A DNA stretch of 64,000 bases from Oscillospiraceae bacterium (GTDB lineage: Bacteria; Bacillota; Clostridia; Oscillospirales; Oscillospiraceae). The DNA lies in NCBI GenBank assembly GCA_902775355.1, contig CACYLY010000008.1, positions 1 to 64,000 of the forward strand, given 5' to 3'. The notes beneath the pieces were generated by a model, which saw only the letters and a list, made by a program, of their open reading frames with translations, searched no databases and had not been told where the DNA came from. Positions within the stretch are counted from its first letter, which is position 1. Every line of letters begins with the position of its first letter. Shown one piece after another: positions 1-64,000 of this stretch. The position numbers and the translations under genes were made by a program.

Positions 1-1191
1 CGGGATCACAACGCTCGTCAGAGCGCTGCAGCCGGAGAACGCATAGTATTCGATGTTGGTCACGCCCTCCGGGATCGTGATCTCGGTCAGAGAACTGCAT
101 TCGTTGAACACGCCAGAAGGAAGGGCGGTCACGCCGGAGGGAATAGTCACGCCGTTCAGGCTGCTGCAGCGGGAGAAGGTAGACTCGCCAAAGCTCGTCA
201 CGCCCTCCGGGATCGTGATCTCGGTCAGAGAGCTGCAGCCGCTGAACGCACTGCTTCCAAAGCTGGTCACGCTCTCCGGGATCGTGATCTCGGTCAGGCT
301 GCTGCAGTCGCAGAACGCGCTTTGCGGAATGCCGGTCAGGCTCCCCAGAATGCTCACGCTCTCCAGAGCGCCGCATTCCTCGAAGGTGCTTGCCCCCATG
401 CTGGTCACGCCCTCCGGGATCACCACGCTGGTCAGGGCGCTGCACCTATAAAATGCGTATTCCGGGATGGTGCTCAAGCTCGACGGAATGCTCACGCTGG
501 TCAAGGCGGTGCATTTCTCGAATGTGTTATTCCCCATACTGGTCACGCCCTCCGGGATCACCACGCTGGTCAGAGCCTCGCAGCGAGCGAAGGCTTTTTC
601 CCCGATGACGGTCAGCGTTGACGGGAGCTCCACACCGGGCAGATAAATGCAGATCTCGAACGCTTTGGCTCCAATGCTGGTCACGCCCTCCGGGATCACA
701 ATGCTCGTCATATGCCAGCAGGTGGAGAAAGCACCGTCCCCGATGCGGGTCACGCCGCTCGGGATCGTCACCTCGGTCAAGCCCTCGCAATAGTAAAACG
801 CGTAATTCCCGATGCTTGTCATCCCCGGCGTCAAGCGAAGGGTCTTGATCTCGCTCCGGTGAGAATTCCAGGGCGACTCCCCTTCTGCAAAGTCCCACAT
901 CTCTCCGGTGCCGGCAATGGTAAGGACGCCCTCGCTGTTCAACATCCAGATCAGATCATCGCCGCATTCGCCGGAGGCGACGGAGTCCTGCGGCTCATCC
1001 GCCGTGGGGGGCTGGGCGTCCGGCTCGTTTCCCGGAACGTCGGGGGCAATCTCCTCTGCGGGCTCCTCTACGCTGTCATCCTGAGCGAGGCCGCCAGGCT
1101 GAGTCGAAGGATCCTCCTCAGCCATGGCGGCGGCCGGAAACAGGGACAGGCACAGCGCCAGAGCAAGAAGCCAGGAAAGCAATTTCTTCAT
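1..1191 (-). CDS. BspA-like leucine-rich-repeat secreted surface protein, C-terminus cut by window edge
   Basis: This is the first 397 codons of a large exported protein; the gene runs off the window start, so any wall anchor or dockerin is unseen. The ATG at 1191 follows a strong AAGGAGGA ribosome site (about 1199-1206). Residues 1-24 are a signal peptide (MKKLLSWLL..., ending AAAMA). A Glu/Pro/Asp-rich linker follows to about residue 70, then one module of the type GDDLIWMLNSEGVLTI, then about a dozen LRR_5 repeats of about 23 residues (pattern AF..C..LT.V.IP.GVT.IG). Such proteins are surface or secreted adhesion and scaffold proteins; the ligand is unknown. The same module plus LRR layout recurs in the 2360-aa protein at 43002-50084, which ends in a dockerin, so this one may too (inference). 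Confidence 0.88.
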   Translation of the reverse strand, partial: MKKLLSWLLALALCLSLFPAAAMAEEDPSTQPGGLAQDDSVEEPAEEIAPDVPGNEPDAQPPTADEPQDSVASGECGDDLIWMLNSEGVLTIAGTGEMWDFAEGESPWNSHRSEIKTLRLTPGMTSIGNYAFYYCEGLTEVTIPSGVTRIGDGAFSTCWHMTSIVIPEGVTSIGAKAFEICIYLPGVELPSTLTVIGEKAFARCEALTSVVIPEGVTSMGNNTFEKCTALTSVSIPSSLSTIPEYAFYRCSALTSVVIPEGVTSMGASTFEECGALESVSILGSLTGIPQSAFCDCSSLTEITIPESVTSFGSSAFSGCSSLTEITIPEGVTSFGESTFSRCSSLNGVTIPSGVTALPSGVFNECSSLTEITIPEGVTNIEYYAFSGCSALTSVVIP

Positions 1192-1255
1192 CTGCGATTC
1201 CTCCTTGTTTCATGATTTGTACTGAAAACATCTGGGTATTTTTCCCTTAATATAT

Positions 1256-1285
1256 AATATAACATTTTACTCTTGCCCTTTGCAA
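1256..1285 (-). promoter_or_regulatory. Promoter for the BspA-like gene
   Basis: Read on the minus strand: TTGCAA (1285-1280), an 18-bp spacer, TATATT (1261-1256). It lies about 65 bp upstream of the start codon in an AT-rich stretch. Confidence 0.5.
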
Positions 1286-1351
1286 GCGCAAATTTGGAGA
1301 AATGCGTTTTCTGTTTGTAAAAAAATGTAAGCCTTTCCGTTTTTCTTGCCC

Positions 1352-1395
1352 AAAGCAAAGCACCTCTGCATCATAGGACAGAGGTGCTTTGTTTT
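1352..1395 (-). terminator. Rho-independent terminator of the lipoprotein gene
   Basis: Perfect 13-bp stem (CAAAGCACCTCTG paired with its complement at 1379-1391) around a 10-nt loop, with T-rich flanks on both sides. It sits 60 bp downstream of the minus-strand gene 1456-2937 and may work in both directions. It also shields the BspA-like gene from read-through. Confidence 0.8.
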
Positions 1396-1455
1396 GCGTA
1401 TCTGTATACGGTTAATCGTCTGCCTGCAAAGGGCTAAGGCGGTTCATCCTGCTCT

Positions 1456-2937
1456 TTATTCGATCGCGCCGATGAGAGCGGCGATTTCGTCAGCGCCGAG
1501 GCCGTAGACGTCCCGAAGGTCGCCCTGACCGCGGATCAGAATGCAATAGCTGAAGTTGTCGGAGGCCCAGATCGCCTTCATCGCCCGCCCCTCCTCGTTG
1601 CCGAAGCAGCGGACTTGCCATCCATTTACCTCCGTCGTCCACTCGTGCGCATAGGCGGTATAATCGCCGGACACATCGTCCGTGTCATAGCCCACGTCAT
1701 GATCCGGTCTGTTCACGCCCTTTCGCACCGTAAGCTCCGCTGCGGCAACGTAGCCGTTTGCTTCGGCAAGCAGATCCGTATAGCGGAAGTTATCCCAGCC
1801 AACCGGGCCTCCGCCTACCTCCATGCCGGCTTCCGGAAGCTTGAAATAGCCAAGGCCCGCTCCTTCCGCGGCGGCTTCTGCGCTGTCGGCCTCCGTCCAG
1901 GGATTGGCCATGGAGCTGTCGCCCGCGGCAGAACTCCACGCAAACACCAGATCCGTTCCATTTTCGGCCTGATCCTCATGCCAGGTAAAGCTTCCGTCGT
2001 CATGGAAGACGATGGTGCCGGTGCCGTCGTCATATACGGACTCCTCGCTCTTGACTTCACCCTTCTCGTCATAGACGAGGTTTGCTTTGCTGGCGCCGGA
2101 ATAGTTGATGGTGAGCGTATCGGTATCCAGCTTGCCGACGATGATCCAGCGGGTCAGCTCCTGTGCGCTGCTGCCCCACTCGACGGTGATAAACGCCTCA
2201 TCAAAGCCGAAGCATTCCACCGTAGCGTGCGCCCGGTCACACTGATACTCCCCGGCGAAGTTCATCACGGGATTCTGCCAGTTCGGGTCTTCCTCAAAGA
2301 CGGCAACGTATTCCGCGCTTTCGTCCAGCAGAACCGTGATCTGCGGCTCGATGGAAAAGTCCTCCCCGTTCTTTGTCCATTTTACAAAGAGATTGCCCGC
2401 CTCCGGCTCGGCCAGGAAGGTGTGGACAGCGGGCTCGGCCAGGCCGATATAGGCCGACTGCGCCGGAAACTCCGGATCGATCTCAGGCGCTTCCTCCCCT
2501 TCGGCATATGCGATCTGGCCAAAGCCCTCAATATTGACTGTGACCTTGATCGTTGCCTCCGGTACGTCGATCTTCGTGAAATGATAGGTCTCGCCGCCCT
2601 CAACCTCGAGCTTCAGACCGTCTTCTCCTTCTTCGCTTATGGTCACGTTGAAGGGCTCTGCATTCTCATCCCAGCCGTTCAGGTTGCCGTGCAGGGTATT
2701 TCCCTCCTGTTGGATGATCCAACCCAGCGTCTCGCCGTCCAGCATCAGGGTTACCGCCCAGCCCTCATAGCCTTCCGTCTCAGAGAGGCTAACGAGCAGA
2801 TGATTGCCGCTTTCGTCTTCAAAGGTGCCCTGCCGGCTCCATTCTTTGATCTCCGGCTCCGCAGGCTTCGTTTCTCCGCAGGCTGCCAAAGCAAAAAGAA
2901 GGCAGACTGTCAGGATCATGCAGATCAGTTTTTTCAT
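1456..2937 (-). CDS. Secreted lipoprotein with a divergent InlB-type repeat, function unknown
   Basis: 493-aa exported lipoprotein. Residues 1-20 are a signal peptide ending in the lipobox LAAC, so Cys20 would be lipidated and the protein held on the outer face of the membrane. Residues about 130-220 (VTVNIEGFGQIAYAEGEE, then ...FVKWTKNGEDFS) resemble the divergent InlB B-repeat seen in Gram-positive surface proteins. The remainder is acidic and Trp-rich and I do not recognise it. ATG at 2937 has a GGAGAAA ribosome site at 2943-2950. It is a single gene with its own promoter (2994-3022) and terminator (1352-1395). It could be a ligand-binding surface protein; nothing points to an enzyme. Confidence 0.82.
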   Translation of the reverse strand: MKKLICMILTVCLLFALAACGETKPAEPEIKEWSRQGTFEDESGNHLLVSLSETEGYEGWAVTLMLDGETLGWIIQQEGNTLHGNLNGWDENAEPFNVTISEEGEDGLKLEVEGGETYHFTKIDVPEATIKVTVNIEGFGQIAYAEGEEAPEIDPEFPAQSAYIGLAEPAVHTFLAEPEAGNLFVKWTKNGEDFSIEPQITVLLDESAEYVAVFEEDPNWQNPVMNFAGEYQCDRAHATVECFGFDEAFITVEWGSSAQELTRWIIVGKLDTDTLTINYSGASKANLVYDEKGEVKSEESVYDDGTGTIVFHDDGSFTWHEDQAENGTDLVFAWSSAAGDSSMANPWTEADSAEAAAEGAGLGYFKLPEAGMEVGGGPVGWDNFRYTDLLAEANGYVAAAELTVRKGVNRPDHDVGYDTDDVSGDYTAYAHEWTTEVNGWQVRCFGNEEGRAMKAIWASDNFSYCILIRGQGDLRDVYGLGADEIAALIGAIE

Positions 2938-2993
2938 GTTCCATTTCTCCTTTTCTTCAATACTGGCTGTATTTCAGCTCATTTTTCCTTTTT

Positions 2994-3022
2994 ATTATAG
3001 CACACAACAGACAACAAGTCCA
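2994..3022 (-). promoter_or_regulatory. Promoter for the lipoprotein gene
   Basis: Minus strand TGGACT (3022-3017), 17-bp spacer, TATAAT (2999-2994). About 57 bp before the start codon at 2937. Confidence 0.7.
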
Positions 3023-3149
3023 CTAAAAAAGTCTTTCTGCATGTTCGGGTCGGGCGCGACGAGCCGCAGAGTGACGCGAAATAACGGCCAAAAATAGGCG
3101 GAAAAGGAAAAGCCGCTTCCGACAGATATGAGCCCGGTGCGCCGCAAGC

Positions 3150-3385
3150 GTGTGCCGGAGAGAGCAAGGCCCGGCATCGTTACGGGTCTTGCCTGGAAGG
3201 CGGCGGGCGGGATATTCTCCCCATCCAGACGCTGTCGACAAAAGGCGGCGGCAAGATCGTTGTCAATCCATGTGCCCGACTGCGCCACGCCGAAGGGCGG
3301 CCCCTCTGCCGGTATCATTCTGACCACGGCGCTGGCCTCGCAGCTGACGGGCTGCGCCGTGCAGAAGATTCTGGCCGCGTTGGGT
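3150..3385 (+). pseudogene. Decayed fragment of a lon-type protease gene
   Basis: The plus strand encodes pieces of a Lon proteolytic domain in two frames. GIVTGLAWKAAGG (about 3174-3212) matches the start of the Lon P-domain. It continues after a frameshift as DILPIQTLSTKGGGKIVV (about 3210-3266), then jumps to IHVPDCATPKGGPSAGI (about 3266-3318), which holds the active-site Ser context PK.GPSAG, and ALASQLTG. The roughly 50-60 residues normally between these parts are missing, and there is no start codon or ATPase domain. It is therefore a dead remnant. A complete lon is present at 17622-20030; the remnant diverges from it enough to suggest a separate paralogue. Confidence 0.72.
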
Positions 3386-3454
3386 GGCAGGCCCGATCGA
3401 GATGGCAGTCTGAGCTTCGTAAACGGAAAAGCAAGTATTTTCAACAGTTTCAGT

Positions 3455-3702
3455 TATATGGGAAGGCGACAGTCTGGACTGGAAGGGCATCCCAGCGGAG
3501 GAGATCAGCCGGCGGGTGCTGAAAAACGTGCGCGCCGGCAGCATCGTTCTCTTTCACAATGCGGCCATCCACACGCCGGAGGCGCTGCCGGGGATCATCG
3601 AGGCCCTCCAGGCCGAGGGCTACATCATCGTCCCCGTCTCAGAGCTCCTGCTGCAGGGCGAAACCCGTATCGACAACACCGGCCGCCAGTGGGCCAAGTA
3701 AG
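3455..3702 (+). pseudogene. 3' fragment of a polysaccharide deacetylase gene, copy 1
   Basis: In frame from about 3461 to TAA at 3700-3702 the sequence encodes about 80 residues matching the C-terminus of NodB-type polysaccharide deacetylases: DSLDWKGIPAEEI, RVLKNVRAGSIVLFHN, then TPEALPGIIEALQ and VPVSELL. The N-terminal catalytic His/Asp motifs are absent and no start with a ribosome site is present. A second, closely similar fragment lies at 5155-5446 and a third degenerate one at 5523-5584, all in the same orientation around the serine dehydratase gene. Confidence 0.75.
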
Positions 3703-3713
3703 GATAACACAAA

Positions 3714-3761
3714 CAAAAAACACGCAGGGCCTCGCATCAGTAAAGTGCGGAGCCCTGCGTG
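3714..3761 (-). terminator. Terminator of the L-serine dehydratase gene
   Basis: Stem CACGCAGGGC (3721-3730) pairs with GCCCTGCGTG (3752-3761). On the minus strand it is followed by a run of six T (3720-3715). It lies 38 bp after the stop of the gene at 3800. Confidence 0.82.
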
Positions 3762-3799
3762 TCCTGTATCTTCAAAAGCGTTCAAGGGAGCGTGATCCC

Positions 3800-5023
3800 T
3801 TATTTTCGTCCCCCGCGGCGCATATAGGCCGCGGCGATGCCGCCCTCGGAGGTTTCGCGATAGCGTTGGTTCATGTCGATACCTGTACGGTACATACTTT
3901 TGAGCACCATATCATAACTAATGCGGCGGGTCCCCTCCAGGAAGAAGGCCAGGTTTGCGGAGTTCAGCGCGCGCATCGCCGCAACGGCATTACGCTCAAT
4001 GCAGGGGACCTGGACCAGGCCGCAGATCGGGTCGCAAGTCAGACCCAAGTGGTGTTCCAGGGCGATCTCGGCAGAATACTCGATCCGGCTCAGGTCATAG
4101 CCAAAGACATGGCCTGCTGCGGCGGCTGCCATGGAGCAGGCCACGCCCACCTCCGCCTGACAGCCGCACTCGGCGCCGGAGACGGAGGCATTCTTCTTGG
4201 CAAGCTCTCCGAAAAGGCCGGCCACGCCCAGCGCGTGGATGATTTGCTGGTCGGTGACCTTCCGCTTTTGCCGCAGATAGTAGAGCACCGCGGGCAGCAC
4301 GCCGCTGGCGCCGCAGGTGGGGGCGGTGACGATGATGCCGTTATCTGCGTTTTCTTCGCTGACGGCAAAGGCATAGGAACAGACCTTCTGGCATTCCAGA
4401 ACCTCGGGATGGGCAGTCTCCAGCACCTTGTTGTACAGGAGCTTCGCCTTGCGCTGGATCTTCAGTCCGCCGGGAAGGACGCCCTCTTTGCTCAAGCCGG
4501 CTTCCACGGCATGCTTCATGGTCTCCCACACGGTTGCAAGGTAGTCCCAAATCTCTTCGCCCTCGTTGATGCTGATGTACTCCACCAGATCAATATAGCG
4601 ATACTCGCAAAACTGACGGATCTCGGCAAAGGAGTTCTCCAGATAGATTTCGTCTTCGCCCTTACTGGTATTCTCCCGGCCTTCGATGGAAATATCGCCG
4701 CCGCCGATGCTGTATACCCGCATACGGCCGCTCTCCTCCCCATCCCGATAGGCCACCAGATCCATGGTGTTGGGGTGCTTCATGTCGGCGGGATCTTCCT
4801 TGGCAAAGATCACCTCCGTAGGGACCGGCTCCATGGCGGCAAGGATAGCCCGGTCCGTGCCGTGCCCCTTGCCGGTTTTGGACAGGGAGCCGTAGAGCGT
4901 GACCTGGAAGCGGTCCGCCTCCGGGTGTTCTCCCTTGAAGGTACGGGAAGCGGTCTCCGGCCCCATGGTATGAGAGCTGGAGGGACCACGGCCGATTTTA
5001 TAGATGTCTCTGATCGATTTCAT
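3800..5023 (-). CDS. sdaA: L-serine dehydratase, iron-sulfur dependent, single-chain form
   Basis: 407-aa cytoplasmic enzyme that deaminates L-serine to pyruvate and ammonia using a [4Fe-4S] cluster. The N-terminus (IYKIGRGPSSSHTMGPE) is the beta-type domain, and the C-terminal half carries TAPTCGASGVLPAVL and CDPICGLVQVPCIERN with the conserved Cys residues, so both halves are fused as in the type 2 enzyme. I chose ATG at 5023 because TTGAGGAT sits 8 nt upstream; a longer open frame to 5083 has no such site. It is monocistronic, with promoter 5104-5132 and terminator 3714-3761. Deacetylase fragments lie on both sides, which suggests local rearrangement. The pyruvate formed would join the pool also fed by pyruvate kinase (51560-52972). 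Confidence 0.93.
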   Translation of the reverse strand: MKSIRDIYKIGRGPSSSHTMGPETASRTFKGEHPEADRFQVTLYGSLSKTGKGHGTDRAILAAMEPVPTEVIFAKEDPADMKHPNTMDLVAYRDGEESGRMRVYSIGGGDISIEGRENTSKGEDEIYLENSFAEIRQFCEYRYIDLVEYISINEGEEIWDYLATVWETMKHAVEAGLSKEGVLPGGLKIQRKAKLLYNKVLETAHPEVLECQKVCSYAFAVSEENADNGIIVTAPTCGASGVLPAVLYYLRQKRKVTDQQIIHALGVAGLFGELAKKNASVSGAECGCQAEVGVACSMAAAAAGHVFGYDLSRIEYSAEIALEHHLGLTCDPICGLVQVPCIERNAVAAMRALNSANLAFFLEGTRRISYDMVLKSMYRTGIDMNQRYRETSEGGIAAAYMRRGGRK

Positions 5024-5103
5024 ATTGTTATCCTCAACTCTGGTTGCTGCGGCGGCTCGATCCTGCGGAATAACGCCGCGCACTGCTCGAATCCTGCAAA
5101 GAA

Positions 5104-5132
5104 ATTATAGCATGGCCGTTTGGTTTCTTCAA
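5104..5132 (-). promoter_or_regulatory. Promoter for the L-serine dehydratase gene
   Basis: Minus strand TTGAAG (5132-5127), 17-bp spacer, TATAAT (5109-5104), giving a leader of roughly 75 nt. Confidence 0.65.
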
Positions 5133-5154
5133 CAGCAGACTTGGGGAATTTATG

Positions 5155-5446
5155 GGGCGTGGCAGCACCATTGAGTGCGGCATCGCCATTGGTTTCAGCT
5201 ATATGGGAACGCGACAGTCTGGACTGGAAGGGCATCTCCGCCGAAGAGATCACGAACCGGGTGCTGAAAAACGTCCGCTCCGGCAGCATCGTCCTCTTCC
5301 ACAACGCCGCCATCCACACTCCAGAAGCCCTGCCCGGGATCATCGAAGCGCTGCAGCGTGACGGCTACACCATCGTCCCCGTCTCCGAGCTGCTGCTACA
5401 AGGCGAGACCACCATCGACAGCGCCGGAAGGCAATGGAAAAAATAG
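5155..5446 (+). pseudogene. 3' fragment of a polysaccharide deacetylase gene, copy 2
   Basis: An open frame ends at TAG 5444-5446 and encodes DSLDWKGISAEEITNRVL, then GSIVLFHNAAIHTPEALPG and IVPVSELLLQG, the last third of a NodB-type deacetylase. It is about four-fifths identical by eye to copy 1 at 3455-3702. The catalytic half is missing. An upstream ATG at 5120 gives a 108-aa frame, but its first 30 residues do not resemble the family and no ribosome site is seen, so I treat it as a remnant. Confidence 0.72.
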
Positions 5447-5522
5447 GCAGCCGAACGGAAAACCGCCCGCTCAAAGGTGCTTTGGGCGGGCGCTTCGCTG
5501 TCGTTCCTGTTTTCCTGATAAT

Positions 5523-5584
5523 CAACAGCTTCCGTCATACAGGAGCCCGACAGCCGGATGGAAAGGGCGTCCCGGCGGAGGAGC
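5523..5584 (+). pseudogene. Short degenerate deacetylase fragment, copy 3
   Basis: About 60 bp starting CAACAGCTTCCGTCATACAG align with the same stretch in copy 1 (from CAACAG near 3448 to GCGGAGGAG near 3503), including GACAGcCGGA.TGGAAAGGGC, but with indels that destroy the frame. It is the third relic of the same gene end within 2.2 kb. Confidence 0.5.
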
Positions 5585-5599
5585 ATCCTTTTCGCGGGG

Positions 5600-5720
5600 A
5601 CCTTATCCGGCGCTGCGCGCCCTTGCCTCCCCCTCCGGGGGGGAGGTGTCGCGGCGCGTCTCACGCAAGCGCCGTGGCGGAAGGGGTTCAGCCCCTATCG
5701 GCCTTAAAAGGCTCGGCCGC
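5600..5720. repeat. Copy of the 65-bp palindromic repeat family, reverse orientation
   Basis: Contains CTTGCCTCCCCCTCCGG, GGCGCGTCTCACGCAAGCG and CCGTGGCGGAAGG, the reverse complement of the unit repeated in tandem at 16380-16800. Non-coding; the intergenic stretch 5447-5923 otherwise holds only copy 3 of the deacetylase relic and a terminator. Confidence 0.55.
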
Positions 5721-5751
5721 TTCCCCCGGCGGGGGAAGCAAGACGAGCGTA

Positions 5752-5787
5752 AAAACGGGAGACGTGACGGTTCACGTCTCCCGTTTT
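5752..5787 (-). terminator. Terminator of the 1589-aa dockerin protein gene
   Basis: A perfect 16-bp stem (AAAACGGGAGACGTGA, 5752-5767, with its complement 5772-5787) around a CGGT loop. On the minus strand it ends in TTTTT. It lies about 135 bp past the stop at 5924. Confidence 0.85.
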
Positions 5788-5923
5788 CATCTTCTTTTGT
5801 CTCGGCGTCAAAGGTCGCCGGTTGATCCTTCCTCAGGAGCGGGGACGAAAGGAAGTCCGCTGCTGTCTGTCGGAATGTCGATATTCTCAAGCCGGACGCA
5901 GCTCAGCGTCTCCGCACTTCGGT

Positions 5924-8900
5924 TCAGTAGATCTCCACATCCTTATACTTCAGGTAGCGCTGCAGGCGGACCACGTCCTTGTTATTGACGCTGCCGTCGC
6001 CGTTGGTGTCCAGGTTGGAAGCCACAACGTCCGTGGGCTCCTGCTTCAGATACTTCTGCAGGCGGATCACATCCTTGTTGTTCACACTGCCGTCGCCGTT
6101 GATGTCGCCGGGGAGGCGCCAGTGGGCGTAGACCGTGGTGTTCTCGGAGAAGGTGGTCTCTGCCGTCACTTCGGTGCCCTGGCAGATGTGGAAGGCGTCT
6201 GCGGCAGGCGCCATATACCAGCCCATGAACACCCAGCCGCCCTCTCGGGTGGGCTCAGGCAGCTCGCCGACGGCCACGCCCGCTTCGATCTCCAGGGCGG
6301 CCGGCTCCACCGTGCCGCCGCAGGCGTCGAAGCTGACGGTGCAGATGCGGGTGAACCGGGCGTAGACCGTCACGTTGCCGGCCGGCATGGTGAAGATGTA
6401 GTTCCCGTCCGCATCCTTCTCGTCGATCACGGTGAAGTGGTCCTCGTCCCCCGTGACTCGGGTGAGACTGGTCAGCACGCAGTCTTCGGCAGGCGTCACC
6501 GTCAGGGAGACGGTCTCGCCCTCCGCGGCAGTCCGCTGATCCGCCGTCACGATGCCGTTCTCCGTTTCCGGAACGGTGACGCGGTAATGCCATACCGCCT
6601 TTACGGTCAGGTCGCCCTCAGGCGTGATGACGTCGTTCTCCGCCTTCAGCTCCGGGTCGTCTCCCAGCTGCCAGCCGCCGAAGCACATTCCCTCCGGCGG
6701 CGTAAAGCCGCAAACAGGAAGCATGACCTGCCGGCCCGGGACGCAGCAGAGGCTCTCCATCGTCCCGCCGCCGCCGTTGGCGTCAAAGCTGAGATCGCAA
6801 AGCACGCCCTGAAACCCGCAGACGGTGCAGCGGTTCTGCTCGTCCATCACGTGCTCTTCCGCGGGGAACGAGAGCTGACAGTGGGGACAGTGCCTCTGGT
6901 GTGTGGTCTCGTTTGCCGTAAATGCGGGTTCCGGATGGTCGCAGGGCTCGATGCGAGCATAGGCATAGCTCTTGCATGTCGACTCGCGATCGCCTGTCAA
7001 GGCGATCCCCAGGACCGTCGGCTCGCCGCCGCTGACCCTTCCATAGCTGACCTTTGCGCTGTCATAGATACTCACACTGCCGTTGGATTTGCCGCCGTCG
7101 CCGCGTCCGAAGGCGCTGGCTGAGTTCATGCCGGAAATCGCGATCACGGTGCCGCCGTTGATGATCACGGTGCCGCCGTCGCCGTCGTCACCGCCGCCGA
7201 TGCCCGCACCGGCATACTCGCCGGAGCTGATGAAGTGCATGATCAGGTTGTAAGCAAGATTCGTCCAGCCCTGATCCTCCTGTTCGAGCCCCGTGGAATC
7301 GTCGGACCACAGGCCGTGGTCCCGGATATAGTTATAATCCAAATATCCGCCGCTTGCCATCACATAGCCGCCGTTCACCGTCAGCGTGCCGCCGTTGCCG
7401 TCGTTGCCGCCGCCGATGCCAGCGCCTTTGTTGCTGGAGATCGCGTAGACGCAGCCGCCGTCAATCGTAACGTTTCCGCCGTTTCCGCCGCCGCCTCCGC
7501 CCTTCAGCGAACCGCCGCCGCCGATGCCAGCGCCCGAGTGGCTCGCGGCAACGACATACGCGTTGTTGATATAAACGTTTCCGCCGTCGCCCGCCTCAGA
7601 GGGCTTCTTTTCGCTGGCGCCGCCGCCGATGCCCGCGCCGAAGCCATTGTTTTCAATCAATACGACGCCGCCGGTGATGCGAATGTCTCCACCCTGGTCC
7701 ATTTCCGCGGCGCCGCCGATGCCCGCGCCCTGGCTCTCCACATAAAGCTCTCCAATATAGCCGCTTGAGATACTGATGCTGATCTCGCCGCCGGAAATGT
7801 TTACAGAACCGCTGGTGCCGCACTCATAATCGCATCCGCCGCCGCCGATGCCCGCGCTTCTGGTCGCAAACATGTTGATGGTAAGCTTGCCGCCGGAGAT
7901 GCTGACGTTTCCGCCGTTGCCGGCATACCCGAAGTTCGCGGCCCCGGCGCCGCCGCCGATGCCCGCGCCGCTTTGGCCGCCGGTATCGATCGTGATCGTG
8001 CCGCCGCTGATGCTGACGTTTCCGCCGTTGCCCGCATGGGTGAACGTGAGTCTCGCCGAGCCGCCGCCGATGCCAGCAGCATAAAGGCCCGCGGTCACAT
8101 TGACGGTGCCGTTATAGATGATCACGGTGCCGCCGTCGCCCGCATTGCCGGAGTAGCCTCTCCCGCCGCCGCCGATGCCGGCGCCGTTCGTGCCGCCGGT
8201 GGTCGTCACGGTGCCGTCGTAGATGGTCACGATGCCGCCCTGGCTGCCGCCTTCACCGCCACCGATGCCAGCGCCGTCGGGGCCGCCGGTGGTCTTCACG
8301 GTGCCGTTATAGATGGTAACGCTGCCGCCGTCTTTTTCATCGCCGCCGCCGATGCCCGCAGCATAGTCGCCGCCTTTGACGGTCAGGCTGCCGTCGTAGA
8401 CGGTGACCGTTCCCCCCTTGACTTCATTGCCGCCGCCGACGCCGGCGCCGTCGCTGCCGCCGGTAGCGGTCAGGCTGCCGCCCAGCATGGTGAAGCTACC
8501 GCAGGAGTCCGGGTTTGCCTCGTCACCGGTACCGACGCCCGCAGCATAGTCGCCGCCGTTGGTCGTGACCGTGCCGCCGTGGATGGTCAGGCTGCCGCTG
8601 CCGGTCTTATCTCCGCCGCCGATGCCCGCGTGATACTCCGGGCCGGTGCAGATCAGTTCGCCCCTATCCTCCGCCTGACCGTAGATGCTCAGACTGTTGC
8701 CCGGGGCAAGCTCGATGCCCTTGCCGCAGGTCAGGGTCGCCCCGTCGCAGAGGACCAGGTGCACGTCGCCGCTGACGGTCAGACGGTTGGAAAAGCTGCG
8801 GCTTTCTGAGAGGATCCAAACGCCGCTGGTCAGGCTCAGGTTTTCGTTATCCTGCAGGGAGGAAATCAGCGTAAACTCCACCGGATTTTTGACGTTTTCC

Positions 8901-10693
8901 TCCACCCGGGAGCCGGTCCAGCGCCGCGAAATGTACGAGTAAGGAGACTCGATGCTCACGCTGACGGGAGCGTTGGGCATCTGGAAGGAGATCCTGTTCG
9001 GCGCCGCCGGATCCGGGGTGAATTCCAGCTCCACCGGCTGGCTGTTCACGTAATAGACAACGTGCCAGGTCCAGCCCTCGAAGGTCTCGCTGCCCTCGTC
9101 GATCAGATTTGCCGTCACGGTGACGGTTTCCCCGACAAAGGTCTCCCACTTGTCCGGATCCAGGCTGAAGTCTGCATACTTTTCCGTCACGACCCACCAG
9201 GAGCGCTCCAGCTCCGCATGGAGGACCGCGTCCGCATCCGGCATGACGAAATCTCCGTAAAAGTGGAGGTGCTCGTCATAGCGCAGGTTTTCCAGGTCGC
9301 GCCGCTGGGCCGCGCCGTCCTCCTCCCAGGTGATCCAGGCGCTTTTGACGCCGTAGCTGCCCATGTTTTCCTCGTGGTCCACATGGAGCTCCGCCGTGAT
9401 GGTATCGCCCGCCGCGGCGCGCTGCTCATTGGGGGAAACGGAAAGGTTGGTCTTGCCCTGGAAGAAGCGGCCCCGCAGCATCTGCCCCGACAGGTCGACG
9501 GGTGCGATGCTGATCCGGTGGCCGATCTTCACGAAATCCGCCGTAATGTGGACGTCGTGCTCGGGCATGGCAAAGGTATAGGTGTAGGTCGTCTCACCGC
9601 TGGAGCTGTAGGGGGAGACGCTGCTGCCGCTGAGCGTCAGCTCCACGGGCCGCTCCCGCCCCTCCTCGTCCAGCCAGAAGGACCGCAGGCCCTCCGGGCC
9701 GTAGGCTGTGGCATAGCGCATCATGACGCTGACGGTCACCTCGTCGCCCAGGCCGGCGCCGGCCTTGTCCGCCGAGACGGTGTTGCCTGTACCCTCCGGG
9801 TCGGAGACGCTGTCCACCGTGACGGCGTATTCTCCCAGCGCGAACTCCGCACGCACGTAGATCGTCTGGTCGGTCTCCTTGATATAGCGGGTGATGTCCT
9901 CCGGCACCACGAAGGTGTAGAGGGAATCGCTCTCCTTTGTCAGCGGGATGGAATAGCCGCCGGAGTAGGGATAGCTCTCGTTGGTGTTGAAGAAGGCATA
10001 AGGGGCGGAATCAAAGACGGTGCCGGGCTTGCGGTCCACCAGGATGGAGACCGTCTCGCCCACCTTGGCGTCCGTCTTGTCCGCCGAAATGGAGCTGCCC
10101 AGACCGCTGGCGTCCACGCTGTAGCAGTCGATGGGATAGCCGCTGTCGATAAACTCGAACTCGGCCCGGATCTCAAAGGTATAGCGGTTGTTGTAGGGTC
10201 CGCCGACAAGAAACTCGCCCCAGTCGCCGTGATCGTCCACGTCATAATAGTATTGCTCGTCCTGTACGCAGACAACGCTCCAGCTCCGGAACTCGTAGCC
10301 CGCCTCCGGGTGGGGATACAGCGTGACCGTCAAGCCGGCGGTGACCTGCTTGCCGAGCGCGCTCGTATTCGTGTAGATGTTCTGATTGTCGGTCACAGTG
10401 CCGCCCACCATATCATCGGCGATTTTGAAGTAGGGATTGAAACGGCCCGAGGGGGGCTCGTTGCTGTTCATCTCCTCCCAGTCGCCCCCGAAGGGCGGTT
10501 CTTCCGGATCCTCTCCCGGGTCCTCTCCCGGCTCTTCCGCCGGCTCGTCCCCGGACAGGATCGTCACGACGCACCCGTCATCCTGTATGTTCCTCAGCTC
10601 CTGCGGCGCTGCAAAGGCAGCCGGCCCCAGGCTCAGGAACAGGACCAGGCACAGAAGCAGGGAAAGAAATCTCTTGCTCGGGCTGTTTTTCAT
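5924..10693 (-). CDS. Giant secreted glycine-rich repeat protein with C-terminal dockerin
   Basis: 1589-aa exported protein. ATG at 10693 is preceded by AAAGGAGGAAA; an upstream in-frame start at 10735 lacks a site. Signal peptide about residues 1-29 (ends AAFAA). Residues about 70-600 hold several beta-rich InlB/Big-like modules (phrases such as VSADKAGAGLGDEVTVSVMM). A long central array (DNA about 7130-8650) has about 20 rungs of the type GGTVTIYDGTVTTTGG..GAGIGGG, probably a right-handed beta-helix. Then come a Cys/His-rich patch (CPHCQLS...CTVCGF) and InlB-like repeats. Residues about 1528-1589 are a type I dockerin with two loops DINGDGSVNNKD and DTNGDGSVNNKD. It is probably a surface or matrix protein that docks to a cohesin; no catalytic motif is visible. 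It has its own promoter and terminator. Confidence 0.9.
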   Translation of the reverse strand: MKNSPSKRFLSLLLCLVLFLSLGPAAFAAPQELRNIQDDGCVVTILSGDEPAEEPGEDPGEDPEEPPFGGDWEEMNSNEPPSGRFNPYFKIADDMVGGTVTDNQNIYTNTSALGKQVTAGLTVTLYPHPEAGYEFRSWSVVCVQDEQYYYDVDDHGDWGEFLVGGPYNNRYTFEIRAEFEFIDSGYPIDCYSVDASGLGSSISADKTDAKVGETVSILVDRKPGTVFDSAPYAFFNTNESYPYSGGYSIPLTKESDSLYTFVVPEDITRYIKETDQTIYVRAEFALGEYAVTVDSVSDPEGTGNTVSADKAGAGLGDEVTVSVMMRYATAYGPEGLRSFWLDEEGRERPVELTLSGSSVSPYSSSGETTYTYTFAMPEHDVHITADFVKIGHRISIAPVDLSGQMLRGRFFQGKTNLSVSPNEQRAAAGDTITAELHVDHEENMGSYGVKSAWITWEEDGAAQRRDLENLRYDEHLHFYGDFVMPDADAVLHAELERSWWVVTEKYADFSLDPDKWETFVGETVTVTANLIDEGSETFEGWTWHVVYYVNSQPVELEFTPDPAAPNRISFQMPNAPVSVSIESPYSYISRRWTGSRVEENVKNPVEFTLISSLQDNENLSLTSGVWILSESRSFSNRLTVSGDVHLVLCDGATLTCGKGIELAPGNSLSIYGQAEDRGELICTGPEYHAGIGGGDKTGSGSLTIHGGTVTTNGGDYAAGVGTGDEANPDSCGSFTMLGGSLTATGGSDGAGVGGGNEVKGGTVTVYDGSLTVKGGDYAAGIGGGDEKDGGSVTIYNGTVKTTGGPDGAGIGGGEGGSQGGIVTIYDGTVTTTGGTNGAGIGGGGRGYSGNAGDGGTVIIYNGTVNVTAGLYAAGIGGGSARLTFTHAGNGGNVSISGGTITIDTGGQSGAGIGGGAGAANFGYAGNGGNVSISGGKLTINMFATRSAGIGGGGCDYECGTSGSVNISGGEISISISSGYIGELYVESQGAGIGGAAEMDQGGDIRITGGVVLIENNGFGAGIGGGASEKKPSEAGDGGNVYINNAYVVAASHSGAGIGGGGSLKGGGGGGNGGNVTIDGGCVYAISSNKGAGIGGGNDGNGGTLTVNGGYVMASGGYLDYNYIRDHGLWSDDSTGLEQEDQGWTNLAYNLIMHFISSGEYAGAGIGGGDDGDGGTVIINGGTVIAISGMNSASAFGRGDGGKSNGSVSIYDSAKVSYGRVSGGEPTVLGIALTGDRESTCKSYAYARIEPCDHPEPAFTANETTHQRHCPHCQLSFPAEEHVMDEQNRCTVCGFQGVLCDLSFDANGGGGTMESLCCVPGRQVMLPVCGFTPPEGMCFGGWQLGDDPELKAENDVITPEGDLTVKAVWHYRVTVPETENGIVTADQRTAAEGETVSLTVTPAEDCVLTSLTRVTGDEDHFTVIDEKDADGNYIFTMPAGNVTVYARFTRICTVSFDACGGTVEPAALEIEAGVAVGELPEPTREGGWVFMGWYMAPAADAFHICQGTEVTAETTFSENTTVYAHWRLPGDINGDGSVNNKDVIRLQKYLKQEPTDVVASNLDTNGDGSVNNKDVVRLQRYLKYKDVEIY

Positions 10694-10743
10694 AAACTGG
10701 TTTCCTCCTTTTTCGTCGGTAAAAAGCCTACACATTTCAGTTT

Positions 10744-10772
10744 ATTCTATCATGGCAAGCTCTTTTTTGCAC
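10744..10772 (-). promoter_or_regulatory. Possible promoter for the 1589-aa protein
   Basis: Minus strand GTGCAA (10772-10767), 17-bp spacer, TAGAAT (10749-10744), about 50 bp before the start codon. The -35 is poor. Confidence 0.42.
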
Positions 10773-11316
10773 GTTCTTTTTCAGCATAATTGCATAAAGT
10801 TTTTGAAGCTCCGGCGAGAAGCGGCGGGGGGGGGCAAGCCTCTCCCCTGTGACGGGCAGGGAGCCGACTCCCTCCGTCGCGGCGCGCCCTTGCCTCCCCC
10901 TCCGGGGAGACAGCATCTGCCGATCCCCCCCGAGGCAGATGATGGAGGACTTGTCCGCAGGAAAGGGCCGCCCCTGCGGAGAGGACGAGGCGGCGCCGAA
11001 GCAGGACACTGTACGCCGAATGAGCAGAGGACGCGGCGAAAATCGCCGCGTCCCCGAGACTGTAGACAAAGTAGGTTTCGTGTCATCGTGAAGTAAGTGA
11101 CCGATGCTCCTGGTGAGGCGATCCGAATCCTAAAAGCCCTTAAATATCGGCATTTTTCGAGAGGACGGATTGCCACGACAGTGTGCGCACTGTCTCGCAA
11201 TGACAGACTTTTGGGCTTTGTCTACACCTTGAGGGACGCAGCGAAAATCGCTGCGTCCCCGCGTTTTCTTGTGTAATTTTACGGACCCTCAATTTCGAAT
11301 TCCGAACTCCGAATTG
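10773..11316. repeat. Intergenic stretch with hairpin repeats, no gene
   Basis: No coding sequence is visible. It contains a CTTGCCTCCCCCTCCGGGGAG element (about 10890-10910), two copies of a dyad GGGACGC(A/G)GCGAAAATCG and its complement (about 11030-11056 and 11232-11259), and an ATTCCGA heptad tract (11284-11316) abutting the stop codon of the minus-strand gene 11317-15624. The second dyad could serve as a terminator for that gene, though a T-run is weak. Confidence 0.6.
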
Positions 11317-14300
11317 TCAATGGATCTCCACGTCGTGATACTTCAGCCAGCGCGCCAGACGGGTGGCGTCCTTGTTGTTCACCTTGCCGTCCCCGTTCAC
11401 GTCCAGCGCCGCCTCCACCACTTCCACGTTCTGGCCTTTGAGGTATTTCTGCAGGCGCAGCACGTCCTTGTTGTTCACCGAACCGTCCCCGTTGATATCG
11501 CCGGGGATATAGGTGTAGATCACGATCTCGCCGGGTACCGTCTGGAAGGCCTGGTTCTCCTCGTCGGCGTTGTAGATGTCGTCCTCCTCATAGCTGACGC
11601 TGACCTGGGTCGTCCCGGCCGCCGCGTCCTCCTTCACCCGGAAGCTCAGAGTGACGAACACGCCGTCCTTGGTCTCGTTCTCTCTCGGATCCTCCGCGTA
11701 CCAGGTCAGCGAATCGCCGACCTCTCCCAGGAAGGTGCCGCCGTATTCGCCGGGCGTCACCGCCGTCCACTCCAGCACTGTCTCGTCATAGAGCACGCTG
11801 ATCTCGATGGAGACCACACCCGGGTTCTCCTCGATCCGGACAGGGACCTGGATCTCCTGGCCGACGCGGACTCTGCCGCCGTCGACCACAAGCTTCGCGT
11901 TGGTCTCCGGCGCGTTCTGCTCCCAGATCGCGTACAGGGTCACATTGCCGGTGGGCGTGTAGCTGCCGATGATCCCCTCGGTCGCTGTATCGCTGGTCGC
12001 CCAGCCCTTGAAGGTAAAGCCCTCGCGGGTGGGCGTGGGCAGGGTCACCGCTGCGGTGCTGGTGCTGCTGTTCCACTGGGCATAGAGCGTCGCCGCCGCG
12101 TTGGCGGTGTAGCTCCCGCCGGAGGCATAGCTGGTCCCGCTGCCGTCGGCCTTGGTGTTCCAGTTGTTGAATGTGTAGCTCGTCGTCCTTGCCGCCGTCA
12201 GGCTTGTCGTGTTTACGCTGCCGCCGTTGGCGTTCAAGGTCACGGTATAACTGCCTGCGGAGGCGTTGGCGCGGGTGGGCTTCGTCGTGCTCAGGGTCAG
12301 GGCCACGTCATGAAGCTTCGTCTGCGCCGCCGGAGCGCCCGTACCGCCGTTGGCGTCAAAGGTGATCGTGTAGGGATAGGCCTGCCAGATCGCGTACAGG
12401 GTCACGTTGCCGGTGGGCGTGTAGCTGCCCGTCGTCCCGCTGGTGGCGTTGGCGCTGGTGGCCCAGCCCTTGAAGCTATAGCCCGTGCGGGTAGGCGTGG
12501 GCAGGGTCACCGCCGCGGTCGCGGTGCTGCTGTTCCACTGGGCGTAGAGCGTCGCCGCCGCGTTGGCGGTGTAGCTCCCGCCGGAGGCATAGCTGGTCCC
12601 GCTGCCGTCGGCCTTGGTATTCCAGTTCTTGAAGCTGTAGCTGGTGGTCCGCGCCGCCGTCAGGCTCGTCGTGCTCACGCTGCCGCCGTTGGCGTTCAGG
12701 GTCACGGTATAGCTCCCCGCGGAGGCGTTGGCCCTGCTGGGCTTCGTCGTGCTCAGGGTCAAGGCCACGTCATGAAGCTTCGTCTGCGCCGCCGGAGCGC
12801 CCGTACCGCCGTTGGCGTCATAGCTGATCGTGTAGGGATTGGCCTGCCAGATCGCGTACAGGGTCACGTTGCCGGTAGGCGTGTAGCTGCCCGTCGTCCC
12901 GCTGGTGGCGCTGGTGCTGGTCGCCCAGCCCTTGAAGCTATAGCCCGTGCGGGTAGGCGTGGGCAGGGTCACCGCTGCGGTGCTGGTGCTGCTGTTCCAC
13001 TGGGCGTAGAGCGTCGCCGCCGCGTTGGCGGTGTAGCTCCCGCCGGAGGCATAGCTGGTCCCGCTGCCGTCGGCCTTGGTGTTCCAGTTTTTAAAGCTGT
13101 AGCTGGTGGTCCTTGCCGCCGTCAGGCTCGTCGTGCTCACGCTGCCGCCGTTGGCGTTCAGGGTCACGGTATAGCTGCCCGCGGAGGCGTTGGCGCGCGT
13201 CGGCTTGACGCTGGAGAGGGTCATAGGAACGTCCCTCGTTTTGGTCTGGGCCGACGGAGCGCCCGTACCGCCATTGGCATTGAAGCTGACCGTATAGGTC
13301 GTAGTCGCGCCGCTGCCGTCGATAATCATCCAGGTTTGCTGTGTATAAGCAATCACCAGATCCTGATCGGAAAGTCCGGTATTGGGATAAGACTGTTTCA
13401 CATAGCTCGGCAAAAGGCTATCGGACAGCTTGATCCGACCACTCGCAACACTCGGAGCTGGGTCGGCACAGTAGAAAGTATCCGTGGCGGCATCATAATC
13501 TGTCAGGAGCACAGCGTGCTTGTAACTGCTGTTATGGTGAACATATATAACTATTCCTTCCGGATGTGTAATGAGATTCTCAATAAAGTACTGCTTTTTC
13601 CCGTTAAGATCGCCAAGCGAGAGGTTGAGCTCTGACGACATTCCGTAGGAATACACATGCTTTCCTCCATAGGTATAGTCAAATACCATGCCGGAAGAAG
13701 ACCATGCAACATCGCCAACAGAACTTCCGGTTATGCTGCTCCAAGCGCTGTCGCCGTCCAATATCGCTCTTCTTCTGAGCATCATGACGTTCGCAATAAG
13801 CGTGCATTGCTTGCTGCCGGATTCCTGTTTAAGGAATACGCTGGGATCGTTCATGGATACCAATCCGCCGGAAGTACCGCCGATCGAGAAAGATGAATCG
13901 ATCAGTGTGGCCGTGCCGTTGGAATTCGTCGCTTTCACGACGTAACGGTAGCTTCCGCTTGCCAGTCCTCCAAAAGCAATCGCGTCGTTCAGTCCGCCGG
14001 TTTGAATATTATAGCTATAGGAATTTGGATTGGTGGAATAACTCAAGACGGCTGTGCCGGATGCGTTGTAAACATAGGCCGAGACATTGATCAGCTTGCT
14101 GCCGGAGGAGATGATCCCACGAAGGCCAAAGTTCTCCCCCTGTGTCAGCGTGCCGCTGGGGTAGACCGCCCCGGAGATCGTGGGCGGATTGGAATCACTA
14201 ATAGGCCCACTTCCTTCAATAATCATCCAGGTTTGCTGTGTATAAGCAATCACCAAATCCTGATCGGAGAGTCCGGTATTTGGATAAGACTGCTTCACAT

Positions 14301-15624
14301 AGCTCGGCAAAAGGCTATCGGACAGCTTGATCCGGCCACTCGCAACACTCGGGGCCGGGTCGGCACAGTAGAAAGTATCCGCGGCGGCATCATAATCTGT
14401 CAGGAGCACAGCGTGCTTATAACTGCTGTTATGGTGAACATATATGACTATTCCCTCAGGATGCGTAATGAGATTGTCAATCAAGTACTGCTTTTTCCCG
14501 TTGAGGTCGCCAAGCGAGAGATTGAGCTCTGACGACATTCCATAGGAATACACACGCTTTCCACCATAGGTATATTCAAACGCCATACCAGAGGAAGACC
14601 ATGCAACATTTCCAACGGAGCTTCCCGTTATGCTGCTCCAAGCACTGTCTCCGTCAATGATTGCTCGTCTTCTGAGCATCATAACATTCGCAATAAGCGT
14701 ACATTGCTTGCTGCCGGATTCCTGTTTGAGGAACACACTGGGATCATCGATCGATACATCTACGGAATTAATGACGTCAGTCCTAGTACCACTTGTGTAA
14801 TTCGGCCGCAGATAGGTGCTGATCGAGCTGCTGTCACGGGCGATGGGAACATAGGTCCTGACCGGCCGGGTCATGGTCGTGCCAGCGCCGTCGCCGCCGC
14901 CGTTGCCGTCGATATAATACACGTTGTCGGCGTCAACAGCGCAGACAATGCCGATGTGCTTGAACTCATATTCCGAGTTGCAGAAGGTGATCAAATCACC
15001 GGGCTCCGGCGTAAAGCTGCTTCTGTCGGTCCGCACATAATTGCCCGTGGAGAAGTTCACATAGGGATCCCCGTTGTTCAGGCTGGCATATCCGGCATCG
15101 TCAAAATAATACAAAACGCCGTGGTTGTTGTTGGCCATGTTGACTACAAGGTCTTTTCCATAGGGCTGCAGACTGCTGGGGAAAAGATCCGGGGCGGCGA
15201 TCAACCCGCACCAGCTGACAAAATAAGAACACCAGGCCAGGGTGAAGCCGAAGTCCGAAGCGGTCTTCCCCTCCTGAGCCAAGGCGACCAGAAGCAGGTC
15301 GGTCCTGGGATCACCGGTGAGCTGATAATCGCTGGATACGTCCTCAGGCTCCAGCTCATCCTCGATCGGCTCGGAAATGACGACTTCCGCTTCCTCTGGC
15401 GCATCCTCGTCTTCCGGGACGCCGGGGGCGTCGTCCCCTACGGTGTCATCCGGGGCTTCCCCGTCTTCTCCCTCGTCCTCGCGGGCGTGACCGCAGTCGT
15501 TCTCCTCCTCCTGGATGACTTCTGCGTCCTCTCCCTCTTCCGCAAGGGCGGAGGTGGGGAAAAAGCTCAGTACCATCACCAGGCAGAGCAGAAGCGCAAA
15601 GAGCTTTCTGGCTGTGTTGTTCAT
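11317..15624 (-). CDS. Secreted CHAP, double C39-like peptidase, InlB-repeat, cohesin and dockerin protein
   Basis: 1435-aa exported protein; ATG at 15624 follows AAGGAG (a GTG at 15639 is not favoured). Layout: signal peptide 1-28; acidic linker 29-98; CHAP amidase/endopeptidase domain about 105-265 (Cys132 in AWCSYFVSWC, His223 in FKHIGIV); C39-like peptidase domain 293-470 (Cys308, His404, Asp422); Ig-like segment about 480-585; a near-identical second C39-like domain 592-768 (Cys607, His703, Asp721); three almost identical InlB/Flg_new repeats about 770-1235; a cohesin about 1240-1370 (VGQEIQVPVRI, SVLYDETVLEW, KDGVFVTLSFRV); a dockerin 1373-1435 (DINGDGSVNNKD, DVNGDGKVNNKD). CHAP and C39 domains cleave peptidoglycan peptides or proteins. 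A cohesin and a dockerin in one chain could let it polymerise or bridge other dockerin proteins (inference). Confidence 0.92.
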   Translation of the reverse strand: MNNTARKLFALLLCLVMVLSFFPTSALAEEGEDAEVIQEEENDCGHAREDEGEDGEAPDDTVGDDAPGVPEDEDAPEEAEVVISEPIEDELEPEDVSSDYQLTGDPRTDLLLVALAQEGKTASDFGFTLAWCSYFVSWCGLIAAPDLFPSSLQPYGKDLVVNMANNNHGVLYYFDDAGYASLNNGDPYVNFSTGNYVRTDRSSFTPEPGDLITFCNSEYEFKHIGIVCAVDADNVYYIDGNGGGDGAGTTMTRPVRTYVPIARDSSSISTYLRPNYTSGTRTDVINSVDVSIDDPSVFLKQESGSKQCTLIANVMMLRRRAIIDGDSAWSSITGSSVGNVAWSSSGMAFEYTYGGKRVYSYGMSSELNLSLGDLNGKKQYLIDNLITHPEGIVIYVHHNSSYKHAVLLTDYDAAADTFYCADPAPSVASGRIKLSDSLLPSYVKQSYPNTGLSDQDLVIAYTQQTWMIIEGSGPISDSNPPTISGAVYPSGTLTQGENFGLRGIISSGSKLINVSAYVYNASGTAVLSYSTNPNSYSYNIQTGGLNDAIAFGGLASGSYRYVVKATNSNGTATLIDSSFSIGGTSGGLVSMNDPSVFLKQESGSKQCTLIANVMMLRRRAILDGDSAWSSITGSSVGDVAWSSSGMVFDYTYGGKHVYSYGMSSELNLSLGDLNGKKQYFIENLITHPEGIVIYVHHNSSYKHAVLLTDYDAATDTFYCADPAPSVASGRIKLSDSLLPSYVKQSYPNTGLSDQDLVIAYTQQTWMIIDGSGATTTYTVSFNANGGTGAPSAQTKTRDVPMTLSSVKPTRANASAGSYTVTLNANGGSVSTTSLTAARTTSYSFKNWNTKADGSGTSYASGGSYTANAAATLYAQWNSSTSTAAVTLPTPTRTGYSFKGWATSTSATSGTTGSYTPTGNVTLYAIWQANPYTISYDANGGTGAPAAQTKLHDVALTLSTTKPSRANASAGSYTVTLNANGGSVSTTSLTAARTTSYSFKNWNTKADGSGTSYASGGSYTANAAATLYAQWNSSTATAAVTLPTPTRTGYSFKGWATSANATSGTTGSYTPTGNVTLYAIWQAYPYTITFDANGGTGAPAAQTKLHDVALTLSTTKPTRANASAGSYTVTLNANGGSVNTTSLTAARTTSYTFNNWNTKADGSGTSYASGGSYTANAAATLYAQWNSSTSTAAVTLPTPTREGFTFKGWATSDTATEGIIGSYTPTGNVTLYAIWEQNAPETNAKLVVDGGRVRVGQEIQVPVRIEENPGVVSIEISVLYDETVLEWTAVTPGEYGGTFLGEVGDSLTWYAEDPRENETKDGVFVTLSFRVKEDAAAGTTQVSVSYEEDDIYNADEENQAFQTVPGEIVIYTYIPGDINGDGSVNNKDVLRLQKYLKGQNVEVVEAALDVNGDGKVNNKDATRLARWLKYHDVEIH
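13320..14748 (-). repeat. Tandem duplication encoding the two C39-like domains
   Basis: DNA 14217-14748 and 13320-13851 are direct repeats of about 530 bp, offset by 897 bp, with only scattered substitutions. High identity at the DNA level implies recent duplication or gene conversion inside the gene. The adjoining InlB-type units at about 11900-13310 repeat with a period of about 460 bp and are likewise nearly identical. Confidence 0.85.
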
Positions 15625-15718
15625 AGTCTTCTCCTTCACAATAAAATATTGAGCACTGATAAGCTGTTTTGATTGCCAAAGTGTATTTCCCTCTTCTGTA
15701 TCAAATAACAGCTATACA

Positions 15719-15731
15719 ATATACAGTATAT
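15719..15731. promoter_or_regulatory. Dyad between divergent genes, candidate operator
   Basis: ATATACAGTATAT is an exact 13-bp odd palindrome in the AT-rich gap between the minus-strand 1435-aa protein gene and the plus-strand XRE regulator. It is placed where a small helix-turn-helix protein could control both. Binding is inferred, not shown. Confidence 0.35.
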
Positions 15732-15810
15732 TTTGTTATCTATAAAATATCAAGTGTTATTTTTTGCTTTATTTCTTTTTTGCGCGATCCGGGTACAATA
15801 TAGCAGGGTG

Positions 15811-16068
15811 ATGCACATGAAGAGCGCAAAGGAAGCCGATTTCGATCACAGGCAGAAGTATATCGAGCTGGGTTACAACATCTCCTACTATCGCAAGCAC
15901 GCGGGCCTGACCCAGGAAAAGCTGGCCGAGAAGGTGGGTATCAGCCGACCCCACATGGGTGCCATCGAAGCGCCCAACCTGTGCCGCCCCATCTCGCTGG
16001 ACCTGCTCTTTTCCTTTGCCGACGCCCTGGGCGTGGAACCCTACAAGCTGCTGGTCTTTCGGGAGTGA
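15811..16068 (+). CDS. XRE-family helix-turn-helix transcriptional regulator
   Basis: Small cytoplasmic DNA-binding protein of 85 aa. The helix-turn-helix lies at about residues 20-75: LGYNISYYRKHAGLTQEKL, then EKVGISRPHMGAIE, ending LLFSFADALGVEPYKLL, as in Cro/C1/XRE proteins. ATG at 15811 or 15817 is the likely start; the open frame extends to 15733 but that part is a hydrophobic, AT-rich reading of the promoter region. A -10 like TACAAT lies at about 15794-15799. It is divergent from the cohesin/dockerin peptidase gene and may regulate it or itself. It has no sensor domain. Confidence 0.82.
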   Translation: MHMKSAKEADFDHRQKYIELGYNISYYRKHAGLTQEKLAEKVGISRPHMGAIEAPNLCRPISLDLLFSFADALGVEPYKLLVFRE

Positions 16069-16985
16069 AGGCCACCGCTTGCGCATATGAGAATCGAACA
16101 CGCCGTCCCTCTCGGAAACACCGAAAGAGGCGGCGCGATTGTTTTTTCTTGTATTCGGCGCGGGAGGCGGGGAAGGCAAAGGCGGGCACGACCTGATGCG
16201 CCCCTATGGTGGGGACGGACGCGGAACATAGAGACCTCATCCGTCATCCGCCTCGCGGGGGATCGGCGGATGCCACCTTCCCCGTGCGCGGGGAAGGCAA
16301 AGGCGTGCGCGGGGAAGGCAAAGGCGTGCGCGACCACGAGAGTCGCCCCTACGGCGGGGGGCGGGCGCGGGCGCCGGCCAGAGAACCCCTTCCGTCATCC
16401 GGCTTGCGGGGGACGCCGGATGCCACACCCAAGACCGTCTGAGAGGGAGGCAAGGACTCCTTCCGTCACGCCACTTGCGGGGGACGCGCCGTGCCACCTC
16501 CCTCTGAGAGGGAGGCAGAGAACTCCTTCCGTCACGGCGCTTGCGTGAGACGCGCCGTGCCACCTCCCTCAAGGAGGGAGGCAAAGAACTCCTTCCGTCA
16601 TCCGGCTTGCGTGAGACGCGCTTTGGCTCCCTCTCCGAGGGAGCTGCCCCAGTGCGCACACTGGGGCTGAGGGAGTCCGACCAGCGCCGCACCCAATAGC
16701 CTCAAAGCGGGAGGCAAAGGACTCCTTCCGTCATCCGGCTTGCGCGAGACGCCGGATGCCACACCCAAGACCCTCTGAGAGGGAGGCAAGATCACGTCCG
16801 CCACTCTGGGGCGGAGAACAAAAAACGCACGACTTGTGCCCAAGCCGTGCCGAAACAGACCGCGGAGATGCCAGCCGGTCCCGACCGCTGTTGACAAGTC
16901 CATTCGATGTTGTACCTATTTTCAATATACCCGAGGCCGCGGGAAAAAGCAAGAGCATCTTGCGCCCCCGCGGAAGGAGAAACAG
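16069..16985. repeat. Non-coding cluster of 65-bp palindromic repeats
   Basis: No gene is visible. From about 16380 to 16800 a unit of about 65 bp occurs five times in tandem or near tandem: CCTTCCGTCA, then a variable CC/GG stem around CTTGCG.GAGACGC, then CACCTCCCTC paired with GAGGGAGG, then CAAGGACT. Related pieces lie at 16230-16290 and, inverted, at 5600-5720. AGGGAG/CTCCCT stems could form hairpins in RNA. There are no uniform spacers, so it is not a CRISPR array. Confidence 0.7.
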
Positions 16986-16988
16986 AAC

Positions 16989-17019
16989 GATCCCCCGCTT
17001 CCCATCGGAAGGGGGGATC
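16989..17019 (-). terminator. Probable terminator of the tig-clpP-clpX-lon-engB block
   Basis: Imperfect stem GATCCCCCGCTTCC with GGAAGGGGGGATC around CATC, just past the engB stop at 17028. The T-run on the minus strand is weak (GTTCTGTTTCTCC). Confidence 0.5.
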
Positions 17020-17027
17020 CCTGTCGA

Positions 17028-17618
17028 TCACAGCATTTTCATGAGCTCCGCCAGGAGCTGCTCCCGGCCCTGGCCCTTCTCGGCGGAGAAGGGGATCACC
17101 GGCACGGTCTCCGGCAGGCCGAGGGTCTGGCGGATCAGGGCCAGGTTCGGCTCGATCTCGCTCTTTTTCAGCTTGTCCAGCTTGTTGGCGGCGACCACGA
17201 AGGCCTTGCCGCTGTTCTTGAACCACTCCGCCATGGTCAGATCGTCCGCCGTGGGCTTGTGCCGGGCGTCCACGATCAGCACCCCCAGGTCAAAGCTCTC
17301 CGGATCGGCGAAGAAGTCCTCCATCAGCTTGCCCCAGCGGTCCCGCTCCGCCTGGGAGACCTTGGCGAAGCCGTAGCCCGGCAGGTCCACCAGATAGAGC
17401 TTGCCGTCGATGAAGAAGTAGTTCACGTGGACGGTCTTCCCCGGCTGTGCGCCCACCCGGGCGAAATTCTTCCGGTTCAGCAGGCGGTTGATGACCGAGG
17501 ACTTGCCCACATTGGATTTCCCCGCGAAGGCGGCCTTGGGCACGCTGCTGCGGATGAACTGGGCCGGGGCGGCGGCGGATTTCACGAACTCCGCCTTGTT
17601 CACATTCAGCGTCGCCAT
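17028..17618 (-). CDS. engB: Ribosome biogenesis GTPase EngB/YsxC
   Basis: 196-aa cytoplasmic GTPase of the TrmE-Era-EngA-YihA-Septin-like group, needed for late assembly of the 50S subunit. Motifs: G1 AGKSNVGKSS at about residues 31-40, G3 DLPGYG, G4 NKLDK and the G5-like SAEKG. The length is normal for the family. ATG at 17618 starts 3 nt after the lon stop with only a weak ribosome site, so translation is probably coupled to lon, the usual neighbour in Firmicutes. Confidence 0.96.
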   Translation of the reverse strand: MATLNVNKAEFVKSAAAPAQFIRSSVPKAAFAGKSNVGKSSVINRLLNRKNFARVGAQPGKTVHVNYFFIDGKLYLVDLPGYGFAKVSQAERDRWGKLMEDFFADPESFDLGVLIVDARHKPTADDLTMAEWFKNSGKAFVVAANKLDKLKKSEIEPNLALIRQTLGLPETVPVIPFSAEKGQGREQLLAELMKML

Positions 17619-17621
17619 GGC

Positions 17622-20030
17622 TCACACCCGGATGGGCTTTCCGCCCTTGGCCGCGGGGACCGGCGCGGGCAGGGGCATGGTCTCGTGGAGCTCCCCCCGC
17701 AGCAGGGCCACGTCCAGGGCCGCGTCCGCATGGTCCACGGGGACAAAATGCAGCGCTGCGCGGACGGTCTGGTCGATCTCCTTCAGATCCGGCTCGTTCT
17801 CCGCCGGGATGATGACGGTCTTGACCCCGGCCCGAAGAGCGGCCATGGTCTTCTCCCGCAGGCCGCCAATGGGCAGGATCCGCCCCCGCAGGGTGATCTC
17901 GCCGGTCATGGCCACGTCGCTGCGCACCGGAGAGCCGGTGAGGGCGGAAATCAGGGCCATGGTCACGGTGATGCCGGCGGAGGGGCCGTCCTTGGGCACC
18001 GCGCCCTCGGGGAAGTGGATATGGATATCGCTGTTCTTGTAGAAGTCCGGATCGATGCCCAGGGCGTCGGCCCGGGAGCGGATGTAGCTCACGGCGGCCC
18101 GGGCGGATTCCTTCATCACGTCCCCCAGGTTGCCGGTGAGCTCCAGCTTGCCGCTGCCGGGCAGCACGGCCACCTCCACGTCCAGCACCTCGCCGCCCAC
18201 CTCGGTGTAGGCCAGGCCCCGGACCAGGCCCACCTCGGGCCGGGTGCGCAGGGCGTCGGGCTTGAACTTGGCGGGGCCCAGCAGCTCCTCCAGCCGGCCG
18301 GCCTTCACGCTGAGGGACTTGTACTTCCCCTCGGCGATGCCGCCGGCCGCCTTGCGGCAGACCGCGGCCAGCTCCCGCTCCAGCACCCGCACGCCGGATT
18401 CCCGGGTGTAGCTGCGGATGATCTCCCGAACGGCGGCGTCCTCCAGCTTCAGCTGCACGGCCTTGAGCCCGTGCTTTTTCCGCTGCTTGGGGATCAGGTG
18501 CCGCCTGGCGATCTGCAGCTTCTCCTCGTCGGTGTAGCTGGGCAGCTCGATGACCTCCATCCGGTCCAGCAGGGCCCGGGGGATGGTCGAGGTGGTGTTG
18601 GCGGTGGTAATGAAGAAAACCTGGGACAGATCGAAGGGCAGCTCCAGGAAGTGGTCCCGGAACGTGGCGTTCTGCTCCGGGTCCAGGGCCTCCAGCAGGG
18701 CGGCGCTGGGATCGCCCCGGTAGTCGGAGCCCAGCTTGTCGATCTCGTCCAGCACCATCAGGGGGTTGCAGCTGCCCGCCTGCTGGATGCCGGCGATGAT
18801 GCGCCCGGGCATGGAGCCGATGTAGGTCTTGCGGTGGCCCCGGATCTCGGCCTCGTCGTGGATGCCGCCCAGAGACACCCGCACCAGCTTGCGCCCGGTG
18901 GCGTGGGCCACGCTCATGGCGATGCTGGTCTTGCCGGTGCCCGGAGGCCCCACCAGGCACAAGAGCCCCCCCTTGACCTCGGGAGAGAGCTGCTTCACGG
19001 CCAGGTACTCCAAGATGCGCTCCTTGACCTTTTCCAGGCCGAAGTGCTCCTCGTCCAGGATCTTGCGGGCCTTAGCGATGTCCACGGTCTCCTGGGTCCT
19101 TTTGCCCCAGGGCAGCTCCAGGCACACGTCCAGGTAGCTGCGGATCACCGCGGCCTCGGCGGAGCCGAAGGGCTGCTTCTGCAGGCGGCCCAGCTCCTTG
19201 TTCAGCTTTTTGGTGACCTCCTCGGGGCAGCTGAGCGCCGCAATGCGCATGCGGAGCTCCTCATAGTCGTCCGTCAGCCCGTCCTCGCCCAGCTCGGCCT
19301 GGATGATCTTCATCTCTTCCCGCAGGAAGTACTCCCGCTGGTTGCGGTTCATGGCCTCCTGGGTCTGGTCGTTGAGCTCCTTCTCGATGCTCAGGACGTT
19401 CAGCTCCCGGTTCAGCAGCCGCACCAGCAGGGCCAGGCGGCGGGAGGGAGAGCTCTCCTCCAGCAGCATCTGTTTGTCTTCCAGATGCAGGTGCACGTTC
19501 TGGGCGATGTAATCGGACACATAGGCGGGGTTGGGATTGGCCAGCACGTTCAGGATCTGCTCCCCGGGCAGCTCCGGGTTCAGCTGCAGATACTCCTGAA
19601 ACAGGGAGACGCAGCTGCGCAGCAGGGCCTCGGTGCGGACGCTGCCGCTCTTCTCCTCCCGGTCCGGCCGGGGCCGCAGGATGGCCGTATGTCCCTTGGG
19701 ATCCATGCGCACGGCCACGGTCTCGGCCCGGTACAGGCCCTCCACCATGACGCGGCAGGCCCCGCCCTGGCTCTGGCGCAGCATCTGCCGGATCCGGCAG
19801 ACGGTGCCTACGCCGTACAGATCCTGGGCCTCGGGCAGGTCCACGGTCAGATCCCGCTGGGGCACCAGATAGATCATCTGATTGCGCTTCTCCGCGGCGC
19901 TGAGGGCGCCCAGGGAGGCGCTGCGCTCCACATCGAAGGTCAGCAGCATCCCGGGGAACACGTTCAGGCCCCGCAGGGCCAGCAGCGGCAGGCGCAGGTT
20001 CTCATTGTTCTGGGTATTCTCTTCGCTCAT
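17622..20030 (-). CDS. lon: ATP-dependent protease Lon
   Basis: 802-aa cytoplasmic AAA+ serine protease that degrades damaged and regulatory proteins. It has the N-terminal substrate-binding LON domain (LPLLALRGLNVFPGMLL), a central AAA+ module with Walker A GPPGTGKT at about residue 350 and a Walker B region VLDEIDKL, and a C-terminal protease domain with the catalytic Ser in PKDGPSAG and a downstream Lys. ATG at 20030 has AAAGGAGGAAGCG. It lies 33 bp after clpX and 3 bp before engB. A dead fragment of a second lon-like gene is at 3150-3385. Confidence 0.97.
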   Translation of the reverse strand: MSEENTQNNENLRLPLLALRGLNVFPGMLLTFDVERSASLGALSAAEKRNQMIYLVPQRDLTVDLPEAQDLYGVGTVCRIRQMLRQSQGGACRVMVEGLYRAETVAVRMDPKGHTAILRPRPDREEKSGSVRTEALLRSCVSLFQEYLQLNPELPGEQILNVLANPNPAYVSDYIAQNVHLHLEDKQMLLEESSPSRRLALLVRLLNRELNVLSIEKELNDQTQEAMNRNQREYFLREEMKIIQAELGEDGLTDDYEELRMRIAALSCPEEVTKKLNKELGRLQKQPFGSAEAAVIRSYLDVCLELPWGKRTQETVDIAKARKILDEEHFGLEKVKERILEYLAVKQLSPEVKGGLLCLVGPPGTGKTSIAMSVAHATGRKLVRVSLGGIHDEAEIRGHRKTYIGSMPGRIIAGIQQAGSCNPLMVLDEIDKLGSDYRGDPSAALLEALDPEQNATFRDHFLELPFDLSQVFFITTANTTSTIPRALLDRMEVIELPSYTDEEKLQIARRHLIPKQRKKHGLKAVQLKLEDAAVREIIRSYTRESGVRVLERELAAVCRKAAGGIAEGKYKSLSVKAGRLEELLGPAKFKPDALRTRPEVGLVRGLAYTEVGGEVLDVEVAVLPGSGKLELTGNLGDVMKESARAAVSYIRSRADALGIDPDFYKNSDIHIHFPEGAVPKDGPSAGITVTMALISALTGSPVRSDVAMTGEITLRGRILPIGGLREKTMAALRAGVKTVIIPAENEPDLKEIDQTVRAALHFVPVDHADAALDVALLRGELHETMPLPAPVPAAKGGKPIRV

Positions 20031-20063
20031 CGCTTCCTCCTTTCCGGAGTGTCGGTCGCTTGC

Positions 20064-21323
20064 TTATTTCTCTTTGCGCAGGATGGTGGGCTCGGCCTCT
20101 CCCCTGACGCAGGCGGCGGTGATGATCACCTTTTCCACCGTGGGGTCGGAGGGGATCTGGAACATCAGCTCCGTCATCACGCTCTCCATCACGCTGCGCA
20201 GGCCCCGGGCGCCGATCTTGCGCTCGATGGCCTTGTCGGCGATGGCCTCCAGGGCGGCGGGCTCGTATTCCAGCTCCACCCCGTCGAAGCCCATCAGGGC
20301 CTGGTACTGCTTGGTCATGGCGTTCTTCGGCTCCCGCAGGATGCGCACCAGATCGTCCCGGTTCAGGGAATCCAGGGAGGCCACCACGGGCAGCCGCCCG
20401 ATGAGCTCGGGGATGATGCCGAACTTCAGCAGGTCGTGCTGCTGGACCTGAGAGAGGATCTGACCCACGTCCCGCTCGGTGCTGCTCTTGATCTCGGCGC
20501 CGAAGCCCATGGTCTTCTTGTCGGTGCGCTTTTCGATGATCTTGTCCAGCCCGTCGAAGGCGCCGCCGCAGATGAAGAGGATGTTGGAGGTGTCCACGTG
20601 GATGAACTCCTGGTGGGGATGCTTGCGTCCGCCCTGGGGCGGGACGTTGGCGATGGTGCCCTCCAGCAGCTTCAGCAGCGCCTGCTGCACCCCCTCGCCG
20701 GACACGTCCCGGGTGATGGAGGTGTTCTCGCTCTTGCGGGCGATCTTGTCGATCTCGTCGATATAGATGATGCCCTTCTGGGCCCGCTCCACGTCGAAGT
20801 CCGCGGCCTGCAGGAGCTTGAGGATCACGTTCTCCACGTCCTCGCCCACGTAGCCGGCTTCGGTGAGCGTGGTGGCGTCGGCGATGGCGAAGGGAACGTC
20901 CAGCATCTTGGCCATGGTCTGGGCGAAGAGGGTCTTGCCGCTGCCGGTGGGACCGATGAGAAGGATGTTGCTCTTCTGCAGCTCCACGTCGTCCTTCCCG
21001 CCGTGGAGGATGCGCTTGTAGTGATTGTAGACCGCCACGCTCAGCACGATCTTGGCCCGCTCCTGGCCGATGACGTATTCGTCCAGTCTGGCTTTGATCT
21101 GCCTGGGCTTGGGGAGCTTCTCGAATTCCAGGGGCAGCCCGTCAAAGCCCTTCACCACGGGGGCCTTGGCCCCCGGCAGCTCGCCGATGATGCTCATGCA
21201 CATGCGCACGCACTCGTCGCAGATATAGACGCCGTTGCCGGCGATCAGGCGCTCCACCATGGCCTGGGGCTTCCCGCAGAAGGAACAGCGGACGCCTCTT
21301 CTTGTTTCGTCAGTCTTTGCCAT
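20064..21323 (-). CDS. clpX: ClpXP unfoldase subunit ClpX
   Basis: 419-aa AAA+ unfoldase that feeds substrates to ClpP. The N-terminal zinc-binding domain has paired Cys (CSFCGK and CDEC, residues about 15-40). Walker A is GPTGSGKT, Walker B YIDEIDKI, and the ClpP-docking IGF-type loop (LKFGIIPEL region) is present. ATG at 21323 follows ATAGGAGAAGAC. It sits between clpP and lon, the common Firmicute order. Confidence 0.97.
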
Positions 21324-21401
21324 TGTCTTCTCCTATCGTCACGATCCGGGACAGCAAGCGGGACGAGCAGCGCCCGCCCCGCGTCACCTTTTTCTGTGTT
21401 C

Positions 21402-21983
21402 TCAGCGCTTGTAGATCACCTTGTCGATGAGGCCGTATTCCTGGGCCTCCTCGGCGGTGAGCCAGCGGTCCCGCTCGGAATCGGCCTTGACCTGCTCCGG
21501 GGTCTTGCCGGTGTTCTCAGCCAGGATCTTATTGAGGCGCTCCTTGATCTTCAGGAAGTGCTCCACGTCGATCTCCATATCGGTGACCTTGCCCTGGGTG
21601 CCGGCGGAGGGCTGATGGATCATGATCTCCGCGTTGGGCAGGGCGATGCGTTTGCCCTTGGCGCCGGAGGACAGCAGGAAGGCGCCCATGGAGGCCGCCA
21701 TCCCCACGCAGATGGTGGAAACGTCAGGCTTGATGTACTGCATGGTGTCGTAGATCGCCATGCCGGCGCTGACGCTGCCGCCGGGGCTGTTGATATAAAA
21801 CTGAATGTCCTTGTCCGGGTCCTGGGCCTCCAGATACAGAAGCTGGGCCACGATGAGGCTCGCGGTGGTGTCGTTGACTTCCTCGGACAGCATCACGATG
21901 CGGTCGTTCAGCAGGCGGGAAAAAATGTCGTAAGACCGCTCGCCGCGGCTGGTCTGCTCGACAACGTAAGGGACTAAGCTCAT
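21402..21983 (-). CDS. clpP: ATP-dependent Clp protease proteolytic subunit ClpP
   Basis: 193-aa serine peptidase that forms the double-heptamer chamber. Catalytic Ser in [11 protein letters not shown], His in [11 protein letters not shown] and Asp in the [11 protein letters not shown] region are all present. I chose ATG at 21983 ([10 protein letters not shown]) because AAAGGAGAGTTGAAC lies just upstream; the longer frame to 22022 adds 13 residues unlike the family. Next to clpX (78 bp) and tig (65 bp). Confidence 0.97.
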
Positions 21984-22048
21984 GTTCAACTCTCCTTTCA
22001 TGGTCAAAACGCGCTTATCCAAGAGAGCATATCCGAAATGGGATTCTC

Positions 22049-23374
22049 TTATTCCTCGGTCTCCCCGGCGGGGGCCTCGGCGGGCGCCTCCGGCTCGCCG
22101 ATCTCGGCGGAATTCATGATGATCTCGGTGGCCTTCTCCTTCAGATACTCGTTGCGGATGGTATCCATGCCGAAGTACTCCTTGATCTCCTCGGGCTTGG
22201 CGTTGACGCTCCCGGCGATGCGCTGCAGGTAGGCCTCGGTCTCCTCCTCGGTCAGCTCGATGCCCTCGGCCTTGGCGACCGCCTCCAGCAGCAGCTCCGT
22301 GCGGACCTGGTACTGGGCGGAGGGCAGGATGCTCTGGTTCATGGTCTCGGGGTCGATGCCCATCATGCGCACCAGCTTGTCCAGCTCGATGCTGCGGTCG
22401 GTGATGCCGAAGTTGGCGGCGTAGTTGCGGATGATCTCCTCGGCCTTCTCGTGGATCATCACGTCGGGCACGTCGCAGCTCATATTGTCCGCGGCCTGCT
22501 TCATGATCATGCTGCGGAAGGCGGTCTCAGCCTGCTCGTCATACTTGGCCTGCAGCTTTTTGCGGACGTCGGCCCTGTACTCCTCCAGGGTGTCGAAGCC
22601 CTGGTCGCCGGCAAACTCGTCGTCCAGCGCGGGCAGCTCCGGGAAGGTGATGGCATTGAGCTTGACCTTGAAAACCACGGCCTTGCCGGCCAGATTCTCC
22701 ACATAGGTCTCGGGGAAGGTGATGTCCAGCTCCTTCTCCTCGCCGATCTGCATGCCGGCCACCTGCTCCTCAAAGCCGGGCACGAAGGAGTTGGAGCCCA
22801 GCTCCAGATCATAGCCCTCGGCCTTGCCGCCGTCGAAGCGCTCGCCGTTGAGGAAGCCGTCAAAGTCGATGTTGACGGAGTCGCCCATCTGGGCGGGGCG
22901 GTCCTCCACGGAGACCTTGCGGGCGTTTTGCTTGCGGGCCTTCTCCAGCTCCTCGGTCACTTCCTCCTCGCTGACCTGGGTCACGTCCTTGGGGGCCTTC
23001 AGGCCCTTGTACTGGCCCAGAGTGACCTCGGGATACAGGGTGACGGAGAAGGTGTAGCGCACGGTGCGCTCCTCGGTGACCTCCACGTTGTTGATGGCGG
23101 GCTGGCCGACGATCTTCAGCTCGCCCTCCTTGACGCCAAGCTCAAAGGCCTTGGGAGCCAGCTCGTCCATGGCGTCCTGATAAAAGACTTCCTTGCCGTA
23201 GAAGCTCTCCACGATGGCGCGGGAGACATGCCCCTTGCGGAAGCCGGGGATGCTGATGTTCTTCTTATTCTTCAGGTAGGCGCTCTGGACGGCGGCCTCA
23301 AACTCGGCGGCGTCGGACTCCACCATGAACAGGGCGGCGTTGTTTTCTTTCTTTTCCACGTTCTTGAGAATCAT
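22049..23374 (-). CDS. tig: Trigger factor
   Basis: 441-aa ribosome-bound chaperone and prolyl isomerase. It has an N-terminal ribosome-binding domain with the signature GFRKGHVSR (usual form GFRxGKxP), a central FKBP-like domain (about 150-245: [20 protein letters not shown]) and a C-terminal helical domain. The tail is Glu/Pro/Ala rich. ATG at 23374 follows ATAGGAGGAAAGC. It is the first gene of the tig-clpP-clpX-lon-engB block, driven by the promoter at 23463-23491. Confidence 0.96.
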
Positions 23375-23462
23375 GCTGCTTTCCTCCTATATTCTGATCA
23401 CGAATCGCTCGTGATAAAGCGTTTCCTTTACGCTTTCTGTCCTGTGAATGACACAGCGTCTT

Positions 23463-23491
23463 ATATTATCAGAAACCCGCGACAAAATCAA
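23463..23491 (-). promoter_or_regulatory. Promoter for tig and the downstream protease genes
   Basis: Minus strand TTGATT (23491-23486), 17-bp spacer, TAATAT (23468-23463). Leader of about 80 nt. No CtsR-like heptad operator is apparent. Confidence 0.65.
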
Positions 23492-23523
23492 TGTCTTTTT
23501 CTTGAATATTCCGGCTTTTTTCC

Positions 23524-24213
23524 TCAGTCCGTGATCCTGACGGGCCGAAAAGCCACCGCGTCCGCCGAGACGAGCCTGAATTCCGTGCAGCCCCGCCAGC
23601 CGTTGAAGGCGGAAGCAATGCCCTTGCCGTGGATGTGACCGTAGCAGCAGAGCCTCACCCGGTACCGCTCCAGCAGCTCCAGGATCTCCGGACACTCGTA
23701 TTTCTGGTAGATGGGCGGGTAGTGGAGAAAGACCAGCTTCTCCCGCTCCCCCGCCGCCTGCAGCGAGGCCTCCAGCCGCAGGATCTCCCGGCGCATGATC
23801 TTTTTATCGTGCTCGCCGCCGGTCTCCTCCTCGTAAAACCAGCCCCGGGTGCCGCAGAGGGCAAGGTCCCCCCAGGCATAGCTGTTGTTGTGGAGGATCT
23901 GCATGCTGTCGAAGCCCTTCTCCCCGAAGAAGCGGTAGGCCTTGGCGGCGGTGCTCCACCAGTAGTCGTGGTTGCCCTTGAGGATGAGCTTCTTCCCGGG
24001 CAGCTCGTGGATGAAGCGGAAGTCCGCCTCCGCCTCCCCCAGACTCATGGCCCAGCTCAGGTCGCCGCAGAGCACCGTCAGGTCCTCCGGCCCCAGGGAG
24101 GCAAAGCCGTTTTTCAGTTTTTGAGCGTGATCCTGCCACTGCTCCCCGAACACGTCCATGGGCTTGTCGCTGCCGAGGGACAGGTGCAGATCACCGATCG
24201 CATAGAGGGCCAT
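23524..24213 (-). CDS. Metallophosphoesterase (calcineurin-like)
   Basis: 229-aa cytoplasmic phosphoesterase. All five metal-binding motifs are visible: GDLHLSL at the N-terminus, CGDLSW, KGNHDYWWS, a His in LHYPP and YGHIHG near the end. The substrate is unknown; related YfcE/YkuE-type enzymes act on phosphodiesters or phospholipid headgroups. I chose ATG at 24213 since CGGAGATA lies 8 nt upstream; the frame continues far upstream only by chance. It diverges from the DUF1540 gene across a 69-bp gap. Confidence 0.9.
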   Translation of the reverse strand: MALYAIGDLHLSLGSDKPMDVFGEQWQDHAQKLKNGFASLGPEDLTVLCGDLSWAMSLGEAEADFRFIHELPGKKLILKGNHDYWWSTAAKAYRFFGEKGFDSMQILHNNSYAWGDLALCGTRGWFYEEETGGEHDKKIMRREILRLEASLQAAGEREKLVFLHYPPIYQKYECPEILELLERYRVRLCCYGHIHGKGIASAFNGWRGCTEFRLVSADAVAFRPVRITD

Positions 24214-24282
24214 ATCGTATCTCCGTATAAAAACCGCAGAGTCTTCAAATACTGACCGTATCAAAATAAAGGAGGTACTCCG

Positions 24283-24456
24283 ATGAACACCGGGGAAAAA
24301 GAACGCAATCCGGGCGTGGGCTGCGACGTCACCGCCTGCAAGTACAACACTGTGGACTGCCGCTGCAGCGCCGAGCACATCAAGGTGAAAAACGAGCGGG
24401 CCCTCACCAAGGGCGAGACCTACTGCGGCACCTTCTGCCCCAGAGGGACCTGCTGA
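24283..24456 (+). CDS. Small Cys-rich DUF1540 protein
   Basis: 57-aa protein, ATG at 24283 with a perfect AAGGAGGT site at 24269-24276. The sequence after a short lead is VGCDVTACKYNTVDCRCSA, then a linker and ETYCGTFCPRGTC. The spacing of Cys residues matches DUF1540, a small metal-binding or disulfide domain common in spore-forming Clostridia, whose role is not known. It is translated divergently from the phosphoesterase. Its stop codon is followed at once by a heptanucleotide repeat tract. Confidence 0.88.
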   Translation: MNTGEKERNPGVGCDVTACKYNTVDCRCSAEHIKVKNERALTKGETYCGTFCPRGTC

Positions 24457-24541
24457 ACAATTCGGAATGCGGAATTCGGAATGCGGAACGAAAGCCCAAG
24501 CCCTTAATTCCGAATTCCGAACTCCGAATTCCGAATTCCAT
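24457..24541. repeat. ATTCCGA heptad repeat, inverted halves
   Basis: Starts right after the TGA of the DUF1540 gene: ACAATTCGGAATGCGG and further GGAATTCGGAATGCGG, a short spacer, then ATTCCGAATTCCGAACTCC in inverse orientation. The two halves can pair into a long foldback between convergent genes, so it might act as a terminator. Confidence 0.75.
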
Positions 24542-24574
24542 AAGCGCTCTTTCCGCGCGGCCGATCCGTCCCGG

Positions 24575-26122
24575 TCAGCCTTCGGCCTGCTCCCCTTCGC
24601 AGCGGATGTCAACGGCCTCCGGGACCCCGTAATAGCTCTTGTAATACCGCTGGTGAAACTCCGAAAGCGGCGGGGAATTCCAGCCGTAAAGAAACTCGTC
24701 GTAGGGCCGCAGGACGATCTCGGAAACGGCGCCGTCCTCTGCGGCGTCCTCCGCCTTCTGCCGGATCTCCAGCTGAACGTCCCGGTTCGCCTGATAGCCC
24801 AGGACCTCGTCGAGCAGGCCCAGGGGCACTGCGGCCAGCAGCAGGATCGCCAGGGCCGCCGCGGCTCCCCGCTTCCGGAGCCGGCAGAGGCAGCAGAGGG
24901 CCATCGCGAACAGGCCCAGCAGCGGGTGCATGGCCAGGCACAGCAGGCCCGCCGCCTCCATTTTTTCCTCCGGCGTGGGCAGCTGACTCAGCCAGACCAG
25001 AATAAACAGGATCAGGATCAGCACCCAGCAGAAGGAGGTCCGAAAGCCCCAGAGCTCCGTGGCCAGCAGCATAAGCTGTGATCCCAGGCCGACGACCGCC
25101 AGGGTGACCAGATACATCGTACCGTATCGCCGGAAGATCGCGATCAGCGCCGGAACGACCGTCAGGAAAAACGCCAGCAGGCTCAGGCACACGAAGGAGA
25201 AGCGGGCGTGCAGAAAGGCGTTGCGGAAGGCCAGAAGCAGCAGGGCGTTCGCCGCCGACAGCGCCGCCGGGATCCATTTTCGCTCCCGCAGGAAACGCAG
25301 GGCGCACAGCCCCGCCAGCACGACCAGGAAGGCCGTGGAAACCATGGAATAATAGTCATAGCAGATCAGGTCGTTGACCTTGAAGATCAGCGGGATCTCA
25401 CATCCCACGGCGGAGTCGATCCGGACGAAATTGCCCGGCGCGAACAGGACCGAGGCCAGGGCCAGGGCGGACAGGAGCAGGATCACAAGGAATCTCCCGG
25501 GAACGGCCCTTCTGCGTCGGCACTCGGCGCCCCAGAGCAGCAGCATCCAGCCGAAGGCCATCAGGCCGTACTGCTCCATGGTCAGGCAGGAGAGCACGCA
25601 CAAGGTCCCCCAGCCCAGGGTCTGCTTCCGGCTCAGGCCCTCTTCCCGCAGGCGCAGGGCCGCGATCATCGCCGCCAGGAGGAACAGCGCCGGGATCAGA
25701 TAATTCATCGCCCCGGTGATCCAGTAGCTGCTCTCCCGGGACATCTGGACGTCGATCAGCGCGATCAGACCCAGGCTGAAAGCGAACAGCTCCGGCTTTC
25801 TGGTATCGGTCATCCGGCAGACCAGCCGGTAGAGCAGAAAGCCCAGGAGCAGCAGGAGCCAGGGTGTCAGGATCAGGTAGGGAACATGGCCCCACAGCAG
25901 CTGCGCGGAATCGAGGATGTTGATGAACCATCTGCCGTTTCCCACCAGATAGTAGGAGAAGACCGGGGCAAACACGCCCTCCTGGCCGAAGCTGCCGTAC
26001 ATAAAGTCGTCTCCCATGGGGAAGACGTTCCTGCAGATCAGAACCTGCATGACGAGGAACATCGCGCTCAGCAGCCAGATCCACTTGGGCACGGCGCGAA
26101 GCGACTTGTTGATCCTGGACAT
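24575..26122 (-). CDS. Polytopic membrane protein, DUF6056-like
   Basis: 515-aa integral membrane protein with roughly 11-13 hydrophobic segments. Near the N-terminus it has FPMGDDFMYGSFG, then NGRWFIN and SYWITGAMNYLIPALFLL; this GDD...NGRW...TGA.NY..P pattern resembles DUF6056 and related GT-C-like membrane proteins, which are suspected of using lipid-linked sugars. The C-terminus is an extracytoplasmic tail. ATG at 26122 follows AAAGGAAAG; the frame upstream to 26239 reads into a foldback element and is not likely coding. Substrate unknown. Confidence 0.8.
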   Translation of the reverse strand: MSRINKSLRAVPKWIWLLSAMFLVMQVLICRNVFPMGDDFMYGSFGQEGVFAPVFSYYLVGNGRWFINILDSAQLLWGHVPYLILTPWLLLLLGFLLYRLVCRMTDTRKPELFAFSLGLIALIDVQMSRESSYWITGAMNYLIPALFLLAAMIAALRLREEGLSRKQTLGWGTLCVLSCLTMEQYGLMAFGWMLLLWGAECRRRRAVPGRFLVILLLSALALASVLFAPGNFVRIDSAVGCEIPLIFKVNDLICYDYYSMVSTAFLVVLAGLCALRFLRERKWIPAALSAANALLLLAFRNAFLHARFSFVCLSLLAFFLTVVPALIAIFRRYGTMYLVTLAVVGLGSQLMLLATELWGFRTSFCWVLILILFILVWLSQLPTPEEKMEAAGLLCLAMHPLLGLFAMALCCLCRLRKRGAAAALAILLLAAVPLGLLDEVLGYQANRDVQLEIRQKAEDAAEDGAVSEIVLRPYDEFLYGWNSPPLSEFHQRYYKSYYGVPEAVDIRCEGEQAEG

Positions 26123-26167
26123 TTTCTTTCCTTTCGCGGCAGATCCCTGCCGCCCTTGAATTTTATC

Positions 26168-26331
26168 CTGATATCTGATAGAAATCCCGGAATCTTTCCG
26201 GCAGAATTCGCGCCAAGCTTCGTTGAAGGCCTTGACCATATCTGTCCATGATGCTCTGCGGCCTTCGCCTCGGCTGGCGCAAATTCTGCTCGGAAATCTT
26301 GATCGACCTTTCTATCAGGTATCAGTATCAG
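26168..26331. repeat. 164-bp imperfect foldback element (MITE-like)
   Basis: Terminal arms of about 50 bp are inverted copies: CTGATATCTGATAGAAA ... CGGCAGAATTCGCGCCA on the left, and, reading the complement of the right arm, CTGATACCTGATAGAAAG ... GAGCAGAATTTGCGCCA. An inner GAAGGCC/GGCCTTC pair extends the stem. It carries no gene. It lies between yraN and the membrane protein, whose upstream reading frame it artificially lengthens. No target-site duplication is obvious. Confidence 0.72.
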
Positions 26332-26362
26332 CGCCCGCGACGGGCCGTCGGATCATTCCGGA

Positions 26363-26722
26363 TCACATAAACGCGTTTTCGATATGATTGATCCTGACCG
26401 GGCCGTCTGTGCCCCGGGGGGCGTAGACCTCGATCACGTCGAAGCGGGGCTGCAGCGCCGTCTCGTTCTGGCTGAGCCAGAGCTCCGCCGCGGCCAGCAC
26501 CCGCTGCTGTTTCCGGGCGGTAACGAACTCCCGGGCCTCGCCGTGGGCGTCGTCTCTGCGGAGCTTGACCTCCACGAAGGCCAGGACCCCGCCCCGTTTG
26601 GCGATCAGGTCGATCTCCCCGAAGCGGCAGCGGTAATTGCGCGCCAGGATCGTATAAAAACGGCGGCGCAGATAGCGTGCCGCCTGTTCTTCCCCAAATT
26701 GTCCCAGACTCTGTTTGTCCAT
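26363..26722 (-). CDS. yraN: YraN family (UPF0102) endonuclease-like protein
   Basis: 119-aa cytoplasmic protein of the restriction-endonuclease-like fold. Motifs: GEEQAARYLRRRFYTILARN, RFGEIDLIAKRGG and FVEVKLR, which hold the E..D..E.K metal site of the family. The cellular role is unproven, probably DNA processing. ATG at 26722 overlaps the rnhB stop (TGATG), so translation is coupled; a TTG at 26725 is less likely. It is the last gene of lepB-rbgA-rnhB-yraN. Confidence 0.93.
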   Translation of the reverse strand: MDKQSLGQFGEEQAARYLRRRFYTILARNYRCRFGEIDLIAKRGGVLAFVEVKLRRDDAHGEAREFVTARKQQRVLAAAELWLSQNETALQPRFDVIEVYAPRGTDGPVRINHIENAFM

Positions 26723-27321
26723 CAATGCATTTTCCTCAAAAAGCTGGGGCGGTGCACCGGGCTGGGGCCGAACTGCCGCAGGGCCTCGTAGTGCTGCGCC
26801 GTGCCGTAGCCCTTGTGCTGCTCGAAATGGTATTCCGGGTACTGCTCTGCCAACTGAAGCATCACCCGGTCCCGGCTCACCTTGGCCAGGATGGAGGCCG
26901 CGGCGATGTCGGCGCAGCAGGCGTCTCCCTTGACGACGCAGCGGGAGGGTGTCTCGATGCCCTTGTTCCGGTTGCCGTCGATGATGGCCAGGTCCGGCCT
27001 GGTCTTCAGGCCGGCGATGGCCCGGTTCATGGCCAGCATGGTGGCCCCCAGGATGTTGCGCTCCTCGATCTCCTGCACCGTGGCGAAGGCGATGGAATAG
27101 TCCAGAGCCTGCTCACAGATCTGATCAAACAGCGCTTCCCGCTTCTTTTCCGTGAGCTTCTTGGAGTCGTCCAGGCCGGGGATCACCAGGCCCCGGGGCA
27201 GGATCACCGCGGCGGCATAGACCGGTCCCGCCAGAGGGCCCCGGCCCGCCTCGTCCACGCCGCAGAGGCTTTCAAAGCCCTCGGCGAAGATCTCATTCTC
27301 CTTTTCCCACAGATCCTTCAT
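26722..27321 (-). CDS. rnhB: Ribonuclease HII
   Basis: 199-aa enzyme that cuts RNA in RNA-DNA hybrids and removes single ribonucleotides from DNA. Motifs: CGVDEAGRGPLAGPV with the catalytic Asp-Glu, DDSKKL, and the second Asp in AIIDGN, plus AAASILAKVSRD. ATG at 27321 is inside the 3' end of rbgA (29-nt overlap) with GGAG 7 nt upstream. Normal length for the family. Confidence 0.96.
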   Translation of the reverse strand: MKDLWEKENEIFAEGFESLCGVDEAGRGPLAGPVYAAAVILPRGLVIPGLDDSKKLTEKKREALFDQICEQALDYSIAFATVQEIEERNILGATMLAMNRAIAGLKTRPDLAIIDGNRNKGIETPSRCVVKGDACCADIAAASILAKVSRDRVMLQLAEQYPEYHFEQHKGYGTAQHYEALRQFGPSPVHRPSFLRKMH

Positions 27322-28189
27322 CCGGCTGCTCCAGACTCAGACGGCCCAGCTTGCCGTCGTGATACTCTCCCAACAGGGTGTTCGCCATGCGCAGGAGATC
27401 GTACTCTCCCCTGCTCACCAGAAAGCCCCGTTTCTTCGCCGCTTCCTCCAGCAGCTCAAAGCCGTTGGCCGCGGGGTCGGGACTGAATTTGTAGCGCTCC
27501 TCCAGGGCCCGGGGGTAGTACTGCCGCAGGCGCAGCATGAAGTTCGCGCCCAGGGTCTCCTTGTCCAGCACGTCGGCCTTGATGGCGTTGGTGATGGCCA
27601 GCATCTCCCCCACCTCCTGGCTCTCGAACTTGGGCCAGAGGATGCCCGGGGTGTCCAGCAGGTCCAGGCCCCGGTCGATGCTGATCCACTGCTTGCCCCG
27701 GGTGACGCCGGGCTTGTCCCCGGCCACGGCGGCCTTGCGCCCGGCCACCTTGTTGATGAAGGTGGATTTCCCCACGTTGGGGATGCCCAGGATCATGACC
27801 CGCAGGGGGCGGCCCGCCTGACCCTTGGCCTCGTAATCCGCCAGCTTGTCCTTGAGGAGCCTGCGCACGGCGGGCACGAAGTCCTTCACGCCCTTGCCGC
27901 TTCTTGCGTCGGTCTCCAGAACGGCGCGGCCCTGCTCCTCGAAGAAGCGCCGCCAGCGCATCGTGACCGCCGGATCCGCCAGGTCGATCCGGTTTAGGAT
28001 CAGGAGCCTTGGCTTGTCCCCGGCCAGCCGGTCGATATCCGGGTTCCGGCTGGAGCGGGGAATGCGGGCGTCCAAAAGCTCGCACACCGCGTCCACCAGC
28101 TTCAGATCCTGCTCGATCTGCCGCTGGGCCTTGGTCATATGGCCCGGGAACCACTGGATATTCATTTTTTCGTAGGCGCCGTCTCCCAT
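27293..28189 (-). CDS. rbgA: Ribosome biogenesis GTPase RbgA/YlqF
   Basis: GTPase for late 50S assembly, about 298 aa, with circularly permuted G motifs: G4 NRIDLAD precedes G1 GIPNVGKSTFINK and G3 DTPG. The N-terminal signature NIQWFPGHMTKA is intact. I place the start at ATG 28189, which overlaps the lepB stop as TGATG; ATG at 28165, directly before NIQWFPGHM, is the alternative and matches the family N-terminus better, though it lacks a close ribosome site. Confidence 0.95.
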   Translation of the reverse strand: MGDGAYEKMNIQWFPGHMTKAQRQIEQDLKLVDAVCELLDARIPRSSRNPDIDRLAGDKPRLLILNRIDLADPAVTMRWRRFFEEQGRAVLETDARSGKGVKDFVPAVRRLLKDKLADYEAKGQAGRPLRVMILGIPNVGKSTFINKVAGRKAAVAGDKPGVTRGKQWISIDRGLDLLDTPGILWPKFESQEVGEMLAITNAIKADVLDKETLGANFMLRLRQYYPRALEERYKFSPDPAANGFELLEEAAKKRGFLVSRGEYDLLRMANTLLGEYHDGKLGRLSLEQPDEGSVGKGE

Positions 28190-28782
28190 CACTTCACCCA
28201 CCTGATGGCGTCGATGGGATAGACCACCGCGTAGACTCTGCCGATGATCAGCCGCTCGTCCACCATGCCGATGCTGCGGGCGCGGCTGTCCCGGGAGGAG
28301 TTGCGGTTGTCGCCCAGGACGAAGACGCAGCCCTCCGGCACGGTCTTGGGGCCGATGAAGTCCAGCTTGTTGTGGATGGGCTCCGCGGCGTACTCCTCCT
28401 CCAGAGGCTGGCCGTCCACATAGACGATGCCGTGCTCGAAGTCGATGTTGATCTCCTGGCCCTCGGTGGCGATGACCCGCTTCACCAGGGCCTTTTCCTC
28501 ATTGTTGTCGTCCACGTTTTTGAAGACCACCACGTCCCCGGCCTTGGGCTTGTAGAACAGGTCGGAAACCAGCATCTTGTTCCCCTCGTAGAGGGTGGGG
28601 TTCATGGACGGACCGCTGACATTGATGAGCCGCAGGACGAAGGAGAACAGGATCACGCAGAAGATCAGGGCCACCATCAGGCTCTCGATCCAGTCGTACA
28701 GCTCCCGCCGACCCCGCTCCGCGGGGCTGAGGGCCTCCCGCTCGGCCTTTTCCTGGGCTTTTGTCTTTTTGCTCTTGCTCAT
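28189..28782 (-). CDS. lepB: Signal peptidase I
   Basis: 197-aa membrane-anchored protease that removes signal peptides, as needed for the many exported proteins in this window. One transmembrane helix (about residues 33-55: LMVALIFCVILFSFVL) follows a charged cytoplasmic head. Catalytic Ser in SGPSMNPTL, Lys in KALVKRVIA, and the GDNRNSSRDSR box are present. ATG at 28782 follows CAGGAGATAAAT; the longer frame to 28887 is promoter sequence. First gene of the rbgA-rnhB-yraN operon. Confidence 0.96.
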   Translation of the reverse strand: MSKSKKTKAQEKAEREALSPAERGRRELYDWIESLMVALIFCVILFSFVLRLINVSGPSMNPTLYEGNKMLVSDLFYKPKAGDVVVFKNVDDNNEEKALVKRVIATEGQEINIDFEHGIVYVDGQPLEEEYAAEPIHNKLDFIGPKTVPEGCVFVLGDNRNSSRDSRARSIGMVDERLIIGRVYAVVYPIDAIRWVK

Positions 28783-28858
28783 ATTTATCTCCTGCAGCCG
28801 ACGCCCTGAGGCATCTTGATAGATATAAAAAGAATCAGTAAAAAATACCGTACAGGTT

Positions 28859-28887
28859 ATTATACCCCAAAGCTTTGCCGGGGGCAA
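28859..28887 (-). promoter_or_regulatory. Promoter for lepB-rbgA-rnhB-yraN
   Basis: Minus strand TTGCCC (28887-28882), 17-bp spacer, TATAAT (28864-28859). Confidence 0.72.
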
Positions 28888-28900
28888 GTCTTTTCTGCGC

Positions 28901-28929
28901 TTGCAAGGCCGTGTTCCCTATGATACAAT
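28901..28929 (+). promoter_or_regulatory. Promoter for the GT2 gene at 28958
   Basis: TTGCAA (28901-28906), 17-bp spacer, TACAAT (28924-28929). It stands back to back with the lepB promoter, 14 bp apart, so the two -35 boxes nearly touch. Confidence 0.72.
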
Positions 28930-28957
28930 AAGATGAATGAAAGCGGAGGTGGCAGCC

Positions 28958-29950
28958 ATGCGCAGGCTCAGCGTCGTGATCCCTATCTATCAGGTGGAGC
29001 AATATCTGCCGAAGTGTCTGGACTCGGTCCTGCTGCCCGGGCGGGAGGACTATGAGATCCTCTGTGTGGACGACGGGTCGCCGGACCGCTCCGGGGCGAT
29101 CGCCGAGGAATACGCCGCCCAGCACCCCGGGCTGATCCGGGTGATCCACCGGGAAAACGGCGGCCTGGGCGCGGCCCGCAACACCGGCCTGGAGGCGGCG
29201 GAGGGCGAGTTCCTGCTCTTTCTGGACAGCGACGACTGCCTTGCCACCCGCGCGCTGGAGGAAATGCTGGAGGAGCTGCGGGAGCCCTGCGACATCCTGA
29301 TCTTCGACTATCTCTGCGTGGGCGAGGACGGGCGTCAGCTTGATTACCAGACCGGCTGCGCGAGAGAGGGCTCCTTTCTTTTCGATAACTATCGTCAGCT
29401 TCTGCTGGAGCTGCCCAGCGCCTGCAACAAGCTCTGGCGCCGCAGCCTCTTCACGGACAGCGGTATCCGCTTTCCCGGGCGGCTGTGGTTCGAGGATCTG
29501 GCCACATGCCCCCGGCTTTACCTGCGGGCTGAGACCATCCGTGCGGTGCACAAGCCCTGGCTGCGTTATCTGCAGCGGGCCGGCTCCATCACCAGGGCCA
29601 AAAACCCCTCCCGCAATCGGGAGATCATCGACGCGCTGCAGATCGTCCTGAAAGACTACGAGGAGCAGGGCGCGCTGGACGACTTTGCGCAGGAGCTGGA
29701 GATCATGGCTGTGAAGCACCAGCTGCTGGCCTCCACGGTGCGCGTCAATCTGGCCGACCCCAGGTCCCCCCTGCAGCGCCAGCTGCTGGAGGATCTAAAC
29801 GGGAGCTTCCCCGACTGGCGTAAAAATCCCTATCTGTCCACGCTCCCCGCCCAGCACCGCCTGCTCCTGAAGCTGATGGACCGCCGCGCCTACGGCGCCG
29901 TCCACGTCCTCATGCGGGCCAACGACCTGGTCCGGCGGAAGCGGGTTTAG
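28958..29950 (+). CDS. Glycosyltransferase family 2
   Basis: 330-aa GT-A fold enzyme that moves a sugar from a nucleotide donor during cell-surface glycan synthesis. LSVVIPIYQVEQYLPKCLDS and CVDDGSPDRSG form the nucleotide-binding start, ENGGLGAARNTGLE and LDSDD (the DxD-type metal motif) follow, then EDLATCPRLYLRA. ATG at 28958 has GCGGAGGTGG upstream; ATGs at 28933 and 28937 precede that site and are rejected. It is a single gene with its own promoter, and a repeat tract plus terminator follow. The acceptor is unknown. Confidence 0.9.
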   Translation: MRRLSVVIPIYQVEQYLPKCLDSVLLPGREDYEILCVDDGSPDRSGAIAEEYAAQHPGLIRVIHRENGGLGAARNTGLEAAEGEFLLFLDSDDCLATRALEEMLEELREPCDILIFDYLCVGEDGRQLDYQTGCAREGSFLFDNYRQLLLELPSACNKLWRRSLFTDSGIRFPGRLWFEDLATCPRLYLRAETIRAVHKPWLRYLQRAGSITRAKNPSRNREIIDALQIVLKDYEEQGALDDFAQELEIMAVKHQLLASTVRVNLADPRSPLQRQLLEDLNGSFPDWRKNPYLSTLPAQHRLLLKLMDRRAYGAVHVLMRANDLVRRKRV

Positions 29951-30095
29951 TTCGCAGTTCGCAGTTTGCAGTTCGTAGTTCGCAGTTCGTAGTTCGTAGT
30001 TCGTAGTTCGTAGTTCGTAGTTCGTAGTTCGTAGTTCGTAGTCTCTTTCCCCCGTTCACTGTTCATTGTTCATTGTTCACTGTTATCTGTTCTCT
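29950..30095. repeat. Heptad repeat array GTAGTTC, then TGTTCAC
   Basis: About 13 copies of a 7-bp unit GTAGTTC/GCAGTTC run from the stop codon of the GT2 gene to about 30040. After CTCTTTCCCC a second 7-bp family, TGTTCAC/TGTTCAT, gives about five more units to 30095. No gene. Pure 7-bp tandem units are prone to slippage. Confidence 0.9.
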
Positions 30096-30099
30096 CTTT

Positions 30100-30123
30100 T
30101 CTCCCCTTCGGGGGAGATTTTTT
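30100..30123 (+). terminator. Terminator of the GT2 gene
   Basis: TCTCCCC, a TTCG tetraloop, GGGGAGA, then six T. It is placed after the heptad array and before the padR promoter. Confidence 0.88.
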
Positions 30124-30160
30124 GTTCCCTGTGATTTTCAAAAAAATTTTCAAATACCTC

Positions 30161-30190
30161 TTGACACGCAATACTATGCGTTGTATAGTA
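30161..30190 (+). promoter_or_regulatory. padR promoter with overlapping dyad operator
   Basis: TTGACA (30161-30166), 17-bp spacer, TATAGT (30184-30189): close to consensus. A dyad TACTAT (30172-30177), 7-bp gap, ATAGTA (30185-30190) lies in the spacer and covers the -10, the expected place for autorepression by the PadR protein encoded 22 bp downstream. Confidence 0.75.
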
Positions 30191-30211
30191 CTGCGCGAAG
30201 GGAGGTATCCT

Positions 30212-30526
30212 ATGGACATTCAACTGAAACGCGGTATGCTGGACGCCTGCGTCCTTGCGGCGATCCAGGACGGGGAGTCCTACGGCTACCAGATGCTCAA
30301 GGACATGAAGCCCTATGTGGAGCTGTCCGAATCCACCCTGTATCCCATTCTCCGGCGGCTGGAGGGCGCCAAGTGTCTCACCGTCCGCACGGCGGAGCAC
30401 AACGGCAGGCTTCGAAAATACTACGCCATCACGCCCCTGGGCCTTGCCCGGCTGGAGGATTTCAAGCGGGAGTGGAAGGAGCTCCTATCCATCTATCGTT
30501 TTGTTACGAAGGAGGGACACGAATGA
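30212..30526 (+). CDS. PadR family transcriptional regulator
   Basis: 104-aa winged-helix repressor. Typical features: LKRGMLDACVLAAIQDGESY at the N-terminus, GYQMLKDM, then the recognition helix ESTLYPILRRLE and a wing ending RLRKYYAITPLG; the C-terminal dimer helix is short. ATG at 30212 follows AAGGGAGGTATCC; the frame extends to 30122 but that is promoter. Its stop overlaps the next start (ATGA), forming an operon with the DUF1700 and DUF4097 genes, a common trio for envelope-linked regulation. Confidence 0.93.
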   Translation: MDIQLKRGMLDACVLAAIQDGESYGYQMLKDMKPYVELSESTLYPILRRLEGAKCLTVRTAEHNGRLRKYYAITPLGLARLEDFKREWKELLSIYRFVTKEGHE

Positions 30527-31122
30527 ATAAAGAAAGCTACCTGGCACAGATCCGGCAGCTGCTCCAGAGCCTGCCCGAGGAAGACCGGGAGCGCTCCCTG
30601 GCCTTTTACGCCGAGAGCATCGACGACCGGATCGAGGACGGCATGAGCGAGGAGGAGGCGGTAGCCTCCATGGAGAGTCCGGAGGAAGCGGCCAAGGCCA
30701 TTTTAATGGACATGCCCATCCCCAAGCTGGTCAAGGCCCGGGTGAAAGAGAAGCACATGGGCGCGCTGGAGATCATCCTGCTGGTGCTGGGCTTTCCCCT
30801 GTGGTTCCCGCTGCTGCTCACCGTCCTCATCCTGGGGCTGACCGTCTATCTGGTGGTCTGGACCCTGGTGCTGTCCCTGGGCGCGGTGGTCCTGGCCCTG
30901 GGCCTGTCCGCCGTGGCGGGCGTCATCGCAGCCGTCTATTTCATCATCAAAGCGGGACTGCCGCTGTTCCTGCTGGCCCTGGGCGCGGCCCTGGTCCTGA
31001 CGGGCCTGGCGATCCTGTTCGGTTTTGCCGTAGTCGGCATGGGCCGTCTGGCCGTGATGCTGGGCAAAGCCATGGTGCGGGGCCTGAAGTCCCTGCTGAT
31101 CCGGAAGGAGGAAAAAGCATGA
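30523..31122 (+). CDS. DUF1700 (HAAS-domain) membrane protein
   Basis: 199 aa. The N-terminal cytoplasmic helical domain (NKESYLAQIRQLLQSLPEED, SEEEAVASMESPEEAAKAIL) is the HAAS/DUF1700 type often paired with PadR regulators. It is followed by four or more hydrophobic helices (about 85-190). It likely senses or transmits an envelope signal to PadR, but this is inference. ATG at 30523 overlaps the padR stop, and its own stop overlaps the next start by ATGA. Confidence 0.9.
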   Translation: MNKESYLAQIRQLLQSLPEEDRERSLAFYAESIDDRIEDGMSEEEAVASMESPEEAAKAILMDMPIPKLVKARVKEKHMGALEIILLVLGFPLWFPLLLTVLILGLTVYLVVWTLVLSLGAVVLALGLSAVAGVIAAVYFIIKAGLPLFLLALGAALVLTGLAILFGFAVVGMGRLAVMLGKAMVRGLKSLLIRKEEKA

Positions 31123-32099
31123 AAGGCAATAAAAAACTGTTGATATTTTCGATCCTGTGCATCGTGGCCGGTCTGGTCCTGACTGTCTTCTCCGGCGTGC
31201 GGGACGGGGGCTACCTGAAGCAGCTGCTGGGAGACGCCGGCAACGCCCGGCTGCAGGAAAAGAAGACCGTGGACGTGACGGAGGCCTTCCACAGCCTCAG
31301 CGTCACGGAGAGCAGCGCCGACGTGCAGCTGCTCCCCTCCGAGGACGGCGGCTGCCGGGTGGTCTACGGCGAGGACGAGTACTCCCGCTGCTCAGTCAGC
31401 GTGGAAAACGGCGTCCTGACCGTGGAGAGGGAGACGAAAGACCACGCCCGCTCCGGCCTGATCGTCTTTGAGGAGACCCTGCCCGTCTGCATCTATCTGC
31501 CCGCGGAAAGCTACCGGGCGCTCTCGGTCACCGCCTCCAGCGGCGACTTCCGGTCCTCCGGCGGCTTCAGCTGGGAGACGGCGGCGATCGAGACCCACAG
31601 CGGCGATATCCGGCTGGAGGAGCTCTCCGCCGAGACCCTGACGGCCAAGAGCGGCAGCGGCGACATCAAGCTGCGCGGCTGCAGCGTCGGCTCCCTGACG
31701 CTGGAGAGCGGCAGCGGCGAGCTGAAGGCCGAGGCCCTCAACTGCTCCGGCGACGGGCAGCTTCGCTCCGGCAGCGGCGATATCAAGCTGGAGGAATCCT
31801 CCTTCCGCTCCCTGGTCATCTCCGCGACCAGCGGCGAGGTGAAGCTGACCCAGACTGTCTGCAGCGGCAGCGTCAAGGCCGAGACCGGCAGCGGCGACAT
31901 CACCCTGCGCAAGATTTCGGCCGAGAGCTTTGATTTCCGCTCCGGCAGCGGCGACGTAAAGGGCAGCGTCTACGGCCCCGTGGACTTCATTGTGGACACC
32001 GGCAGCGGTAGCGTCCGCACCCGGGGCGGCGTCAGAGGCGAAGCGGAATGCCGGGTCAAGACCGGCAGCGGCGACGTGGATCTGGAGACCGATCGCTGA
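31119..32099 (+). CDS. DUF4097 beta-helix repeat protein, membrane anchored
   Basis: 326 aa. One N-terminal transmembrane or uncleaved signal helix (LLIFSILCIVAGLVLTVFS) leaves the rest outside. Residues about 60-326 are a repeated beta-strand solenoid with the phrase SGSGDIKL or SGSGDV about every 20 residues (at least eight times), typical of DUF4097/DUF4098 adhesin-like proteins. GGAAGGAGGAAAAAGC precedes ATG 31119. Last gene of the PadR operon; no catalytic site seen. Confidence 0.9.
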   Translation: MKGNKKLLIFSILCIVAGLVLTVFSGVRDGGYLKQLLGDAGNARLQEKKTVDVTEAFHSLSVTESSADVQLLPSEDGGCRVVYGEDEYSRCSVSVENGVLTVERETKDHARSGLIVFEETLPVCIYLPAESYRALSVTASSGDFRSSGGFSWETAAIETHSGDIRLEELSAETLTAKSGSGDIKLRGCSVGSLTLESGSGELKAEALNCSGDGQLRSGSGDIKLEESSFRSLVISATSGEVKLTQTVCSGSVKAETGSGDITLRKISAESFDFRSGSGDVKGSVYGPVDFIVDTGSGSVRTRGGVRGEAECRVKTGSGDVDLETDR

Positions 32100-32100
32100 C

Positions 32101-32129
32101 TTGGCAAACGCGGCGCTTTGTGTTATGCT
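32101..32129 (+). promoter_or_regulatory. Promoter for the carboxylesterase gene
   Basis: TTGGCA (32101-32106), 17-bp spacer, TATGCT (32124-32129), starting immediately after the DUF4097 stop codon. Confidence 0.65.
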
Positions 32130-32160
32130 GTTTCCATCCTTCTGAAAGGAAACGCTGAAC

Positions 32161-33954
32161 ATGGAAAAAAAAGCAAGGAAAAAGCTGCACCTGGGTTTCT
32201 GGATCCTCACCGCGCTGATCGCCCTCTTCTGGTTCTTCTTTCTGGAGATCAACAAGAACACTGTCCACGGCTGGATCCAGAGCCTGGTGGTCTTCCTGGT
32301 TTACATAACGATTAACGTCAAGCTGCTCTGGGGCAAAAAGTGGATCTGGCGGCTGCCGGCCTTCCTGCTGCTGCCGCTGATGCTCTGGGCCATCGGCCAG
32401 GGTACCCTGGGCCCCTTCAAGGCGCGGCCCGCCGTGTCCGAGGACGCGAAGGTGACGGAGATCATCACCGTGCGGGACGGGCAGCTCACCGGCGTCTATA
32501 CCCCGGACGGGGCGGTGGAGGTCTATACCGGCATCCCCTACGCCAAGCCCCCGGTGGGCGAGCTGCGCTGGCGGGAGCCCCAGGACCCGGACCCTTGGGA
32601 GGGCGTGCTGGCGGCGGATACCTTCGCCCCCATGTCCATGCAGCCCCAGAATCCCGCCTGGTACAGCTCCATGGCTCAAATCATCGGCTACCACGACTAT
32701 GAGATCCGCCTGGATGACAACTTCCGGGATCTCAACAGTGAGGACGCCCTGTATCTGAATATCTGGAAGCCCGCCGGCCCGCAGAAGGACCTGCCGGTGC
32801 TGGTGTACATCCACGGCGGCTCTCTGCAGACCGGCCAGCCCTGGTACGCCGACTACAGCGGCGAGGGCCTGGCCCGCAAGGGTGTGATCGTGGTGAACAT
32901 GGGCTACCGCCTGGGGGTCTTCGGCTTCCTGGCGGACGAGGAGCTGATGGCCGAATCCCCCAACGGGACCACCGGCAACTACGGTCTGCTGGATCAGATC
33001 AAGGCCCTGGAATGGGTGCGGGACAACATCGAAGCCTTCGGCGGCGATCCCAATAACGTGACCCTGGCGGGGGAATCCGCGGGGGCCGCCTGCGTCAGCG
33101 CCCTGTGCACCTCTCCCCTGGCCAAGGGCCTGTTCCGACGGGCCATCGCGGAGAGCTCCACCGTCAATTCCCCGGAGCCCGCCCACTCCTTCCGCAGTCT
33201 GGAGGAGGCCCTGGAGACGGGCCGGGAGACCCGGGAGCGCTTCGGCGCCGCCAGCATCGCCGAGCTCCGGCAGCTGGACGCCCAGACCCTGGCCGCCGCC
33301 GCGGACGTCAACCACCACATGTGCGTGGACGGCTATGTGCTGCCCGAGACCCCCTATGAGAGCTATCGCAAGGGCATCCACAACGAGGAGGCCCTGCTCC
33401 ACGGCTTCAACGCCGACGAGGCGGGCGCTTTCCTGGTCTTTGACCGGACCGGCCTGAACAACTACGAGGGCCGGGTGGCCGCCATGTTCGGCGACTATGC
33501 CGGCGAGGCTCTCGCCCGCTTCCCCGCCGCCGACGACGCGGAGGCCGCCGCCAATTGGAGCGCCATGTATTCCGCCTACTTCTTCGGCTACGGCCACTAC
33601 TGCTGGACCCGGCAGGCGGCGGATCAGGGCGTGCCCTGCTACGAGTACCTGTTCAGCAAGACTAACGGTCGCCTGGGCCCCTGGCACAGCGGCGAGGAGG
33701 TCTACTGCTACGGGAACATCCCGGCGGGCTCCAGGCTCTATGACGACAGCGACCGGGCCCTGGCGGAGATCTTTTCCTCCTACTTTGCCAACTTCTGCAA
33801 GACCGGCGACCCCAACGGCCCTGGTCTCCCCCGCTGGGAGCCTGCCTCCGACGGCAAGGCCCTGATGGAGCTGGGCGAGCGGCAGGGAGAGGTTCCCGAC
33901 CCCTATCTGGCGATTTATGAACTTTTTGATAAGAAAACCCAATTTGGGAACTAA
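32161..33954 (+). CDS. Membrane-anchored type B carboxylesterase
   Basis: 597-aa alpha/beta-hydrolase. The first about 85 residues hold three hydrophobic helices, an unusual addition, so the enzyme is probably tethered to the membrane. The esterase domain begins about residue 100 (YTGIPYAKPPVGELRW). It has SEDALYLNIW, the oxyanion HGGSL, the nucleophile Ser in GESAGA and a His near the end (GPWHSGEEV); the acid residue is presumably in the NADEAGAF region. Such enzymes cut carboxyl esters, for example acetyl, feruloyl or lipid esters; the substrate cannot be told. ATG at 32161 follows AAAGGAAACG. Confidence 0.92.
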   Translation: MEKKARKKLHLGFWILTALIALFWFFFLEINKNTVHGWIQSLVVFLVYITINVKLLWGKKWIWRLPAFLLLPLMLWAIGQGTLGPFKARPAVSEDAKVTEIITVRDGQLTGVYTPDGAVEVYTGIPYAKPPVGELRWREPQDPDPWEGVLAADTFAPMSMQPQNPAWYSSMAQIIGYHDYEIRLDDNFRDLNSEDALYLNIWKPAGPQKDLPVLVYIHGGSLQTGQPWYADYSGEGLARKGVIVVNMGYRLGVFGFLADEELMAESPNGTTGNYGLLDQIKALEWVRDNIEAFGGDPNNVTLAGESAGAACVSALCTSPLAKGLFRRAIAESSTVNSPEPAHSFRSLEEALETGRETRERFGAASIAELRQLDAQTLAAAADVNHHMCVDGYVLPETPYESYRKGIHNEEALLHGFNADEAGAFLVFDRTGLNNYEGRVAAMFGDYAGEALARFPAADDAEAAANWSAMYSAYFFGYGHYCWTRQAADQGVPCYEYLFSKTNGRLGPWHSGEEVYCYGNIPAGSRLYDDSDRALAEIFSSYFANFCKTGDPNGPGLPRWEPASDGKALMELGERQGEVPDPYLAIYELFDKKTQFGN

Positions 33955-33958
33955 TGGA

Positions 33959-33987
33959 TTGATAAAGCGTCAAACTGCGTGTACAAT
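33959..33987 (+). promoter_or_regulatory. Promoter for the DUF4342 gene
   Basis: TTGATA (33959-33964), 17-bp spacer, TACAAT (33982-33987), about 48 bp before the start codon. Confidence 0.7.
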
Positions 33988-34034
33988 ACAAAACACCGAA
34001 GCATGTTCCCTCACGGAACAGAAAGGAGCAAAAC

Positions 34035-34457
34035 ATGGAAACCAAGAACATCATTGAGAAGCTGAAAGAGCTGGTGAAGAAAGGCAACGTCTCCAAGATC
34101 GTCGTCCGCCGCAAGGGCGAGGTCCTGCTGAACGTCCCCGTGAACGTGGGCGTCGTCGGCGCCGTCGTGGGCCTGGCCGCCGCCAAGTGGGCCGTTCTGG
34201 CCGCGGTGCTGGGCACCCTGGGCTTCGGCTGCGAGGTCGACATCGAGAAGGACGACGGCGAGGTCGTGAAGGTCGTCTCCGAGGAAGACGGCCAGAAGGC
34301 CAAGGACACCGCCGCCGGCGTGCTCCACGAAGTCAAGGACGCGGCCGCCAAGGTCGTCAGCCAGGTCAAGGAAGGCTATCAGGAGGCCGTCAAGGAGGAG
34401 AAGGCGGAGGACGCCGACTTCGAGTCCGTGGTGGACGATTCCGAGCCCAAGGACTGA
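34035..34457 (+). CDS. DUF4342 domain protein
   Basis: 140-aa protein. The N-terminal part (IIEKLKELVKKGNVSKIVVR, GEVLLNVPVNVGVVGAVVGL) matches DUF4342, whose start resembles a UBA-like helix bundle followed by a hydrophobic strand or membrane-associated segment. Then come an Asp/Glu/Lys-rich stretch and an amphipathic helix (AAAKVVSQVKEGYQEAVKEE). Function unknown; probably membrane-associated. Good ribosome site GAAAGGAGC. Single gene with promoter 33959-33987 and terminator 34618-34655. Confidence 0.88.
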   Translation: METKNIIEKLKELVKKGNVSKIVVRRKGEVLLNVPVNVGVVGAVVGLAAAKWAVLAAVLGTLGFGCEVDIEKDDGEVVKVVSEEDGQKAKDTAAGVLHEVKDAAAKVVSQVKEGYQEAVKEEKAEDADFESVVDDSEPKD

Positions 34458-34468
34458 TCCCTGCCGGA

Positions 34469-34610
34469 CAAGCGGGAGCGAGCTTTCGTGTAGACAAGCG
34501 GGGAGTGGAACTCTCGTGAAACCAAGCGAGAGTGAGACTCTCGCGAAAACAAGTGAGAGCGGAACTCTCGCACAAGCAAGAGCAAAACTCTCGCGCAAGC
34601 AAGCAAAATC
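34469..34610. repeat. Tandem array of about 27-bp dyad units
   Basis: About five imperfect units of the form CAAGCGAGAGTGAGACTCTCG plus GCGAAAA lie directly after the DUF4342 stop. Each unit has an inner GAGAGT/ACTCTC dyad, so a transcript could fold into a row of small hairpins before the terminator. Confidence 0.75.
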
Positions 34611-34617
34611 ATCCAAA

Positions 34618-34655
34618 CAGCCCCTGCGGAGTAAATCCCGCAGGGGCTGCGTTTA
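34618..34655 (+). terminator. Terminator of the DUF4342 gene
   Basis: Perfect 12-bp stem CAGCCCCTGCGG with its complement (34638-34649), 8-nt loop, followed by CGTTTATA. Confidence 0.7.
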
Positions 34656-34662
34656 TACAGGC

Positions 34663-34860
34663 TTTGTTTACATAATTTTTTGTTTTACTTCTTATGGTTA
34701 CCGCTTTCTCGGTCAGATCCGCTCGGGAAAACGCGCATTTTGTTTACATAATCTGTTTAATCTGATTTTTATGGTTACCACTTTCTCGGTCAGATCCGCT
34801 TGGGGCAAGCGCGTGTTTTGTTTACATAATTTTTGTTTTTATTGTTATTGTTTACCTATC
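34663..34860. repeat. About 95-bp direct repeat, two and a third copies
   Basis: TTTGTTTACATAAT begins each copy (about 34664, 34739, 34818). Copies share TTATGGTTACC.CTTTCTCGG and TCAGATCCGCT. AT-rich and non-coding, unlike its GC-rich surroundings. No gene found. Confidence 0.75.
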
Positions 34861-34989
34861 AGCATCTCATCCCGATCTCCTCATGCCGTCATTCCGAGCA
34901 AGCGACCCGAAGAATGCCCACAGAAGGAGCTTGACCGTCCCACCTTTCCGTGCCAACGCGCCAACTGTGTCATTGCGAATCAGCGTCGC

Positions 34990-35570
34990 AACGCTGGTGT
35001 GGCAATCCGTTCTCTCTTTCCGCCGTCAGGTGCCAACGTCCGTCCCCCTTTGTAGGGGCCGACGCCCTCGACGGCCCGTAGATCTGCGCTCACGCTTTGT
35101 TACGGAGCGATCAGGGGATCGCTCCCTACGCGCCTGCGTTCGTTCTGCGCCCGTTGTCCCACCGAATACGCGTGAACGCCCGTCGACGCCGTAGGGGAGG
35201 GGCTTGCCCCCTCCCGTAGATCGCGCCGACGCTTCGTCCAAGCTTGTAGGGGCCGACGCCCTCGGCGGCCCGCCGTTGCCCCCTCTCGGTGCATGATCCA
35301 CGGCGCGATGTAGGCATCGCGACCTACGCGGAGTACTCGCCTCCTCCGTAGGGGCGCTTCACGAAGCGCCCGCCCGATCCGCGCTGCCACTCGTCTCCCG
35401 TCGTAGGGGCGCCCTCCGCTTCGCTCCGCCCTTGCGGTCACCCGCCGATCTGCGGCTGTCCCCGTAGCGCCGAGCATCGCTCGGCGACCCTCGTGCGGAC
35501 CTCGCCGAGCAATGCTCGGCGCTGCGGGAAAGATCTTTCGACTCCGGCTTCGCCTCCGCTCAAGATGACA
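34990..35570. repeat. Cluster of GTAGGGGC...GCCCGCC hairpin repeats
   Basis: No gene. Several short hairpins share the borders CGTAGGGGC and GCCCGCC but differ in the stem: GGGGCGCTTCACGAAGCGCC (about 35350), GGCCGACGCCCTCG types (about 35046 and 35248), GGCGCGATGTAGGCATCGCG (about 35300). Near 35465 and 35500 are CGCCGAGCATCGCTCGGCG dyads. The same families recur at 50250-50935 and 42600-42800. Confidence 0.75.
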
Positions 35571-35599
35571 CAGCACCCACATTGTTTCCCATCGGAAAG

Positions 35600-35690
35600 G
35601 GCGGGATTGCTCCCGCCCTTCAAGCTGTCGACAAAGTGTCGACAGCTTGGGAGACAAAAATGGAAACTTCCGAAAAAGTTTCCATTTTTG
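35600..35690. repeat. Three adjacent strong hairpins
   Basis: In order: GGGCGGGA, TTGC, TCCCGCCC (about 35600-35619); AAGCTGTCGACA, AAG, TGTCGACAGCTT (35622-35648); AAAAATGGAAACTT, CCGAAA, AAGTTTCCATTTTT (35656-35689). The last looks like a bidirectional terminator. The convergent genes lie far off (34457 and 35829), and nothing in between codes. A second GCGGGATTGCTCCCGC copy is at about 35797. Confidence 0.75.
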
Positions 35691-35828
35691 CTGGATTGAA
35701 CGTGAAGGGGGGCATACCCTCCCCCCTTCACAATCCCCCCATGCGTGTCGATACGCTGTCTTCGGTCTTTGTCTACAGTCTCAAGAGCGGGATTGCTCCC
35801 GCCTTTTCATGCATCTTCACTTGGATAT

Positions 35829-36761
35829 TCAGCCTTTTTTCAGCTTCAGTAGGGCTGCCGATACCTTGTCCAGCCCGTGATAGTTGAGCCGCATCACCAG
35901 CCGCCGCTTCGCGCTCTCGGCCTTGAATGCGGCGCAGCGGCCCAGGTCGGGGATCTGTCGGTTAATATAATTCCTTATTTCTCGAATTACGTTTTCCTTA
36001 TCGCTCCCGTTCTGTCGCCGGAGCCGGTTGACGCCGTCCAGCAGAGCGTGATTCAGCACCAGAGACTCATAGTCCTCCCGGCGGCCTTCGGCCTCCATGG
36101 GCCCCCGCAGCAGGTCCAGCACCGCCAGCAGGTCCAGGTTTTTGCGGGCGTTGTCGTTGTGCATGGTGGAGGGGTGGCCGATCCGGTAGCAGTACAGAGT
36201 CTCGGGGACGCGCGCCAGTCTCTCCGTCCGGCTCAGGGCCAGGGCGGAGAAGGCAAAGTCCTCGTACCAGAGCCCCTCGGGAAAGCGCAGATCGCCGATG
36301 AGGCTGCGGCGAAAGACCTTGTCGCAGCTGGAGCCCGCGGCGGCCAGGGCGCTGCCCTCCCGCCAGGCCCGCAGCAGCCGGGTCCCGCCGTCCTCATAAC
36401 ACTCCAGCGTGTCGCAGACGGCCACGTCGGCCCCTTCCTTTTCGGCGGCGGCGATCAGCTTCTCGTACATCTCCGGCAGCACCCAGTCGTCGCTGTCCAC
36501 AAAGCCCAGCCAGTCTCCCCGGGCCATGTCGATGCCGAAGTTCCTTGCCCGGCCCTGGCCGCCGTTTTCCACGGTCTTCGTGCGCACGGTATCGGGGAAG
36601 CGGGCGGCGTAGTCGTCCAGGATGGCCTGGCAGCCGTCGGGGGAGCCGTCGTTCACCAGGATGATCTCCAGATCCCCCAGAGTCTGGGCCAGCAGGGAGT
36701 CCACGCATTTGCGCAGGGTCTTCTCCGCCTTATAGACGGGCACGATGACGCTCAGCTTCAT
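35829..36761 (-). CDS. Glycosyltransferase family 2
   Basis: 310-aa GT-A enzyme for surface polysaccharide. LSVIVPVYKAEKTLRKCVDS and LVNDGSPDG open the nucleotide-binding fold; ENGGQGRARNFGID and FVDSDDW (metal-binding DxD type) follow; then WYEDFAFSALAL. ATG at 36761 overlaps the stop of the polymerase gene upstream as ATGA, so the two are co-translated. Donor and acceptor unknown. It is a different protein from the GT2 at 28958, with moderate similarity in the catalytic half. Confidence 0.92.
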   Translation of the reverse strand: MKLSVIVPVYKAEKTLRKCVDSLLAQTLGDLEIILVNDGSPDGCQAILDDYAARFPDTVRTKTVENGGQGRARNFGIDMARGDWLGFVDSDDWVLPEMYEKLIAAAEKEGADVAVCDTLECYEDGGTRLLRAWREGSALAAAGSSCDKVFRRSLIGDLRFPEGLWYEDFAFSALALSRTERLARVPETLYCYRIGHPSTMHNDNARKNLDLLAVLDLLRGPMEAEGRREDYESLVLNHALLDGVNRLRRQNGSDKENVIREIRNYINRQIPDLGRCAAFKAESAKRRLVMRLNYHGLDKVSAALLKLKKG

Positions 36762-38188
36762 GCCGCTTCCTCCTCCCGGGTCTGGTACCAGATCAGGGCC
36801 AGGATCAGCGCGAAGTAGATGGACACGTTGGGCCGCCGCACCAGGGCGCCGGAGAATTGGGCCAGGCCCAGCTGCAGGGCCAGCACCAGGGCCAGGGTGA
36901 AGTTCTCCGCCGTGATGCTGCCCTTGAAGTCCTTCCGCAGCCTCCGGACGATCCGGAGCAGGAAGCAGAGCACAAAGCCCACGTAGAGCCCGAAGCCCAC
37001 ATAGCCGTAGTAGAAGAACAGGGCGGGCCAGTCGTTCTCCATGTCGTACTTGCCGTCGGTGCCCACCTGGGCCGCCTCAAAGCCCACCAGCCGGGTGAGT
37101 CCGTCGGTCTCCACCTGCCAGATGAGCCGGGCGTAGCTGCGCTCCATGACCCGGGTGTCGATCAGCCGCCCCACGTCGGTGGTCATGCGGTAGAGCCGCA
37201 GCACCCGGTCCATGCCGAAGCGGTCGATGAGATCGGGCAGGGCGCCCAGATACTGCCAGTAGTAGTACTCGAAGACCTCCCGCACCACCGGATCGTTGTA
37301 GCGCTCCTCGAAGCTCATGTCCGTGATGTCGATGCCCTTTTCCAGCAGGGTGGCCTCGATCTCGCCCTGGGTGTTCTTCTTCGCCAGTTCCTGGTTGACC
37401 CGGCAGCGGGGCGTCCAGGGGTAGATGACCACAGAGAAGATCATCAGCAGAACCAGAAGGATGAGCAGCAGCTTTTTCAGCTTCCGCTTCAGCAGCAGCT
37501 TTTCCGCCGCCAGATACACCGCGTAGGCGCCAAAAATGGCGAAAATGGAGAAGTAGCAGGCCTTGGTGCCGTTGGTGAGGAAGAGCGTGACAATGACGCA
37601 GGGCACCGCCAGCGAGAGCCATTTGCGCTCCGTCTTCACGGCCCAGCCCATGGCAAAGGTGGCCAGGGTCACCAGCAGGATGCTGTTGGCGCAGCGGTTG
37701 TCGTCGATGACCCAGCCGCTGTAGCCCAGGCCCTCGCCGTAGGTCACGTTGCCGGTGCCGGTGACGTAAGCCGCGAGCACAGAGACGGCCATGATCGCCG
37801 CCGCCGTCAGCACGCCGCGCCAGGCCTGCTCCCGGGTCTTGGCCTGCCGGAGGTACCAGATGAAGCTGATGGCCAGGATCGGCGTCTGGACCACGCTGAG
37901 CATATAGCGGAGATCGTAGGCCATGTTCCGGTAGCCGACGCGGAAGCCGTTGAGCACATGCAGCAGGCAGAAGGTGCCGATGACGGCAAAGCCCAGGAAA
38001 TAGGGCTTTTTCCGCTCCGCCCTGACGAGCACCAGCAGCGGCAGGACCAGCAGCAGGGCCAGCCGGATATAGCCGGAGACGGTGCCGTTTTTATTTTGAG
38101 TAAAGTAGGCCAGGGTGTCCAGCAGCGGCTGGGCCGCGATCAGTAGCAGCAGCCAGCTGTCCCCCAGGCGGGACTTTTGCTTGTTCAT
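36758..38188 (-). CDS. Wzy/O-antigen ligase-like polysaccharide polymerase
   Basis: 476-aa membrane protein with about 10-12 hydrophobic helices and one large extracytoplasmic loop (about 255-390: CRVNQELAKKNTQGEIEATL onward), the topology of O-antigen polymerase/ligase family proteins that join lipid-linked repeat units at the outer membrane face. ATG at 38188 follows AAAAGGA. The frame continues upstream to 38518 only as a shadow of the rplS remnant. Coupled to the downstream GT2 by an ATGA overlap. No family-defining catalytic residue can be confirmed by eye. Confidence 0.82.
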   Translation of the reverse strand: MNKQKSRLGDSWLLLLIAAQPLLDTLAYFTQNKNGTVSGYIRLALLLVLPLLVLVRAERKKPYFLGFAVIGTFCLLHVLNGFRVGYRNMAYDLRYMLSVVQTPILAISFIWYLRQAKTREQAWRGVLTAAAIMAVSVLAAYVTGTGNVTYGEGLGYSGWVIDDNRCANSILLVTLATFAMGWAVKTERKWLSLAVPCVIVTLFLTNGTKACYFSIFAIFGAYAVYLAAEKLLLKRKLKKLLLILLVLLMIFSVVIYPWTPRCRVNQELAKKNTQGEIEATLLEKGIDITDMSFEERYNDPVVREVFEYYYWQYLGALPDLIDRFGMDRVLRLYRMTTDVGRLIDTRVMERSYARLIWQVETDGLTRLVGFEAAQVGTDGKYDMENDWPALFFYYGYVGFGLYVGFVLCFLLRIVRRLRKDFKGSITAENFTLALVLALQLGLAQFSGALVRRPNVSIYFALILALIWYQTREEEAA

Positions 38189-38206
38189 TCCTTTTCCCCC
38201 ATAAGT

Positions 38207-38240
38207 TTTATGGCGCCTTCCGACGGAAGACGCCATAAAA
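38207..38240 (-). terminator. Hairpin after rplS, probable terminator
   Basis: TTTTATGGCG and CGCCATAAAA pair around CTTCCGACGGAAG, itself a small stem. It sits between the rplS remnant (stop 38253) and the polymerase start (38188). The T-run is short, so read-through is possible. Confidence 0.5.
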
Positions 38241-38252
38241 CATGAGCACAAA

Positions 38253-38500
38253 TTACAGCCGCTCCTTGACCTTGGCCTTCTTGCCCACGCGGTCGCGCAG
38301 GTAGTACAGCTTGGCTCTGCGCACCTTGCCCTTGCGGACGGTGGTGACGGAGACGATGGAGGGAGAGTGCACCGGGAAGACCTTCTCGCAGCCGACGCCG
38401 TAGGAGATGCGGCGGACGGTGATGGTCTCGTTGATGCCGCCATGCTTCTTGGCAATGATGGTGCCTTCGAAAGCCTGGGTACGCTCACGGTTGCCTCCAT
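38253..38500 (-). pseudogene. rplS: 5'-truncated ribosomal protein L19 gene
   Basis: Codons 38495-38253 encode the last 80 residues of L19 ([20 protein letters not shown] through [13 protein letters not shown]). Family members are about 115 residues; the first 35 or so are absent. An ATG with a good site (AAAGAGGATCGAACT) lies at 38500 but is one frame off: it reads MEATVSVP rather than entering GNRER. This fits an out-of-frame deletion that joined the start codon to codon 37 or so. The promoter (38616-38644) and a structured leader are still in place. L19 is normally essential, so either another copy exists or the deletion is an assembly error. Confidence 0.8.
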
Positions 38501-38609
38501 AGTTCGATCCTCTTTCATCTAGACGTTCAATACCGGAGGCTCTGGCTCTCAACCCAGGCGCGGCAGCGGACCGCCTTTCTAAGCGCGCGAAGAGATCCTC
38601 CGCGCAAGC
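38501..38609 (-). ncRNA. Leader of rplS, possible L19 autoregulatory leader
   Basis: About 109 nt of GC-rich, structured leader between the promoter and the ATG at 38500. It includes GCGCGGAGG/CTTCGCGCG-type pairing and the segment CTGCCGCGCCTGGGTTGAGA, then GCCAGAGCCTCCGGTATTGA. Firmicute rplS genes are known to carry an L19 leader element; I recognise the position and general form but have not matched a covariance model. Confidence 0.42.
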
Positions 38610-38615
38610 TGTAGT

Positions 38616-38644
38616 ATTGTAGCACAGCTTTCTATGGATTGCAA
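38616..38644 (-). promoter_or_regulatory. Promoter of the rplS locus
   Basis: Minus strand TTGCAA (38644-38639), 17-bp spacer, TACAAT (38621-38616). Confidence 0.72.
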
Positions 38645-38689
38645 GTGTTTTTTTGTGTTTTTCCCATCCGCTCTCTCAAAGCAAAAAGA

Positions 38690-38786
<97 letters not shown>

Positions 38787-39863
38787 CTATTCTCCCGCCA
38801 GCTCGCCGATCCGCCGCAGGATCTCCCCGTTGTAGGCGGCCAGATCGTCCGGGCGCTTTTCCGCCTTCTGGGCCGCGGCCAGGGCCGGGACCAGGTCCTC
38901 GTAGCCCTGCAGGCCCTCGTTGTACTGCTCCAGATTCTTCGCGCAGTAGAGGGGCAGACCCACGGCCATGGCCTCCATGATGTTCAGGGGCTGGCCCTCG
39001 TAGCGGGAGGTTGAGAGAAAGGCGTCCATCCGGGCCATGTAGCGGTAGGGATTGGGCTGGTTCCCCAGAAATGTGACCTTGTCCGCAAGGCCCAGTCTCT
39101 CCCGCTGCTCCTCCAGGGCCTGCCGGTCCGGCCCGTCCCCGATGATATACAGCCGCAGCCCGTCCCGCCGCTTCAGAGCCTCGGCAAAGGTGTCCAGCAT
39201 GATGTCATAGCCCTTCTGGTGGCAGAGCCGCCCCAGGGCAACGAAGTTCATGCAACTTTCGTCGATCTCCAGATCCGGGCATTCTTCCGCCATTTTCCGA
39301 TGGATCTCCCCCACGTCGATATAGTTTTGAATGACGGTGAAGGGTTTATCCTCCACGCCGGACATAGCGCGGAAGGGCTCCTCCAGGGCCCCGGACACGG
39401 GCACAAAGCCGTCGTAATACTTGAACTTGCCCTTGAAGGCATTCCAGAGCACCCGGTACTTCCATTCGTTCTGCAGTTTGATGCGCACGTCGTTGTGGAT
39501 CCACATGACCCGCTTTTTGGCCGGGACCGTCAGCGCCCCCACGGCGCAGGAGAACTGATAGGAGTTGAAGTCCACCGCCAGGTCGTATTCCACATTCGCC
39601 GGGAAGCATTCCCGGAATTTAGGATCGGTCTCCACCCGTTTTTTCCCGAGATCGAAGGGCAGGAAGGACCAGATCCTCGGCAGCGGCTTCAGATAGCGGA
39701 TGTTCAGCTCCTTGGGGAAATCGTCGGTCCAGAACGCCGTTTTGTCAGAGAGATAGAGATCCGCCTGAAAGCGGGAATAGTCCAGATTCCGCAGCAGGTT
39801 CACGATGGACTTCTGGATCCCGCCCACCCCCAGGTCGTTCTGAAAAAAAGCGATTCGTTTCAT
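38787..39863 (-). CDS. Glycosyltransferase family 4 (GT-B fold)
   Basis: 358-aa retaining GT-B enzyme. N-terminal domain start RIAFFQNDLGVGGIQKSIVN has the Gly-rich loop; HND follows in VMWIHNDVRIK; the C-terminal donor domain has FVALGRLCHQKGYDIMLDTF, YIIGDGPDRQALE and STSRYEGQPLNIMEAMAVG, which holds the E-x7-E signature. It acts at the cytoplasmic membrane face in glycan assembly. ATG at 39863 follows ACGGAGGAAAGC. Upstream of the rplS remnant in the same direction as the polymerase and GT2, so probably part of one surface-polysaccharide locus. Confidence 0.93.
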   Translation of the reverse strand: MKRIAFFQNDLGVGGIQKSIVNLLRNLDYSRFQADLYLSDKTAFWTDDFPKELNIRYLKPLPRIWSFLPFDLGKKRVETDPKFRECFPANVEYDLAVDFNSYQFSCAVGALTVPAKKRVMWIHNDVRIKLQNEWKYRVLWNAFKGKFKYYDGFVPVSGALEEPFRAMSGVEDKPFTVIQNYIDVGEIHRKMAEECPDLEIDESCMNFVALGRLCHQKGYDIMLDTFAEALKRRDGLRLYIIGDGPDRQALEEQRERLGLADKVTFLGNQPNPYRYMARMDAFLSTSRYEGQPLNIMEAMAVGLPLYCAKNLEQYNEGLQGYEDLVPALAAAQKAEKRPDDLAAYNGEILRRIGELAGE

Positions 39864-39875
39864 GGCTTTCCTCCG

Positions 39876-39950
39876 TAGGGACGAGCATCGCTCGTCCGCT
39901 TTGTTTGCAGCCGAGATCCCGGCCGAGCAATGCTCGGCCCTACGGCTTTT
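39876..39950. repeat. Short palindromic repeats before the GT4 gene
   Basis: GACGAGCATCGCTCGTC (about 39881-39897) and GGCCGAGCAATGCTCGGCC (about 39923-39941). The border CCGTAGGG of the first lies directly against the GT4 ribosome site. No promoter is visible between this gene and the upstream DUF2344 gene. Confidence 0.7.
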
Positions 39951-39955
39951 CGCCT

Positions 39956-40624
39956 TTACCGATATACCTGCATTGCCGCGTCGTAGGTCTCGATGCGGGT
40001 GAATTTGGCAAAGTCCGGGGCCAGCTCCGGCCGCAGCTGCCGCAGGGCCTCCACCAGCAGCTCCGGGTTGATCGTCGGCTCCTGGGCGGAAAGGATTGTT
40101 GTTATGTCAACCTGTTTGTCCCCCGGCTCGAAGCGGATCTCCCGGATGCCCGGACGGATGTCCGTTTCCCCCAGGCCCCGCTTGGTCTTCTTGGTGATGA
40201 CCACCGGCGCGCCGGCGTAGAAGTCCTTGAGCCGCGCGGCCATCTCCCCGGTGTCTCGCCGGTCATATTCGAAGAAGCCCTCCACATGGAGCCACTTGAG
40301 CTCGGCGACCTTGCGGGTGAATCCGTAGGCCTCGGTGACCCGGATCCCCTCGGGCAGCACGGCGTTGAGCCGCTCCGGGAGCGCCGCCAGGTCCGGGGTC
40401 TCCTCGGCCTTCAGCTTGAAGTCCATGATCTCGCAGAGGCTCCCCGTCCCCACGGAGAGGGGCAGGGCGATGGCGATCTGGGGATGGGGATTGAAGCCCT
40501 CGGAGTATTTCAGCGGCAGGCCCGCCCGGTTGAAGGAGCGCTGCAGGGTCCGCATCAGGTCCAGGTGGGAGATGTACACCGCCCGCCCGGTCTTTTCAAA
40601 GCGCAGTCTCAGCTTATCGCTCAT
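39956..40624 (-). CDS. DUF2344 / TIGR03936 radical SAM-linked protein
   Basis: 222-aa cytoplasmic protein. KLRLRFEKTGRAVYISHLDL and GFNPHPQIAIALPLSVG are the family hallmarks. In many Clostridia it follows a TIGR03960 radical SAM gene, sometimes fused to it; the function of the pair is unproven but thought to concern RNA modification. ATG at 40624 overlaps the end of the upstream gene by 11 nt. Confidence 0.92.
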   Translation of the reverse strand: MSDKLRLRFEKTGRAVYISHLDLMRTLQRSFNRAGLPLKYSEGFNPHPQIAIALPLSVGTGSLCEIMDFKLKAEETPDLAALPERLNAVLPEGIRVTEAYGFTRKVAELKWLHVEGFFEYDRRDTGEMAARLKDFYAGAPVVITKKTKRGLGETDIRPGIREIRFEPGDKQVDITTILSAQEPTINPELLVEALRQLRPELAPDFAKFTRIETYDAAMQVYR

Positions 40625-42455
40625 CGCAGGTGAACCCCCTTTCCAGGAGCCTGGCCGCCCCGCAGGCGGCGCATTGGTGCCGGCAGTCCGGCGAGAGCTC
40701 GGAGCGGTAGCACTTCTCCCGCTCGCTCCAGAGGTGGGCCTTGCGCACGCCCACGTCGATGTGATCCCAGGGCAGGACCTCGTCCTTCCCCGCCTCCCGG
40801 TGGGCGTAGAAGTCCACGTCCAGGCCGCATTTTGCAAAGGCGGCCATCCAGCGTTCAAAGGAGAAATAGTCCGTCCAGGCGTCCAGCCGTCCGCCCTGCC
40901 GCCAGACCTCCTCGATGGCGTCCGCCACCCGGCGGTCTCCCTTGGAGAGCACCGCCTCGATGAGGCTGGTCTCGGCGTCGTGCCAGTTGTAGGTCACGTT
41001 CTTGGCAGTGATGGAGGCGCGCAGCAGATTCACCCGCCGCAGATACTCCGGCAGGGGGATCTGGGCCTCCCACTGGAAGGGGCTCTGGGGCTTGGGGATG
41101 AAGCAGGAGGTGGACACGGTGATGCGCACCCCCCGGTTCTTGTTCTTGGCGTTCATGCGCCAGCAGTGGAGGATCTGGTTGGCCATCTCGGCGATGCCCA
41201 GGATGTCCTCGTCGGTCTCGGTGGGCAGGCCCAGCATGTAATAGAGCTTCACCGTGTTCCAGCCGCCGGCGAAGGCGATGGAGCAGGTATGCAGCACGTC
41301 CTCCTCGGTGACGTTTTTGTTCACCGCGTCCCGCAGGCGCTGGCTGCCCCCCTCCACGGCGAAGGTCAGGCCGCTCTTGCGCACCTTCTGGATCCGCTCC
41401 ATGATCTCCATGGAGAAGTTGTCCGCCCGCAGGGAGGGCAGGGACAGGCCGATGCTCCTGGGCTCGCAGTATTCCAGCAGCCCGTCGCAGAGAGCGGGGA
41501 GCTGCCGGTAGTCGCTGGTGGAGAGGGAGAGGAGCGTCACCTCCTCGTCCCCGGTGTTTTCCAGGGCCTCGATGCCCTGGCGGATCAGGGTCTCGGGCTT
41601 CTTGGCCCGGAGAGGCCGGTACACGTGCCCCGCCTGGCAGAAGCGGCAGCCCCGGGGGCAGCCCCGGAAGAGCTCCAGGCTCACCCGGTCGTGGACCACC
41701 TCGGTGCTGGGCACGATGGGCCTCGTTGGGAAGGGCGCGGCGTCCAGATCGCTGACGATGGCCTTGGTGACCCGCTCCGGCGCTCCGTCTCTGGGCGTCA
41801 CGGCGGCCACGGTGCCGTCGTCGTTATAGCTCACGTCGTAGAGGCTGGGGACGTAGACGCCCCGGATCCGGGCGGCCTGCACCAGAAACTCGTGCTTGCT
41901 CCAGCCCTCCAGCTTGGCCCGGTGCAGCAGGGTCAGCACCTGGTTGTCCGCCTCCTCCCCCTCGCCCACCACGAAGAGGTCGATGAAGGGGGCCATGGGC
42001 TCGGCGTTCACCGCCGCGGTGCCGCCGGCCCAGATGAGGGGCAGCAGGCCGGGCCGATCCGCCGTCCGCAGGGGGATGCCGGCCATGTCCAGCATGTCCA
42101 GCACGGTGGTATAGGCCATCTCGTAGCCGATGGAGAAGGCCAGGGAGTCGAAGTCCCCGATCGGGTCGCCGCTCTCCAGGGCATAGAGGGGGATCCCGGC
42201 CTTTTTCATCTCCTCATACATGTCCCCCCAGGGGGCGAAGACCCGCTCGCACCACACAAAGGGCAGGCTGTTCATGGTCTCGTAGAGGATGCTCATGCCC
42301 AGGTTGGACATGCCGATCTCATAGGTGTCCGGGAAGCAGAAGGCCAGGCGCAGGTCCACCTCGTCCTTGTTCTTGATGATTTGATTGTATTCCCCGCCGG
42401 TATAGCGGGCGGGCTTTTGCACCCGGGGCAGGATGCGTTCCAGTCGTTTGTCCAT
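40614..42455 (-). CDS. TIGR03960 family B12-binding radical SAM protein
   Basis: 613-aa enzyme. An N-terminal cobalamin-binding-like domain (about 1-200) precedes a radical SAM core with the cluster motif CPRGCRFCQAGHVYRP (CxxxCxxC) at about residue 250. Near the C-terminus CRHQCAACGAA adds a second Cys cluster, possibly for another metal site. ATG at 42455 has GGGGAGTGTGCC upstream; the 13-residue longer frame is rejected. Forms an operon with the DUF2344 gene. Substrate unknown. Confidence 0.93.
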   Translation of the reverse strand: MDKRLERILPRVQKPARYTGGEYNQIIKNKDEVDLRLAFCFPDTYEIGMSNLGMSILYETMNSLPFVWCERVFAPWGDMYEEMKKAGIPLYALESGDPIGDFDSLAFSIGYEMAYTTVLDMLDMAGIPLRTADRPGLLPLIWAGGTAAVNAEPMAPFIDLFVVGEGEEADNQVLTLLHRAKLEGWSKHEFLVQAARIRGVYVPSLYDVSYNDDGTVAAVTPRDGAPERVTKAIVSDLDAAPFPTRPIVPSTEVVHDRVSLELFRGCPRGCRFCQAGHVYRPLRAKKPETLIRQGIEALENTGDEEVTLLSLSTSDYRQLPALCDGLLEYCEPRSIGLSLPSLRADNFSMEIMERIQKVRKSGLTFAVEGGSQRLRDAVNKNVTEEDVLHTCSIAFAGGWNTVKLYYMLGLPTETDEDILGIAEMANQILHCWRMNAKNKNRGVRITVSTSCFIPKPQSPFQWEAQIPLPEYLRRVNLLRASITAKNVTYNWHDAETSLIEAVLSKGDRRVADAIEEVWRQGGRLDAWTDYFSFERWMAAFAKCGLDVDFYAHREAGKDEVLPWDHIDVGVRKAHLWSEREKCYRSELSPDCRHQCAACGAARLLERGFTCDER

Positions 42456-42495
42456 GGCACACTCCCCTGTTTGGTGAAAATAAAGGCTCCGCATA

Positions 42496-42511
42496 GTAAC
42501 GTTTTCGTTAC
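42496..42511. promoter_or_regulatory. Perfect palindrome in the radical SAM gene leader, candidate operator
   Basis: GTAACGTTTTCGTTAC is an exact 16-bp palindrome located between the promoter at 42542-42570 and the start codon 42455. A further half site GCGTTAC lies at about 42528-42534, just upstream. It has no T-run, so a repressor or RNA-level control is more likely than termination. Confidence 0.5.
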
Positions 42512-42541
42512 CAATAAGCGTGAGTTTGCGTTACTACTCGC

Positions 42542-42570
42542 ATTCTACCCCATCCCGCGCCGTTTTACAA
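42542..42570 (-). promoter_or_regulatory. Promoter for the TIGR03960-DUF2344 operon
   Basis: Minus strand TTGTAA (42570-42565), 17-bp spacer, TAGAAT (42547-42542). Confidence 0.6.
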
Positions 42571-42599
42571 GTCTCGGTTCAGCCGCCGGACAGGGCTTT

Positions 42600-42800
42600 C
42601 TCCCCGTATCGCCGAGCATCGCTCGGCGTGGCCCCGTCCCCCGCTTTGCCTTCCCCTCAAAGGGAAGCCTTGGCGCGCCCGCCGATGCGCAACGCGCCCG
42701 CAGCGCCGAGCATCGCTCGGCGAAAACGGAACGAATCGGCGGGACGAAGGAACGCCGAGCGATGCTCGGCGATACGAGGCCTTGTTCCGCAACACAAGAT
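42600..42800. repeat. GCCGAGCATCGCTCGGC palindromic repeats
   Basis: Three copies of the dyad CGCCGAGCATCGCTCGGCG or its inverse (about 42606-42624, 42704-42722, 42751-42770) in the gene-free stretch 42571-42906. The same dyad occurs near 35465, 35500 and in variant form at 39881 and 39923. Confidence 0.8.
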
Positions 42801-42906
42801 GCACGGCGCTGCGGGGAAAGATCTTTTGGCTTCGCTTCGCTCAAGATGACAGGGTCCCCAGCCCTCGCTCGCGCCGTTTTTGTTTCCAAATTGTCATTAT
42901 TCTCTC

Positions 42907-42935
42907 TGGACATAGGAACGATTCTATGATACACT
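42907..42935 (+). promoter_or_regulatory. Possible promoter for the 2360-aa LRR-dockerin gene
   Basis: TGGACA (42907-42912), 17-bp spacer, TACACT (42930-42935), with a 60-nt AT-rich leader before ATG 43002. Confidence 0.45.
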
Positions 42936-43001
42936 TATATTGGATTTGTATAAATACATATAGGTAGATATGTCTAACATCTGACGAAGGAGGAAACGAG
43001 C

Positions 43002-46000
43002 ATGAAGCGCATGAATCGTCTGTTGAGTATTCTCCTGGTCCTGGTGTTCCTGGCGAGCCTGTTCCCGACCGCGGCCCTGGCCGAGGAGCCGGAGGAACCG
43101 GCCCCCGCCGAGGAGCCCGGGATCGAGGAGCCCGCCCCTGCTGAGGAGCCCGGAGAGGACCCGGAACCCATCGAGGAGCCCGAGGAGGAGCCGGAACCCC
43201 TGACGCCCCTGGAGGGCGAGGACCCGGAGGCCCTGCCCCAGCCGGGAGACGAGCCCCAGGAGATCATCGCCTCCGGGCAGCTCACACAGACTATTTCCTG
43301 GTCTGTGGAGAGCAGCAGCGGCGGCACGACCCTGTACATCAGCGCTGCCAACACCACCTACGAGAACGTCGATCTCAGCGAGGGCGGCGCGGCCCCCTGG
43401 TACGAATACCGGAGCCAGATCCACACCGTGCAAGTGGGCTCGGGCATCACCCGCATCGGCAACTACTGGTTCTACGGGATGGGAGCCAACGAATTCAAGT
43501 TCGCCGACTCCGTGTACGAGATCGGCGACCACGCCTTTGAGGGCTGCTCGGGTCTGGGCAAGACCCAGAATTTCGGCGAGCTGGGCGGCATCCTGCCCAA
43601 GAACCTCGAGAAGATCGGCTCCTACGCTTTCAAGGACTGCACCGGGCTTGTGGCCGCCTATAATTTTCCCGGCACCCTGACCAGTCTGGACGTGGGCGCC
43701 TTCTACGGCTGCACGAACCTGACCACGGCTTATGTCCCCGCCGCCGTGGGCTCGGTCCCCATGAGCTGCTTTGAAAACTGCACCAAGCTGTACGCGGTGG
43801 CGCTGCCCGAGGGCCTGACCAGGATCTGGAGCTCCGCCTTCAAGAATTCCGGTCTGCAGTCCCTGTACACGCCGTCTACCATGCAGTACGTGATGGCCAA
43901 TGCCTGCGAGGGCTGCGGGGATCTGCAGTACGCCGTCTTCAACGAGGGCCTGCGCTCCATCGGCGGCAGCGCCTTCAAGGACTGCGCCAAGCTGAAGAAC
44001 GTGGAGCTCTATGGCCCTGCCGGCATGTGGGGGTTCAGCATCGGAAATGACGCCTTCAAGAACTGCCCCAAGATTGAAAGCGTGGACTTTCACGGCAAGC
44101 TGAGCGAGTGGGTCCACCTGATGCTGCCCAATATCGGCGAGGGCAACGAAGACCTGCTGAACGCCCAGCTGAACTGCGAGCCTGACGGGATGTGCGGCGA
44201 AAATCTGACCTGGTATTTTGACGAAAGCGACAACACCCTGTACATCAGCGGCACCGGCGAGATGTATACGAACTGGGGCATGTCCAACCGTCCCTGGGAG
44301 GATCACAAGGACGCGATCGAGAACGTCCGCATCGGCATGGGCTGCACCTCTATCGGAGACTTCGCCTTCTACGGGATCACGATCCAGAACCTGTACCTGC
44401 CCAACACCCTGACCCAGATCAGGCGCTACGCCTTCAACAACAGTCTGAGCACGGGCAGCGATCTGTTCTTCGAGGGCACCAAGGCGGAATATGACGCCAT
44501 CGACGTGGATGCGACCTGCGTGCTGCAGCTGAGCTGGCCGACCAAGCACTACGAGGCCATCGACCGGGGCAAGTGCGGCGATTACATGAACTGGGTCTTT
44601 GACGGCGAGACCCTTTACATCTCCGGTCCCAACAGCGGCGTCATGTGGGACTTTGACACCGCCGGGGAGCAGCCCTGGTACGCCTACCGGGATGAAGTCA
44701 AGAAGGTACAGTTTTCCTCCGGCTTCTACGGCTATGTGGGCGACAACGCTTTCTGCGGCTTCTCGGCCCTGGAGACGGTGGACCTGGCCGCCGGCCCCCA
44801 CACTCTGGGCGACTACGCCTTTTACGGCTGCACCAATCTGAGCAGCATCTATCTGCAGAAGGACTACATCCAGCGCATCGGCCGCTACTGCTTTGCCTGC
44901 TGCACCAGCCTGACGTCCGTTACGACCTCGCCCTACATGCTGGAGCTGGGCGACTACGCCTTCTACGGCTGCACCTCTCTGACGGGTTTCGTATGCAACA
45001 GCGGGGATTCCAGCCTGTATATCCGTACCCTTCCCGATCATTTCCTGGAGGGCTGCACGGCCCTGACCCATGTGAGCATCCCCTATATCACCGGCATTGG
45101 GGAGAACTGCTTTGCGGGCTGCACGTCTTTGCCCGAGGTCAGCCTGCCCCGGGTCAAGACCATCGGCAACGGCGCCTTTTATAACTGCAGCGCCCTGTCC
45201 GTCATCGGCACCCCCGCCCTCACCGCCATCGGGGACGAGGCCTTTGCAAGATGCACGGCTCTGCACACCGTCTACTTCCCCACCACGCTGCAGACCCTGG
45301 GAGAGGCGGCCTTCAGCGGAAGCGGCCTGAACGGCGCGCTGAGCCTGCCCGACGGGATGACCGAGATCGCCTCCTTCGCCTTTTCCGACACCGCCATCAC
45401 CTCCGTCACCATCCCCACCAGCGTACTCACCGTGCGGGAGGGCGCCTTCTCCGCCTGCCATTCTCTGGCGGACGTGTACTATGACGGGGCCCAGGCCATG
45501 TGGGACCGGATCACCATCGAGGACTCCAACGAGCCCCTGCTGGAGGCGGAGCTGCATCTGAACCCCAGCAGCGGCGAGCTCGGCGAGAATATCTCCTGGT
45601 CCCTGAGCAGCGACGGGGTGCTGACCATCTCCGGCACCGGCAGCATGGACGACTTTGCCTCGGCCGCGGAGCGGCCCTGGCATACCTCCGCCGACGCCAT
45701 CCACACCGTCCGGGTGCTGCCGGGCGTGACCACCGTCGCAAAATACAGCTTTAAAGATTTGACCAACCTCACCACCGTGGAGCTGGCGGATTCCGTCACT
45801 GCCATCTACGACTACGCCTTCACCAACTGCAATTCGCTGACCGAGCTGGAGCTCCCGCCCCGTCTGTGGTGCATCGGCAACTTCTGCTTCCAAAACTGCA
45901 TCTCCCTGACCGGGATCCAGATGCCGGACACCGTCACCTTCCTCGGCGTCTATGCCTTTGGATACTGCAGGTCGCTTCAGACTGCCAACGTCTCCCCGAA

Positions 46001-49000
46001 CCTCAGAGACAGCAACCTCACCGCCAGGGCCTTTGAGGGCTGCTCGAAGCTGGAGAGCATCGACATTCCCGAGGGCATACAGACCATCGGACTCTACGCC
46101 TTTAACGGCTGCTCCCGTCTGACGGTCGTATATCTGCCCAGCAGCCTGCTCCCCGCGTCCGGTGACACCTATACTGTGGACCACGACGCCTTCAACGGCT
46201 GCACCGCCCTCACCGATGTGTACTACAACGGCACACTGACCGAGTGGAAGGCTCTGAACGTCAATGAGACCGGCAACGAGCCCCTGGCAGCCGCGCTGCT
46301 CCATGTTCTGCCGGAAACCGGCAGCTTCGGCGAGGGCCTCACCTGGGCCTATGAAGACGGCATTCTGACCATCAGCGGCAGCGGCCCCATGCCCAACTAC
46401 GCCGAACCCACCCAGCAGCCCTGGTTCGACTACGAGGACATGATCCTCCACGTCCGGGTGCTGGACGGCGTCACCACCGCCGGCGACTACGCCTTCTTCG
46501 GCTTCAACCGCCTGCAGACCATGGAGCTGGCCGACAGCGTGACGTTCATCGGCTACCGCAGCTTCGCCTTCTGCCCCCAGATCGAGAGCCTGGAGCTCCC
46601 GGCGAACCTGGTGACCATCGGCCTGAGCGCCTTTGAGGGCTGCTCCGGCTTCCCCGGCCAGAACGTGGTGCTGCCGGAAACCGTGAAGAACATCAGCGAC
46701 AAGGCCTTTATGGGCTGCGGCTTCGACTCCGTGACCCTGCCCGCCTCCCTGGAGCTTCTGGGCAACGGCGTCTTCCAGAGCTGCCCGAACCTGCTGTTCG
46801 CCGACTTCGCCGAGGGCTGCAGCCTGACGGCGATCCCCGAGGACAGCTTCCGGGACTGCCCCAATTTCATGCTGGCAGATGTACCGGAGGGCATTACCAC
46901 CATTGGGAAGAACGCCTTCCGCAACGACCCGAACCTGGAACTGGCGAGGCTCCCCGCCTCTCTCACCCTGGTGAAGCAGTACGCCTTCTACGGCTGCTCC
47001 GGTCTGACGCAGGTCTCCTACGGCGGCACCCTGGACGAATGGAACGCCATCACCATCGAGAGCTACAACCAGCCGCTTCTGAACGCGACCCTGATCTACG
47101 TCCCCTACCGGGGCCAGCTCTGTGCCGACATCTGGTGGTGGATCAACTCCGAGGGCGAGCTCATCGTCCAGGGCACAGGCTCCATGCCCGACTTCGCCTC
47201 TGCCTATGGCCAGCCCTGGTATGAGTACCGGGAGCAGATCACCGGCATCATAGTCTCGGGTGTGGACTACATCGGCGACTATGCCTTCGCGGAGCTGTCC
47301 AAGGTCACCCAGGTATGGAAGAGCAACAGCATCACCGCCATCGGCGACCATGCCTTTGAAAAATGCAGCAGCCTGCTCAACTTCAACTGCCCGGACTCTC
47401 TGGAGAGCATCGGCGACAAGGCCTTCTACCGCTGCACCGCGCTGGAGAGCGTGAACTTCAACGGTCAGTTGGCCGACATCGGCGAGCGCGCCTTTGACAG
47501 CTGCCGCAGCCTCACCGACCTGAGCCTGCCCGCCTCCCTCTTGTACGGCGGCGTCGGCAAATCCGCCTTCTCCGGCTGCGAGAGCCTGCAGTTCCTGCAG
47601 ATCGAAGGGCTTGAGGAGATCCCCTCCGGCGCCTTCTACCACTGCGACGCGCTGGAGAGCGTGTCCCTCCCCCGGAGCCTGACCTCCGTGGGCGTGGGCG
47701 CCTTCAGCTGCTGCGACGCGCTGCTGGACGTGTGGTACGAGGGGCGGATGGTCGAGTGGAATCAGATCGACATCGGGGCGAACAACGAGCCGCTGCTGAA
47801 CGCCAACCTCCACTGCGCGCCCAATGGGGGCGTGCTGGCCAACGGCCTGATCTGGAGCTGGCAGAACGGCGTGCTCACCGTCTCCGGCAACGCGCCCATG
47901 CCCGACTTTGCAAACAACTGGGAAACCCCCTGGTACGGGCTGGAGCCTTACACCACCGCCATCGTCATCGAGGAGGGCGTCAAATCTGTGGGCAAGAGCG
48001 CCTTCGTGACCTTCACCGAGGTCACGGAGCTCAATCTGCCCGAGGGCCTCACGGAGATCGGGAAATACGCCTTCGACCACTGCAGCGGTCTGGAGAGCGT
48101 GACCCTGCCCGCGAGCCTGGTCTCTGTGGATCTGGCCGCCTTCGGTCACTGCACGGCCCTGGCCGACGTGTGGTACCGCGGCACGCCCTACGCCTGGGAG
48201 ATGGAGCTGGCCGTCGCGGGCTACAACGAGCCGCTGAATAACGCCACGCTCCATTACACCATGGAGGGCGTTCCCATCGACGCCGAGCACTTCCCCTGCG
48301 ACGCCTTCTGCGCCTATGTGCGCGACGAGTTCGATCCCGACAGCAACTGGCTCCTGACGCCCGATGAGATCGGCGAGGCCTGCACTGTCGACGTCACCGG
48401 CGACGACTTCACCTCCCTGCAGGGGATCGAATACCTGACGGAGCTGGAGGAGCTCTACTGCTACGGCTGCAATCTGACGGAGCTGGACGTGTCTTCCCTG
48501 GAGCACCTCTATTACGTGGACTGCGACGCGAACCAGCTGACCGCCGACACGCTCCGCCTGCCCGCGGGCCTGACCATTCTGATCTGCTCCGGCAACGGCG
48601 GCTTGAAGAGCCTGGATCTCAGCGGACTTCCCCATCTGTCCGATCTGAGCTGCGACGAGACCGGCCTGACCGAGCTGGATCTCTCCGCGAACCCCGATCT
48701 GAGATACCTGTACTGCCAGAAAAACGAGCTGACCAGCCTGGATGTGAGCGGCAACACGAAGCTGGCGATCCTGGTTTGCGCCGACAACCCGCTGACCGAG
48801 CTGAACCTGGGCGAGAGCGAGAACCTGGGCGTCCTGGACTGCTATCAAACGGATCTGACCAGACTGGATATCACCGGCTGCCCCATCCTGCTGAACGCCT
48901 ATCGGAACGGCACCTTCCGGGAGGATGACAACGGAGCCTGGATCTGGTACACGCCCAACACCAGTTATCGGCTGAGGGTCGATCCCGACACGGTGATCGT

Positions 49001-50084
49001 CACCGACCACGACGGCATCCCCGTGGACGAGGAGCACTTCCCCGACCCGATTTTCCGCGCCTACGTGGCGGAGAACTTTGACCTCGACCGCAACGGTTAC
49101 CTGACGGATTTCGAGTGCGAAAGCGTCCGTGAAATTGATGTGGTCGACAAGAGGATCAGCTCGCTCCTGGGCATCGAATACTTCTACGAGGCGACGGTGC
49201 TGGATGCGGAAAGCAACGAATTGACCTCCCTGGATCTCAGCCACAATGTCTGCCTCGTATCGGTATCCCTCCCCTACAACCAGTTGACGAGCCTGGATAT
49301 CAGCGGACTGGACCAGCTGGAGCTTCTGGACGTGGAATTGAACGGCCTGACCAGCCTGGATCTGAGCACCAACACCGCCCTGCTGAGCCTGTACTGCAGT
49401 GAGAACGCGCTCACCGCTCTGGACGTCTCCGCCTGCACGGAGCTGCAAAAGCTGTATTGCAACGACAACGCCCTGACGGAGCTGGACGTGAGCGCCAACA
49501 CCGCCCTGACGGAGCTGTTCTGCGACGCCAACGCCCTGACGGAGCTGGATCTGAGCAAAAACACCGCCCTCCAGATGCTCGGCGTTTCCCAATGTGAACT
49601 GAGCGCTCTGGACGTCAGCACGCTGCCCGCGCTGCAGCGGCTGGCTTGCTACGACAACCCGCTGAGCAGCCTGAAGCTGGGGAGCCTGGAAGCCCTGCGT
49701 TATCTGAGCTGCTATGACGTCCCCAGCCTGAACACGCTGGACATCTCCGGCTGCCCCCTGGTGATCGACGCCTATCAGAACGGTGCACAGACCGACTATT
49801 CGGAATACGGCTTTGTGCATTACGAGATCAACGGTCATATCCTGGAGATCGCCCCGGGCCAGACGGTGGCGACCGAGTTCATCCCCGACCATGTCCCCGG
49901 CGACATCAACGGCGACGGTTCGGTGAACAACAAAGACGTGATCCGCCTCCAGAAATACCTGAAGGATCCGACCACGACGGTCGACGAGGCGGCCCTGGAC
50001 GTGAACGGGGACGGCAAGGTCAACAACAAGGACCTGATCCGCCTGACGCGCTGGCTGAAGTATCACGACGTGGAGATCCACTGA
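43002..50084 (+). CDS. Giant secreted leucine-rich-repeat protein with C-terminal dockerin
   Basis: 2360-aa exported protein; ATG 43002 follows GAAGGAGGAAACGAGC. Signal peptide residues 1-28 (ends TAALA), then a Glu/Pro linker to about 85. Seven super-repeats follow (starting about nt 43275, 44187, 44570, 45577, 46322, 47112, 47830), each with a Trp-rich module like LTISGTGSMDDFA plus PW followed by BspA-type LRR_5 repeats (YAFYGCTSL, LPASL..IG). From about nt 48290 come two internalin-like LRR blocks (LTSLDLS, LTELDVS, DCDANQL), each led by HFP...F.AYV and an EF-hand-like loop; the second, DLDRNGYLTDFE, is canonical. The end is a type I dockerin (DINGDGSVNNKD, DVNGDGKVNNKD, tail YHDVEIH). 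Probably a calcium-dependent surface adhesin or matrix component that docks to a cohesin; ligand unknown. Confidence 0.95.
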   Translation: MKRMNRLLSILLVLVFLASLFPTAALAEEPEEPAPAEEPGIEEPAPAEEPGEDPEPIEEPEEEPEPLTPLEGEDPEALPQPGDEPQEIIASGQLTQTISWSVESSSGGTTLYISAANTTYENVDLSEGGAAPWYEYRSQIHTVQVGSGITRIGNYWFYGMGANEFKFADSVYEIGDHAFEGCSGLGKTQNFGELGGILPKNLEKIGSYAFKDCTGLVAAYNFPGTLTSLDVGAFYGCTNLTTAYVPAAVGSVPMSCFENCTKLYAVALPEGLTRIWSSAFKNSGLQSLYTPSTMQYVMANACEGCGDLQYAVFNEGLRSIGGSAFKDCAKLKNVELYGPAGMWGFSIGNDAFKNCPKIESVDFHGKLSEWVHLMLPNIGEGNEDLLNAQLNCEPDGMCGENLTWYFDESDNTLYISGTGEMYTNWGMSNRPWEDHKDAIENVRIGMGCTSIGDFAFYGITIQNLYLPNTLTQIRRYAFNNSLSTGSDLFFEGTKAEYDAIDVDATCVLQLSWPTKHYEAIDRGKCGDYMNWVFDGETLYISGPNSGVMWDFDTAGEQPWYAYRDEVKKVQFSSGFYGYVGDNAFCGFSALETVDLAAGPHTLGDYAFYGCTNLSSIYLQKDYIQRIGRYCFACCTSLTSVTTSPYMLELGDYAFYGCTSLTGFVCNSGDSSLYIRTLPDHFLEGCTALTHVSIPYITGIGENCFAGCTSLPEVSLPRVKTIGNGAFYNCSALSVIGTPALTAIGDEAFARCTALHTVYFPTTLQTLGEAAFSGSGLNGALSLPDGMTEIASFAFSDTAITSVTIPTSVLTVREGAFSACHSLADVYYDGAQAMWDRITIEDSNEPLLEAELHLNPSSGELGENISWSLSSDGVLTISGTGSMDDFASAAERPWHTSADAIHTVRVLPGVTTVAKYSFKDLTNLTTVELADSVTAIYDYAFTNCNSLTELELPPRLWCIGNFCFQNCISLTGIQMPDTVTFLGVYAFGYCRSLQTANVSPNLRDSNLTARAFEGCSKLESIDIPEGIQTIGLYAFNGCSRLTVVYLPSSLLPASGDTYTVDHDAFNGCTALTDVYYNGTLTEWKALNVNETGNEPLAAALLHVLPETGSFGEGLTWAYEDGILTISGSGPMPNYAEPTQQPWFDYEDMILHVRVLDGVTTAGDYAFFGFNRLQTMELADSVTFIGYRSFAFCPQIESLELPANLVTIGLSAFEGCSGFPGQNVVLPETVKNISDKAFMGCGFDSVTLPASLELLGNGVFQSCPNLLFADFAEGCSLTAIPEDSFRDCPNFMLADVPEGITTIGKNAFRNDPNLELARLPASLTLVKQYAFYGCSGLTQVSYGGTLDEWNAITIESYNQPLLNATLIYVPYRGQLCADIWWWINSEGELIVQGTGSMPDFASAYGQPWYEYREQITGIIVSGVDYIGDYAFAELSKVTQVWKSNSITAIGDHAFEKCSSLLNFNCPDSLESIGDKAFYRCTALESVNFNGQLADIGERAFDSCRSLTDLSLPASLLYGGVGKSAFSGCESLQFLQIEGLEEIPSGAFYHCDALESVSLPRSLTSVGVGAFSCCDALLDVWYEGRMVEWNQIDIGANNEPLLNANLHCAPNGGVLANGLIWSWQNGVLTVSGNAPMPDFANNWETPWYGLEPYTTAIVIEEGVKSVGKSAFVTFTEVTELNLPEGLTEIGKYAFDHCSGLESVTLPASLVSVDLAAFGHCTALADVWYRGTPYAWEMELAVAGYNEPLNNATLHYTMEGVPIDAEHFPCDAFCAYVRDEFDPDSNWLLTPDEIGEACTVDVTGDDFTSLQGIEYLTELEELYCYGCNLTELDVSSLEHLYYVDCDANQLTADTLRLPAGLTILICSGNGGLKSLDLSGLPHLSDLSCDETGLTELDLSANPDLRYLYCQKNELTSLDVSGNTKLAILVCADNPLTELNLGESENLGVLDCYQTDLTRLDITGCPILLNAYRNGTFREDDNGAWIWYTPNTSYRLRVDPDTVIVTDHDGIPVDEEHFPDPIFRAYVAENFDLDRNGYLTDFECESVREIDVVDKRISSLLGIEYFYEATVLDAESNELTSLDLSHNVCLVSVSLPYNQLTSLDISGLDQLELLDVELNGLTSLDLSTNTALLSLYCSENALTALDVSACTELQKLYCNDNALTELDVSANTALTELFCDANALTELDLSKNTALQMLGVSQCELSALDVSTLPALQRLACYDNPLSSLKLGSLEALRYLSCYDVPSLNTLDISGCPLVIDAYQNGAQTDYSEYGFVHYEINGHILEIAPGQTVATEFIPDHVPGDINGDGSVNNKDVIRLQKYLKDPTTTVDEAALDVNGDGKVNNKDLIRLTRWLKYHDVEIH

Positions 50085-50118
50085 CAATTCGGAATTCGGA
50101 GTTCGGAATTCGGAATTG
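50085..50118. repeat. ATTCGGA heptad tract after the stop codon
   Basis: ACAATTCGGAATTCGGAGTT and CGGAATTCGGAATTG directly follow TGA. The same TGACAATTCGGA junction ends the 1435-aa dockerin gene (at 11317) and nearly the same ends the DUF1540 gene (at 24456). Confidence 0.8.
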
Positions 50119-50216
50119 GGATCCGCTTCGCGGGGACCTTATCCACCGCAAGCGGTCCCCCTTCCCCGTGCGCGGGGAAGGCAACCGCGGGATCCGGAAC
50201 AACAACACAAAACGCG

Positions 50217-50247
50217 GGGACGCGGCGATTTTCGCCGCGTCCCTTTT
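50217..50247 (+). terminator. Terminator of the LRR-dockerin gene
   Basis: Perfect 12-bp stem GGGACGCGGCGA with its complement, TTT loop, then TTTT. The stem sequence matches the dyads at 11030 and 11232 after the other dockerin gene. Confidence 0.75.
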
Positions 50248-50249
50248 CG

Positions 50250-50935
50250 CAGGGGCGACCTTTGGTCGCCCGCTGGTCCGCATCCACGTTCCGTCCCCCG
50301 CCGTAGGGGCTGGCGCCCTCGACAGCCCGCCGACGCGCGCTGTTGACCCGTAGCGCCGGGCATTGCCCGGCGTCGTTTCGCATTGGCGCTGCGTTCCTTG
50401 CCGTAGGGGCGACCTTTGGTCGCCCGCCGTGCTCACGCCCGTCTTCCGCCGTAGGGGCGCTTCACGAAGCGTCCGCCCATCCCGCGCCCGTAGGGGCGAC
50501 CTTTGGTCGCCCGCCGCTGCGCACGTGTGCGTAATCCACGGCGCGATGAAGGCATCGCGCCCTACGCGGCCCGCCGCCATGCGCCCCCACCCATCCCGCG
50601 CCCGTAGGGGCGACCCTTGTGGTCGCCCGCCGTTGCGCACGTGTGCGTGATCCACGGCGCGATGAGGGCATCGCGCCCTACGCGGCCCGCCGCCATGCGC
50701 CCCCCCGCCGTAGGGGCGCTTCACGAAGCGCCCGCCCGTCCCACGCCCGTAGGGGCGACCCTTGTGGTCGCCCGCCGTTGCGCACGTGTGCGTGATTCAC
50801 GGCGCGATGAGGGCATCGCGCCCTACGCGGCCCGCCGCCATGCGCTTCCGCCGTAGGGGCGCTTCACGAAGCGCCCGCCCATCCCGCGCCCGTAGGGGCG
50901 ACCTTTGGTCGCCCGCTGCCCCGTGCTCCGGACCG
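50250..50935. repeat. Long cluster of GTAGGGGC...GCCCGCC hairpin repeats
   Basis: About 12 hairpins in 690 bp with no gene. Three stem types alternate: GGGGCGACCTTTGGTCGCCC (and CCCTTGTGGTCGCC variants), GGGGCGCTTCACGAAGCGCC, and GGCGCGATGAAGGCATCGCG. A larger unit of about 130 bp (hairpin, GCACGTGTGCGT, CATCGCGCCCTACGCGG) is repeated at about 50500, 50630 and 50770. Borders are constant; stems vary. Confidence 0.85.
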
Positions 50936-50951
50936 AATCGCGTAAAACACT

Positions 50952-50987
50952 GGGCGGATCCGTACCGTTTTCGATACGGATCCGCCC
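50952..50987 (-). terminator. Terminator of pyk-exonuclease operon
   Basis: GGGCGGATCCGTA and TACGGATCCGCCC pair around 10 nt, 30 bp after the exonuclease stop. The minus-strand tail is AGTGTTTTACG; the plus-strand side also has a late T-run. Confidence 0.65.
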
Positions 50988-51016
50988 ATGATTCTATTTT
51001 TGTCGCCCCCGCCGCC

Positions 51017-51556
51017 TCAGGCCATCCGATAGCTGCGGATATACTTTTCCGGCTCCGCCCCGCTCTCCATATACCGGATCAGGATCTCGGCGCAGGCGTG
51101 ACTGTCGCTGTCGGCCCGGTGGTGGTTGAGACAGATGCCGTAGTGCTCGCACAGGTCGTTCAGCTTGTGGCTGATCCCCGGCAGAAGGCTGCGGCCCATG
51201 GTCACGGTGCAGACGCCCCGGACATAGGGCTTCCAGGCGATCTCATAGCTCTCCAGGCACTTGCGCAGCACCCCGATATCAAAGCTGGCGTTGTGGGCAG
51301 CCAGGACTCCCGAGGACAGCAGCGGCTCGATCTCCGGCCAGAGCTCCGGAAAGCTTGGCGCGTCGAACACCGTCTCCTCGTTGATGCCGGTGAGCTGGGA
51401 GTTGAACCAGTCAAAGGGCTGCTCCGGGTCCACCAGGGAGTAGAACTCCCGGACGATGCGCCCGTCCTCCACCACGCTGATGCCGATGGCGCTCATGCGG
51501 CTGTTATAACGGTTGGGCGTCTCCACGTCGAAGGCGACGTAACGCTGAACGGGCAT
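51017..51556 (-). CDS. DnaQ-like 3'-5' exonuclease
   Basis: 179-aa DEDDh-type exonuclease like the DNA polymerase III epsilon subunit. ExoI is FDVET (Asp and Glu metal ligands), ExoII is in AHNASFDIGVL, ExoIII is HHRADSDSHACAE with the His and final Asp. It lacks polymerase or helicase domains, so it is a stand-alone trimming or repair nuclease. It starts 3 nt after the pyruvate kinase stop, with translation probably coupled. Confidence 0.92.
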   Translation of the reverse strand: MPVQRYVAFDVETPNRYNSRMSAIGISVVEDGRIVREFYSLVDPEQPFDWFNSQLTGINEETVFDAPSFPELWPEIEPLLSSGVLAAHNASFDIGVLRKCLESYEIAWKPYVRGVCTVTMGRSLLPGISHKLNDLCEHYGICLNHHRADSDSHACAEILIRYMESGAEPEKYIRSYRMA

Positions 51557-51559
51557 GGC

Positions 51560-52972
51560 TCACACCGTCTCGATGCGGATCTCGTTGGTGTTGCCGCTCT
51601 TGCCGTTGGTGTCGCCGCCGGTGACCACCACGGTGTCCCCCGAATTCAGGTTCAGCGCTTCCCTGGCGGCCTTCAGGGCGTAGTAATACAGCACCGAGAT
51701 GTTGGGGAACTGCTCGGTCAGCAGGGGCACCACGCCCCAGGACAGGGCCAACTTGTACCAGGCGCGCTTGCCGGTGGCCAGACCCAGGATCGTGATGGGC
51801 GCCCGGAAGCGGGAGACCATACGCACGGTCATGCCGCTGAGGGAGGTGACCACGATGGCCTTGGCCTGCAGGTCGATGGCCATGGTGCAGGCCGCGTGGG
51901 AGATGGCGTCCACCCGGTTGTGGATGAGGAAGGGCCGGGTGCGGAACTGCTCGATGTAGTCGATGTGCTTCTCGGTCTCCTCGGCGATCTCGCCCATGAC
52001 CCGCAGGGCCTCCACCGGGTACTTGCCCGCGGCGGACTCGCCGGAGAGCATCACGGCGCTGGTGCCGTCGTAGACCGCGTTGGCCACGTCGCTGATCTCC
52101 GCCCGGGTGGGCCGGGGATTGGAGATCATGCTCTCCAGCATCTCCGTGGCGGTGATGACCCGCTTGCCCAGCATGCGGCACTTGGTGATCAGATGCTTCT
52201 GGATGGCGGGCAGTTCCGTGAAGGGCACCTCCACGCCCAGGTCGCCCCGGGCCACCATGATGCCCTCGCAGACGGTGCAGATCTCGTCGATATTGTCCAC
52301 GCCGGACTGGTTCTCGATCTTGGCGATCACGTCGATATCCCCGCCGCCGTTGGCCTTGAGGAAGCTCTTCATGTCCACCAGATCCTGCTTGCAGGAGACA
52401 AAGGAGGCGGCCACATAGTCCACGCCGTTTTGGATGCCGAAGAGCAGGTCCGCCTTGTCCTGCTCGCTGAGGAAGGTCTGGCGCAGCACCTTGCCGGGGA
52501 AGCTCATGCTCTTGCGGTTGGACAGGACGCCGCCGGTGAGCACCTCGCAGCGGATCTCCGTGCCCTCGATCTCCAGCACCCGGAAGATGACCAGGCCGTT
52601 GTTGACCAGGATCCGGTCGCCCGGCTCCAGATCCTCGGCCAGACCCTTGTAGCTGACGGAGACGATGGATTCGTCCCCCTCGATCTCCCGGGTGGTGAAG
52701 GTGAAGCTGTCCCCGTCCTGCAGGGTGATCGACCCGTCCCGGAAGGTGCGGATGCGGTACTCGGGGCCCTTGGTGTCCAGCATGATGGCGATGGGCAGGC
52801 CCAGCTCCTCCCGTACGGCCTTGATCATGTCGATCTTCTTCTGGTGCTCCTCATGGGTTCCGTGGGAGAAGTTCAGCCGGGCCACGTTCAGCCCGTTCAG
52901 GCACATCTCCCGGAAAACCTCCGGCTTTTCGCTGGAGGGGCCGATGGTGCAGACGATTTTGGTTTTTCTCAT
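51560..52972 (-). CDS. pyk: Pyruvate kinase
   Basis: 470-aa glycolytic enzyme converting phosphoenolpyruvate and ADP to pyruvate and ATP. KTKIVCTIGPSSEKPEV, NVARLNFSHGTHEEH, the substrate/metal region DVIAKIENQSGVDNID, MVARGDLGVEVP and the C-terminal TGGDTNGKSGNTNEI are all in order. I chose ATG at 52972, preceded by AAGGTGGAAACGGC; a GTG four codons earlier is less likely. The usual length is 470-590, the shorter form lacking the extra C-terminal PEP-utiliser-like domain. Promoter at 53023-53051. Confidence 0.97.
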   Translation of the reverse strand: MRKTKIVCTIGPSSEKPEVFREMCLNGLNVARLNFSHGTHEEHQKKIDMIKAVREELGLPIAIMLDTKGPEYRIRTFRDGSITLQDGDSFTFTTREIEGDESIVSVSYKGLAEDLEPGDRILVNNGLVIFRVLEIEGTEIRCEVLTGGVLSNRKSMSFPGKVLRQTFLSEQDKADLLFGIQNGVDYVAASFVSCKQDLVDMKSFLKANGGGDIDVIAKIENQSGVDNIDEICTVCEGIMVARGDLGVEVPFTELPAIQKHLITKCRMLGKRVITATEMLESMISNPRPTRAEISDVANAVYDGTSAVMLSGESAAGKYPVEALRVMGEIAEETEKHIDYIEQFRTRPFLIHNRVDAISHAACTMAIDLQAKAIVVTSLSGMTVRMVSRFRAPITILGLATGKRAWYKLALSWGVVPLLTEQFPNISVLYYYALKAAREALNLNSGDTVVVTGGDTNGKSGNTNEIRIETV

Positions 52973-53022
52973 AGCCGTTTCCACCTTTCATTTCAGCGAT
53001 CTCACGCAAATTCCGATGATTC

Positions 53023-53051
53023 ATTGTATCATGAACCTCTCTGCCGCGCAA
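53023..53051 (-). promoter_or_regulatory. Promoter for pyk
   Basis: Minus strand TTGCGC (53051-53046), 17-bp spacer, TACAAT (53028-53023). Confidence 0.68.
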
Positions 53052-53128
53052 TCTCATTTTCCCGCTCCCCGGCGGATCGCGGCGCAAGGGGCCGCCGGTC
53101 CCGCCGCCGCGTGAAAAGCAAAATAAAG

Positions 53129-53176
53129 AAAAAAGGGGCGGTCCACCAATGTGAAGTGAACCGCCCCGGTTTTTTC
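53129..53176 (-). terminator. Terminator of the VTC-DUF4956-CotH operon
   Basis: GGGGCGGT (53135-53142) and ACCGCCCC (53160-53167) pair, with an inner partial stem. Flanked by A-runs and T-runs on both sides. It is the first structure after the CotH stop at 53179. Confidence 0.85.
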
Positions 53177-53178
53177 TT

Positions 53179-55347
53179 TTATCTTCTTCTCTTGTACAGG
53201 AAGGCTGCCAGCAGGCCGCCGATCAGGACCGCTGTGCAGATCAGCACGATCGGCCAGTCGGTCGTTTTCGTGCCGGTCTCTGAGGAGGAGGGTGCGTTCG
53301 GCCGCTCGCCCGGCGCAGAGGGCCGCTCCCCGCTCTCCCGGTCCGGCGCCGTCCCGTTTCCGGAGGGCTGCGCTTCACCGCCGGCAGAGCTGGCTTCGTT
53401 TCCACCGGGAGCAGGCCCGCCGCCCGGGCCGCCGGCTTCGCTGCCCTCGGAGCTTGCCTCCGTTCCTCCGGGAGCGCTCCCCTGCTGCGGCGCGTCCTGT
53501 CCGGGGCCGCCGCCGAAGGGATTGCCGCCACCGCCCGGGAAGCCGCCTTCTCCGCCGCCGCCCATGGAGCCCATGTCGGAGAGCGTGAGCGCGGAAGCGT
53601 CGATCAGCGCGGAGGAATCCGCCTGCTGTCCTTCGTCCGTGGAGGGGATCGTCCCGTCCAGCTGGCCGAGGACGCTCTCCGTGCGCTTTTCGCAGAAGCT
53701 GCGCAGCGTCGCAACGCCCGTCTCAAACTCCTCGTACGTGCAGAAGGCCGTCGGGTCTTTTTCCACATAGGGCGCGATCAGGGCATAGGTCTCGTCGATG
53801 ATGGACGTGATATCGACCGTTTCCAGGAACTCCGCGAAATACTGGTGATAGAGCTCTGTGTATTCCTCGTTCCGGATAATCCAGTCGGCCATCGGGCGCG
53901 TGCCGTCGCCGCTGACGGAGAGGGGCGAGTCGATCGGGTCGTTGACGGCGCTGGTCGCGTCGCTGCCCTGGAAGGTGCCGAAGGCCAGGTTATAGTCCCA
54001 GGGGATCATACGGAACTTCCCGTCCGCCTCATGCAGATAGTAATTGTGCACCATGGAGCCGGTATAGCTGTCGCCGTTGACCAGGTAGTTGTGGACGACG
54101 AAATAGCGCAGCAGCTCGTCGATGTCCAGCACATCTTCCAGGTTCTCTCCCTCGCTGAGGGTCTTCAGGCTGCCGATCAGCCGCGCCTGATCGGCCTTGG
54201 TGACGGCAGTTTTGGCGTTGCCGAAGATATTGCTGTAGCTGTCCGGGTCGTCGTCGGCATACTGCAGCTTCACGTCGCCGCTGCCCATGCCCATGCCGCC
54301 GCCGAAGCCCCCAAAGCCGCCGGGGAAGCCGCCGCCTCCGCCGGGAAATCCGCCGTCCCCGCCGGGGAAGCCGCCGCCTCCGCCGGATAATCCGCCGTCT
54401 CCGCCGGGGAAGCCGCCGTCTCCGCCGGGAGGCGAGGGGCGATCCCCGCCGCCGGGCATGCCGGAGGGCGCTCCCTGGCCGCCGCCGGGACCGGCCCCCC
54501 CAGGACCGCCGCCTGCGGAGCTGGCCTCGTTTCCACCTGCGGAGCTGGCCTCGCCGCCGCCCGGGTTGCCGGCCTCGCCGGAGGGCTGTTCCGAAGGGGC
54601 AGGCGTTTCCGCGCTCTCCGCGTTCTCGCCGTTCTCGCTGTTGCCCCAGGGGAAGCCCATGGCCTCCGCGTTCTCATTGACAAAATCCTCGATGTTGAAG
54701 TCCTGGCCGTTGCCCGGGCCGCCGCCGCCCATGCTCATCGAGTCCGGCTTGTAGAGGTCGCCCTCGCCGCCGTAGACGCGCTGCATGAAGCTGTCCTCCA
54801 CGGCCTCCACCGCCAGATACAGGCCCCAGTCCTCGCCGTTGACGGTCACCCAGACATAGGAGCACAGCGGCGCGTCGGCGCCGAACTCCGCCATCAGGCG
54901 GTAGGCCAGGTAGTCCTTCATGTAGGTGTTGTCCTGGATCAGGTTGTTCAGGCAGAGCTTATCCAGGCCCTTGTAGGTCTTCCCGGTCTCGTAGTGGTCG
55001 AACTCCAGCTTGAGGCTGTAGCGCTGGGAGCCCATGGAGGCCACCGAGGACAGGGAGGTGTTCCCCTTGCCGCGGATCGCCACGTTCTTGACCGCCTCGT
55101 TGTCGATGACCACGCTGCAGGCCGTGTATTCCTCGCTGGTCGCCGTCTGGATAAAGGCGTCCCAGTCGTCGATGACGATATCGATGGTGTGGACGCGGCT
55201 GGTGTCGAACAGCGTCTTTTCATAGCCCATCGTGCGCTCCGCAGCGGAGAGGCCCAGCGCCTCGCCGTTCATGAAGAGGCCGGTGATCAGCAGGGCGAGC
55301 AGCGTGATGACAACGCAGATCCGGTCGATATGCTTATGCGTTGACAT
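53179..55347 (-). CDS. CotH-family kinase-like protein with glycine-rich insertion
   Basis: 722-aa membrane protein. An N-terminal helix (VVITLLALLITGLFM) and a C-terminal helix (PIVLICTAVLIGGLLAAFLY) anchor it. The CotH domain has RGKGNTS, YKGLDKLCLNNLIQDNTYM, GLYLAVEAVEDSF and FRMIPWDYNLAFG, the last holding the Asp typical of the kinase-like site. CotH proteins phosphorylate coat proteins in Bacillus spores; here the target is unknown. A long Gly/Pro-rich insertion (nt about 54270-54560, units GFPGGDGG) splits the domain, and a second Gly/Ser/Ala-rich tail lies at nt 53280-53580. ATG 55347 follows AGGAGGCGCGGCC. Last gene of an operon with DUF4956 and VTC proteins. Confidence 0.9.
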   Translation of the reverse strand: MSTHKHIDRICVVITLLALLITGLFMNGEALGLSAAERTMGYEKTLFDTSRVHTIDIVIDDWDAFIQTATSEEYTACSVVIDNEAVKNVAIRGKGNTSLSSVASMGSQRYSLKLEFDHYETGKTYKGLDKLCLNNLIQDNTYMKDYLAYRLMAEFGADAPLCSYVWVTVNGEDWGLYLAVEAVEDSFMQRVYGGEGDLYKPDSMSMGGGGPGNGQDFNIEDFVNENAEAMGFPWGNSENGENAESAETPAPSEQPSGEAGNPGGGEASSAGGNEASSAGGGPGGAGPGGGQGAPSGMPGGGDRPSPPGGDGGFPGGDGGLSGGGGGFPGGDGGFPGGGGGFPGGFGGFGGGMGMGSGDVKLQYADDDPDSYSNIFGNAKTAVTKADQARLIGSLKTLSEGENLEDVLDIDELLRYFVVHNYLVNGDSYTGSMVHNYYLHEADGKFRMIPWDYNLAFGTFQGSDATSAVNDPIDSPLSVSGDGTRPMADWIIRNEEYTELYHQYFAEFLETVDITSIIDETYALIAPYVEKDPTAFCTYEEFETGVATLRSFCEKRTESVLGQLDGTIPSTDEGQQADSSALIDASALTLSDMGSMGGGGEGGFPGGGGNPFGGGPGQDAPQQGSAPGGTEASSEGSEAGGPGGGPAPGGNEASSAGGEAQPSGNGTAPDRESGERPSAPGERPNAPSSSETGTKTTDWPIVLICTAVLIGGLLAAFLYKRRR

Positions 55348-55359
55348 GGCCGCGCCTCC

Positions 55360-56031
55360 TTAGCCCATGTATTCTCCGTTGTAGCTGACGAGCACGGCGC
55401 TCTGCACGCCCTCGAGGGCGGCCAGCTCGTTGACGAAATCGGTGTTGTCGTCCGCCAGCCGCACCTCCAGGTTCAGCTCCACCTGGCCGGCGCGGGCGGT
55501 CTTGCTCTTGCAGACGCATTTCGCGCTTTTCTCCTTCAGCAGCGTCAGCGCCCGGTCCTCGGCCGCCTTGTCGTCGCAGGAGAGCACCACGATGTAGGGG
55601 TTGACATGGGCCTTGCGGTTGGCGAAGACCAGCAGGATCAGGCCGATGACCACGCTGCCGATGACGGCCAGGGGGATAAAGCCCGCCGCCAGCACGATGC
55701 CGGCCGCGATGGCCCAGAACAGAAAGGCGATGTCCAGGGGCTCCTTGATGGCGGTGCGGAAGCGGACGATGGACAGGGCGCCCACCATGCCGAGGGACAG
55801 CACCACGTTGCTGGTCACGGCCAGGATCACCAGGGTGGTGATCATCGTCAGCGCCACGAGGGTGACGCCGAAGCTGGAGGAGTACATGACCCCCGCAAAG
55901 GTCTTTTTGTAAATCAGAAAGATGAACATGCCGACGCCGAAGGCCAGCACCAGCGCCAGCAGCATGTCCAGCAGGCTCACGCTGGCCACGTTCTCCAGAA
56001 AGCTGGATTTGAAGATGTCAGAAAAGCTCAT
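55360..56031 (-). CDS. DUF4956 membrane protein
   Basis: 223 aa with three or four transmembrane helices at about residues 18-125, including the conserved loop MVGALSIVRFRTAIKEP typical of DUF4956, then a cytoplasmic ferredoxin-like domain of about 90 residues (NPYIVVLSCDDKAAEDRAL). ATG 56031 follows AAAGGAGAACCGAC; the frame upstream to 56175 is not supported. DUF4956 genes are commonly found beside VTC and CotH genes, which suggests a joint role at the membrane. Confidence 0.92.
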   Translation of the reverse strand: MSFSDIFKSSFLENVASVSLLDMLLALVLAFGVGMFIFLIYKKTFAGVMYSSSFGVTLVALTMITTLVILAVTSNVVLSLGMVGALSIVRFRTAIKEPLDIAFLFWAIAAGIVLAAGFIPLAVIGSVVIGLILLVFANRKAHVNPYIVVLSCDDKAAEDRALTLLKEKSAKCVCKSKTARAGQVELNLEVRLADDNTDFVNELAALEGVQSAVLVSYNGEYMG

Positions 56032-56240
56032 AGTCGGTTCTCCTTTATCAATGTTCATGATTCGCAAGGAAAAGGGGGCGTTCAGAGGGGATCTCCCCTC
56101 TGATTTTTCGCCTCGCAAAGCGAAAAACCATTCGAAATCTGTTTTTTCCGGGGGCGTGTACCTCGGGAAAAACACTTCTCGCCCCGCAAGTGTGCGAGCG
56201 TCTCACGCAAGCGAGTGCGCGCAGCGGGGTGCGATTCTTT

Positions 56241-56275
56241 TCAACTGTTCAGCTCCGCAGGAGCTGGACAGTTGA
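56241..56275. other. Strong intra-operon hairpin between VTC and DUF4956 genes
   Basis: TCAACTGTTCAGCTCC and GGAGCTGGACAGTTGA pair (one mismatch) around GCA, directly after the VTC stop codon at 56280. No T-run on the minus strand. It lies in a 248-bp gap (56032-56279) that otherwise shows no gene, so it may set differential stability of the two mRNA parts. Confidence 0.6.
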
Positions 56276-56279
56276 GGCG

Positions 56280-56966
56280 TCAGCCGTAAATTCTGCATTG
56301 TGCGTACTTGGAAAAGGCGCTGACGTGCCGCCCGGGAAGCTGGACGATATCCCGGATCAGATCGGGCAGGTAGGCGTCCCACTTGACCTCCAGCAGGATC
56401 GGCGCGTCCCCCGCGGGGACGGTGACGGCCCGGGGATTCAGAAAGTCCGTGCAGCCCAGGCCGCTGCGGATATCATAGTCCAGCGTCACACGGACGTTTC
56501 CGGGCCGGTAGATGAAGGGCTCTCGGGTGTAGTCCACGATGGTCTTCGGCCGCAGGCCCTGGCTGCGCATCTTGACGTAGAGCTCCCGCACAAGGGGCCG
56601 GTCGGTATCCAACATCCAGTCCAGCTCGCCGTCGATAAGCTTCTGGGCCTCTTCCGCCGTCAGATCGGCGGAAAACTTGGTGCCCAGCCCGTCCAGCTTG
56701 CTCTTTTTCTCCAGATGGATCAGGGAGGGGTCCCCGTTATAGTAGCGCAGGCGGAACTTCTCCCGCCGGTTGACCCCGTCGAGCTTTTCCCGCAGGGCCT
56801 TGTCGTTCCCATTGTCGAAATACAGGCTGCGGATGAAGTATTTGCCGTTCACCGCGTGTATGTCCGGCTCCATCACGGCGCGCAGCCGCTGCCGGAGGAT
56901 CAGAGAATCCTGGAAGCTCAGCTCGTGCTTCCATTCATGCCGGTAAACCGGCGTCTGTTCAGCCAT
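56280..56966 (-). CDS. VTC-domain polyphosphate polymerase-like protein
   Basis: 228-aa cytoplasmic protein of the CYTH/triphosphate-tunnel type. YRHEWKHELSFQDSLILRQR, YFIRSLYFDN, KFRLRYYNGD, LEKKSKLDG, VDYTREPFIY and the final LLEVKWDAYLP place the Lys, Arg and Glu residues expected around the tunnel. In yeast Vtc4 this fold makes polyphosphate; bacterial relatives next to DUF4956 and CotH are uncharacterised. ATG 56966 follows ACAGAGGTGATCG. First gene of its operon. Confidence 0.92.
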   Translation of the reverse strand: MAEQTPVYRHEWKHELSFQDSLILRQRLRAVMEPDIHAVNGKYFIRSLYFDNGNDKALREKLDGVNRREKFRLRYYNGDPSLIHLEKKSKLDGLGTKFSADLTAEEAQKLIDGELDWMLDTDRPLVRELYVKMRSQGLRPKTIVDYTREPFIYRPGNVRVTLDYDIRSGLGCTDFLNPRAVTVPAGDAPILLEVKWDAYLPDLIRDIVQLPGRHVSAFSKYAQCRIYG

Positions 56967-56985
56967 ACGATCACCTCTGTCAGAG

Positions 56986-57016
56986 AGAATAGCAGAGGAA
57001 CCTTAACATAACCTTA
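56986..57016 (-). promoter_or_regulatory. VTC operon promoter with 11-bp-spaced direct repeats
   Basis: On the minus strand the -10 is TATTCT (56991-56986) with no good -35. In place of the -35 lie two direct repeats TAAGGTT (57016-57010 and 57005-56999) separated by ATGT, a period of 11 bp. That layout is typical of activator sites for OmpR/PhoB-type response regulators. The regulator is not identified. Confidence 0.55.
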
Positions 57017-57110
57017 GCGCTCCTCTTTTCCTGCCGATTTTATCACCCTTTTCTCCCAAGCCCCGCCGGTTTCACGATCTGCCGCTTTCCTTTCCTGTTT
57101 TGCACTTTCG

Positions 57111-57150
57111 GGAAAAGAAATGCGCCGCAGAGCGGAAACTCTGCGGCGCA
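57111..57150 (-). terminator. Terminator after GH43 and the kinase remnant
   Basis: Perfect 12-bp stem TGCGCCGCAGAG with its complement, CGGAAA loop, and TTTCTTTTCCC on the minus strand. Confidence 0.8.
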
Positions 57151-57205
57151 GCGCTGGGAGAAGAAAAGGAAAGAGGAGTGAAAAAGCCCTGCGGCCGTCG
57201 GTGTT

Positions 57206-57346
57206 TTATTCCTTCGGGATGATGATCTCCAGGCGGAACCAGCCGTCCCGAACGCCGGTGTTCAGATGCCCGCCGTATTTTTCCACGGTGTATTTGACGC
57301 TCCTTACGATGGCTATGCGAATCCCGGGCGATCCCCGCCTTTCGAC
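57206..57346 (-). pseudogene. C-terminal remnant of a GHKL sensor histidine kinase gene
   Basis: 46 codons ending in TAA encode SPGIRIAIVRSVKYTVEKYGG followed by GVRDGWFRLEIIIPKE. This matches the last part of the GHKL ATPase domain of VirS/AgrC-like kinases (usual form GLGLKSIRY..EKYGG...DGWF.L...IP). No start codon or remaining domain is present, as the GH43 gene begins its 3' end 40 bp upstream. The rest was probably lost when the GH43 gene arrived or by deletion. Confidence 0.65.
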
Positions 57347-57385
57347 ATGATACGAGTCGCAGAAACGCCGTAATTCAAAAGTGCT

Positions 57386-58834
57386 TTACCGGATCGTAAA
57401 GGAGATGAAGTCAAGGGCTCCCTCGCCGTCGAAGCGGAAATACAGCGGCCGGACGCCTTTTTCGACGAAGAAGGGTCCCCGCGCCTCCGCGGCCGGCCCC
57501 TTCGTGCTGACGAGAATGTGGGTCAGGACGCGCGCAAAGTCCGGCGTGTCGGACACCAGCAGCTCGCCCTCCGCGATGCCGCCAGTCATGACGGAGATCA
57601 TCGCCTCGGTGCCGTCAAAGGCGAAATACTTGAAGCCCGCCGTGGCACCGTCGCGCATGTTGGCGATATACTGGTCCCCGTCGCCCTCCCGGTCCTTGCC
57701 GGTCTGGGTGAAATAGGGATGGGCTTCCAGGCGCTTTTTGGGATTCTTGCCGTCCACGCGGCCTGTCTCGTGCCCCTTGGCCCAGAGATTGCAGGCGATG
57801 CGCGCTTCATAAGTCCCCTTGCCCCGCAGCGGGCCGCCGTTGAGGCCGCAGCTGGTGAGCTCCGCCTGCAGAAAACCGCCGTCCGCGCTGCGTTGGAGCT
57901 TCTCGGCGCAGGCCTGGCGGGCGTAGCTGCTGCGGTCGGTCTGGCGGTGGTAGAAGATATACCAGTCCTCGCCGATGTTCAGCAGGCCGCCGTGGGTGTT
58001 GCCCAGATAGTTGTTCGCGTGGCTCTCGTCCTCATTGCCGTCGAGGAAGAGATCGCCGATGTCCACCAGCACCCCGCCGTAGCGGAAGTCCCGGTCCGGA
58101 TAGTCGGACAGGGCGTAGCACAGATCGTGGTTGTGCTCGCTGGAATAGACGAAGCAGTATTGATCCCCCAGCTTGCGGATGGAGCTGGCCTCGAAGAAGG
58201 CGTGGGGGAAAGCCCCTTCCCTGCCCTTGATCGGGAAGAGGAGCTTCGGCTCCTGCTTGATGGTGATCATGTCGCTCTCCAGCTCCATCACCACGCCGCC
58301 GTCGTTTTTGAGATCGTGGAAGCGGGAGGCCACAAAGGGCACCTTGATCGCAAAGCCGCTGTAGAGCCAGACGCGCCCGTCGTCGTCTGTCAGCACCCCC
58401 GGGTCGAAGGGGAACTGCTCGCCGCTTTTCCGGCCCCAAACGCGCCCGTCCTTGTGGTGCACCTTGCCGTAGAACTGATACTCCCCCGCCGGCGTGTCGC
58501 AGACGGCGACGCCGATCTCGCCGAGGAAGTCGAAGGCATAGTAGAGATAGTAGCGGCCGTCCGGCCCCCGGGTCACGTCCGGCGCGTAGAGGGCGCGGAT
58601 GCCGAGCCGGTTGCCGGGGTCCTGGGTCTTTTTATAGATGACCCCCTCGTAACGCCAGTCGGACAGGTCGTCCACCGGTGCGGACCAGCACACGTAGTTG
58701 TTGACGCAGAAGATCGGCGCACCGAAGGCGTCGTGGGAGCCGTAGACATAGACCCGGTCGCCGAACAGGTGGGGCTCCCCGTCGGGGACGTACTCCCAGG
58801 AGGGAAGATAGGGATTGAAAGCCTGCTGTTTCAT
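57386..58834 (-). CDS. Glycoside hydrolase family 43-like protein
   Basis: 482 aa with no signal peptide, so it acts inside the cell on imported oligosaccharides. A five-bladed propeller of GH43 type is suggested by FNPYLPSWEYVPDGEPHLFG, RALYAPDVTRGPDGRYYLYY (catalytic base Asp region), FDPGVLTDDDGRVWLYSGF and FFEASSIRK (candidate acid Glu), followed by a C-terminal beta-sandwich (about 330-482). GH43 enzymes remove xylose or arabinose from plant hemicellulose. ATG 58834 follows ACGGAGGTGCTGACG. Single gene with promoter 58873-58901. Confidence 0.9.
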   Translation of the reverse strand: MKQQAFNPYLPSWEYVPDGEPHLFGDRVYVYGSHDAFGAPIFCVNNYVCWSAPVDDLSDWRYEGVIYKKTQDPGNRLGIRALYAPDVTRGPDGRYYLYYAFDFLGEIGVAVCDTPAGEYQFYGKVHHKDGRVWGRKSGEQFPFDPGVLTDDDGRVWLYSGFAIKVPFVASRFHDLKNDGGVVMELESDMITIKQEPKLLFPIKGREGAFPHAFFEASSIRKLGDQYCFVYSSEHNHDLCYALSDYPDRDFRYGGVLVDIGDLFLDGNEDESHANNYLGNTHGGLLNIGEDWYIFYHRQTDRSSYARQACAEKLQRSADGGFLQAELTSCGLNGGPLRGKGTYEARIACNLWAKGHETGRVDGKNPKKRLEAHPYFTQTGKDREGDGDQYIANMRDGATAGFKYFAFDGTEAMISVMTGGIAEGELLVSDTPDFARVLTHILVSTKGPAAEARGPFFVEKGVRPLYFRFDGEGALDFISFTIR

Positions 58835-58872
58835 CGTCAGCACCTCCGTTTTTCTCTGTTCTGTCAGTTTTG

Positions 58873-58901
58873 ATTATACATAAAAAACTGCGCCATGCCA
58901 A
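58873..58901 (-). promoter_or_regulatory. Promoter for the GH43 gene
   Basis: Minus strand TTGGCA (58901-58896), 17-bp spacer, TATAAT (58878-58873). One of the best promoters in the window. Confidence 0.78.
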
Positions 58902-58939
58902 CGAGTTTCGTAAACAGGCGCTTTGATTGCACAAATGGC

Positions 58940-58970
58940 AAAGGGCGCACCGCAGATGCAGTGCGCCCCT
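58940..58970 (-). terminator. Terminator of the isomerase-transketolase-lipoprotein operon
   Basis: GGGCGCAC (58943-58950) and GTGCGCCC (58961-58968) pair, with an inner GCA/TGC pair. The minus-strand tail is TTTGCCATTTG. Confidence 0.6.
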
Positions 58971-59021
58971 GGATAGCTTTGGTCTCACATTTCACGGTGC
59001 GCCGGGATGGTATTGGTATTC

Positions 59022-60803
59022 TTATTCCCACCGGCCGTCCTTTTGGAGCTGTGCTGTCAGGTCCCGGCTCCAGACGGCGGTGCAGCGCCTGGCGGGCTCC
59101 GTCAGCAGGTGGTAGACCGTGTCGTAGCAGTCCTCGTCGTGATAGAGGAAATCCTCGAGCCGTCCCACGACGGTCACCCCCTCCATGGCGGAGAACTTTT
59201 CCCGGAACAGGGCGTCCATCCGCGCCACGTTCCCCTGCTGCTCCTCGGGCACCCGGTCCATGTCGACACAGGTGAAGGACACGTAGACCGGCACGCCCTG
59301 CCCGGTGAAGAAGCGGTATTCCTCCTCCAGCCGGGTCAGATCGGCGAGATAGACCGGGTCCAGCTCGACCTTGTCCACCAGCTCGTCGGCGCTCTGGGTG
59401 CGGATAAAGGGGATGCAGCCGGTCTCGCCGTCAAAGAAGGCGTAGCCCTTGCTGTCGTGATAGACGTCGCCGTACTTGCCGCCGGGCTTTTTCTTGTCCA
59501 GATAGGCCCGGAAGCTGTCGAACACGCCGCCGTCAAAGGCCCGGATATCCAGCAGGGACACCAGGTCGTAGTTGTATTCCATGGCGCACCAGAGCTTGTC
59601 CTCGTGCTTGCCCAGGCTCGTGTTGGTCAGCAGCTGCTGGACGCTGGAGATCTCCGGCGTGTGGAAGAGGATATCGTTTTCCGTGACGAAATGCTTTAAG
59701 AGCTCCATCTGGAACAGGGAGCTGCAAACGCCGTTGAGCCCCATGTTGACCACGGTGTACCGCTCCCCGAAGGCCTCCCGCACGTCCGGCCCGATGAGGT
59801 TATACCACATGGAGCAGCCGCCGTAAAAGATGATGCGGTCCTGGCCCATCGTGTCGATCAGCAGATCGAACTTGTCCGCCAGCACGCTCTCCCGGCGGAA
59901 GGCGTAGCCGTAGGGGTCCTCGATGGCGCTGATATAGAGGGTGGAGAGGTCCTCGCAGCCGGGGAAGCAGGCGTCGGCAATGACCTCGATGTTGTCAAAG
60001 AAGTGAAGCTCCCGGAGCGCGGCGCCTTCAAAGGCGCCGTTCTCGATGCGCCGGATGGATTTCGGCAGGATCACGGTCTTTGCGGGGCAGTCCGCGAAGG
60101 CCCCCGCGGCCAGGACGACGACCGGGGCGCCCTCCAGCGTCTCCGGGACGACGAGGGTCTCCCCCGTATCAAAGCAGCCCGTGACGGTGGCGCCGATCTC
60201 CGTGATCCTGTACGTGAAGCGATCGGCGTCCGTCCACTCCTCCCACTGGGCGTAGAGTGTCAGCTCGTCGGCCACCGTCACGCGGCTGCCAAGGCCGACG
60301 CGCTGCCCGCTGCCGTCCGGCTTCGTGTTCCAGCCGGTGAGCGTGAAGCCCTCCCGGGCGAACAGGTCCGTGCCGATGGACACGTTCGGGCGGCGGTGCT
60401 CCCGGATATCATAGCTCTCGGTGACCTCCGCCCCCACGCCGTCCAGGCCCTTGCCGCCGTTGGCCAGATAGTGGATCGTGCGGGCGTCGTGGGAGAGGGT
60501 CAGACGCACGCGGGTGGGGACCTGCACGTCCAGCAGCTCCAGCTTTGTCAGGCCTCCTGTCAGCGTCAGCCGGTATTCGCCGCGATAGTCTGTCTCCGTG
60601 ACCGACCAGTCCCGATCGGTCTTGATCAGAAAAGAGGCCGTCTCTCCCGGTTCCACCGAGACATAGCCGACCTCAATGGTATAGTGCTCCCCCGCTTCCA
60701 CCAGCACCCGAAGGCCGGAGTCGTCGGTCTTTCCGAAAAGCGCGCAGCCGGAAAGGAGAAGCGCCGAGAACAGCAGCGCCAGAAACAGGACCGCTTTCTT
60801 CAC
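59022..60803 (-). CDS. Lipoprotein with InlB-type repeat, LRR and SGNH-like C-terminal part
   Basis: 593-aa lipoprotein. The GTG at 60803 follows GGGAGGGAGAAGCGAA; the frame to 61133 is a shadow of the transketolase gene. Signal peptide with lipobox LSGC at Cys20. Residues about 110-190 are an InlB/Flg_new repeat (IHYLANGGKGLDG, GWNTKPDGSG, LTLYAQW), about 200-285 hold BspA-type LRR units (GAFADCPAKTVILPKSI), and about 300-593 (DRIIFYGGCSMWYNLIGPDV, VVNMGLNG) resemble an SGNH/GDSL-like fold, though the catalytic Ser motif is not clear. It lies 32 bp after the transketolase C gene and may be a cell-surface carbohydrate-handling protein. Confidence 0.85.
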   Translation of the reverse strand: MKKAVLFLALLFSALLLSGCALFGKTDDSGLRVLVEAGEHYTIEVGYVSVEPGETASFLIKTDRDWSVTETDYRGEYRLTLTGGLTKLELLDVQVPTRVRLTLSHDARTIHYLANGGKGLDGVGAEVTESYDIREHRRPNVSIGTDLFAREGFTLTGWNTKPDGSGQRVGLGSRVTVADELTLYAQWEEWTDADRFTYRITEIGATVTGCFDTGETLVVPETLEGAPVVVLAAGAFADCPAKTVILPKSIRRIENGAFEGAALRELHFFDNIEVIADACFPGCEDLSTLYISAIEDPYGYAFRRESVLADKFDLLIDTMGQDRIIFYGGCSMWYNLIGPDVREAFGERYTVVNMGLNGVCSSLFQMELLKHFVTENDILFHTPEISSVQQLLTNTSLGKHEDKLWCAMEYNYDLVSLLDIRAFDGGVFDSFRAYLDKKKPGGKYGDVYHDSKGYAFFDGETGCIPFIRTQSADELVDKVELDPVYLADLTRLEEEYRFFTGQGVPVYVSFTCVDMDRVPEEQQGNVARMDALFREKFSAMEGVTVVGRLEDFLYHDEDCYDTVYHLLTEPARRCTAVWSRDLTAQLQKDGRWE

Positions 60804-60835
60804 TTCGCTTCTCCCTCCCTTCGCGGATCTTCGGA

Positions 60836-61786
60836 TCAGTGATTTTTCTTCTGGATCGCCAGCTTTGCCTTTTCCGCCAGCGCCTCCGGCGTAAAGCCGA
60901 AGTAGGCCAGCACCTCGGCGGCCTTTCCGCTGCGGCCGAAGACGTCCTCCACGCCGTGGCGGACCACCGGCACCGGGCATTCCAGGCTGAGGAATTCCGC
61001 CACCGCGCCGCCCAGGCCGCCGATCACGCTGTGCTCCTCGGTGGTGACAATGCAGCCGGTCTCCCGGGCGGCTTTCAGGACAAGGGCCTCGTCCAGGGGC
61101 TTGATCGTGTGCATGTCGATCACCCGCGCCCAAATGCCCTCGGCCTCCAGCAGCGCCGCGGCCTGCAGCGCCAGCTGCACCGTGATGCCCGTGGCGATCA
61201 GGCTCACGTCGCTGCCGTCGCGCAGGGTGCAGCCCTTGCCAAGTTCGAAGCGATAGCCGTCGACGGCGTCCGTCACGGTCTCGACGGGCGCGCGCCCCAG
61301 CCGCAGATAGGCAGGACCATCATACTCCAGCAGCGCCTCCACGGCAAGCCGCATCTCATTGGCGTCACAGGGGCAGACCACCGTCATGCCGGGGATCGCG
61401 CGCATCAGCGCGAAGTCCTCGATGCACTGGTGGGTCGCGCCGTCCTCGCCCACCGAAACGCCGCCGTGGGAGCCCACCACCTTCACGTTCAGGCGCGGAT
61501 AGGCGATGGAGTTGCGGATCTGCTCATAGGCCCGTCCGGCGGAGAAGATGGCAAAGGAGTTGCTGAAGGGCTTCAGTCCCGCGGCGGCCATGCCCGCCGC
61601 GATCCCGGTCATATTGCACTCGGCGATGCCGCAGTCAAAGAAGCGCTCCGGGAATTTCGCCGCGAAGCTTTTCGTCATCGTCGCGCCGGACAGGTCGGCG
61701 TCCAGCACCACCAGCTCCGGATGCTGTTCTCCCAGCGCGGCCAGCGCCTCGCCGTAAGCCGCACGGGTCGCTTTCTTTTCAGCCAT
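60836..61786 (-). CDS. Transketolase, C-terminal subunit
   Basis: 316 aa. Holds the pyrimidine-binding and C-terminal domains of a split transketolase: RAAYGEALAALGEQHPELVV, FFDCGIAECNMTGIAAGMA (the Glu that activates thiamine diphosphate), GSHGGVSVGEDGATHQCIED, and HTIKPLDE. It overlaps the 3' end of the N-terminal subunit gene by 8 nt, with GGAGGCCGAGAAC as ribosome site. The two chains form one enzyme that moves two-carbon ketol units between sugars. Confidence 0.95.
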   Translation of the reverse strand: MAEKKATRAAYGEALAALGEQHPELVVLDADLSGATMTKSFAAKFPERFFDCGIAECNMTGIAAGMAAAGLKPFSNSFAIFSAGRAYEQIRNSIAYPRLNVKVVGSHGGVSVGEDGATHQCIEDFALMRAIPGMTVVCPCDANEMRLAVEALLEYDGPAYLRLGRAPVETVTDAVDGYRFELGKGCTLRDGSDVSLIATGITVQLALQAAALLEAEGIWARVIDMHTIKPLDEALVLKAARETGCIVTTEEHSVIGGLGGAVAEFLSLECPVPVVRHGVEDVFGRSGKAAEVLAYFGFTPEALAEKAKLAIQKKNH

Positions 61787-62612
61787 TGTTCTCGGCCTCC
61801 TTCCCTGTCAGCTCCGCAACGGCGGCCAGATACTGCGCCTCATTGGGCGCCTTGCCGTGCCAGCCGGCGTCGTTTTCCATGAACGACACGCCCTTGCCCT
61901 TGACCGTGCGCAGCAGGATCACGCTGGGCTGCGCCTTCGTCGCTCTCGCCTCGGAAAGCGCGGCGCGGAGCTGGGCGAAATCGTGCCCCTCCGCGTGGAT
62001 CACATGCCAACGGAAGGCGGCGAACTTCTCGTCCAGCGGCGCCGTCGGCATGACCTTTTCGGTGCTGCCGTCGATCTGCAGGCCGTTCACGTCCACCAGC
62101 AGACACAGATTGTCCAGCTTCCATTTGGCGGCGGCCATGGCCGCCTCCCAGACCTGGCCCTCGTCCATCTCGCCGTCGCCGCAGATGGCGTAGGTCCGAT
62201 AGTCCTTGCCCTGCGTTTTGGCCGCCAGCGCCATGCCGACGGCGGCGCTGATGCCCTGGCCCAGGGAGCCGGTGGACATGTCCACGCCGGGGACGTGGGT
62301 CATGTCCGGGTGGCCGGACAGATGGGCCTTGATCGAACGCAGCAGGCGCATATCCTCCTCCGGGAAGAAGCCGCGCAGAGCCAGCACCGCGTACAGCGCC
62401 GGCGCGCAGTGGCCCTTGGAGAGCACGAAGCGGTCCCGCTCCGGGTCCCGGGGCTTGGCGGGGTCGAGGCGCATTTCATCGAAATACAGCGTCGTGAGCG
62501 CGTCCACGCAGCTCAGCGAGCCGCCCGGATGGCCGGACTGCGCGGTGTAGATCCCCTCGAGGATCAAAAGTCGTGCGCGCCGCGCCAGCGCTTCCAATTC
62601 CAGATTTGTCAT
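61779..62612 (-). CDS. Transketolase, N-terminal subunit
   Basis: 277 aa with the thiamine diphosphate and metal-binding domain: SGHPGGSLSCVDALTTLY, DRFVLSKGHCAPALYAVL, STGSLGQGISAAVGMA and the GDGEMDEGQVWEA...N motif. Partner of the next gene. It starts 10 nt after the sugar isomerase stop, so the three are one operon. The presence beside an isomerase suggests a dedicated carbohydrate route rather than the housekeeping pentose phosphate enzyme (inference). Confidence 0.95.
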   Translation of the reverse strand: MTNLELEALARRARLLILEGIYTAQSGHPGGSLSCVDALTTLYFDEMRLDPAKPRDPERDRFVLSKGHCAPALYAVLALRGFFPEEDMRLLRSIKAHLSGHPDMTHVPGVDMSTGSLGQGISAAVGMALAAKTQGKDYRTYAICGDGEMDEGQVWEAAMAAAKWKLDNLCLLVDVNGLQIDGSTEKVMPTAPLDEKFAAFRWHVIHAEGHDFAQLRAALSEARATKAQPSVILLRTVKGKGVSFMENDAGWHGKAPNEAQYLAAVAELTGKEAENNG

Positions 62613-62622
62613 GTCAGCAACC

Positions 62623-64000
62623 TCAGCCCCAGGGGTTTTCCGTGGGATAGGGCAGCGCCTTCGGCTGATTCCAGCCGATATCGCCCACGCCCAGGAACTT
62701 GAAGACCTCGAAGAGCGCCTTGCCGTGATGGCCGAAGGCCACCGCGCCGTGGTGGGGGAAGCGCTTCTGGATCAGCACATGGCGGTAGAAGCGGCCCATC
62801 TCGTGGATGGCGAAGACGCCGATGCCGCCGAAGCTGGTGGTCGCCACCGGAAGGACCTCGCCCTCGGCGATGTAGGAGCGGAGCACGCCCTCGCTGTCGC
62901 ACTGGAGGCGGAAGAAGGTGATCTCGCCCGGCGCGATGTCGCCCTCCAGGGTACCGCGGGTGAAGTCCGGCTCCGATCCGACGGGCTCCAGCAGGCGGTG
63001 CTGGATGAGCTGGTACTTGACCGCGCGATCACTGCACATCTTGCAGCTGGGGGTGTTGCCGCAGTGGAAGCCCATGAAGGTGTCCGTCAACGTGTAGTCG
63101 AACTTGCCCTTGATCTGGCTCTCCCACATCTGCGCGGGGACGGAGTTGTTGATGTCCAGGATGGTCACCGCGTCGCCGGAGACGCAGGCGCCGATGTACT
63201 CCGAGAGCGCGCCGTAAATATCCACCTCGCAGCTCACGGGGATGCCCCGGGCGGCGAGACGGGAGTTCACAAAGCAGGGCTCAAAGCCGAACTGCTGCGG
63301 GAAGGCGGGCCAGCACTTGTCCGCGAAGGCCACATACTTCCGCGCGCCCTTGTGGGCCTCCGCCCAGTCCAGCAGGGTCAGCTCGAACTGCGCCATGCGC
63401 GCCAGCAGGTCGGGGAAGTACCTGCCCTCCCCCATCTCGGCGGCCATGTCGGCGCACACCTCGGGGATGCGGGGATCGTTGGCGTGCTCCTTGTAGCTCA
63501 CCAGCAGGTCCAGCTCGCTGTTCTCCTCGATCTCGATGCCCAGCTCATACAGGCCCTTGATGGGCGCGTTGCAGGCGAAGAAGTCCTGGGGGCGGGGGCC
63601 GAAGGTGATGATCTTCAGATTCTGCACGCCGATGATGGCGCGGGCGATAGGGTAAAACTCTTTGATCTTCTGCCCGATCTCCGCGGCGGTCCCCACGGGA
63701 TACTCGGGGATGTAGCCCTTCAGGTGCCGCATGCCCAGGTTGTAGGAGCAGTTGAGCATGCCGCAGTAGGCGTCGCCCCGGCCGTTGATGAGGTCGCCGT
63801 CGCCCTCGGCGGCGGCCACGAACATGCAGGGGCCGTCAAAGTATTTGGCGATCAGGGTCTCCGGCGTCTCGGGGCCGAAGTTGCCGAGGAACACCACCAG
63901 GGCATTGCAGCCGGCGGCCTTCACGTCCTCCACGGCCTTGAGCATATCTTTTTCGTTTTCCACGGTGACGGGGCACTCGTAGATGTTGCCGCCGCAGGTC
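62623..64000 (-). CDS. L-fucose/L-arabinose isomerase family protein, N-terminus beyond window
   Basis: At least 459 codons, open to the window edge. The frame continues upstream of the GTG at 63963 (TCGGNIYECPVT), so the true start lies outside. ALVVFLGNFGPETPETLIAK, CEVDIYGALSEYIGA, DTFMGFHCGNTPSCKMC and the C-terminal FPHHGAVAFGHHGKALFEV match the fucose/arabinose isomerase fold, a metal-dependent aldose-ketose isomerase. The exact sugar cannot be told. It leads an operon with split transketolase and a lipoprotein. Confidence 0.85.
   Translation of the reverse strand, partial: TCGGNIYECPVTVENEKDMLKAVEDVKAAGCNALVVFLGNFGPETPETLIAKYFDGPCMFVAAAEGDGDLINGRGDAYCGMLNCSYNLGMRHLKGYIPEYPVGTAAEIGQKIKEFYPIARAIIGVQNLKIITFGPRPQDFFACNAPIKGLYELGIEIEENSELDLLVSYKEHANDPRIPEVCADMAAEMGEGRYFPDLLARMAQFELTLLDWAEAHKGARKYVAFADKCWPAFPQQFGFEPCFVNSRLAARGIPVSCEVDIYGALSEYIGACVSGDAVTILDINNSVPAQMWESQIKGKFDYTLTDTFMGFHCGNTPSCKMCSDRAVKYQLIQHRLLEPVGSEPDFTRGTLEGDIAPGEITFFRLQCDSEGVLRSYIAEGEVLPVATTSFGGIGVFAIHEMGRFYRHVLIQKRFPHHGAVAFGHHGKALFEVFKFLGVGDIGWNQPKALPYPTENPWG

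What the first reader, a model, noticed from the sequence alone, without database searches (positions are those of the whole stretch)
11317..15624. A secreted protein with both cohesin and dockerin on a CHAP plus double C39-like scaffold
Seen: CHAP (Cys132, His223), two C39-like domains with full Cys/His/Asp sets, InlB repeats, then a cohesin-like domain (VGQEIQVPVRI, SVLYDETVLEW, KDGVFVTLSFRV) and a dockerin. Known: cohesin-dockerin pairs build cellulosomes. Here no cellulase is attached; the cargo would be peptidases, LRR and beta-helix proteins. Inference: a self-assembling or chain-forming surface system for binding and cutting proteins, mucin or cell walls.
Basis: partly seen in the sequence, partly recalled or inferred. 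Interest (0 to 1): 0.78.

Follow-up and report, generated by a model that had tools for sequence, protein, structure and literature searches.

The report
Peptidase carrying cohesin and dockerin together
A secreted bacterial enzyme, whose closest relatives come from ruminant guts, ends in both halves of the plug-and-socket pair that builds cellulosomes, apparently to couple peptidases and binding proteins instead of cellulases; the pairing has precedents, the cargo is the unusual part.

Summary
In detail: one secreted 1435-aa protein (11317-15624, minus strand) with CHAP, two C39-like domains, InlB repeats, a cohesin and a C-terminal dockerin. The cohesin passes Pfam's cut-off, is modelled at pLDDT 92-98 and resembles solved type I cohesins. 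The assembly holds two cohesins (one apparently interrupted) and 15 dockerin hits; 14 of the 15 proteins were scanned and showed no glycosidase. Cohesin and dockerin co-occur in 18 of 102 genomes of the genus; 4 have only one. Relatives carry the same cohesin-dockerin tail on peptidase, lectin and LRR proteins, with 10-residue spacing in 19 of 20. This protein's dockerin has the contact pair Asn-Lys seen in 14 of 16 dockerin rows of the genome, and its cohesin has Glu at the matching contact position; statistical support for that match is weak once related sequences are merged. Best reading: an enzyme-bearing adaptor docking in trans, perhaps forming chains. Binding is not shown. Precedents exist (R. 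bromii Amy4, P. guangzhouensis): a new variant of a known kind.

The parts
11317..15624 (-). Whole gene: secreted CHAP / C39-like x2 / InlB / cohesin / dockerin protein, 1435 aa plus stop
15541..15624 (-). Signal peptide (residues 1-28, judged by eye)
   Evidence: coordinates
14770..15339 (-). CHAP domain region (residues 96-285; Cys132, His223, Asp239)
14200..14754 (-). C39-like domain 1 (residues 291-475; Cys308, His404, Asp422)
13876..14181 (-). Region between the C39-like domains (residues 482-583); similar stretches occur in other secreted proteins of the family; Ig-like by eye only
13303..13860 (-). C39-like domain 2 (residues 589-774; Cys607, His703, Asp721), 93% identical to domain 1
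11911..13296 (-). InlB / Listeria-Bacteroides repeats (residues 777-1238); 462-bp DNA period, 3 copies
11515..11901 (-). Type I cohesin (residues 1242-1370; Glu1274 at the position of CipA-type Asp39)
11320..11505 (-). Type I dockerin (residues 1374-1435), Asn-Lys contact pair in both repeats (Lys1386, Lys1418)
15733..16068 (+). Divergent HTH_3 (XRE-like) regulator; the same sequence over the 98 residues of the G006 C77 frame stands beside the nearest relative gene
5924..10735 (-). Next dockerin gene downstream: beta-helix / InlB protein with C-terminal dockerin of the same contact pair (predicted partner or cargo)
43002..50084 (+). LRR protein with C-terminal dockerin of the same contact pair (predicted partner or cargo)

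Best explanation
The protein is an enzyme-bearing monovalent adaptor. Its three cysteine-peptidase-type domains are displayed outside the cell. Its dockerin plugs, with calcium, into a type I cohesin: either a surface-anchored single-cohesin protein of the kind relatives encode, or the cohesin of another copy of this protein. Its own cohesin offers one socket to any of about twelve other Asn-Lys-type dockerin proteins of the genome (LRR, beta-helix, InlB, subtilase). This builds short linear or mixed assemblies of peptidases and binding proteins rather than cellulases. Shown here: the domains, the cohesin fold, the shared contact pair, the co-occurrence, the recurrence of the tail. Inferred: binding, surface location, chain growth, catalysis and substrate.
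For: Cohesin over Pfam cut-off and with cohesin fold. Dockerin with the same contact pair in both repeats. NK in 14 of 16 dockerin rows of the genome, the two others being weak internal dockerins of subtilases. Cohesin residue at the Asp39 position is Glu; among cohesins linked to a dockerin (same ORF or next gene) Glu occurs in 8 of 11 with NK and 0 of 25 with other pairs, p 5e-6 uncorrected. That cohesin Asn37 and Asp39 contact the dockerin pair is stated in PMC5772552 (passages). In one genome (G093) an NK dockerin gene precedes a Glu cohesin gene and a Leu-Ile dockerin gene precedes an Asn cohesin gene. Cohesin and dockerin together in 18 of 102 genus genomes, cohesin alone 1, dockerin alone 3, p 5e-16 uncorrected. 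Dockerin ORF directly upstream of a stand-alone cohesin ORF in 17 of 29 (hand count); C-terminal hydrophobic segment in 7 of 29. Tail shared by peptidase, lectin and LRR proteins. R. bromii Amy4, with the same pair on an amylase, is proposed to self-aggregate or to recruit other amylases (PMC5814915, passages).
Against: No binding was measured or modelled; AlphaFold gave the dockerin blocks only 42-69 pLDDT. When cohesins at least 50% alike are merged, the Glu/NK link falls to 2 of 4 clusters against 0 of 17 (p 0.03), and at 40% there is no power left; L130, L134 and L135 have NK dockerins without an acid, and L057 has Glu with no linked dockerin seen. In this assembly the only other cohesin gene appears interrupted and no anchoring scaffoldin was found (87.5% complete). 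Dockerins of other proteins here also follow their neighbouring domain closely, so tight spacing alone is not special to the pair. Co-occurrence is inflated by shared descent and by genes holding both modules.
Confidence: 0.56

Rival explanations
1. The cohesin is only a structural partner of the dockerin, like the X module of X-dockerin dyads: it stabilises the dockerin and does not bind in trans. The protein is then ordinary dockerin cargo for a separate scaffoldin.
For: Spacing between the cohesin's last strand and the dockerin is 10 residues in 19 of 20 unique dyads from several families, as expected of a packed dyad. RflaF_05439, with two tandem papain-like modules, ends in an X-dockerin dyad said to bind ScaE (PMC3573020, abstract and section 13).
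Against: The docking-face residue fits the genome's dockerin pair (weak after merging); stand-alone cohesins of the same family sit beside dockerin genes.
Confidence: 0.22
2. Cohesin and dockerin of one molecule close on each other (cis), giving an inhibited or storage form.
For: Both modules are in one chain and look compatible.
Against: About 10 residues separate the last cohesin strand from the dockerin's first loop; from recalled geometry the docking face lies on the other sheet, so the dockerin could hardly reach it. The model gives no confident packing.
Confidence: 0.06
3. The cohesin is a remnant: its partners or anchor are decaying in this lineage and only the peptidase part matters.
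For: The second cohesin gene appears interrupted and a third copy is a short relic; only 19 of 102 genomes of the genus have any cohesin hit.
Against: The cohesin here is intact, 80-86% identical to two intact genes of a sister species, and modelled with high confidence.
Confidence: 0.1

Closest known systems
Ruminococcus bromii Amy4 (amylosome)
   Same: Secreted enzyme with one dockerin and one cohesin; proposed to self-aggregate through its own pair or recruit other dockerin enzymes (PMC5814915, passages)
   Different: Cargo is an alpha-amylase; here cysteine-peptidase-type domains and InlB repeats; binding was measured there for some pairs, not here
Paenibacillus guangzhouensis monovalent adaptors
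   Same: 28 proteins with a single dockerin-cohesin pair, many with an N-terminal enzyme, and surface anchors (PMC11557425, section 15 and passages)
   Different: Enzymes are glycoside hydrolases and anchors are SLH type; nearly all dockerins there sit on cohesin proteins, here most dockerin proteins lack a cohesin
R. flavefaciens RflaF_05439
   Same: Two tandem papain-like (NlpC/P60-type) modules followed by a C-terminal two-module dockerin dyad; said to attach to ScaE on the surface (PMC3573020, abstract and section 13)
   Different: The module before the dockerin is an X module, not a cohesin; the C39-like profile found no related PDB chain at E<=1
Limousia mucinolysome
   Same: Gut cohesin-dockerin system outside cellulose degradation, with dockerin peptidases (PMC12997984, passages); the same paper names an A. 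muciniphila GH31 with one cohesin and one dockerin
   Different: Multi-cohesin scaffoldins and many dockerin glycosidases, neither found here

Membership tests
Type I cohesin | Sequence match to PF00963 over the curated cut-off | tested here: met
   44.9 bits, cut-off 24.1
Type I cohesin | Beta-sandwich fold of solved cohesins | tested here: met
   pLDDT 92-98; Foldseek best 6kgf_A E 6.6e-11, 5n5p_A TM 0.82 by target
Type I cohesin | Binds a dockerin with calcium | not testable with these tools
   no binding assay or complex prediction at hand
Type I dockerin | PF00404 over cut-off, two repeats with contact pairs | tested here: met
   54.5 bits, cut-off 22.9; NK in both repeats
Monovalent adaptor scaffoldin | One cohesin and one dockerin on one secreted protein | tested here: met
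   signal peptide by eye
Monovalent adaptor scaffoldin | A separate anchoring cohesin for its dockerin | tested here: inconclusive
   Some relatives have membrane-anchored cohesins; own second cohesin gene appears interrupted, assembly 87.5% complete
Cellulosome | Scaffoldin with several cohesins | tested here: not met
   Two single cohesins in the own, incomplete assembly
Cellulosome | Dockerin-bearing plant-cell-wall glycosidases | tested here: not met
   None by Pfam in the proteins behind 14 of 15 dockerin hits; some are partial, the 126-aa relic was not scanned
CHAP peptidase/amidase | PF05257 match and Cys/His catalytic residues | tested here: inconclusive
   25.7 bits against cut-off 26; Cys and His invariant in 6 of 6, third residue Asp; the profile's PDB hits are phage and cell-wall hydrolases, best E 0.0026
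C39-like peptidase (PF13529) | Profile match and Cys/His/Asp set | tested here: inconclusive
   9 of 10 members match at E<=1, best 1.5e-5, the window's first repeat does not; Cys and His invariant, Asp 9 of 10; fold model poor, pLDDT 52

The most novel reading that the evidence does not exclude
A lineage of gut Oscillospiraceae has turned the cohesin-dockerin pair into a general C-terminal coupling: peptidases, lectins and LRR adhesins carry plug and socket of one lineage-specific type, so that they polymerise head to tail from a membrane-anchored cohesin into mixed surface chains without a large multi-cohesin scaffoldin and without glycosidases.
Probability: 0.28. Interest if true: 0.72.

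Novelty: new variant of a known kind. Interest (0 to 1): 0.5.

Why it matters
If right, the pair known from cellulosomes is also a general way for gut bacteria to string peptidases, lectins and adhesins on their surface, each part carrying its own plug and socket. The fixed tail, the lineage-specific contact pairs and the dockerin-cohesin gene pairs give natural couplings and directly testable partners in uncultured gut bacteria in which no dockerin glycosidase was seen.

Tried and rejected
A structure of the C39-like domain from the window's two repeats alone gave pLDDT 52 and was not searched. The C39-like profile found no related PDB chain (two rows at E 0.31 and 0.63, judged chance). Pattern-based scans of viral contigs confirmed no relative of the cohesin or the C39-like domain. 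A third cohesin-like hit on C79 (E 0.2) is antisense to other ORFs and was dropped. A short cohesin-dockerin ORF in G101 looked like a stand-alone adaptor; the InlB-like end of a repeat before it and the missing start make it the tail of a longer, frame-broken gene, so the idea was dropped. The idea that tight spacing is special to the dyad was weakened, since other dockerins follow InlB repeats closely. The Glu-Lys rule fails in 3 of 11 linked cohesins and loses most of its support when related cohesins are merged; I lowered two odds for that. Rows left out of that count: L003 (contact strand missing), fragments without the position (L046 second frame, L120 dyad), contigs already counted under another locus id (L125, L126, L128, L129, L133), and cohesins without a linked dockerin. 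An earlier hand count of 23 non-NK rows (used) was wrong; the recount is 25. The 29 stand-alone cohesin ORFs are not a random sample: many were fetched for a nearby dockerin, several are cut by contig ends, one (in L058) is a weak fragment, and the cohesins of L054 and L055 seen were missed by my profile and not counted; two short ORFs (L042, L135) whose hydrophobic stretch is the signal peptide were not counted as anchored. The long-frame hits of G062, G070, G080 and G088 C42 were not fetched. Of ten dyad proteins scanned, one (L118) gave no Pfam cohesin at E<=0.01 and one (L115) was under the cut-off. Literature: the listings showed no paper on a cohesin-dockerin pair on CHAP or C39 proteins; I opened passages or sections of seven papers only, and the library lacks most subscription journals.

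Full report
What is there. The minus-strand gene 11317-15624 encodes 1435 residues with an N-terminal signal peptide (by eye), an acidic stretch, a CHAP region, two C39-like domains 93% alike, a stretch between them, InlB repeats, a cohesin and a C-terminal dockerin. Pfam puts cohesin at 44.9 bits (cut-off 24.1) and dockerin at 54.5 bits (22.9). CHAP scores 25.7 bits, just under 26; its Cys132 and His223 are invariant in six aligned sequences, and the third residue is Asp239 where the other five have Glu. The C39-like assignment rests on relatives: 9 of 10 aligned members match Peptidase_C39_2 at E<=1 (best 1.5e-5), the window's first repeat does not; Cys and His are invariant and Asp is present in 9 of 10. 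A structure model of that domain failed (pLDDT 52).

The cohesin is real. A model of the last 196 residues built on 14 sequences has block pLDDT 92-98 over the cohesin and 42-69 over the dockerin. The 50 Foldseek rows shown are by title cohesins or cohesin-containing complexes, led by C. acetobutylicum CohA2 (E 6.6e-11), with R. flavefaciens ScaB cohesin 5 reaching TM 0.82 by target length. A sequence profile finds 28 PDB sequences, by name cohesins or scaffoldin parts (two are labelled Endoglucanase, but titles those entries as the sixth ScaB cohesin with a Cel5 dockerin), best E 1.1e-11.

The genome. The assembly (2.86 Mb, 92 contigs, 87.5% complete) has two cohesins over the cut-off and 15 dockerin hits; a profile of 13 cohesins of this group found nothing more than a relic on C61 and a chance hit. 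The second cohesin, on C38, follows a LRR-dockerin gene but lacks part of the docking strand, and a Cna_B protein follows in another frame, so it appears interrupted. The proteins behind 14 of the 15 dockerin hits were scanned, some of them cut by contig or locus ends: LRR, beta-helix, InlB, two subtilases, this protein, and one with only InlB and dockerin hits; no glycosidase (one sub-threshold hit to a carbohydrate-binding family). Three sortase hits exist.

Relatives. Of 13 named loci, 8 titles give a source, and all 8 are ruminant gut samples; the window's own source is not known. In the genus, 19 of 102 genomes have a cohesin hit and 21 of 102 a dockerin hit; 18 have both, 80 neither (Fisher p 5e-16). 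Related genomes are not independent, some hits are weak, and genes with both modules add to the overlap. Of nine genus genomes with a tandem gene, eight have a further cohesin hit. The tail sits on ten relative proteins of six genomes scanned, with CHAP plus NlpC/P60, ricin and C-type lectins with a weak C39 hit, LRR_5, fn3, Big_2 or InlB repeats and no glycosidase family listed at E<=0.01; Pfam's cohesin was missing in one and under the cut-off in another. Of 200 genomes of the family, 33 (own included) matched the CHAP/C39 part, but outside the own genome no match listed covered more than about 210 of its 710 residues, so the whole combination was seen only here. From the glycine of the last cohesin strand (alanine in one) to the dockerin's GD there are 10 residues in 19 of 20 unique dyads and 14 in the other. 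Stand-alone cohesin ORFs have a dockerin ORF directly upstream on the same strand in 17 of 29 (in some the upstream ORF is itself a tandem gene) and a C-terminal hydrophobic segment in 7 of 29 (sample biased as told in Tried and rejected).

Do plug and socket match? In a known type I pair, cohesin Asn37 and Asp39 contact a two-residue motif of the dockerin (PMC5772552, passages), and Asn37 is called a specificity hot spot (PMC12484212, one passage). Here the two-residue motif is Asn-Lys in 14 of 16 dockerin rows of the genome, this protein's included (three of the 14 show only one repeat); the two exceptions are weak internal dockerins of subtilases. The alignment with a CipA cohesin puts Glu1274 at Asp39. 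Glu occurs there in 8 of 11 cohesins linked to NK dockerins and in 0 of 25 linked to others (p 5e-6 without correction). Merging cohesins at least 50% alike leaves 2 of 4 against 0 of 17 clusters (p 0.03), and at 40% nothing can be said. L130 (Lys), L134 (Arg) and L135 (Gln) break the rule. G093 gives a contrast inside one genome: NK dockerin beside a Glu cohesin, Leu-Ile dockerin beside an Asn cohesin. In G006 the dyad dockerins share NK with the other dockerins read (9 of 14 hits read, 9 of 9 NK); in G091 the two dyads share Gly-Met with one neighbour while another dockerin differs; in G088 and G089 the pairs are mixed and the dyads fall within that mix.

Mechanism. The best reading is an enzyme-bearing monovalent adaptor: dockerin into a surface or chain cohesin, cohesin open to one more dockerin protein. 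Domain content, fold and contact pair are shown; docking, surface display, chain growth and catalysis are inferred. The substrate is open: the CHAP domain, and NlpC/P60 in one relative, point to peptidoglycan peptides; the C39-like domains could cut protein.

What is known. R. bromii Amy4 carries both modules and is proposed to self-aggregate or to recruit others (PMC5814915, passages). P. guangzhouensis has 28 single dockerin-cohesin proteins, many with glycoside hydrolases (PMC11557425, section 15). R. flavefaciens RflaF_05439 has two tandem papain-like modules and an X-dockerin said to bind ScaE (PMC3573020, abstract and section 13). Limousia mucinolysomes include dockerin peptidases (PMC12997984, passages). 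So the pairing is known; a tail of this kind spread over peptidases, lectins and LRR proteins with no glycosidase seen did not show in the listings. I file it as a new variant of a known kind.

Regulation. A divergent HTH_3 gene stands beside the gene; the 98 residues of the matching frame read the same beside the G006 C77 gene, and a different HTH-like ORF (by eye) stands beside the G006 C57 gene.

Noticed in passing
L003:1308-4611 (G000 C38): Second cohesin gene of the genome: signal peptide and cohesin lacking part of the docking strand, with a Cna_B protein following in another frame; may be decay or assembly error.
   Followed up: partly
L008:11914-12291 (G000 C61, minus strand): Relic of another cohesin-dockerin tail: end of a cohesin and a single dockerin repeat.
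   Followed up: partly
L003, L047, L052 (C-terminal ends): Cohesin-linked proteins share a C-terminal region ending in a motif like YLYNxAAxAYF; no Pfam family was listed there for L003 and L047; it may be a surface-attachment domain.
   Followed up: no
window 15733-16068 and L044:9230-9523: Divergent HTH_3 regulator with the same sequence next to the window gene and its G006 relative, although the cohesins differ by 14%.
   Followed up: partly
L110 and L111 (G093): One genome with two dockerin classes, each next to its own cohesin gene: a natural pair of possibly orthogonal couplings.
   Followed up: partly
L046 (G034) against L045 (G007): A closely similar cohesin gene is frame-split in one MAG and open in the other.
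   Followed up: no
window 53179-55347 (-): CotH-kinase family protein.
   Followed up: no
window 17622-23374 (-): Lon, ClpX and trigger factor genes near each other, an ordinary housekeeping cluster beside the dockerin genes.
   Followed up: no
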